Shown in pieces: positions 1 to 33,811 of a stretch of 33,811 nt of DNA (position 1 is its first letter; every line of letters starts with the position of its first letter). This DNA comes from Lachnospiraceae bacterium (GTDB taxonomy: Bacteria; Bacillota; Clostridia; Lachnospirales; Lachnospiraceae). The notes under the pieces were generated by a model. The model was not told where the DNA came from. It ran no database searches and saw only the letters and a program-made list of their open reading frames with translations. A program made the translations under genes and the position numbers. The stretch is taken from NCBI GenBank assembly GCA_024693545.1, contig JAILKT010000115.1:1-33811 (forward strand), written 5' to 3'.

Positions 1-1896
1 CATAACACGCCCGAACCTCAAAGGATCAATCTTTTTCTCGAGTGACTTCCAGATGTCGATCATATCCTCCACATCCTCAACACCCTCGAAATGCGAGTCA
101 TAAATATGCTCAATTACTGTTTTCCCCGACTTAAGAACATAATCATAGGGAAGTCTGTGGAAGAACAAAACAAGTTCATCCGGACAGGTTTCAAGATTCT
201 CATAGAGACTTCTTACAGGCTCATTATACTGACTGATATAATCCGTACCCGTACTGCCTCTTTCAACACCCAGTCCGTTCCTGTCGGAGCGGTGATATGT
301 ACCCCAGGGTGAAAATTCATACCCTTCTATGTCAGGTCCGTAATGATGTCCCGGACTGATCATCCAGCCGATTCCAAGCGGGGATGTATATTTTTCGTAT
401 GCGGGCCATGACATCATCAACATAGAAACTATCTTTTCGGCTGTTTCGTCGTCGTTGCCGAAAGTAACTCTTGCCCACTCATCCGCTATATCTTCGGGAC
501 TAAGTAAAGGATCAAACGAGATTCTGCCGAACCCGTAAAGGTTTGCACCCGCAAGATCATGTCCCGTCCAGTTCGGATCGTCACCGGTATTCGATACAGC
601 TACCATACCACAGTTTACACCGTTTCCTTTACCCGTAACGATGTCACGAACGATTCCGTCATCTTCGCCGTTGTACGTTTTAAAATCAAGGACCTGTTTA
701 AACATCGGTAAAAGGTAGCAGACATCTCTCTGCTGCCCCGTGTACTCCTGAGCAATCTGAAATTCGACCATCATATTAGTCTTTTTCAGTCCTCCGAAGA
801 GAGGTGATACAGGCTCTCTGACCTGGAAATCCATAGGTCCGTTCTTAATCTGAAGTATTACGTTATCGTCAAATTGTCCGTCAAGACCGATAAAGTTATC
901 ATAGCAAGCTCTTGCGCGGTCTGTCTTATGATCACGCCAATCCTGCTGACAATTGTATACGAAGCAGCGCCATATAAGGAGACCCCCGAAAGGTCTGACA
1001 GCTCTCGCAAGCATATTGGCACCGTCCGCGTGAGTCCTTCCGTAAGAGAAAGGGCCGGGCCTGCCTTCCGAATCGGCTTTAACCAAAAATCCGCCAAGTT
1101 CCGGTATGTCGCTGTACAGAGTTTCAGCTGTTTTTTTCCACCAGTTCGCAACACTCTCATCAAGAGGATCTGCCGTGTCTGTTTCACCGAGCGAAAGAGG
1201 TGATGCAAAATTCAGACTGACAAACAGTTTGATACCATAGTCCCCAAAAATTTTCGCAATTTCAACAAGTTCTCTTCTGTCATATCCCGAAATTAGGCCG
1301 GTTGCAATGTTGTTGACGTTGACATTATTAATGGCAACACAGTTAATGCCGACCGATGAGACAAGTCTTGCATATTCTCTGGTTCTGTCATCAACATAAA
1401 GATGATCATTTTTAAAAAAGAAGGATTTACCCGAATAACCCCTTTCGATCGACCCGTCAGGGTTATCCCAGTGATTCAGCATCCTGACAGATGACGCAGG
1501 TACTTCGGTCAATCTTTCTGTTTCATTGATCTTTCCGGTCCTGATAAGTGTAAGCACTCTGAACACTCCATAGAGTATGCCGCACGCGCTTCCCGACTTG
1601 AGCGTAACGGCTTTGCCGCTGACACTTACAGAATACGTTCCTGTCTTTTCAATTACAGACTTATCAAAAACAATATTTATACCGTCTGCCGAAACAAAAC
1701 TGTCAAAAATTATATCCGGCTCCCTGCCGTTAATGGTTTTAGAAGCCAGAATAACTTCATCGACTGCGGAAGAAAGTATACGTTTTTCAGCTTCTGAGGA
1801 TACTTTTAAACCACTGACAGAAAGACTTTTAAGGAAATCCCCCGTTCCTGTGGCGGCTTTGTTTTTGTAATCAAGCCAAGCATACTCGTAACTCAT
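1..1896 (-). CDS. GH67 alpha-glucuronidase (3' end truncated by window start)
   Basis: Open frame from ATG at 1896 (RBS AAGAGGT) to the window edge, absent from the ORF track. Translation starts MSYEYAWLDYKNKAATGTGDF and contains GGFLVKADSEGRPGPFSYGRTHADGANMLARA and HRLPYDYVLKSGKTVIEHIYDSHFEGVEDVEDM, typical of GH67. No signal peptide. Confidence 0.9.
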   Translation of the reverse strand, partial: MSYEYAWLDYKNKAATGTGDFLKSLSVSGLKVSSEAEKRILSSAVDEVILASKTINGREPDIIFDSFVSADGINIVFDKSVIEKTGTYSVSVSGKAVTLKSGSACGILYGVFRVLTLIRTGKINETERLTEVPASSVRMLNHWDNPDGSIERGYSGKSFFFKNDHLYVDDRTREYARLVSSVGINCVAINNVNVNNIATGLISGYDRRELVEIAKIFGDYGIKLFVSLNFASPLSLGETDTADPLDESVANWWKKTAETLYSDIPELGGFLVKADSEGRPGPFSYGRTHADGANMLARAVRPFGGLLIWRCFVYNCQQDWRDHKTDRARACYDNFIGLDGQFDDNVILQIKNGPMDFQVREPVSPLFGGLKKTNMMVEFQIAQEYTGQQRDVCYLLPMFKQVLDFKTYNGEDDGIVRDIVTGKGNGVNCGMVAVSNTGDDPNWTGHDLAGANLYGFGRISFDPLLSPEDIADEWARVTFGNDDETAEKIVSMLMMSWPAYEKYTSPLGIGWMISPGHHYGPDIEGYEFSPWGTYHRSDRNGLGVERGSTGTDYISQYNEPVRSLYENLETCPDELVLFFHRLPYDYVLKSGKTVIEHIYDSHFEGVEDVEDMIDIWKSLEKKIDPLRFGRVM

Positions 1897-2264
1897 AACA
1901 TACCTCTTCGTTTTATTTCATTCATGAGTATAATAATTTGGCTACGATCATACTATTCACTTTTGGTTCAAATGATTATCATATATTGCTATTATTGCCC
2001 ACATGTACATATTCAACTAGTCAAATTTTGCTTTTTTCCTCTTTACATATTGCTTACCACATGCTATAATTCATTTGTTTCATCACAAAAAGGGATGTTT
2101 TTTACATTTATTACATAAAATAACAATGAATTTTTGGTTTATTTGTCCAATTCATTTATTCGCAATTTTTGAGTATCTAACTGTTTCTTTTAATTTATTC
2201 ATCTAATTGAATTTTGTAACAATAGATGCTCTTATTACGATTTAGTAAGGAGGATCAATATTTC

Positions 2265-3143
2265 ATGATTGAGATTCTAAACGGTATAGTAGAAACCGTT
2301 TCGTACGAAGGTATGAACGGAGTGCGTGTTTATCATAATGATGTCAACGAAAACTACCCCATTCACTGGCACAACGCCATGGAGATAATCATGCCGATCC
2401 ATAATTGTTATTACATCGAGATTGGCGGCATAAAATTTACGATCAATGAAGGTGATGTTCTTCTTATTCCTCCCGGAGAACTTCATGCTCTTTACGCTCC
2501 ACCGGTAGGCGAGCGCCTCATTATAATGATGGATTATGCGCTTATGTGTAATTTAAAAGGAATGGATTCCGCTCTTCGAAACTTCCATCCCTATAAACTG
2601 ATCGAGGCCGGTGTTGAAACCGAACTTGCCAAAAAGCTTTCTGTTATATTACTTGATATCGAAAAAGAATATTTCAGCCGTTTTCCTTTCAGAGAAGCCA
2701 GGATATACTCACAGCTGATAAATTGTTTCGTTCATATCGGTCGCGAATCGCAACGTAATGAAAGACAATTCGGAAATGTAAAATCAAACAAACAGCATGA
2801 ATATGTTGAAAAATTTTTACGCGTATGTAACTTTATCAACGAGCATTGCACCGAAGACGTAACAGTTGAGCAGCTTGCAGATATAGCAGGTTTTTCACGT
2901 TTCCATTTTGCCCGTCTTTTTAAGCAGTTTACCAATGTTTCCTATTATGAATACCTTACACAGAAAAGGATCGAACATGCCGAAAAGCTTCTTATAACTC
3001 CGGATATATCCATAACCGAAGTTGCGATGCAGTCGGGTTTCAACTCTCTTTCTACCTTTAACAGAGTATTCAAAAACATGAAACACTGTACACCGTCTGA
3101 ATACAAGGGACTCAACAGTCTGTCGGTATACGATCAGGTATAA
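2265..3143 (+). CDS. AraC-family transcriptional regulator (cupin sensor plus C-terminal double HTH)
   Basis: Cupin-like HWHNAMEIIMP...GDVLLIPPGELHAL and AraC HTH (VEQLADIAGFSRFHFARLFKQFTNVSYYEYLTQKRIEHAEKLL...ITEVAMQSGFNSLSTFNRVFK). RBS AAGGAGG at 2247-2253 favours ATG 2265 over the ORF-track start 2226. Confidence 0.93.
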   Translation: MIEILNGIVETVSYEGMNGVRVYHNDVNENYPIHWHNAMEIIMPIHNCYYIEIGGIKFTINEGDVLLIPPGELHALYAPPVGERLIIMMDYALMCNLKGMDSALRNFHPYKLIEAGVETELAKKLSVILLDIEKEYFSRFPFREARIYSQLINCFVHIGRESQRNERQFGNVKSNKQHEYVEKFLRVCNFINEHCTEDVTVEQLADIAGFSRFHFARLFKQFTNVSYYEYLTQKRIEHAEKLLITPDISITEVAMQSGFNSLSTFNRVFKNMKHCTPSEYKGLNSLSVYDQV

Positions 3144-3144
3144 A

Positions 3145-4632
3145 TCATAACAATTCAAGCGTTCTGGTAAGTAATTTCATAGTGCGATCTATCGAATCGA
3201 TGGCTATTTTTTCCTTTACGGAATGAATGTCATCGATTTGCGGTCCTATGGATATTATTTCGCAGCCTTCTATTTTAGATGCAAAATAACCGCATTCAAG
3301 ACCACCGTGAGTTACCGCGGTTACCATCTCCTGTCCGAAAAGTTCTTTATATGCTTTGCAAAGCACGTCCCTGAGCGGTGAAACGGAGACGAACTGCCAT
3401 GCAGGATAAGGATCTCTCACATTCCAAGTGCAGCCTTTTATCCGTTCCAGAGCATCTGTAACTTTATTTTCAAGCTCTTTTCTTCTCTCATCGTTACTCG
3501 AACGAAGCGAAAATGTCATTTTTAGATAATTGCCGTCGATTCTGACAGTTCCAAGATTCATCGAAGTATCAACGGCACCCTGACATTCCTTCATCATCAA
3601 AGTAACTCCCTGAGGTATAACGCTCATGGCCGAAAGAAATTCTTTCGTCTCTTCTGCACCAAGCAACATATCCTTGGCAGTGTATTCTTTTTCCGAGGAT
3701 ATAATATCTATGGAAATGAGCTTTTCCGTTTTCTGATAAATGATACGTTCTCTGTCTGCGATCTTTTTCAGTTCTTCGACAAGCTTATCAGAAATGTTTT
3801 TCTCCGTAACAAGGACAGCATATGCGTCTGAGCAGATCACATTATCAAATTTACCTCCGCAAAAATCGGCAATTGCATATGATATCCCTTTAACTTTCCC
3901 GAGTATATCGGTTATAACGCGGAGAGCGCTAAGCCTTCCCTTATGAATATCACATCCGGAATGACCACCGACAAGTCCCGATACCTCAATCTTTACAGAG
4001 GCAATTTTTTGTTGCTCCTGTGTTTTTTTACCAGATGTGCGTATTGGTGATGAAAGCCCCGGACGTTCTTTTGAAAGCGGGATACATACATCAAGTCTTT
4101 CACCTCCCGCACACGAGCAGGTAACAACTCCTTCTTCTTCACTGTCGAGATTAATGAGTTTTTTCCCTTTTAAAATACTTGTATCAAACTCGGCGGCGCC
4201 TGACATCCCTGTCTCTTCATCAACGGTAAATATTGCTTCTATCGCCGGCCTTGAATGGACTTTATCATCAAGAACGGCAAGTGCCATCGCTTCACCGATA
4301 CCGTCATCGGCACCGAGTGACGTCCCTTTTGCCGAGATCATGCCGTTTTCGATAATAAGTTCAAGAGGATCGCGGGCCATATCGATCGTGCAGTTATCTT
4401 CTTTTACGCACACCATGTCCTGATGTCCCTGAAGTATAACTGTACTGCCATGTTCGTTTTCCCTTTTAACGGCAGGCGCTTTGATCAGTACATTGCCTTT
4501 CCTGTCACGTATCGCCTCAAGTCCCCTTTCCTCGGCAAATCTCATAAGGTAATCTCCCGCAAGTGTACAATTACCGGAACCGTGAGGCATATCACAGATT
4601 TCTTTAAAGAACTTTAAAACCTTATCTTTCAT
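3145..4632 (-). CDS. pepD: Aminoacyl-histidine dipeptidase / M20 family metallopeptidase (PepD type)
   Basis: ICDMPHGSGN, VILQGHQDMVCVK, LGADDGIGEAMALAVL, FTVDEETGMSGA, GLVGGHSGCDIHKGR, VTHGGLECGYFASK: the canonical PepD motif series. Confidence 0.92.
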   Translation of the reverse strand: MKDKVLKFFKEICDMPHGSGNCTLAGDYLMRFAEERGLEAIRDRKGNVLIKAPAVKRENEHGSTVILQGHQDMVCVKEDNCTIDMARDPLELIIENGMISAKGTSLGADDGIGEAMALAVLDDKVHSRPAIEAIFTVDEETGMSGAAEFDTSILKGKKLINLDSEEEGVVTCSCAGGERLDVCIPLSKERPGLSSPIRTSGKKTQEQQKIASVKIEVSGLVGGHSGCDIHKGRLSALRVITDILGKVKGISYAIADFCGGKFDNVICSDAYAVLVTEKNISDKLVEELKKIADRERIIYQKTEKLISIDIISSEKEYTAKDMLLGAEETKEFLSAMSVIPQGVTLMMKECQGAVDTSMNLGTVRIDGNYLKMTFSLRSSNDERRKELENKVTDALERIKGCTWNVRDPYPAWQFVSVSPLRDVLCKAYKELFGQEMVTAVTHGGLECGYFASKIEGCEIISIGPQIDDIHSVKEKIAIDSIDRTMKLLTRTLELL

Positions 4633-7525
4633 TGAATTCTCCTTTAAAGCAAGGGCCTAAACGACTGAAGGGAACCTTGAACGCAGCCGGATAAACTACG
4701 ATCTTTTCTATTGCGATATTCTGATCACCCGCAAAAACCTTTAATGAGCATGTTCCTTTTTGAAGATTTACCCCGGTCGAAGCAACATTGATCCCTGTCA
4801 TTACATTCCTGCTCCAAAGGCTGTTGGTAAAATGTGTTTTATAAGACTTATCACACGGTGTCACAGTTACCGTAGCACCATCGTTGACACTGATCTCAAA
4901 CCTCATCTCGTCTCCCATAACCACAGGGTTACGTCCGAGTGTATAGAAATCAAGTTTGTATTCTCCGGACATATCAATATCAAAGAGATACTCAAGGTAT
5001 GGTTTCTTTTCAAGACCGTAATAACTCTTGTCAAAAGGAACTGCTTTAACTGCATTATGCACTACTCCGAGACCGTTTACAAGAATAAAACTTCCATCCT
5101 CCGATTCACCGGCCGAAGCATAATCTCCTGCGGGAATAACTATCATTCCCGACGAGCTCTTATGTATAAACAGTTCACTACCCGATTCAAAAGGTCCGTA
5201 ATATACACGAACTTTATCTTTAATAACGGTATTGTCGCAGGGTGATACTTTCTCCGCAAAATCAAGCTCAACGCTTATGTCGGCATATCCTTTTTCCTTG
5301 ATCTTGTTTCGGTCTGCGCTTATCTTTACTTCAAGACAGTTCTTAAGCGCACTGTTAAAATGGCCGGATGTGGTACTAAGCGAAATATTTTTGTCTTCAC
5401 ATACTATCTTATAATCAAAATCATAAGGTGCCTTAAGGTCTATAAACAAACTTGTTTCCTCAAGGTTGGAGTCGGCAAGAACATATGATTCAAGTTTTTT
5501 CGAATCGGTCCACATCGAGCCGGTATGAAAGACAGAGCTGTCTTCAAAACTGAACAGTACAGCCTTCCTGTCAAGCGGATACACCTTGGTGCTTGTCGGA
5601 TAATTCCAAATATCATCATTCCAATTATTAAAACCGGTATGAGCCGACGCAAGCATATAATTCCACTTCCCGTTCAAAAATGAATGAAATTCCTTAACAA
5701 GAGCCTTATCTTTATCTATCATCTCTTCGATCATGGGAATATAATCGTTAGCTCTGAGTGCTCCTCTTCCGGCAAGGAATCTGTTCATTCCCGAATACAG
5801 ACCTGCCAGCATCGAATAAGCAGAAACCATTCCCTGGTAGTAAAACAGGCTCTCAAAAGCGATCTTTGCATCTTTTTCAATGCTTTCCCTTACAGAATTG
5901 CCGAGACTGATGATCTCGCGTGCAACACTTATCATTCTCTTCGTCTCATTAAATGCTTCAGGCGCAAATGAATCCGCATGAAGAGTCTCGGGGTGAACGC
6001 ATGAATTCATTCTTGTAAAAAGCTCCACAAATTCTATGATTTCCTGCTTTTTACCATCGGATACACTTTCCCCGAAGTTTTTATACACAAATTCCTTCAA
6101 ATATTTATCGGTAAGGTTGGGAACCGACCATTTTTCGTAATCATATGCAAGATCCATAAAATACGAAAGAGGCAGTTCGTTAAATTTAATATCACCGACA
6201 TTGACTATCCAAAGCTTTCTTACACCCGAATCATAAGCAAGCGTCATCTGATCCCAAACCTTGGGAAGAATGGTGCAGTTAACACATTCGTAGCTGATGG
6301 GAGCTCCATGATAATCAAAATGGTAATACATTCCGAAACCACCCTTGTGATTTCTGTCTTCCGGAGTGGGAAGTCCTCTTGTGTTGGCGAAATTATCATC
6401 GGAAAGAAGGAAAATAACATCTTCGAGCTGATCCCAATCCTTGAGACCCTGAGTATTTTCGTCGCCGTAATAGAAATCCTCAACCTCCTTATAAATGGCA
6501 AGCATTCTGTTGATCTCTTTAAGATCCGGCGAAACATTCTCTTTGAGAAGCCTGTACTGTTCGATAATAGCTGTTTTCAAAACATTTATATTATCTTCGA
6601 GAGTCGCATCCTCACCTAGAAGGAGAGAGTCGTCTTCTCCTCTCATTCCGATCGTGATTATGTTTTCAAATTCACGATTTCTGATCAAACCGTCTTTCCA
6701 GAAATTGCTGATAGCCTCGCCGTTCTTAACAAAACTCCATGTATTGTCATCCCCGTATTGCTTGTATATTCTCTGCCATTCCGCACCGGCACGGCAAAGC
6801 GGTTCATGATGCGATGTACCCATAACAATACCGTATATATCGGCAAGTTCGGCATTCTTTGTTCCGGGCCCGTCCTCTGAAAATACTTCAAACCACATAG
6901 CGGGCCACATATAATTGCCCTTAAGCCTGAGTATAAGCTTAAACACTTCATCGTACGCAGCAGAATTGGCACCTCCGAACTTCTCTATCGCCCAATTACC
7001 GAATGCAGGCAATTCATCATTAATAAACAGACCTCTGTATTCAACCGAAGGCTCTTTCGAGATAAAACCGTCCGTTATCTCTATTACAACATCATCTTTA
7101 TGTTCGGGCTTAACATCTCCCCAATAAATAAAAGGAGATACGCCGCATTTTTCCGATATATTTAAAAGGCCGTATATTGTTCCTCTCTTATCGGATCCGG
7201 CGATCACGAGTACTTTGCCCTCTCCTGCGGAGATATCTTTTGCGTCAAGGAAAAAATAACCGTAGCACTCTCTTTTTCCTCTGAGCGCATCCAGATTTAT
7301 CCTGCTCTCAATACTGTCAAGGAAAGGACTGCTATCGACAGTAGCCGCGACGATCGTATACCCCGAAAGTTTTTCGGGATACCCTGTTATACAATGGGGC
7401 TTAACGCCACATACACATTTAACATCTTCGGCAAGAGTATCCGCTATACGTTTAACTCCTTCAAATGCCTTTTCTTCAACAATGATACTGCATACGGCAC
7501 CGCCGATATTTATACAAAATGTCAT
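4622..7525 (-). CDS. GH115 family xylan alpha-1,2-glucuronidase, predicted cytoplasmic
   Basis: GSDKRGTIYGLLNISEKCGVSPFIYWGDV, EPSVEYRGLFINDELPAFGNWAIEKFGGANSAAYDEVFKLILRLKGNYMWPAMW, MGTSHHEPLCRAGAEW, HFDYHGAPISYECVNC. ATG 7525 has RBS AGGAGG and is preferred over ORF-track start 7552. No signal peptide visible. Confidence 0.92.
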   Translation of the reverse strand: MTFCINIGGAVCSIIVEEKAFEGVKRIADTLAEDVKCVCGVKPHCITGYPEKLSGYTIVAATVDSSPFLDSIESRINLDALRGKRECYGYFFLDAKDISAGEGKVLVIAGSDKRGTIYGLLNISEKCGVSPFIYWGDVKPEHKDDVVIEITDGFISKEPSVEYRGLFINDELPAFGNWAIEKFGGANSAAYDEVFKLILRLKGNYMWPAMWFEVFSEDGPGTKNAELADIYGIVMGTSHHEPLCRAGAEWQRIYKQYGDDNTWSFVKNGEAISNFWKDGLIRNREFENIITIGMRGEDDSLLLGEDATLEDNINVLKTAIIEQYRLLKENVSPDLKEINRMLAIYKEVEDFYYGDENTQGLKDWDQLEDVIFLLSDDNFANTRGLPTPEDRNHKGGFGMYYHFDYHGAPISYECVNCTILPKVWDQMTLAYDSGVRKLWIVNVGDIKFNELPLSYFMDLAYDYEKWSVPNLTDKYLKEFVYKNFGESVSDGKKQEIIEFVELFTRMNSCVHPETLHADSFAPEAFNETKRMISVAREIISLGNSVRESIEKDAKIAFESLFYYQGMVSAYSMLAGLYSGMNRFLAGRGALRANDYIPMIEEMIDKDKALVKEFHSFLNGKWNYMLASAHTGFNNWNDDIWNYPTSTKVYPLDRKAVLFSFEDSSVFHTGSMWTDSKKLESYVLADSNLEETSLFIDLKAPYDFDYKIVCEDKNISLSTTSGHFNSALKNCLEVKISADRNKIKEKGYADISVELDFAEKVSPCDNTVIKDKVRVYYGPFESGSELFIHKSSSGMIVIPAGDYASAGESEDGSFILVNGLGVVHNAVKAVPFDKSYYGLEKKPYLEYLFDIDMSGEYKLDFYTLGRNPVVMGDEMRFEISVNDGATVTVTPCDKSYKTHFTNSLWSRNVMTGINVASTGVNLQKGTCSLKVFAGDQNIAIEKIVVYPAAFKVPFSRLGPCFKGEFNER

Positions 7526-7573
7526 ACACTCCTCCTGTTCATAAGCCGGCAAAAGCTTCCTTGTTTACCCAAA

Positions 7574-7579
7574 ATTATA
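7574..7579 (-). promoter_or_regulatory. Candidate extended -10 (TGGTATAAT) for GH115/pepD
   Basis: Minus strand reads GTTTGGTATAATTTTGGG about 50 nt upstream of ATG 7525; the -35 is weak. Confidence 0.45.
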
Positions 7580-7789
7580 CCAAACAGTAAGCACTGAAAG
7601 TCCACGGTATAAAAAAACAAAAAATATAAACGGAACAAAAAATCCATCAATTCTAATTAATATGAAACTGATGAAAAGACAAAAAGAATTAAAGATAAAG
7701 CATACGAGTCGGGATCGCACGAATCATCCTATGTATCATTATAAACATTTATTTAAAAAAGTGTAGTCAGATATTACTATGTTTATACT

Positions 7790-7825
7790 CAAAAAAATAC
7801 AGCTCCGAAACATCCGGAGCCGTAT
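7790..7825 (-). terminator. Intrinsic terminator of the 2-oxoacid:ferredoxin oxidoreductase operon
   Basis: Minus strand ATACGGCTCCG-GATGTTT-CGGAGCTGTAT followed by TTTTTTT: 11-bp stem with one G-U, then a U-tract, just after the stop at 7850. Confidence 0.9.
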
Positions 7826-7849
7826 AAAAAAGTCACTCAATTTTTCCGA

Positions 7850-8386
7850 TCACTGCTGTGCACCTATGGAAAGTGCTTTCTTGTTGGATTCGATCATTGC
7901 CGCTTTCTTAGGCGGAATACACTTCAAAAGGCCCTGATCGAGAGATTCCTGAGATACAAAACCGGTTTCTTTAAAGAGTTTTCCTACAAGAATCATATTT
8001 GCAAGTCCTTTAATACCGTTTTCATCTGCAAGAACAGTTGCGGGCACGTAATAAACAGTCACATCGGTTCTTTCAACTTTAACATCTACCGTTGAACTGT
8101 CAACAATTATTGTTCCGCCGCTAACTACTTTATCCATAAACTTGAGAAGTGAAGGTTTATTCATTGCAACAAGAACATCAGGATTAACAACAAGAGGTGA
8201 TCCAATAGCATCTTTACTGATAACAACGCTGCAGTTACATGTACCGCCACGCATTTCAGGGCCGTATGAAGGAAGCCAGCTGATCTCGGCCCCGTCAACG
8301 AGTCCCGAATAAGCCATTACTTTACCTGCAAACAGAATACCCTGTCCACCGAAACCGGCAAGAAGTACATTCATTGTCTTATCCAT
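7850..8386 (-). CDS. 2-oxoacid:ferredoxin oxidoreductase gamma subunit
   Basis: MNVLLAGFGGQGILFAGKVMAYSGLVDGAEISWLPSYGPEMRGGTCNCSVVIS is the POR/KOR gamma-domain signature. Confidence 0.92.
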   Translation of the reverse strand: MDKTMNVLLAGFGGQGILFAGKVMAYSGLVDGAEISWLPSYGPEMRGGTCNCSVVISKDAIGSPLVVNPDVLVAMNKPSLLKFMDKVVSGGTIIVDSSTVDVKVERTDVTVYYVPATVLADENGIKGLANMILVGKLFKETGFVSQESLDQGLLKCIPPKKAAMIESNKKALSIGAQQ

Positions 8387-9132
8387 TAGTTCTCACCTCC
8401 TTTATCCTTATATACACCGAGAGGATAGTAAGGAAGCATGTTGTTTTCAAGCCATTCAACAGCAGCCTTGGGTGACATACCCCAGTTTGTGGGACATGTT
8501 GAAACAACTTCAACTATAGAATATCCAAGACCGTTTATCTGATTCTCAAAAGCCTTCTTGATAGCCTTTTTAGCTTCATTTACATGCTTTACATTGTCAA
8601 CCGTAACTCTCTGCGCAAGCGCAACTCCGTCAAGAGTAGAAAGCATCTCGCACATTCTTATGGGATAACCGGCAACCTTAACATCACGTCCGTAAGGAGT
8701 TGTCTGTGTTATCTGTCCGGGAAGCGATGTGGGAGCCATCTGTCCGCCTGTCATACCGTAAATAGCATTGTTGATGAAAATAACGGTAATATTCTCACCA
8801 CGTGTTGCGGCATGAACGGTCTCACAAGTACCGATCGCTGCAAGGTCACCATCGCCCTGATATGTAAATACAACATTATCGGGCTGTGCTCTCTTAATTC
8901 CTGTTGCTACTGCCGGAGCACGACCATGGGGTGCCTGTACCATATCACAATTAAAATAATTATAGCTGAATACCGAACATCCAACAGATGCAACACCGAC
9001 TGCTCTGCCTTCACAGCCAAGTTCATCAATTGCTTCCGCAACAAGACGATGAACGATACCGTGAGTGCAACCGGGGCAATAATGGAAAGGAATATCGGTA
9101 AGCGCATGAGGTTTTTCAAATACTATAGCCAT
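8386..9132 (-). CDS. 2-oxoacid:ferredoxin oxidoreductase beta (TPP-binding) subunit
   Basis: YCPGCTHGIVHRLVAEAIDELG, GRAPAVATGIKRAQPDNVVFTYQGDGDLAAIGTCE, INNAIYGMTGGQMAPTSLPGQ. Start MAIVFEKP at 9132 with upstream GAGGCAAAG is preferred over 9153. Confidence 0.92.
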   Translation of the reverse strand: MAIVFEKPHALTDIPFHYCPGCTHGIVHRLVAEAIDELGCEGRAVGVASVGCSVFSYNYFNCDMVQAPHGRAPAVATGIKRAQPDNVVFTYQGDGDLAAIGTCETVHAATRGENITVIFINNAIYGMTGGQMAPTSLPGQITQTTPYGRDVKVAGYPIRMCEMLSTLDGVALAQRVTVDNVKHVNEAKKAIKKAFENQINGLGYSIVEVVSTCPTNWGMSPKAAVEWLENNMLPYYPLGVYKDKGGEN

Positions 9133-9202
9133 TTCTTTGCCTCCTCTAAACATGTGTATGAAAACACATATCAGTTCTCATTCTAAAGTCATTAAAATTC
9201 TG

Positions 9203-10258
9203 TCAATCATTAAGTTTCTTGATCTCTTCAAGTATTTCACCGGGTGTGGGGATAACGCCGCCTGTTCTTCCAAAGAACGAAACAGGTGCACGTCCGTTAA
9301 TAACAAGTTTAACGTCATCTACCATCTGACCCATGCTCATTTCAACGGTAAGATATTTCTTAGCTGTAGAAACTGTAGCTTCAATTGCGTCTGTAGGGAA
9401 AGGCCAAAGAGTGATCGGTCTGATAAGTCCAACCTTAATGCCTGCCGCACGAGCCGAATTAACCGCACTTCTCGCTACACGTGACGAAGCACCGTATGCA
9501 ACAACAACTATTTCTGCATCATCTGTAAGGTAAGACTCTGCTCTCTGCTCTTCCTTCTTGATGATGTCATATTTCTTAAATCTTTCAACAACCGTCTTTT
9601 CAAGATCCTTAGCTTCAATGTAAAGCGAATTAACAATATTATGAGGACGCTTTCCACCGTGACCGCATGCTGCCCAAGGTCTTTCGGGAATAACGGGATC
9701 ACCTTTTTCGGGGAACGATACAGGCTCCATCATCTGACCGAGCATACCGTCCGAAAGGATCATAACCGGCATTCTGTATTTGTCACCAAGGTCAAATGCC
9801 TGACCGACAAAATCAGCCATTTCCTGTACTGTCGAAGGAGCAAGCACTATAAGCTGAAAATCTCCGTGGCCTGTTGCCTTGGTTGCCTGCCAATAATCTG
9901 CCTGTGAAGGCTGAATACTTCCGAGTCCGGGGCCTCCACGCTGAACGTTAATGATGACAGCGGGAACATCCGAACCTGCTATATATGAAATACCTTCACT
10001 CTTAAGGCTTATTCCGGGTGAACTCGAAGAAGTCATCGCGCGCTTTCCTGCCGCAGATGCTCCGAGTACCATATTAATTGCTGCAAGCTCTGACTCTGCC
10101 TGAAGGAAAAGTCCGCCAATCTTAGGCATCTTCTTAGACATATATGCGGAGAGCTCAGTCTGAGGCGTGATCGGATAACCGAAGAAAAGCCTGCATCCTG
10201 CCTGAATAGCTGCTTCCGCAAGAGCTTCGTTACCTTTCATTAATACTTTTTCTGACAT
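9203..10258 (-). CDS. 2-oxoacid:ferredoxin oxidoreductase alpha subunit (VorB/KorA-like)
   Basis: KGNEALAEAAIQAGCRLFFGYPITPQTELSAYM, AGKRAMTSSSSPGISLKSEGISYIAGSDVPAVIINVQRGGPGLGSIQPSQADYWQA. Confidence 0.92.
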   Translation of the reverse strand: MSEKVLMKGNEALAEAAIQAGCRLFFGYPITPQTELSAYMSKKMPKIGGLFLQAESELAAINMVLGASAAGKRAMTSSSSPGISLKSEGISYIAGSDVPAVIINVQRGGPGLGSIQPSQADYWQATKATGHGDFQLIVLAPSTVQEMADFVGQAFDLGDKYRMPVMILSDGMLGQMMEPVSFPEKGDPVIPERPWAACGHGGKRPHNIVNSLYIEAKDLEKTVVERFKKYDIIKKEEQRAESYLTDDAEIVVVAYGASSRVARSAVNSARAAGIKVGLIRPITLWPFPTDAIEATVSTAKKYLTVEMSMGQMVDDVKLVINGRAPVSFFGRTGGVIPTPGEILEEIKKLND

Positions 10259-10324
10259 GATCTTATTTCTCCTTGTACGTAATCATAATTCCAAATTGTC
10301 ATTCTCTTTTAAGAAAAATTCGAA

Positions 10325-10528
10325 TTATCTTTCTACGGTAATGCAGACATCAGGACACATAATGGCGCACGATTTGCAACCAATGCATGCTGCCTCATCA
10401 GTCATCATGACCGGATGATAACCTTTGCCGTTAATGTGGTCCGATAGCTTTAGCAGCTGTTTGGGACATGCATTAACGCACATCTCGCATCCTTTACAAT
10501 TCGTTTCGTTGATAATCAATTTTGCCAT
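10325..10528 (-). CDS. 4Fe-4S ferredoxin-type delta subunit of the 2-oxoacid:ferredoxin oxidoreductase
   Basis: 67 aa with two clusters, CKGCEMCVNACP and CIGCKSCAIMCP, directly upstream of the alpha subunit. Confidence 0.92.
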   Translation of the reverse strand: MAKLIINETNCKGCEMCVNACPKQLLKLSDHINGKGYHPVMMTDEAACIGCKSCAIMCPDVCITVER

Positions 10529-10580
10529 ATTTTCTCCTTCCCGCAGTCTCTCGCCTGCATCGTTTTTAACATAATTTAGT

Positions 10581-10609
10581 ATTGTAGCACGCTGTTTTTG
10601 ATTTGTAAA
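10581..10609 (-). promoter_or_regulatory. Candidate sigma-A promoter of the oxidoreductase operon (TTTACA-N17-TACAAT)
   Basis: Minus strand -35 TTTACA (10604-10609), 17-nt spacer, -10 TACAAT (10581-10586), upstream of ferredoxin start 10528. Confidence 0.7.
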
Positions 10610-10611
10610 CC

Positions 10612-11289
10612 TTAAAACGACGGGCCTGCGATTATATCTACAGGTATTATTTCACCTACTTTTAAAGTAGGTATCCTTTTAATATCGGACATTAAATCTC
10701 TTCTAATTATATTTGCAACCAAAGGTAAACCTGTTAATTTTGATGTTTCGACAGCAAAGCTGTATCCCTTTTCGATATGTTCGGCTGTTGTTTCATACAT
10801 CAGATTCGAATTATTAATGATTCCGGTAGCTTTTAATTTCGTTACCGCTTCTATTTCCTTTAAGATTTCGGCAGTGCTTTGAGGCGAACAATCAATATCC
10901 CTGTACTTATTTACAACGTAAAGCATCTCATATTCACGCCCTTGCAGTCTTTCGCTGAATCTGCCCATTACGGTTGAACCGACATCATCTCCTCCGAGAT
11001 CGAATATAACGGTACCCTCTTTTTCAAAAGCCATATACATTGATGCCGGGAGCGACGGAAGATCAAGATTTGTCGCTCCGAAAACCGGTGCGATCACCTC
11101 GATCTGCTCTTCCTCAAGAATTTTCCTGTAGTCTGAAGTACGAAAATACGGATTGACAATATCCATATCTACGATCGTAACCTTCTCACCCAGTTTAGCA
11201 TGATCTCTGGCAAGGTTGATCGCAAGATTAGTCTTTCCCGTACCGTAGTGACCGCATATAATACTGATTTTCCCCGAAATAATATTCAT
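10612..11289 (-). CDS. P-loop nucleotide-binding protein (SIMIBI class, MinD/CobQ-like)
   Basis: Walker-A-like GHYGTGKTNLAINLA, VDMDIVNPYFR, VIFDLGGDDVGSTVMGRF; 225 aa. Confidence 0.75.
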   Translation of the reverse strand: MNIISGKISIICGHYGTGKTNLAINLARDHAKLGEKVTIVDMDIVNPYFRTSDYRKILEEEQIEVIAPVFGATNLDLPSLPASMYMAFEKEGTVIFDLGGDDVGSTVMGRFSERLQGREYEMLYVVNKYRDIDCSPQSTAEILKEIEAVTKLKATGIINNSNLMYETTAEHIEKGYSFAVETSKLTGLPLVANIIRRDLMSDIKRIPTLKVGEIIPVDIIAGPSF

Positions 11290-11353
11290 TTCATTGACCT
11301 CACAATACTGTTTGATTATTCTGACGAACGGTATGTTCTCAAAAAACAGAAAC

Positions 11354-11390
11354 CAGGCAAACGATACATCCCAATGAGATCATTTGCCTG
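11354..11390 (-). terminator. Intrinsic terminator downstream of GH3
   Basis: Minus strand CAGGCAAATGAT...ATCGTTTGCCTG (12-bp stem, one G-U), followed by GGTTTCTGTTTTTTG. Confidence 0.75.
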
Positions 11391-11484
11391 TTTATCAATC
11401 ATCACTTTAAAAAATATTCTGAATTAAACAACAATTGATTCAAATATAGTCATTTGAATGTAACCATACCGATACTAATTATCA

Positions 11485-13659
11485 TCAGATTTGTTGCGTA
11501 CTGTCAACAGTAATATTAAATGTACTGCATTTAATACCGGTCAGCTCGACACTTCTCTCATCCGGCTGTGAATCTCCGACAGAGACATTATAAACTCCCT
11601 TGTTAAGCTTCAAAATTCCGTCTTCATCAAAAAGTGCAAACGCTTCGTCGGTAAGACTGAGTTTTACAGTTTCTTTTGACCCCGACGCAAGTCTTATCTT
11701 CTTAAGAGCTTTAAGCTGCCGAACCGGCGCATCTTTTTCATCAAGGGAAACATATGCCTGAATTGTTACCCCGCCTTCAAATTTACCGGTATTTTCCACT
11801 GTAACAAAGACATCCAAAACATCACCTTTTTTGAATGATATATTTCCGGACACCTCTGCCCCGTTCAGTTCGAGCTTTTCTATCTTTTCATTGAAAGAAG
11901 TATAAGACAAACCGTAGCCGAAAGGATAGAACGGCTTTTCGGTCATATATCTGTAAGTTCTGCCTTTCATGGAATAATCGGTCGGATCGGGCAATACATT
12001 CTTTTCACTGTAGAATGTAACGGGCAGTTTTCCTTCGGGTGATTTGCATCCGAAGATTATCTGTGCAAGTGCGCGTCCGCCCTGTGCTCCGGGATAAAGA
12101 GCAAGAAGTGTGGCGGCAGCTTTTTCATAGGCGCTGTCGAGATAAAGAGCGCTGCCCGCAAGGCAAACTACGATCACGGGTTTACCCATCGAAGTAACTT
12201 CATCAAGTAATTTACCCTGTAATCCGGGAAGTTTAAGATTAGGTTTATCACCGCTTCCGTATTCGTTTCCGGTATCGCCTTCTTCACCTTCAAGCGAAGC
12301 ATCAAGACCTACGCAAAGGACTACTACATCGCTGAATTCACATACACTCTTAGCTTCGGCGATCCTGTCGCCCATCTCTGACAGATCGGACATCTTTTCT
12401 TTGTAAAGATGACATCCTTCCGAAACCATAACTCTGGTTCCCGTTCCCTTTACAGCCTCTCTGATCCCTTCAACGATCGTAACATATTCCGATGCGGTTC
12501 CTTCATAGTTACCGACAAGAGCTTTACGGTTATCGGCATTCGGACCGATCACGCCGATTGTCCTGATTTTGGAGGCATCCAAAGGAAGAATGCTGTTTTT
12601 ATTGTCAAGAAGTACAATACTCTCAAGTGAAGCTTTAAGATTAAGTGCTCTCGCCTCTTCCGTGTCAACATATGAGTAATCTATCTTATTGTATTCGTTA
12701 TCGGATGAATCGCCGAGTATTCCGAGCTTAAAACGTGTGGCAAGTACTCTGACAAGTGCCTTGTCAACTTTTTCCCAGGTCGTAAGTCCCTTCGCAACAG
12801 CATCTTCGAGATATTGATAAATGTTTCCGCAGTTCAGATCGCAGCCGTTGTTCATTGCAAGTGCGACCGATTCCGTAGGATTCTTTGTAACACCGTGATT
12901 GCCATGGAAGTCCTTGATCGCCCAGCAGTCAGAGGTAACATGGCCTTCGAATCCCCACTCATCACGAAGGATATCTTTAAGGAGCGTCTTACTTCCGCAA
13001 CATACTTCTCCGTTGGTACGGTTGTATGCGCCCATAACAGCCTCAACACCCGCTTCCTTAACAAGTGCCTTAAATGCGGGAAGATATGTCTCTCTCAGAT
13101 CCTGCTTATTACAAACAGCGTTGAATCCATGGCGTACAGCCTCAGGTCCCGAATGAACAGCAAAATGTTTTGCGCATGCGGCAGCCTTGAGATATTTGGG
13201 ATTCTTTCCCTGAATACCCTGTACAAACCTCACCCCAAGCCTTGATGTAAGATAAGGATCTTCCCCGTATGTCTCGTGACCGCGTCCCCATCTCGGATCC
13301 CTGAAAATATTGATGTTGGGTGCCCAGAAAGTAAGGCCTTTATATATACCGTGATCACCGTATTTGAACTGTCCCGCGTACTTTGCTCTTCCTTCGGTGG
13401 AAACAGTATCACCCACCTTTTCAAGAAGATCTTCATCAAATGTGGCAGCCAATCCGATTGCCTGAGGAAATACCGTGGCAATACCTGCACGAGCCACACC
13501 GTGAAGTGATTCGTTCCAGTAATTATATGCAGGGATTCCAAGCCTCTCGATAGCGGGTGCCCCGTGACGAAGCTGGTAAACTTTCTCTTCGGAAGTCATC
13601 TCTGCCACAAGCTTTGCGGCCTTTTCCTGGCATTCCAGCATGCGTTCCTTAGTGATCAT
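11485..13659 (-). CDS. GH3 beta-glycosidase, probable beta-xylosidase/beta-glucosidase
   Basis: GIPAYNYWNESLHGVARAGIATVFPQAIGLAATFDEDLL, KHFAVHSGPE, GAYNRTNGEVCCGSKTLLKDILRDEWGFEGHVTSDCWAI (GH3 nucleophile region), and a C-terminal domain with YPFGYGLSYTSF. No signal peptide. Confidence 0.92.
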   Translation of the reverse strand: MITKERMLECQEKAAKLVAEMTSEEKVYQLRHGAPAIERLGIPAYNYWNESLHGVARAGIATVFPQAIGLAATFDEDLLEKVGDTVSTEGRAKYAGQFKYGDHGIYKGLTFWAPNINIFRDPRWGRGHETYGEDPYLTSRLGVRFVQGIQGKNPKYLKAAACAKHFAVHSGPEAVRHGFNAVCNKQDLRETYLPAFKALVKEAGVEAVMGAYNRTNGEVCCGSKTLLKDILRDEWGFEGHVTSDCWAIKDFHGNHGVTKNPTESVALAMNNGCDLNCGNIYQYLEDAVAKGLTTWEKVDKALVRVLATRFKLGILGDSSDNEYNKIDYSYVDTEEARALNLKASLESIVLLDNKNSILPLDASKIRTIGVIGPNADNRKALVGNYEGTASEYVTIVEGIREAVKGTGTRVMVSEGCHLYKEKMSDLSEMGDRIAEAKSVCEFSDVVVLCVGLDASLEGEEGDTGNEYGSGDKPNLKLPGLQGKLLDEVTSMGKPVIVVCLAGSALYLDSAYEKAAATLLALYPGAQGGRALAQIIFGCKSPEGKLPVTFYSEKNVLPDPTDYSMKGRTYRYMTEKPFYPFGYGLSYTSFNEKIEKLELNGAEVSGNISFKKGDVLDVFVTVENTGKFEGGVTIQAYVSLDEKDAPVRQLKALKKIRLASGSKETVKLSLTDEAFALFDEDGILKLNKGVYNVSVGDSQPDERSVELTGIKCSTFNITVDSTQQI

Positions 13660-13731
13660 AATTGCTCCTTTCTCATAAGCATCGGTGTTTTAACAAAACC
13701 TGCTCCTTACTCAAGTGATACGTCCCGATCG

Positions 13732-15423
13732 TCAGATGCCTACACCAAAACCGAGGATCGTAAAGTTTTTGTCTTCAAAGCCTTTTCTCATCTTTATCTC
13801 CACCAAATGTTCTTTGGCTTCTTTTTCACGTATGATTACATAAGGATTGCAATGTATCCATCCTATCGCCCTGGGATCTATGCTGCGTACAAACTTACCG
13901 TCAACATATACATCCGTATCTCCTTCGTCGGCTGAGTGAGAATCCTTATATACGATAATAAGCGTTTTGCAATTAAGCCTGATTCTGAAGGGATCGTCTC
14001 CTTTTCCGAAACGTGCCCAGTTATCGGGGAATTGAGGCGTACTTTCGATCGATCTGTCCATCTGACATGACTGTAGATTTGTATCGGTTTCCGTAAAACT
14101 GCCGGGTTCGATAACAGCACCGAAATCATTATGTGCACGGTCAATAAGACGTATATTGTCAAAATCATCACTTCTCATTGCGGGCTTCTTTCCGTCTGTT
14201 TTTTCTCCGACAGGCACATCTTCCCTGTCGGCTCTCTCAAAAAGCTTCAAAATACAATCCGCCATAATGGTATGTCCTATGTTGGCGGGATGATAACGAT
14301 CATAGAAGAAAGCATTCTTTCCGATAACTCTTCCGTCTTCTTTTTTTATATAGAATTGCTCTGTAACCGCACTCTTAATGCTAACGAGAGGAAGGTTATA
14401 GTATTTACCTATCGGTACAAGCCTCTCTTCAAGGTTATAATCATCGACAAATACAGAAAACAGAAGAACGACAGCAGGCTTTTTCTTCATATTGAGGCAA
14501 CGTCTTACAAGGCCCTCGTAGCAATCGCCACCGGTTTCATCACCTGCATCGTTTACCGCAAATTCGATAACAACGATATCAGGTTCGACTTCACCAAACT
14601 TTATAAGGTCCTTATCAACCCTGACAAGACCGAGTTCGGAAGGTGTTCCGCCCACACCGGCTTTAACATATGTGACATTTCCTTTAGGATTTATGATCTT
14701 GTTAAATCCTTCATATGTCTTGTATGTATAACATTCCTTGTTTATGGGATTTGAACCGGCGCCCTGTGTAATGGATCCGCCTATAAAAGTAACAGCCACA
14801 TCTTCGCCTGCTCTGGCCCTCTTAAATACTTCCTTAAGTCTGGTTGTATCTCCAAGGCTCATTACGCCTTTCTCGATCATCTCTTTATATCCCTGAGAAG
14901 CAGGATCCACCTTGTCAATCCCCTCAAAAGGAGGTGCGGTGTATCCGTCATTAAGATAAAACCTGACATTGACGGTGGCCGTTACATCCAGATTTTTAAA
15001 CTCAAATCTGAATTGTCCGGGTTCTTTATCATCATGTTTCCATTCAAAAGCGTCAAAAGGAAGAAGGTATTCAACGCCGTCACCTGTGATCTCGGCACTT
15101 ATGGATGTACCTGTTGAATTGGTGACACTGTTTTGATCAAAGAAAAATGATGCTCCCTCACCTGTATCGGTGATCATAGACACACCAATTCCGTATACAA
15201 GCTTCCTGATATCCCCGGTATTTGCAAGAAGGGAAAGGATCTTGTCGTCCGTAACATTGCCAACAAGTTCCGAAGCGCTCTTTAGTCTTCCGTCGTTTGC
15301 AAAAATTATTGAAGCGTTTTTACCGTTTGTAGTCGGAAAGATACTGATCTGCTTTTCAAGCATAACATAATAGAATTGCCGCTGTCTGACAGGATCCTGC
15401 GGCGCTATGGGCCCCATTTTCAT
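13732..15423 (-). CDS. SGNH/GDSL-type hydrolase with extra N- and C-terminal domains; candidate acetyl-xylan/oligosaccharide esterase
   Basis: GGSITQGAG (nucleophile block), VVIEFAVNDAGDETGG (GxND-like), FYDRYHPANIGHTIMADCIL (DxxH block). Located 72 nt upstream of GH3. No signal peptide. Confidence 0.8.
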   Translation of the reverse strand: MKMGPIAPQDPVRQRQFYYVMLEKQISIFPTTNGKNASIIFANDGRLKSASELVGNVTDDKILSLLANTGDIRKLVYGIGVSMITDTGEGASFFFDQNSVTNSTGTSISAEITGDGVEYLLPFDAFEWKHDDKEPGQFRFEFKNLDVTATVNVRFYLNDGYTAPPFEGIDKVDPASQGYKEMIEKGVMSLGDTTRLKEVFKRARAGEDVAVTFIGGSITQGAGSNPINKECYTYKTYEGFNKIINPKGNVTYVKAGVGGTPSELGLVRVDKDLIKFGEVEPDIVVIEFAVNDAGDETGGDCYEGLVRRCLNMKKKPAVVLLFSVFVDDYNLEERLVPIGKYYNLPLVSIKSAVTEQFYIKKEDGRVIGKNAFFYDRYHPANIGHTIMADCILKLFERADREDVPVGEKTDGKKPAMRSDDFDNIRLIDRAHNDFGAVIEPGSFTETDTNLQSCQMDRSIESTPQFPDNWARFGKGDDPFRIRLNCKTLIIVYKDSHSADEGDTDVYVDGKFVRSIDPRAIGWIHCNPYVIIREKEAKEHLVEIKMRKGFEDKNFTILGFGVGI

Positions 15424-15619
15424 ATAATCCTCCTAAATAGAATTAATTTATCAGAATTTGATTTCCCTCATGAAATGATTATAGCAATTTTTGATCATCC
15501 CAAACTAATCACATATTATTATATTTTTATTGATTAATGCTTTCCTTTTAAGGTAAAAACGCATATACCGAAATACTGTCACAACTTCTCAAAAATTAAC
15601 ATTCAAAACTGTCTTTGAT

Positions 15620-15648
15620 TTGATTGAAAATCAACCTTGTGATAAAAT
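15620..15648 (+). promoter_or_regulatory. Candidate promoter of second AraC regulator (TTGATT-N17-TAAAAT)
   Basis: -35 15620-15625, 17-nt spacer, -10 15643-15648. The -35 is one arm of TTGATT-GAA-AATCAA. Confidence 0.55.
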
Positions 15649-15689
15649 CAAAAGATGTGAACAACACAATAGCATTAACGGAGGCAACG

Positions 15690-16586
15690 ATGAATAATCC
15701 TTATGTAGTCCAAGACGATACACTTGCACTTCCACGAATGAAATGGATACGTGTTTATCATAATGTTCAGAACGAAAACTATGCAACGCATTGGCATACT
15801 TCGGTTGAAATTATAATGCCTTATGTAAACTACTATGATGTTATTTGCGATGGTATACGCCACAGGGTAAATCCCGGTGATGTATTTATAATTGCACCGG
15901 GAGAACTCCATACTCTTTTTGCCCCGGACGAAGGTGAACGTCTTATCACACTTTTCGATTATTCACTTTTTTCAAGTCTTCAGGGAATGAATTCCATATT
16001 GGAATCAATACACCACTATCGTCACATTAAGGCAAAGGACGATCCCAAAACCGCCGAGATCCTTACCTCTTGTCTTAAAGATATCGAATATGAATTTTTC
16101 CAGGAAACTCCCTACGAAGACCCGATATTATTCTCTCTTATAATCAGGTTCTTTGTTACCATCGGACGTGCCAATCTCGAACTCAAATCATTCTTTCCCG
16201 ATCTCACGATCGAGAAACAGCATGAATATACAAACAAGTTTCTTGCTCTGAACAACTACATCAGCTGGAACTACTCAACCGATCTTACCAGCCGAAAACT
16301 TGCCGATATGATCGGTTTTACTCCTTCGGAGTTTTCCAAACGTTTTGAACAGTTTAACGGTCAGTCCTTTAACAATTATCTTAACCAAAAAAGAATAAGT
16401 CATGCCGAGAAACTGCTCGTATATCCGAACGTATCTACAACCGAAGTCGCAATGTCCTGCGGTTACAAAAGCCTTTCAACATTTAACAGAGCATTCAGAT
16501 CCATAAAAAAGATCAGTCCCACTGAATACAAGGGACTGATCAGGAGTTTTGATCAGGATATCTCAAATGACAACGAGAACGAATAA
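15690..16586 (+). CDS. AraC-family transcriptional regulator, paralogue of the 2265-3143 regulator
   Basis: HWHTSVEIIMP...GDVFIIAPGELHTLFAPDEGERLI plus C-terminal HTH (SRKLADMIGFTPSEFSKRFEQF...TTEVAMSCGYKSLSTFNRAF). ATG 15690 has RBS GGAGG and is preferred over TTG 15624, which lies inside the predicted promoter. Confidence 0.93.
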   Translation: MNNPYVVQDDTLALPRMKWIRVYHNVQNENYATHWHTSVEIIMPYVNYYDVICDGIRHRVNPGDVFIIAPGELHTLFAPDEGERLITLFDYSLFSSLQGMNSILESIHHYRHIKAKDDPKTAEILTSCLKDIEYEFFQETPYEDPILFSLIIRFFVTIGRANLELKSFFPDLTIEKQHEYTNKFLALNNYISWNYSTDLTSRKLADMIGFTPSEFSKRFEQFNGQSFNNYLNQKRISHAEKLLVYPNVSTTEVAMSCGYKSLSTFNRAFRSIKKISPTEYKGLIRSFDQDISNDNENE

Positions 16587-16618
16587 TACTTCAAATACAG
16601 ATCTCCCATGTTTCCAAT

Positions 16619-18052
16619 TTAATCACTTTTACTGTTATCGACAAGAGCCTGTACTATTTCGGGATATCTTATAGTATTAGCTTTTCTGTCAAATATGCCG
16701 AAACGTTCGCCTGAACCGAAGAAAACGTTATTATCCCACCAGAAACAGGTAATACCGAATTCGCGGGCTTTTTTCACGTAATATCCCGCATAATCGGTTC
16801 TTGCCTCAAGATTTCCTCCTTTATCCCTGGCTCCGAATTCATCAATAACAACGCCGATCCCTTTATCAATAAATTTAAGCTTTAGCTTCAACATCAAATT
16901 GTTAATTTCCGCCGTGCTGCCGTTATCAAGTGAATTAAACATATCGGTACTGTTTGAATCGGTAGGTGAGGAAAGAGCAAAATTATAAGGCGAGTAGGCA
17001 TGCACTTCGACAAGTATCTTATTGTCAGCCGTATCAGCGGGCAAAACGAACTCGTCGCTGATCGCGGCATTCCACTGCGCCGCATAAGCCGGAACCAGAA
17101 GATATCTTTCGGCATTATTGCTGCCCTGTGCTCTTACAGTATCTACAAACAGCTGATTCAGTTCATTTATACACCTTACGGCATCATGACACATTTCGTT
17201 GTCAGAAAGTGACCATTCGTTTGACGTACCTACAAGTCTCGGTTCGTTAAGCGCTTCGAATATGAGGTGATCGTCATAGTCCTTAAATGTCTCTCCTACC
17301 TGCTCCCATATTTTTCTGACATAATTCTTCGATTGTTCAAGATATTCGCTTGTAGGATAAAAATATTCTTTTGAATTGTCATGATGGATATTTATCGTAC
17401 AATACATATCCCTCTCTATAACATAATCAACAATTTCTTTTACTCTATCAAGCCATGGTTTTTCAATGTTAAAATCCTTATCTACATGATTATGCCACGA
17501 AACAGGTATACGGATAGATTTAAAACCCGCCGATTTAAGCGTATCTATCATCTCCGGAGTAGTCCTTGCACCGCACCATGCCGTTTCAAGATCAAGGTTT
17601 GCACCGCTCTTGGCGCTGTTGTTCGCGTCCATTGTATTACCGAGGTTCCACCCGATCCGTAATTTTCTCACGAAAGCAAGAGCCCCGGTAAGACCTTGTA
17701 CATCATCATCTTCATGGACTATTTCCTTCGGTTCGGAGTTTTCTGTTTCGTCTTTTTCAGTTTCAGTACCCCCGGTGATATCCTTATCTGTGGTTTCCGT
17801 ATTATTCTTGTCCGTAGTTTCATCGGTAATATTTTCAATAGCCTCTTCGGTCCTGACTGTTATATTTTCCGATGAAACAGATTCTTTTACTTCTTGTTTT
17901 TTGTCTTCCTGATTATCTGTTTCCGTACTCAAAGTTTCTTTTACATCATTAGCTTTATTTCCCGAACCTGAGCAAGAAGAAATTGACCCGAGTATTAATA
18001 TAAGTACTAACAATAAGGCGGATATCTTTAATGTTTTAAACGTTCTGTTCAT
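16619..18052 (-). CDS. GH5 family secreted lipoprotein glycoside hydrolase (endoglucanase/xylanase-type)
   Basis: Lipoprotein signal MNRTFKTLKISALLLVLILILGSISSCSG, acidic S/T/E/D-rich linker, GH5 motifs GWNLGNTMDA, SIRIPVSWHNH, IFEALNEPR, VVIDEFGA. ATG 18052 with upstream AAAGGAA. Confidence 0.88.
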   Translation of the reverse strand: MNRTFKTLKISALLLVLILILGSISSCSGSGNKANDVKETLSTETDNQEDKKQEVKESVSSENITVRTEEAIENITDETTDKNNTETTDKDITGGTETEKDETENSEPKEIVHEDDDVQGLTGALAFVRKLRIGWNLGNTMDANNSAKSGANLDLETAWCGARTTPEMIDTLKSAGFKSIRIPVSWHNHVDKDFNIEKPWLDRVKEIVDYVIERDMYCTINIHHDNSKEYFYPTSEYLEQSKNYVRKIWEQVGETFKDYDDHLIFEALNEPRLVGTSNEWSLSDNEMCHDAVRCINELNQLFVDTVRAQGSNNAERYLLVPAYAAQWNAAISDEFVLPADTADNKILVEVHAYSPYNFALSSPTDSNSTDMFNSLDNGSTAEINNLMLKLKLKFIDKGIGVVIDEFGARDKGGNLEARTDYAGYYVKKAREFGITCFWWDNNVFFGSGERFGIFDRKANTIRYPEIVQALVDNSKSD

Positions 18053-18087
18053 GTTTTTTCCTTTCGAGCCTATAATTAATAAGTTTT

Positions 18088-18131
18088 CGGTTCTCGTCCC
18101 GCGAGAGCCGGCGCCTGACTTGGCACGGGCG
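18088..18131 (-). promoter_or_regulatory. GC-rich tandem-hairpin element in the predicted 5' leader of the GH5 gene
   Basis: Two adjacent inverted repeats, CGGTTCTCG/CGAGAGCCG (18088-18110) and CGCC/GGCG (112-115 and 128-131 of the 18 kb block), in an otherwise AT-rich intergenic region. Confidence 0.4.
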
Positions 18132-18196
18132 ATGTCTGTCGATACTGTGTTCAAAAAATTATCACAATTTGGAAACAATTTACCACTACGGTCTTA

Positions 18197-18225
18197 TTGA
18201 AACTTTTACGGTACTGGTTTATAAT
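18197..18225 (+). promoter_or_regulatory. Sigma-A promoter TTGAAA-N17-TATAAT for the small membrane protein
   Basis: -35 18197-18202, 17-nt spacer, -10 18220-18225; start codon 18262. Confidence 0.75.
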
Positions 18226-18261
18226 ATATCAGACTTAAAAATGAAAACAAGGGGAAAAAAT

Positions 18262-18534
18262 ATGAGCCAAAAAAAAGTTGATGATTATAAAAAAGAGAAA
18301 GCAGAACGCAAGCAGACTTTAAAAAGAAAGAAGCTTATGCGTGTTCTTTATGTTATAATAGCGGTTATCGTGGTTGTAGGTTTTGGTTTCCTGATTTATA
18401 ACGGGACAAAGCCCGTATATAATGTCAACGTTGAGGAGAGCAAATTTGATGAACCCGCGCTTTCTTCCGTTCTCGGTTATGACGGTATCAACATTAACGA
18501 TTATATTGATGCTTCTTCCGAAGAAACAGAATAA
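18262..18534 (+). CDS. Small single-pass membrane protein of unknown function
   Basis: MSQKKVDDYKKEKAERKQTLKRKKLMRVLYVIIAVIVVVGFGFLIYNGTK...: basic N-terminus, one TM, acidic C-terminus. RBS-like AAGGGG and a good upstream promoter. Confidence 0.7.
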   Translation: MSQKKVDDYKKEKAERKQTLKRKKLMRVLYVIIAVIVVVGFGFLIYNGTKPVYNVNVEESKFDEPALSSVLGYDGININDYIDASSEETE

Positions 18535-18585
18535 TGATCTTATAACGATCATCAGATCAGAGCGTAAGTCTCAGATATAAATAAT

Positions 18586-18619
18586 CCCCGAATGCATGGT
18601 ATAATGCCTGCATTCGGGG
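18586..18619 (-). terminator. Terminator of ilvE (possibly bidirectional)
   Basis: Perfect 11-bp stem CCCCGAATGCA-N12-TGCATTCGGGG, followed on the minus strand by ATTATTTAT, between convergent genes. Confidence 0.75.
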
Positions 18620-18636
18620 TATACATTTTTCAGGGA

Positions 18637-19662
18637 TTACATGATCTCGTAGATCCAGCCTTCGGGAGCCTTGATGGTACCCATCTGGATTCCGGTAAGT
18701 GTCTCGTAAAGCTTCTTTGTAACAGGTCCCATATCTTTCATTCCGCTGGGGAAACAAATCTCTTTTCCGTGATCAACGATCTTTCCGACGGGAGAAATAA
18801 CTGCTGCCGTACCACAAAGACCACATTCAGCCATATCCTTTACTTCTTCAAGAGAAATAACTCTCTCCTCTGCTTCAAGTCCGAGATATTCTTTTGCAAC
18901 CTGTACAAGAGAACGTCTTGTGATCGAAGGAAGAATACTGTCCGACTTAGGTGTAACAACTTTATTATCCTTTGTTACAAACAGGAAGTTGGCGCCGCCT
19001 GTCTCTTCAACATTAGTTCTGGTCTTTGCATCAAGATACATGTTCTCATCAAAGCCTTCCTGATGTGCCGTAACTATTGCATGAAGACTCATCGCATAGT
19101 TAAGTCCGGCCTTGATATTACCTGTTCCGCAAGGTGCGGCACGGTCATAATCACTGACTTTAAGTGTAAGAGGCTTAATACCGCCTTTAAAATAGGGGCC
19201 AACAGGTGTAGCAAACAATCTGAACTGATACTCGGTTGCGGGTTTAACACCGATAACAGGGTTTGTACCCATCATATAAGGACGAAGGTAAAGAGTTGCA
19301 CCCGATCCGAAAGGAGGTACATATGCAGCATTGGCAGCTACTACCTGCTTTACAGCATCAATAAATCTATCTCTGGGGAATGCGGGAATTTCAAGTCTTT
19401 TAGCCGACTGCTCAAGACGTTCCGCATTAAGGTCGGGACGAAATGTTACTATCTTACCGTCTTTCGTTGTATATGCTTTGAGTCCTTCAAAAACTGTCTG
19501 AGCATACTGGAAAACTCCTGCACATTCGTTAAGAACAACATTTGCATCTTCAGTAAGACGCCCATCATCCCATTTTCCATCCTTAAAATCAGAAACATAT
19601 CTCTTGTCTGTCTGAATGTAACCAAAACCGAGGCTACCCCAATCAATGTCTTTCTTCTGCAT
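18637..19662 (-). CDS. ilvE: Branched-chain-amino-acid aminotransferase
   Basis: GVFQYAQTVFEGLKAYTTKDGKIVTFRPDLNAERLEQSAKRLEIP, YLRPYMMGTNPVIGVKPA, NYAMSLHAIVTAHQEGFDENMYLDAKTRTNVEETGGANFLFV, typical class IV BCAT. Confidence 0.94.
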   Translation of the reverse strand: MQKKDIDWGSLGFGYIQTDKRYVSDFKDGKWDDGRLTEDANVVLNECAGVFQYAQTVFEGLKAYTTKDGKIVTFRPDLNAERLEQSAKRLEIPAFPRDRFIDAVKQVVAANAAYVPPFGSGATLYLRPYMMGTNPVIGVKPATEYQFRLFATPVGPYFKGGIKPLTLKVSDYDRAAPCGTGNIKAGLNYAMSLHAIVTAHQEGFDENMYLDAKTRTNVEETGGANFLFVTKDNKVVTPKSDSILPSITRRSLVQVAKEYLGLEAEERVISLEEVKDMAECGLCGTAAVISPVGKIVDHGKEICFPSGMKDMGPVTKKLYETLTGIQMGTIKAPEGWIYEIM

Positions 19663-19716
19663 AACTCATCATTCCCTTCTTTAAATTATTTCTATATTTT
19701 TTACTAATATTCTGTT

Positions 19717-19744
19717 ATGATAGCACTACGTGCTTAAAAGTCAA
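19717..19744 (-). promoter_or_regulatory. ilvE promoter (TTGACT-N16-TATCAT) with palindrome in the spacer
   Basis: -35 19739-19744, -10 19717-19722; AGCAC-TAC-GTGCT palindrome 19722-19734. Confidence 0.6.
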
Positions 19745-19823
19745 GCCTTTATTCATATATTAGCGGCTGATGAAGCATTCTGCAGTCAACTGTTAATATA
19801 TAACATTTACTTTATTACATAAA

Positions 19824-19849
19824 AAGAGTCGCCTGTTTAGGCGACTCTT
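19824..19849 (-). terminator. Intrinsic terminator of the double ABC-importer operon
   Basis: Perfect 10-bp stem AAGAGTCGCC-TAAACA-GGCGACTCTT followed by TTT on the minus strand, 20 nt after the SBP stop. Confidence 0.85.
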
Positions 19850-19870
19850 ATTTATTTAAAGATAATACTA

Positions 19871-21382
19871 TCAATAGCTGTTTGCAACACCTACATAGTA
19901 ATCGATCTCATCCTTCATTTCTTCATACTGCTCCTGACCTGTCTTGGAGTCAATATTCCAGAAGTAAGAGTTGTCACGGTTAACGTTATCAACAAGAGGG
20001 AAGAGCTGAGGAATAGGATTCCTTGTAAGGATTTCAAGAGTCTCATCAACCGCACGAGTATCTCTGAACTGAGGATAGTATCCTGTCTTCCAATCGTCTA
20101 CATCCTCATATCCGGGAGTAGGATTTGTGTAAAGGTTGAATGCAAATGCGATCTTCCAAGCTCTGTCATCATCATAGATAGCAGGGATAACACGAAGATG
20201 ATCGTATGAGTAGCAAGTATAATCTGAAACTGCAGGTCCCTTAGGGAATACTACAAATCCAAAATCATCGGGAAGCTCTGCATTGTTGGCAACTCTGTAC
20301 TCCTCTGCTGCCTGAAGGGCAACCTCAGCATTAAGGAATGCTGTGTAAGGGAAGTCATACTGAGCACCTTCGGGAGCGGGGAGCTGATACTTAGCACGCA
20401 TATCTTTTGCCCAGTCCCAAGCCTGAATAAAGTTATCTGTACCTGTTGCATTTACAAATTTGCCTTCAGCATCACGCTCAATAATGAAAGCGTTATTTGA
20501 TGCAAGACAAGGTTTCATAAAGTCATAGTTTGTAGAGCACATAGCATATACATCGGGGATATCATCGCCGTTTGTATCACGTGTGAGCTTAGCACAAAGT
20601 TCTTCAAATGCTGCCCAATCCCATGTACCTGCTGCCTGCATATCATAAAGAGATTCGGGATCTACACCTGCTTCGGTAAGGAGTCTCTTGTTAAAGAAGA
20701 TACCTCCACGAGGCTCTGTTCTGTCTGCTCTCATACCATAGATGGAATCGCCGATCTTAAGGAGCTCTTTAGCTGACTTGTCCCACTTTTCCTCCGTAAA
20801 GTCAAGACAATCAAGTGTTGTAAGATCCTTATAAAGACCTGATCTGAAACCACTGAAACTTCTCTCGTCGCATACGAAAACATAGTTCTCATCGCCACCG
20901 GTTGTACAGAAGTTTGTAAGGAGTGAAGGATAGTCATTCCAGCTACCTATCGACTCTTCTTTAATAGTAAAGTTATAGGTCTTCTGAATCCAGTCACGGT
21001 AATTCTTGGTAGCCTCACCGTATGCTGTAGATTCATCGGGATCGGGGTTTGCCCACCAAGCTGCGATCTTAACTTCCATTCCGCCAAGATCTATGGGGTT
21101 GCCGTCAGCACCAACAATAACATCGGGGAATTCATCTTCCTCTTCTTCCTCTTCTTCCTCTTCAACATCAGCCCCATCATCAGGAGTATCAACGTCTGCA
21201 TCTGCAACATCAGTCGGTGCTTCTTCCTTCTTCTCGGTTTCGGAAGTTGTTGCTGTGTCCTTAGAGTCCGCTTCATTCGTTGTAGGTTCTGTCTTATCTC
21301 CGCCGCTCGAAGAACATGCCGCACATGAAAGAACGAGAACTAAGATCATGAAGAGCGCTACAAGCTTACTAGTCTTTTTCAT
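19871..21382 (-). CDS. ABC transporter extracellular solute-binding lipoprotein (family 1)
   Basis: Lipobox LVLVLSCAAC; acidic linker DVEEEEEEEEEDEFPD; SBP-like GGIFFNKRLLTEAGVDPESLYDMQAAGTWDWAAFEELCAKLTRDTNGDDIPDVYAM. Confidence 0.9.
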   Translation of the reverse strand: MKKTSKLVALFMILVLVLSCAACSSSGGDKTEPTTNEADSKDTATTSETEKKEEAPTDVADADVDTPDDGADVEEEEEEEEEDEFPDVIVGADGNPIDLGGMEVKIAAWWANPDPDESTAYGEATKNYRDWIQKTYNFTIKEESIGSWNDYPSLLTNFCTTGGDENYVFVCDERSFSGFRSGLYKDLTTLDCLDFTEEKWDKSAKELLKIGDSIYGMRADRTEPRGGIFFNKRLLTEAGVDPESLYDMQAAGTWDWAAFEELCAKLTRDTNGDDIPDVYAMCSTNYDFMKPCLASNNAFIIERDAEGKFVNATGTDNFIQAWDWAKDMRAKYQLPAPEGAQYDFPYTAFLNAEVALQAAEEYRVANNAELPDDFGFVVFPKGPAVSDYTCYSYDHLRVIPAIYDDDRAWKIAFAFNLYTNPTPGYEDVDDWKTGYYPQFRDTRAVDETLEILTRNPIPQLFPLVDNVNRDNSYFWNIDSKTGQEQYEEMKDEIDYYVGVANSY

Positions 21383-21477
21383 AAAACCTCTCTCTTTCTC
21401 ACCACTTGGGTGCTAAAATATTGAGTTCGCAATTAAGCAAACACATCAGCATCGAAAAATTTCCGACGCCAATTAAC

Positions 21478-21506
21478 ATTATAAATCAGCAGGTTAAAAG
21501 CGTCAA
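21478..21506 (-). promoter_or_regulatory. Internal promoter upstream of the distal SBP (TTGACG-N17-TATAAT)
   Basis: -35 21501-21506, 17-nt spacer, -10 21478-21483, immediately after the permease stop (21512). Confidence 0.7.
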
Positions 21507-21511
21507 GCAAC

Positions 21512-22519
21512 CTACATCTTGATACCTGTCGAAGAAAGAGATTCAACGAATCCTTTCTGAGCGATCAGGTATAACAGAATAATCGGAACGACAACAAGCA
21601 GCACGCCTGTAGCATTCATTTGTTGAAGTAAAGCTTCGGACGCAAGTCCGGTTCTTTGATTAACTATCTGATAATAATTGGTGTAATTATCGGCAAGCGA
21701 TGCAAGTCCCGTCGATAAGAGGTCTTTACCTCCGATGAAAAGTGCCGAATAAAAACTGTCGGTCCACTGCCATACAAATGAGAAGAGGAAACACGAAGTA
21801 ATGATCGGTTTCGCATCGGGAAGCATGATCCTGACAAATGTATAAAGTGTTCCGCATCCGTCAACATAAGCAGCTTCTTCAAGTTCCTTGGGAATACCGC
21901 GGAAGAACTGACGTACAAGGAAAATATAAAGACCGTTTTTGAGTCCCATACATCCGGCTGACATAAGGAAATAAGGAATAACGGAACCTCTCAGATTTAC
22001 CGCTGATCCTGTAAATGTTTCAAACAGTCCGAATACATCGAAGAATCTGAAGTGAAGGTAAAGGGGTGAAGAAATTGTCTGGGGCGGAATAAGAATAATA
22101 AGTATAACACACGCAAACCAAAATTTCTTAAGCGGGAAATTAAACCTCGCAAACCCGTAACCAACAAGCGTACATGCACAGATCTGAACTATCGATACGG
22201 CAATTGAGATCCAAAGCGAATTAAACAATGCCTTCCAATAGTTCATAAGTTCCATAACAACCGAATAATTGGCTGTCGTAAGATGACGCGGCAAAATATT
22301 TATGGTAGTGTCATAAAGATCCTTCTCTGTCATAATACTTACACAGAATTTGTTTACGATCGGTTCAAGGATCATAAAACAAAGACCGAAAATAAGCACA
22401 AATCTAAGTATCTTAAGCACAACAGAGCCGGTAGTCTTTTTCAAAAGATATCCACCGCTTAGTCTGTTTCTCTCACTGAAGGATCTGCGTCCTTCCACTG
22501 CTGCCTTTGCTTTACTCAT
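21512..22519 (-). CDS. Carbohydrate ABC transporter permease (MalG-like)
   Basis: EAA loop LEEAAYVDGCGTLYTFVRIMLPDAKP, multiple TM segments; start overlaps upstream permease stop (ATGAGTAA). Confidence 0.9.
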   Translation of the reverse strand: MSKAKAAVEGRRSFSERNRLSGGYLLKKTTGSVVLKILRFVLIFGLCFMILEPIVNKFCVSIMTEKDLYDTTINILPRHLTTANYSVVMELMNYWKALFNSLWISIAVSIVQICACTLVGYGFARFNFPLKKFWFACVILIILIPPQTISSPLYLHFRFFDVFGLFETFTGSAVNLRGSVIPYFLMSAGCMGLKNGLYIFLVRQFFRGIPKELEEAAYVDGCGTLYTFVRIMLPDAKPIITSCFLFSFVWQWTDSFYSALFIGGKDLLSTGLASLADNYTNYYQIVNQRTGLASEALLQQMNATGVLLVVVPIILLYLIAQKGFVESLSSTGIKM

Positions 22520-23420
22520 AATAGTACACCACCCTCGAAATTATTAGCGTAGATATACCGATCCAGGCTATAACCACTCCGAAATAGATCCAGGCCAGTG
22601 CCGATCCGTAACCAAAGTCAAGGTTACGCGTAACCTCTGTCTGAACCTGCTGTATTACCTGGTTGTCAGACTTCATGAAAAAGTCGATGATGGTATATAT
22701 CCAGTTTACAAGGAACATGGAGCTTATCATGGGGAAAGTGATCTTCCAAAGACTCTCCCACTTTGTACAACCTTCGATATCAGCAGCCTCATACATACTC
22801 TTCGGAATAGTCTGAAGTGCGGAAAGGAAAATGATTATCTGAATTCCCGAAGCAATGGCAATATCATAAACCGAATTAACAAGTTCAATTATCTTTTCTA
22901 CAAATCCGCTCGCCATATCGGTATTTGAAAGAATAATCTCAAGCGTATCGGCTATGCCCGAAGAGGATGATCCCTCTATCATCTCCTTCATGCCCGAAAG
23001 CAGCGTATTGTTATACTCAAGGCCTACAACAACACCGGAAGAAAAAATAACGGGAAGGAAGAATACGGCTCTTACAAAAGCTCTGCCCTTAAACTTCTGA
23101 TTTAACAGGAGCGCGATAAAGAAACTGAAAATGATCGTTGCCAAAGAGTTAAAGACCATCTTCGATATTTCCTCAAGGAGCATACGCGAAAAATTAGGAT
23201 CGATCGTAAGCGCTCTTTTATAGTTATCAAGTCCTGCATAAACGTTCTCAAATCCCTCGGCACCAACCTGCACATCCGAGAAAGACATAATGAGCGATTG
23301 GATAAGCGGCTTAACCATAAACAACAGGAAACCAAGCACAAACGGAAGTATAAACAAATATCCGAATATGGCTCTTCTTCCGAGAAGCGACATCTTCGTT
23401 TTTTTATTTACCTTAGCCAT
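22512..23420 (-). CDS. Sugar ABC transporter permease (MalF-like)
   Basis: FGYLFILPFVLGFLLFMVKPLIQSLIMSF; EAA loop MYEAADIEGCTKWESLWKITFPMI. ATG 23420 (MAKVNKK) with RBS GAGAGGTGA, or GTG 23429 overlapping the upstream stop (GTGA). Confidence 0.9.
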   Translation of the reverse strand: MAKVNKKTKMSLLGRRAIFGYLFILPFVLGFLLFMVKPLIQSLIMSFSDVQVGAEGFENVYAGLDNYKRALTIDPNFSRMLLEEISKMVFNSLATIIFSFFIALLLNQKFKGRAFVRAVFFLPVIFSSGVVVGLEYNNTLLSGMKEMIEGSSSSGIADTLEIILSNTDMASGFVEKIIELVNSVYDIAIASGIQIIIFLSALQTIPKSMYEAADIEGCTKWESLWKITFPMISSMFLVNWIYTIIDFFMKSDNQVIQQVQTEVTRNLDFGYGSALAWIYFGVVIAWIGISTLIISRVVYYYE

Positions 23421-23425
23421 ATATG

Positions 23426-25981
23426 TCACTCACCTCTCTTTACTACATAGTCCCTTGCGGGAACTTTCACACCATTTGAATCTATATCCTTATATGCGTA
23501 ATTAACATATACTTTAGTGCCGTCTTCATATTCTGTGATCCTCACACCACTGTCATCTACCGTGTGTCCGATCATCTTTTTATTTGAAACGCTGTCAAAA
23601 TCATTTTTGAAACGCTTATATATAGCAGCGGCTTTATCTTTCCACAGATCAAATGAGGAACCGTAGTATTCGGAATACATTGTTTCCTGTATCCTTTCGG
23701 GAGCACATTTCATAAACGTAAATGTGAGACCCGCACCAAATTCCGCAGACTTAAGTATCTCATATTCAAAGTCTTCGGAAAGGTTTATCGGAACGCCTGT
23801 ATAATCGACAAGATCGTGAATAGCCATCTCAAAGAAAGGAATATCATAATCTATGATCGCCATATTTGAATTACTGATATCCATCGATGTAACTACATCA
23901 GCATATTCAAGAGCATAATCATTGGCATGATTGACTATGGTACCCTTTTCGGATGCTAAAGAAAGTATCTCACATGAAATGTCTTTTGCTTCTTCTCTCG
24001 TAACCTTTTCCTTCGGGTTATAATCGCTGTTGAGCAAATAGCCTGTATATCGAAGTGCCATTCCGATATCGTATTCATCGGTAAATGACTTAAACTCATC
24101 GAAACATTCTTTCTTATATGAAGGCTTGACAAGATAATACGGATCGTTAAAATCTTCCTGTCCATACCAAACAATCGAATAATCGTAAAGTTCAGCCTGT
24201 TCTCTCGATACAAATTTTGCACCGTCACGGAATCCGATATAACCGTCCGTCATTCCCGAATCGTAAGCAAAATCAGTCTGTCCTTCAAGATAAAGTTTAA
24301 TTTTTCTCTCACGCAGCTTTTCCAGCATGTCTTTAAAATCACTTTTGCCGCCGAGTTTCGATATAAGATCAACATCTTTTAATACATAGTGTTTAACACC
24401 ATCGTTTATCGCACCGGTTAGCTTAAGATCAAAATCGTCAACTCCGAGGTTCTTAAGTTCATCAACAATTTCAACCGTTTCATCATAAGTAGTAAGTTCA
24501 AGCGGCTGCTTATACGGAATTCCGGCTGTCTGCTGAACTTTATCTATCGCTCCTATTACTTCAATGACCGCAGGCAATCCTTCATCCTTTTTCGATCCGA
24601 GCGAAGGATACCTTTCAAGAAGATATTGTCTGTATACTCCGGCCATATCGCTGTAATTATCTTCACTTCCGAATCTGTATCTCTGAGAGATATTCTGCTT
24701 CGGAAGTGTTTCCTCATAAACATAGAATGTTGCATTAGATCTCTCGGTAACATCGTAAGACTCATAATGTATAAACGAATATCCGGCATCGGCATGATTA
24801 TAACTGTCGAAACGTCCGCTGACATCTGCGGTTATATTGGCATAGGAGGCTCCATCTTCAAGCATACACAGGAACGAAGCACCGTTTTTCGACATTCCGA
24901 ACATGGGGAATGAATTTCTTGTCTCGGTAACAACGGATGTTCTCGAAGAACAGTAATCCCATCCGTAAACATTAGCATAATAAGGATTCTGACCGAATCT
25001 TCCGTTATTAAATTCAATAACGGCTCCGCCGCTTTCCGGAACAACGATAAATCCTTCATCTTCGGTACTGCCTGCACCGAAATAAGGTAAGATTTCAATA
25101 TTTGTTATAGGATAATCGGGTTTAAATTCAACCTTATCCATTGGTACATTGACTATAAGATCACGTCCGTCAAGCTTATATTCAACCGAAATATTAAAAA
25201 GCGGAATATCCTCCGACTTCTTGGTCGAATAACGTGACAAATGCGCCTGATACTGTTCTTCTGTATAACCGGCCTCCCAGAAATACTTCTCAATTGCTGC
25301 TTTCAAATGCTGAGCAACACCGTCACGAAGTATATAAAGCTTCATATCTGCAAGATCGGGATAACTTTCAAGAAGTTCTTCTTTATTATCCGATGCTCTC
25401 AGATTATTGATATCTGTCTTTCTGTAATACTCTTTAACCTGTTTGGCGGCTTTCTTCTCCATATTTTTGGTAATGGCTTTAAAATCCTTTTCGGGAAGTG
25501 CAAGGGGAATTTTAAATTCTTTCTCTGTATTACCGATCGTATAATTGACCGTGATCGAATCCTTACCCTCTTCTATCTCAAAGATTCCCTTATCAATACT
25601 GTATGCACAGTTATTATAAGTGGTAAGGATACCCTTTATATTTCCGTAAGTAATATAGAGCGTTGACTTAAGATTGGCCTTTTTATCAAGCGTGGGCGCA
25701 AGAGGATCATTGTCTGCTTCTGCGGGATTGGATTCCCAAACGGCTCCCGTAGCTTTATCCGTAACAGAGAAACGCGAAGTAGCTCGGTCCATCGAAAAGA
25801 TAAGGTCATCGTTTTCCATCACGGCAATACCTTCTCCGGGCGATCCTCCTCTGATCTCGATCTCAACAGGCGCCGCCTCTTCGGGCTGGATCATATAAAC
25901 AAACAAGACAATAAGACCCAAAACTGCTATCGGGATAACGATATTCAGTATAGTTTTAATCCAGGATTTCTTTCCTTTCAC
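23426..25981 (-). CDS. Large membrane-anchored protein, DUF5696-like; glycoside-hydrolase-like architecture
   Basis: N-terminal TM anchor (IVIPIAVLGLIVLFVYMI), N-terminal beta-rich region (FSMDRATSRFSVTDKATGAVWESNP), central barrel-like alternation (LTTYDETVEIVDELKNLGVDDFDLKLTGAINDG...), C-terminal ITEYEDGTKVYVNYAYKDIDSNGVKVPARDYVV. The DUF number is from memory of similar neighbourhoods, not a search. Confidence 0.7.
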   Translation of the reverse strand: MKGKKSWIKTILNIVIPIAVLGLIVLFVYMIQPEEAAPVEIEIRGGSPGEGIAVMENDDLIFSMDRATSRFSVTDKATGAVWESNPAEADNDPLAPTLDKKANLKSTLYITYGNIKGILTTYNNCAYSIDKGIFEIEEGKDSITVNYTIGNTEKEFKIPLALPEKDFKAITKNMEKKAAKQVKEYYRKTDINNLRASDNKEELLESYPDLADMKLYILRDGVAQHLKAAIEKYFWEAGYTEEQYQAHLSRYSTKKSEDIPLFNISVEYKLDGRDLIVNVPMDKVEFKPDYPITNIEILPYFGAGSTEDEGFIVVPESGGAVIEFNNGRFGQNPYYANVYGWDYCSSRTSVVTETRNSFPMFGMSKNGASFLCMLEDGASYANITADVSGRFDSYNHADAGYSFIHYESYDVTERSNATFYVYEETLPKQNISQRYRFGSEDNYSDMAGVYRQYLLERYPSLGSKKDEGLPAVIEVIGAIDKVQQTAGIPYKQPLELTTYDETVEIVDELKNLGVDDFDLKLTGAINDGVKHYVLKDVDLISKLGGKSDFKDMLEKLRERKIKLYLEGQTDFAYDSGMTDGYIGFRDGAKFVSREQAELYDYSIVWYGQEDFNDPYYLVKPSYKKECFDEFKSFTDEYDIGMALRYTGYLLNSDYNPKEKVTREEAKDISCEILSLASEKGTIVNHANDYALEYADVVTSMDISNSNMAIIDYDIPFFEMAIHDLVDYTGVPINLSEDFEYEILKSAEFGAGLTFTFMKCAPERIQETMYSEYYGSSFDLWKDKAAAIYKRFKNDFDSVSNKKMIGHTVDDSGVRITEYEDGTKVYVNYAYKDIDSNGVKVPARDYVVKRGE

Positions 25982-26052
25982 GAGTACATCCTCCTCTTAA
26001 GAAACAGAATAAATACTGTTTCCGTGCCGAAAATTTAATCTATGTATCAGAT

Positions 26053-26733
26053 TTAGTACAATCTAAAGATCACTTCTCTGTAAAGAGAATAAAAATATGC
26101 TCCGGCGTCGCTGATCAAACTGAAGAAAAGTAACAACAGGAATATGACCACTGCCATGCCGACAAAAGTAAACAAAATAACAAGTATTGTTTTGCCTATT
26201 GAATAAGCATGCACCATCATGATAGCAGAAATAAACAACAGCGCCGCCCATACGATAGAAAAATCATGGAAGAAATAATTAAACGTATCCTCTTCTTCCG
26301 CAAGGAAATTACTGAGAATGGTATTCGGTATAACGATCAAAGGATAAGGCGTCATGGCATAAGCCGAAGAGATCCAAACATCCTTAAGTGTTCCTTTTCC
26401 GTCAAACAGTGTAGTGAGTGCCCAGTTTGTAATTACAAAGATAATGAACGGAAGAAGGATTCCGAGCATTTCTATCAGGAAATTCGCACGTTCAAGGTTA
26501 ACTTTGATAAACTGAAACGTTGTAAATTCAAGTCTGAATACGGAAGTGAGCAGAGAGAGTATCAAAATAAAGTTAGCTGCCGCAAGACTACCTCTTTTTT
26601 CATGTGTCAGATCCCAGAATCCGTCAAAGGGATGAACGATCACGTATAACGCATATCGAAGGCTCTTGAAAAATCTGTCATATGCAGCTCTGTTTGTAAA
26701 GAAATCAATTATTCTTCTTGCTGTCGTTTTCAA
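26053..26733 (-). CDS. YIP1-family-like multi-pass membrane protein
   Basis: About 5 TM segments; YVIVHPFDGFWDLTHEKRGSLAAANFIL and WISSAYAMTPYPLIVIPNTILSNFL resemble YIP1-domain proteins. TTG start at 26733 with RBS GGAGGTGA inside the upstream gene. Confidence 0.7.
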   Translation of the reverse strand: MKTTARRIIDFFTNRAAYDRFFKSLRYALYVIVHPFDGFWDLTHEKRGSLAAANFILILSLLTSVFRLEFTTFQFIKVNLERANFLIEMLGILLPFIIFVITNWALTTLFDGKGTLKDVWISSAYAMTPYPLIVIPNTILSNFLAEEEDTFNYFFHDFSIVWAALLFISAIMMVHAYSIGKTILVILFTFVGMAVVIFLLLLFFSLISDAGAYFYSLYREVIFRLY

Positions 26734-28201
26734 ATGCCTTCACCTCCCATCTGACTTTTTTGATCCTTCCGATCAAAAGTGGTACTACAAGTACAAGTAT
26801 GATAACAATAAATATTAAGACTATATGATCTTCAACCCATTGTTTTCGGTACAGCTGAAAAGCATCTCCGTAATTCTTGTCCGAATATTTAATTTTGAAA
26901 TACGACATTGCTTCTTCATATTTATCCTGCCTTAGCAGCGCTCGTCCGATGCCCTTATAAGCAAGCTCATTATTACCGTTGATCATAAGAACTTCTTTCC
27001 ACTCTTCGGCCGACTTGTCATACCTGCCTTGCTGATACTCATATATGGCAGAGAATATCTTTTTCCCGTAGAATGTAGGCGTCAATACTGTAAGCTGTGC
27101 ATCCTGAGAATCAAGGACTAAAAGATCATGTCCCATATGTTCGAGCGCGGTCGGCATTCTGAAATATCCGTCTTTGTTACCGTTACCACCAAAACAGCAA
27201 AGGATGTTGCCCTGATCATCATAACCGAATATTCTTCCTCTGATACGATCGAGAGCAAAATAAGTTCCGTCATCAAGAGCTGTTATATCAACCATTCTTG
27301 ACGCACCGGTGTAAACACCCTCATCGGCCCAGTTCAGATCACCTATAACAACCCAATCACCGTTTTGAACAAGGATATCATTTCCGAGTGAATTCAGTCT
27401 TCTGATAGGATCGACCGAACCATCACTGAGAGAACCCTCATAAAAGTTTGCGGTGACAACATACATAAACCCTTCATTATCTGTCGCGATATTATCATAC
27501 TCCGTAGGAACGAAGTCACTCATGGCATCTGCCTGAGCGTCCGATGCGATCCATGTCTTCCATATATAATCGAGCAGATCGTACGTAACAGGTGTGGCCC
27601 CGACGAAACCGTTAAATTTCCCGTCATTTTCGTATTTAACGATTCCCTTATTAACACGTTTAACAAGACAGAACACTCTGTCGGCACCGTCAACGATGAT
27701 TTTTGAAGGAAGGAATGTAATACTCTGATCAAAGTTTATATCATCGGGTTTTGTAAACTCCATGACAAACTGCAGATCCTTTGTAAGCTTAACTATCCTG
27801 TTATTCTCGGTATCGGCGATAAAGTAATGCTCATCGGTAACAAATATATCATTGGGCGAATTAAAAGTATTAAGCTCCGCTCCTTCGAATGAATCAATGA
27901 TCTCTTTAACGTTATACTCTTCATCAACGCATTCAATAACGATGATCCTGTTATTTCCGGTATCACATATGTATATGAGATTATCTTTTACGAACAATCC
28001 CTGAGCCTTTGACAGTTTATCTTCGAGACCGAGTTCAATATGAGTTAAAGTCTTTTTTACAGCATAAGGATTGGGTGAATGAATCTCTTCACCCCAAAAA
28101 TCATAGTTATACGAATAACCTGAATCTGCGTTAGATAAGGCAGCAGGCGAAGCCGCAGCCAAAACAAGAACAAGAGCTGTGAGTACTGCTATTTTCTTCA
28201 T
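26705..28201 (-). CDS. Exported NHL-type beta-propeller plus TPR protein with C-terminal TM anchor
   Basis: Signal peptide MKKIAVLTALVLVLAAASPAALSNA; repeats GLFVKDNLIYICDTGNNRIIVIE and DIFVTDEHYFIADTENNRIVKLT; TPR-like YDKSAEEWKEVLMINGNNELAYKGIGRALLRQDKYEEAMSYFK; TM DHIVLIFIVIILVLVVPLLIG. ATG 28201, RBS GAGGTGA. Confidence 0.8.
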   Translation of the reverse strand: MKKIAVLTALVLVLAAASPAALSNADSGYSYNYDFWGEEIHSPNPYAVKKTLTHIELGLEDKLSKAQGLFVKDNLIYICDTGNNRIIVIECVDEEYNVKEIIDSFEGAELNTFNSPNDIFVTDEHYFIADTENNRIVKLTKDLQFVMEFTKPDDINFDQSITFLPSKIIVDGADRVFCLVKRVNKGIVKYENDGKFNGFVGATPVTYDLLDYIWKTWIASDAQADAMSDFVPTEYDNIATDNEGFMYVVTANFYEGSLSDGSVDPIRRLNSLGNDILVQNGDWVVIGDLNWADEGVYTGASRMVDITALDDGTYFALDRIRGRIFGYDDQGNILCCFGGNGNKDGYFRMPTALEHMGHDLLVLDSQDAQLTVLTPTFYGKKIFSAIYEYQQGRYDKSAEEWKEVLMINGNNELAYKGIGRALLRQDKYEEAMSYFKIKYSDKNYGDAFQLYRKQWVEDHIVLIFIVIILVLVVPLLIGRIKKVRWEVKAFENDSKKNN

Positions 28202-28211
28202 GCGCGTCACC

Positions 28212-29102
28212 TCAATCCTTAATACCCGAGCTTGCCATTGTTTCAAGTATCTGGCTCTCGGAAATAACAAACAACAAAATGGGAACGATCATGGTTACAA
28301 CAGAAACTGCAGCAGCCTGACCGGTCCTGGCAACACCGCCGAGGGAAACCTGTGAAAGAGCATAAACAAGCGCTTTCTTTTCCTCAGAGTAAATATAAAT
28401 CGAAGCGGGATTGTTCCAAAGACTCTGAACAGAGAAAATGATCATTGTAAGCCAGGCAGGTTTAACATTGGGCATTACTATCCTGGTAAATACATACCAT
28501 TCAGTAGCACCGTCAACCTTAGCGGCTTCAATCAGGGCAGTTGGCAATCCCTCCATAAACTGTTTCATTAGGAAAACACCCATAGGCGAAGCAAATGCAG
28601 GAATGATGATCGCAAGCAATGAGTCGATCAAATTGAGTGAATTCATGATGATATAGTTGGGGATCATCAGAATCGAGCCTGTAAACATAAGTGCCGTAAC
28701 AACTACACCGAATAAAAACTTGCTTCCGGGGAAATTATATTTTGCAAGCACGAACGCAGCCATCGATCCGATAAGCAGATGACCTGCCGTTCCGACAGCG
28801 GTTGTAAACAACGTGTTGAAAATATAACGCGAAAACGGAACCGTTGACTTGTTCATTGAAACGAACAGATCCGTAAAATTATCAAAGCTCGGGTTCTTAG
28901 CAAAGAACGTGGGCGGGAAACGGAACAATTCGTCCATTGGCTTTAGCGATTGATTGATCGCAAACAAAAGCGGAGCCACCATGATACAAGACATGATCGC
29001 AAGGAAAATATAGATACCTATATCTCCTCCTCTTGAACGGTTAGGCTGTCGCCGACGAAGTATCTTCGGTTTTTTGTGATAAGGCTTAGTAGATGTTTTC
29101 AT
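28212..29102 (-). CDS. Carbohydrate ABC transporter permease (MalG-like)
   Basis: EAA loop IEAAKVDGATEWYVFTRIVMPNVKPAWLTM; six-TM pattern. Start ATG 29102 or ATG 29120. Confidence 0.9.
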   Translation of the reverse strand: MKTSTKPYHKKPKILRRRQPNRSRGGDIGIYIFLAIMSCIMVAPLLFAINQSLKPMDELFRFPPTFFAKNPSFDNFTDLFVSMNKSTVPFSRYIFNTLFTTAVGTAGHLLIGSMAAFVLAKYNFPGSKFLFGVVVTALMFTGSILMIPNYIIMNSLNLIDSLLAIIIPAFASPMGVFLMKQFMEGLPTALIEAAKVDGATEWYVFTRIVMPNVKPAWLTMIIFSVQSLWNNPASIYIYSEEKKALVYALSQVSLGGVARTGQAAAVSVVTMIVPILLFVISESQILETMASSGIKD

Positions 29103-29184
29103 ATTAATCTCTCTCTCCATACAGAAGCTGTTTTATAACATCTTCAGTTTCCTCGCGTTAAACACGGCAAATAAATTATTTTTG

Positions 29185-30123
29185 TTAATGACCTACTCTT
29201 CTGAGCAGTGCCTGAATTGCCTTGTTGCAAAGTATCATCGCAAGGAAAAGAATTGTAGCGATTGCCGAAGCATAACCCATTTCAAATCGCGTAAAACCGT
29301 AATCGTAAAGGTGGGTAACTATAGTACGTGCAGCGTAATCCGTACTGGGATATCCGCAAAGTGCCATTGTCTGCGCGCTGACGCCGAACGAAGAAGTAAT
29401 TGCCATAACTGCACCAAACAAAAGCATGGGCTTCATGTTCGGAAGTGTTATATACCAAAGTTCCTGCCATCTGTTCTTTACACCGTCAATATATCCGGCT
29501 TCATATTGGGCTTTATCAACACCTTGAAGTCCGGCTACAAAGCCGAGGAATCCGGCGCCCATCGAAAGCCACAGCAGAACTGCGATTATCAGTCCCATCA
29601 TATAATCCGGGTTTGTAAGGAAAAATATAGGTTCGTTTATTATGCCCACATCGATCAGCATACCGTTTACATATCCGTATGCATCACCTCTGAAGAAGAT
29701 CGAGAAAATATAGTAAATATTTCCGGCGATCGACGGTGAATAGAACATAATAACAACTATCGCACGCAGCCATTTGGGAAGCTCGTTGATAAACCATGCG
29801 CATACAAACTGGAGCATATATCCGATAGGTCCCGTAATAACTGCGATAATGAATGTATTTTTAATAGCGATCAGGAATACATCATCCTGCAATATCAGAT
29901 TGATGTAATTCTGAAGGAATATAAATTTCGGTGGTTCCAAAATGTTGTAGTACGTAAAGCTGTAATATATTGACGAAAAGATCGGCAATATATAGAAGGT
30001 GAAAAAGAGTACAAAAAACGGAAGCAGGAATAAGTAGCACGTCTTCATGGACTTTGCTTTCTTCCACGCAATACGCATATTGTTCTTTTTCATACTTACA
30101 TATGATTTTGCAAACGATGACAT
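29185..30123 (-). CDS. Sugar ABC transporter permease (MalF-like)
   Basis: CYLFLLPFFVLFFTFYILPIFSSIYYSFTYYN; EAA-like YEAGYIDGVKNRWQELWYITLPNMKPM; ATG 30123 with RBS GGAGGA. Confidence 0.9.
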   Translation of the reverse strand: MSSFAKSYVSMKKNNMRIAWKKAKSMKTCYLFLLPFFVLFFTFYILPIFSSIYYSFTYYNILEPPKFIFLQNYINLILQDDVFLIAIKNTFIIAVITGPIGYMLQFVCAWFINELPKWLRAIVVIMFYSPSIAGNIYYIFSIFFRGDAYGYVNGMLIDVGIINEPIFFLTNPDYMMGLIIAVLLWLSMGAGFLGFVAGLQGVDKAQYEAGYIDGVKNRWQELWYITLPNMKPMLLFGAVMAITSSFGVSAQTMALCGYPSTDYAARTIVTHLYDYGFTRFEMGYASAIATILFLAMILCNKAIQALLRRVGH

Positions 30124-30189
30124 AGCATCCTCCTCCAAAAGAGCGTATCATAGATAACTCGCTTAATTATCTGTAACGTTAAAATAATG

Positions 30190-33114
30190 TCAATCGGTAT
30201 CCAGACCGTATTCCTTACGTTTCTTAGTGATCTCTTCATTGATCGTTCTTGTATAGTCAAGAAGTACTTCTCTCTGATCAAGCTTTTGATTAACAACCTT
30301 TCGTACGGCATTGGTCAAATGACGGCTTGTATAGTAACCACCGGCAATCTCTCTGAAACCCCTTGCCCATTTTCTCTGTTCTTCAAGGACCTTGATCTGA
30401 TCGGCACTCCATGCAAGCTGTTTAAATGCCACATCATTTGCGGTTGCATATCTTGCAGCCGATCCCATAACAGACTCAAGCTCTCGGCCGTATCTAACCT
30501 GTGTTTCCGATTTTGCCCACCATTTCATGAATGTCCAGGCATTATTTCTGATCTTATCATTATCCGTCTTTATCATCATGGAGCATTGACCCCATCCGTG
30601 AACGGATCTGTCTATATATTCCTGTCCGTTTTCATCTGTTTTCTTTACACCGGGAAGAGGCATGAAATCCCAGAGTCCGCGAAGTTCGGGTGCAGAAAGG
30701 ACAAGCGTATTGAATGTATTATAATCCGCAATACCGATCGGCACTTCACCCGAACGGAATCTTGTTACGAAATCAAGCTCGAGCGGAATACCGTAATCTA
30801 CAAACAGACTTGTAAATTGGGTGAACGCCTGAACACTTTCCTCATTATCTATCTGTATCTTTTTGCCTTCGTCATCATAAAAGTCGCCGCCATGCTGATA
30901 TGTCATAGATATCAGTAATGAAAGGTCGGGATTGATAACGTTACCTATCTTACGTTCTGTTGAAGGAACTGCAAGAGTCATACTGTTACCCTGTATGGTA
31001 GGCAGCATATTTATGAGATCATCCCATGTCTGAGGCGGTTCAAGACCAAGTTCCTCAAGAATATCCTTGCGATAGAACATAACGTTGTAATTAAGTGTCT
31101 CGGGAAGTGCATACATACCGCCTTCAAAAAGATAAGAACGATACGAACTGAGCGGGTACTCCGAAAGGACTTCATCAAGATCGGGGAACTGCGAAAGATC
31201 TTCTACCGCATTACGAAGAGCGTAATTTACAGGATCCTGCTGCGGTGCTGTAAGAACAACATCGGGACCCTTTCCGGCAACAACCGCGGGAAGAAGTGCA
31301 TCGGCTTGAATAAGCTGAACATTGACCTTAATTCCTGTTTCCTGAGTAAAAGTATCATCAACCATCATCTTCATGATGTCATTTTGATCACGACCTGCAA
31401 GAAGCCATACTTCGATCGTATCTTCATCGTCCTCATCATATACATCTCCGATCGAGTTGTAATCGTAGAAGAACGATACAAAGAATGATTTGATGTCATG
31501 CCAGAGATTCGAGAAGAAGCCTGCGTCATCATCGACTTTTTCAGAATCCTTTCCCTGAACGATCATATAATCAATATCAAGCTTGCTCTCGCTGATCGTA
31601 TTGATCGAAGTACCGAGCGCTGCAATATTCTCTTTGAAGTTGGAAAGTGTTTTGGTTATATCACGGGGATCATTGTTAAATCTTTCAAGCTGCGAAGCAA
31701 GGGTTATCGCATTTGCGATCTGATCGGACTTCTCACCCGTGATGGCAATATAATCATCGACAGTCTTAAAGAGCCTTTTACTCTCAAGACCCATCGCCTC
31801 GATGATATCGGGATATACTTCTTTGATATTATAATCTCTGTGAGCATCGGGATTTGTTCCGGTAAGTACGATCAGTTTTCTGTAAATAAGATTAAGACGG
31901 TAAACACTGTCCGAAAGATCGTTAAGTACCTGTCCGAGATCTCCGAGGGTTGCTTCGAGTCTTATGGTATGTTTACCCTTTGTAAGGTAGAAATCATAAG
32001 GATCTTCGTTTTTATCCGAAAGGGTTATCATATCCCAATCGGTATTATATACAAAGCCGATAGCTCTGGCCTCTTCAAAAGGAAGCTGACCGTCTATCGT
32101 GATCTTTCTGGAAGAAATGCCGCCACGCTGGTATCCCTGACGACCTTTGATAGTGATATTATAAAATCCGTCGCCGGGCACATCAAATTCCCATTCTATC
32201 CATTGTCCGGGAACCTTCCATGCGTCACCGCCGATATAATTCAGTTTTGTAGTAGTAATACTGTATGGATCGGTATTGGATACAGATTTATCAAAACGAG
32301 CATAAAGAGAGGCATCGGAACGTCCCGTCGCATTCTCTCCGTCAACCTTAACGACGTACGAAAGGGACTCCGGAGAGGCGCTCATTCCATTATGATCCTT
32401 TGAATACTGAGAATAATCATAATCTGCATTGATCGGTAAGAAATCAAGTGATTTAATGATGACTGGCTCGTTAACTGCCTTAAGAGAAATAATATTTTTT
32501 CCTTCATCAAGCCAAAATCTGTAGGGCTCTATCTCATATCCGAGATAATCGGAGAACATACTCTCCTGCCACTCAAATTTTTCAACCTGTGAAGGACGAA
32601 GCTCGTTTCCTCTGTTATCTGTCCTGACTTCGCTTCCGTTGGTCCAGATACGGGAAAACGCAAGATCTTCGGCTCCGACAAATGGAACCTCTCCGTTTAT
32701 CCTGAATTCTCTTTCGATATCAACGCCTCTGCTCTGTACAGGATAATAATTAATAGAAACATTATAAAGACCGGACTGAGGTGCGTTAACCTCCCAGGTA
32801 ACATCCGAACTGTCACCGGTGTATAAAACATGATCCACACCGTCACATTCGTCCATTACTTCACAATCGACCGCTTCAAAATAATCTGCAGCTTCAATAG
32901 AAAATCCTTCCGTAGCAAGTGCCGAAGACTCATGTTCAAGCTTAAAAAGCTTGTATGTGTTTTCACGGCCAAGTCCACGTACGTCATATGAAAGGTCTGT
33001 TCCTTCGTATTTTTTCAAAAAATTATCTTCTTCAAAAAGTCCTAAGATCAAAACAAAACCGATAATAAAAACAACAATGGCAGCAAATACGATCAGTCCC
33101 TTAGCCTTTTTCAC
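30190..33114 (-). CDS. Composite TM-anchored protein: two CBM-like beta-sandwich repeats fused to a C-terminal family 1 solute-binding domain
   Basis: GTG start with RBS AGGAGG; TM anchor KGLIVFAAIVVFIIGFVLILGLF; duplicated modules; SBP domain from IEVWLLAGRDQNDIMKMMVDDTFTQETGIKVNVQ through ALPETLNYNVMFYRKDILEELGLEPPQTWDDL. Confidence 0.88.
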   Translation of the reverse strand: MKKAKGLIVFAAIVVFIIGFVLILGLFEEDNFLKKYEGTDLSYDVRGLGRENTYKLFKLEHESSALATEGFSIEAADYFEAVDCEVMDECDGVDHVLYTGDSSDVTWEVNAPQSGLYNVSINYYPVQSRGVDIEREFRINGEVPFVGAEDLAFSRIWTNGSEVRTDNRGNELRPSQVEKFEWQESMFSDYLGYEIEPYRFWLDEGKNIISLKAVNEPVIIKSLDFLPINADYDYSQYSKDHNGMSASPESLSYVVKVDGENATGRSDASLYARFDKSVSNTDPYSITTTKLNYIGGDAWKVPGQWIEWEFDVPGDGFYNITIKGRQGYQRGGISSRKITIDGQLPFEEARAIGFVYNTDWDMITLSDKNEDPYDFYLTKGKHTIRLEATLGDLGQVLNDLSDSVYRLNLIYRKLIVLTGTNPDAHRDYNIKEVYPDIIEAMGLESKRLFKTVDDYIAITGEKSDQIANAITLASQLERFNNDPRDITKTLSNFKENIAALGTSINTISESKLDIDYMIVQGKDSEKVDDDAGFFSNLWHDIKSFFVSFFYDYNSIGDVYDEDDEDTIEVWLLAGRDQNDIMKMMVDDTFTQETGIKVNVQLIQADALLPAVVAGKGPDVVLTAPQQDPVNYALRNAVEDLSQFPDLDEVLSEYPLSSYRSYLFEGGMYALPETLNYNVMFYRKDILEELGLEPPQTWDDLINMLPTIQGNSMTLAVPSTERKIGNVINPDLSLLISMTYQHGGDFYDDEGKKIQIDNEESVQAFTQFTSLFVDYGIPLELDFVTRFRSGEVPIGIADYNTFNTLVLSAPELRGLWDFMPLPGVKKTDENGQEYIDRSVHGWGQCSMMIKTDNDKIRNNAWTFMKWWAKSETQVRYGRELESVMGSAARYATANDVAFKQLAWSADQIKVLEEQRKWARGFREIAGGYYTSRHLTNAVRKVVNQKLDQREVLLDYTRTINEEITKKRKEYGLDTD

Positions 33115-33247
33115 TTTAAAGCCTCCTGATATGATTTTCTTCCGAAACTATACTTGATCGTTATTATGAACGTCTCAATTGTTTCGGTCTCAATATCCCT
33201 GTTTTCAAAAATATACTTATAATAATCTTTGAAAATGCACTTCTCAA

Positions 33248-33253
33248 ATTATA
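33248..33253 (-). promoter_or_regulatory. Candidate -10 (TATAAT) of the double ABC-importer operon
   Basis: Minus strand CAAGCTATAATTTGAG about 135 nt upstream of the GTG start; no good -35. Confidence 0.4.
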
Positions 33254-33310
33254 GCTTGATTTGGTATGTACCGACTTATCAAAAGTTGCTATCGGATGCT
33301 CGTATAGTGC

Positions 33311-33350
33311 TAATAAACCGCTGAATTACAAGTAATACAGCGGTTTATTA
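33311..33350 (-). terminator. Long hairpin, probable terminator/barrier after the isomerase gene
   Basis: Perfect 13-bp repeat TAATAAACCGCTG/CAGCGGTTTATTA with inner ATTAC/GTAAT extension. No long U-tract after it on the minus strand. Confidence 0.6.
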
Positions 33351-33460
33351 TATGATTATTGGTAAAAATGCCTATATAACAAGGTTTTTATGCAAAATTA
33401 CAGTTAAATTTCAACCAATCAAATAATGCTAAACATCTTGATACGGATGATTTTCCCGAC

Positions 33461-33811
33461 TTATTTAAAAGGATTCTCAGTAGGATAAGGAAGAGATGCG
33501 GGATGATTGTAATCAAGGTCCTCGATCGGAACTCCGATGTACTTAAATACTTCAAAGAGTGCCTTTCCGAAATGACCGAATGCAACAGCACCGTGATGAG
33601 GGAAATTCTTCTCAATAAGTACATGACGATAGAATCTGCCCATCTCGGGAATAGCAAATACACCGATACCACCGAATGACTTTGTTCTTACATCAAGCAC
33701 CTCGCCCTGAGCGATATAAGCGCGAAGCTTAGCATCAGCGGTAGATTGAAGACGATAGAAAGTGATCTCGCCGGGAGCGATATCTCCTTCGAGTGTTCCG
33801 TTTGTAACCTC
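33461..33811 (-). CDS. L-fucose/L-arabinose isomerase-family protein, C-terminal part (5' end beyond window)
   Basis: Open to the window edge: EVTNGTLEGDIAPGEITFYRLQSTADAKLRAYIAQGEVLDVRTKSFGGIGVFAIPEMGRFYRHVLIEKNFPHHGAVAFGHFGKALFEVFKYIGV. The FPHHGAVAFGHFGK block resembles the C-terminus of this superfamily. Confidence 0.7.
   Translation of the reverse strand, partial: EVTNGTLEGDIAPGEITFYRLQSTADAKLRAYIAQGEVLDVRTKSFGGIGVFAIPEMGRFYRHVLIEKNFPHHGAVAFGHFGKALFEVFKYIGVPIEDLDYNHPASLPYPTENPFK

Follow-up and report, generated by a model that had tools for sequence, protein, structure and literature searches.

A conserved locus with two CUT1-type importers and a propeller, YIP1 and DUF5696 core in a Lachnospiraceae bacterium

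Gene content and order of the locus

The window, the whole 33,811-nucleotide stretch of contig JAILKT010000115.1 that was analysed, comes from a Lachnospiraceae bacterium whose assembly has 172 contigs and is 84% complete. An ORF check of positions 19871-33114 found nine reading frames, all on the minus strand, as is every feature located below, in the order SBP974, F1, G1, NHL/TPR propeller, YIP1, DUF5696, F2, G2 and SBP503. When each gene is taken from the earliest start codon that the ORF caller gives, intergenic distances lie between -59 and +129 nt, in agreement with the nine minus-strand genes and short gaps or overlaps reported in a preliminary description of this DNA. A hairpin of 11 pairs (19824..19849), terminator-like on both strands, lies just past the last module gene.

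Each half of the locus has the composition of a CUT1 importer, with a solute-binding protein (SBP) and two BPD_transp_1 permeases carrying an EAA loop. The preliminary description had recognised these parts, which were corroborated by Pfam and by an alignment of about 40 loci in which the EAA loop is kept in all four permease families. In the first half (putative importer 1), SBP974 (xloE-like, 30190..33114; Pfam SBP_bac_1, 84.5 bits at 578-872) consists of an N-terminal membrane anchor that lacks a lipobox, two beta-sandwich domains (CBM35/golvesin-like), a helical region and a C-terminal CUT1 solute-binding domain. Its AlphaFold model has a pLDDT of 87, and its closest solved relative by sequence is Lin1841, an SBP for beta-1,2-glucooligosaccharides (E 1.4e-31). 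The permeases of this half are F1 (xloF-like, 29185..30138; 56 bits), the best-conserved component with a mean pairwise identity of 0.63, and G1 (xloG-like, 28212..29120; 54.5 bits), whose residues E198, D203 and G204 are invariant across loci. The second half (putative importer 2) contains the permeases F2 (axoF-like, 22512..23429; 32.6 bits) and G2 (axoG-like, 21512..22519; 48.2 bits) and the lipoprotein-like SBP503 (axoE-like, 19871..21382; SBP_bac_1, 28.9 bits), which is the least conserved component (mean pairwise identity 0.29) and has a lipoprotein-like Cys23 in 21 of 22 sequences.

The two halves had been described as mirror images, which is true of the SBPs, as only these are outermost. 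The permeases, on the other hand, stand in direct repeat (F-G, F-G), and SBP503 is an ordinary SBP, different from the multi-domain SBP974. F1 and F2 are only 25% identical (BLASTP E 1e-5) and G1 and G2 only 26% (E 2e-21); therefore, the two halves did not arise by recent duplication, and these identities together with the direct-repeat order rule out the mirror duplication of a single importer.

Three membrane-associated core genes lie between the halves. The first encodes an NHL beta-propeller and TPR protein (26705..28270; Pfam NHL 34.3 bits, weak TPR) with an N-terminal signal segment and a C-terminal transmembrane segment (hydrophobic segments 21-48 and 476-507); its reading frame opens upstream, and the true start is probably the Met near residue 24. 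The second encodes a YIP1-domain membrane protein (26053..26733; Pfam Yip1 42.6 bits) with about five hydrophobic segments; many relatives have it joined to the propeller/TPR protein, as in the fused NHL-TPR-Yip1 proteins of loci L228 and L220. An ABC transporter with a genetically linked Yip1-domain membrane protein is also known from the YknWXYZ system of Bacillus, where the Yip1-family protein YknW works with the transporter and modulates assembly of the YknXYZ complex (PMC4887032), although YknWXYZ is a MacB-like efflux pump and the module described here is of the CUT1 importer type. YknW was the only informative case in the literature searched on Yip1 proteins with sugar transporters, and the Paenibacillus JDR-2 transcriptome paper mentions neither Yip1 nor NHL. 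The third core gene, for DUF5696, is considered separately below.

Conservation and inheritance of the module

Among 120 loci collected with permease F1 as search anchor, 83 have exactly the same nine-gene order; most of the others are truncated at a contig end or encode YIP1 and the propeller as one fused protein. In a sample of 398 genomes from the phylum, SBP974 occurs in all 41 that are DUF5696-positive and in only two of the 357 that are negative, each time on a contig of roughly 4 kb (p about 6e-54). The conservation of order and this co-occurrence rule out a chance neighbourhood. Nor is the cluster restricted to Lachnospiraceae, as loci were found across about 20 family groups and in Treponema; one copy is carried on a Paenibacillus plasmid.

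The conserved synteny predicted in the preliminary description was borne out: almost all complete loci that were examined have the core together with two CUT1 permease pairs. Its placement of the core midway between two equal importers has to be revised. In 13 of 20 further loci, from a few family groups, propeller/YIP1-DUF5696-F2-G2, usually with SBP2, is present without a nearby SBP974-F1-G1, and among the loci examined no importer 1 lacking the core and importer 2 was found beyond the cases explained by contig ends. Since these 13 loci carry the core and F2-G2 without importer 1, the core genes belong, judging from gene neighbourhoods, to importer 2, an assignment that is new here.

The module is inherited as a unit. 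Where a genome has two modules, each keeps its components within one lineage; for example, every component of the window module is closest to the same-genus genome L035, and those of the second copy are all closest to L034. Lineage consistency was judged by this nearest-relative agreement and not by clustering; when the components were clustered into three or four groups the agreement was moderate (ARI about 0.6-0.9), perhaps reflecting differing cut-points. Mirror-tree correlations of 0.85-0.97, calculated with no outside control, are those expected for any co-inherited operon.

It could be argued that the locus is simply two ordinary CUT1 importers with bystander membrane genes, the core performing an unrelated envelope or stress function. 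The study of the orthologous locus in Caldicellulosiruptor (Anaerocellum) bescii treats it in this way, with 'X' and 'GH129' simply listed beside two CUT1 transporters (PMC8579813). However, bystander genes would be lost or exchanged, whereas the core remains linked to importer 2 in about 20 family codes, even where the gene order is permuted or the units are dissociated, and its lineage is consistent, which makes this explanation improbable.

The DUF5696 protein and its active site

DUF5696 (23426..25981; Pfam DUF5696 585.7 bits) is membrane-anchored, and its AlphaFold model (pLDDT 85.4) has the GH129/GH101 fold by structure comparison, with Foldseek matches to ZgGH129 (5opq, E 1.6e-32) and NagBb (5wzr, E 1.7e-24). 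It shares the overall fold with these enzymes at 11-14% identity; unlike them, it sits in a transporter operon, is anchored to the membrane and does not conserve the catalytic pair. The catalytic Asp of NagBb is Asp435 (PMC5698469), and we assigned the acid/base Glu column from a conserved SSEE motif and two intermediates. At these nucleophile and acid/base columns the window protein has Y645 and N684 and the C. bescii-like orthologue has Thr/Thr, and acids occupy both columns in only 2 of 110 DUF5696 sequences (7 of 133 in a wider set). DUF5696 is thus a GH129/GH101 fold without the conserved catalytic pair, a finding that is new here (DUF5696 is not named in any paper of the literature searched), and the alignment suggests that its catalytic residues have been lost and that its active site is degenerate.

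These data weaken the earlier suggestion that the core trims glycans, and with it the possibility that DUF5696 is an active extracellular GH129-like glycosidase acting on oligosaccharides before import. Such a role is implied by the 'GH129' label in C. bescii and would fit the fold itself, and stand-alone relatives (L169 and L170) retain both Asp and Glu. Since Asp or Glu occupies the nucleophile column in 84 of the 110 sequences, certain members could still be enzymes that use another acid/base residue. Nevertheless, given the rarity of the full pair, the residues found in the window and C. bescii-like proteins, and the GH129 activities in the literature surveyed, which concern alpha-GalNAc and 3,6-anhydro-galactose and not xylan, we regard trimming by DUF5696 as unlikely. 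For the same reason, the 'GH129' gene of the C. bescii xylan locus should not be taken as a working glycosidase.

Substrate, ATPase supply and a proposed mechanism

The module lies among genes for a GH5 (16619..18178; Pfam Cellulase 196 bits), a GH3 (11485..13659), a GH115 of the xylan alpha-glucuronidase family (4622..7552) and a GH67 of the alpha-glucuronidase family (1..1896, running off the contig); a GH5 gene is also found near the orthologous module of L035. Its arrangement has partly been published already, as the transporter part of the C. bescii xylan degradation locus (XDL, Athe_0174-0185), in which xloEFG-X-'GH129'-axoFGE and xylanases form one co-regulated operon induced on xylan (PMC8579813). 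The orthologous genes follow the same order, X corresponding to propeller/YIP1 and 'GH129' to DUF5696, and both loci lack an ATPase gene and have a xylan context. The XDL operator ACTAGTAAACGCTTACGATA occurs once, with no mismatch, just upstream of the module in three Caldicellulosiruptor-like genomes, and this exact match together with the gene order allows the XDL operon to be equated with the module. In C. bescii, propeller and YIP1 form one fused protein and the genes run on into the xylanases, whereas the window has a separate YIP1 gene and a looser grouping of xylan enzymes, together with AraC regulators. The XynR operator was found next to the module only in those three genomes. Other copies adjoin GH130, GH26, GH31, GH43 or CBM65 genes, or flavin oxidoreductases, which indicates that xylan is not the general substrate; for the window module, (glucurono/arabino-)xylan fragments are the most likely substrate, judging from its neighbours and the C. 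bescii orthologue.

The lack of a nucleotide-binding subunit in the window, as first described, extends to the whole contig (C76), where family searches of the genome found no ABC ATPase match, with 84 PF00005 matches elsewhere. The shared MsmX/UgpC-type ATPase proposed in its place gained support from a UgpC-like gene above the family cut-off (G000:C75, 502.7 bits), a ugpC gene adjoining the module on the Paenibacillus plasmid and the C. bescii xylan transporters, which are assigned to the shared ATPase MsmK and whose host grows poorly on xylan when msmK is deleted (PMC8579813). In this the module would resemble the MsmX/MsmK/UgpC-dependent CUT1 importers (such as A. bescii Athe_0595-0598, PMC12838199), which have an SBP, two permeases, no dedicated ATPase in the locus and a shared one elsewhere, but such simple importers have no propeller, YIP1, DUF5696 or long multi-domain SBP.

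We propose, with a probability of about 0.6, that the locus is an operon-like, inherited unit of two CUT1 importers for the uptake of oligosaccharides from plant polysaccharides, the second with a dedicated accessory core. Importer 1 would be SBP974-F1-G1 and importer 2 F2-G2-SBP503, both powered by an MsmX/MsmK/UgpC-type ATPase encoded elsewhere. The core of importer 2 would comprise the anchored propeller/TPR protein, its YIP1 partner and the anchored GH129-like DUF5696; the DUF5696 barrel and the propeller would bind glycan chains and/or SBPs at the external face of the membrane and pass oligosaccharides to F2-G2, and YIP1 may hold the complex at the permease, by analogy with YknW and YknXYZ. 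SBP974, anchored and with extra sugar-binding-like domains, would take longer or different fragments for F1-G1.

More tentatively, the propeller/TPR-YIP1, DUF5696 and F2-G2-SBP2 may be an obligate uptake machine of Gram-positives and some spirochaetes, to which SBP974-F1-G1 would be added as a second importer. It would then be a CUT1 importer with its own extracellular complex for docking, based on a non-catalytic glycosidase fold, a cytoplasmic-membrane counterpart of surface glycan-capture systems. A sensing device, in which one of the permease/SBP sets would work with the propeller and YIP1 to signal extracellular glycan to the cell instead of importing it, is very improbable, as the EAA loops that contact the ATPase are kept in all four permeases and the two-component or AraC regulators near some copies, including the window, have no consistent linkage.

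An SBP, two permeases and an ATPase are usually considered sufficient for an ABC oligosaccharide importer. In this module, three further proteins accompany one of the permease pairs in almost all complete loci that were examined, from about 20 bacterial family groups. If the core is part of the importer, the textbook account of CUT1 transport would be incomplete for many fibre degraders, and the orthologue in C. bescii, a host open to genetic work, could serve as a test case. The hosts of the module include gut, rumen and thermophilic biomass degraders.

Gene content and spread of the module

All nine reading frames of the module were found on the minus strand at 19871-33114, as the preliminary description had placed them, and Pfam upheld their identities (SBP_bac_1, BPD_transp_1 in the four permeases, NHL plus weak TPR, a long SBP, DUF5696 with 585.7 bits and Yip1 with 42.6 bits). 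They run in the order SBP974-F1-G1-propeller-YIP1-DUF5696-F2-G2-SBP503, in which SBP974-F1-G1 is importer 1, F2-G2-SBP503 (SBP2 in other loci) is importer 2 and the three genes between them are the core. The mirror symmetry previously proposed was not borne out: the order is not mirrored, the permease pairs are only 25-26% identical and the two SBPs are unlike in architecture. The reported absence of an ATPase was confirmed, with zero ABC ATPase matches on the window's contig. One strong UgpC/MsmX-type gene was found in the same genome (contig C75, 502.7 bits, above cut-off), and in Paenibacillus cellulosilyticus ugpC lies directly upstream of the module. Since the EAA loop is kept in all four permeases, both pairs should, judging from sequence, engage an ATPase.

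The DUF5696 search covered 150 genomes of the window's family, 43 of which passed the Pfam cut-off. The 120 profile-annotated loci came from DUF5696-positive genomes of this family (40) and from an independent scan anchored on F1 (80); the two sets overlap in some genomes, and pairs such as L050/L136 and L041/L114 look identical. The preliminary description had called for conserved synteny of the core with two permease pairs, and the exact nine-gene order was present in 83 of these loci; in most of the others the contig or the fetched stretch ends early, SBP2 is not recognisable or YIP1 is fused to the propeller protein. In 398 genomes of the phylum, DUF5696 was found in 41, all with SBP974, and full-length SBP974 occurred in only two of the 357 DUF5696-negative genomes, both times on contigs of ~4 kb (Fisher p 6e-54, which overstates independence given the relatedness of the genomes). 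Most of the 20 distant-family loci have the core and both permease pairs; the exceptions are L204, cut by a contig end, and L203, an importer-2-plus-core unit. In L208, L209, L212 and L214 the block order is permuted, with propeller/YIP1-DUF5696-F2-G2 first and SBP974-F1-G1 second. The system is real and strongly conserved, and one published locus already shows its arrangement; in the literature searched there appears to be no description of how general the module is, of the core being tied to importer 2 or of the degenerate active site of DUF5696.

Named hosts in the F1-anchored scan are Butyrivibrio, other Lachnospiraceae, Epulonipiscium, Christensenellaceae and Treponema. Because Treponema is among them, with F1 61-65% identical to that of the window (Treponema/Spirochaetaceae loci L145, L146, L148, L150, L153 and L154), horizontal movement of the whole unit between phyla is suggested. 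Where a genome has paralogous modules, the nearest relatives of the components of one module sit together, either in a single foreign module or in closely related ones: all components of the window's module match L035, and all those of the second copy in this genome (G000:C44) match L034. Component identity matrices correlate at 0.85-0.97, as expected for co-inherited genes and without an outside control. Mean identity is 0.63 for F1, 0.60 for G1 and lowest for SBP503 (0.29), a pattern consistent with a machine that stays constant while its specificity protein varies. In L202 (G245:C20), about six successive SBP2-like reading frames come after the module, which looks like amplification of this specificity protein.

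The core and its partner importer

In two family groups (f62 and f48) DUF5696 copies outnumber those of SBP974, as in G207 (10 versus 4). Twenty further loci were taken from genomes with such an excess and from one other; 13 have propeller/YIP1-DUF5696-F2-G2, in most cases together with SBP2, but no SBP974-F1-G1 close by (contig ends limit a few of them), and seven have the full set. No SBP974-F1-G1 block without the core was found in the loci examined except at contig ends. Therefore, importer 2 is the one to which the core belongs, and importer 1 the separable partner.

A signal segment lies at the N-terminus of the propeller/TPR protein and a transmembrane segment at its C-terminus, and YIP1 has about five hydrophobic segments. 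As for the mechanism of the core, we infer that these two proteins act together, because they are frequently fused in relatives. In Bacillus, the assembly of an ABC transporter is modulated by YknW, which belongs to the Yip1 family (PMC4887032); the likeness of YknW to YIP1 here is one of role and not evidence of membership.

The AlphaFold model of DUF5696 (pLDDT 85) has GH129 and GH101 enzymes as its best structural matches, in agreement with profile-profile comparison to GH129 relatives. Asp435 of NagBb is catalytic and conserved in ZgGH129 (PMC5698469). Catalytic columns were read from a joint alignment including two intermediates in which Asp and Glu are retained; the Glu column was assigned here from the conserved SSEE motif. 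The window's protein has Tyr645/Asn684 at these positions and a C. bescii-like orthologue Thr/Thr. Because both columns are acidic in only 2 of 110 DUF5696 sequences, and in 7 of 133 in a wider set, we read most members as probably serving non-catalytic glycan handling, and some may be active. Shorter stand-alone relatives (L169:676-2358 and L170:727-2481, both plus strand; 166-181 bits) retain the full GH129-type catalytic pair and match the models of GH101 and DUF6259 as well; they may be active enzymes and may stand between GH129/GH101 and transporter-linked DUF5696.

Xylan and other glycans

The xylan degradation locus (XDL) of Caldicellulosiruptor bescii, xloEFG-X-GH129-axoFGE followed by xylanases, contains two CUT1 importers, and on xylan its proximal genes are induced about 10- to 100-fold and the distal ones 4- to 9-fold (Rodionov et al., PMC8579813). 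The XDL transporter genes of C. saccharolyticus also respond to xylan-rich biomass (PMC5658599). The published XDL operator (PMC12285236) has one mismatch-free occurrence in each of three genomes, all of one family. In G312 it lies ~170 bp upstream of SBP974, after which come F1, G1, a fused propeller-YIP1, DUF5696, F2, G2, SBP2 and a GH43 enzyme, which ties the XDL directly to the module.

The window also encodes GH67, GH115, GH3, GH5, a GDSL esterase-like protein and AraC regulators, and these neighbours point to glucuronoxylan as the substrate here. Other copies adjoin genes for other glycans; thus, the module is a platform not limited to xylan. The two AraC-like regulators, at 2226-3143 and 15624-16586 (both plus strand), are interspersed with the xylan genes, the second being identified by sequence resemblance only, and a three-gene 2-oxoacid:ferredoxin oxidoreductase set (POR, TPP enzyme and POR_N) occupies 7850-10258 (minus strand) in the same neighbourhood. 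In the second module of this genome (G000:C44), the gene after G2 encodes a protein of 646 aa in which CBM65-like matches occur three times (L033:17318-19258). Related loci include L034, L040, L044 and L045, and of 76 downstream neighbours examined in relatives 10 match CBM65, which suggests that the module has a partner that binds glycans at the cell surface. On a Paenibacillus cellulosilyticus plasmid (L220:15874-25097), genes for four LLM-class flavin-dependent oxidoreductases come after the module and alternate with those for two SBPs, a context unusual for a sugar importer.
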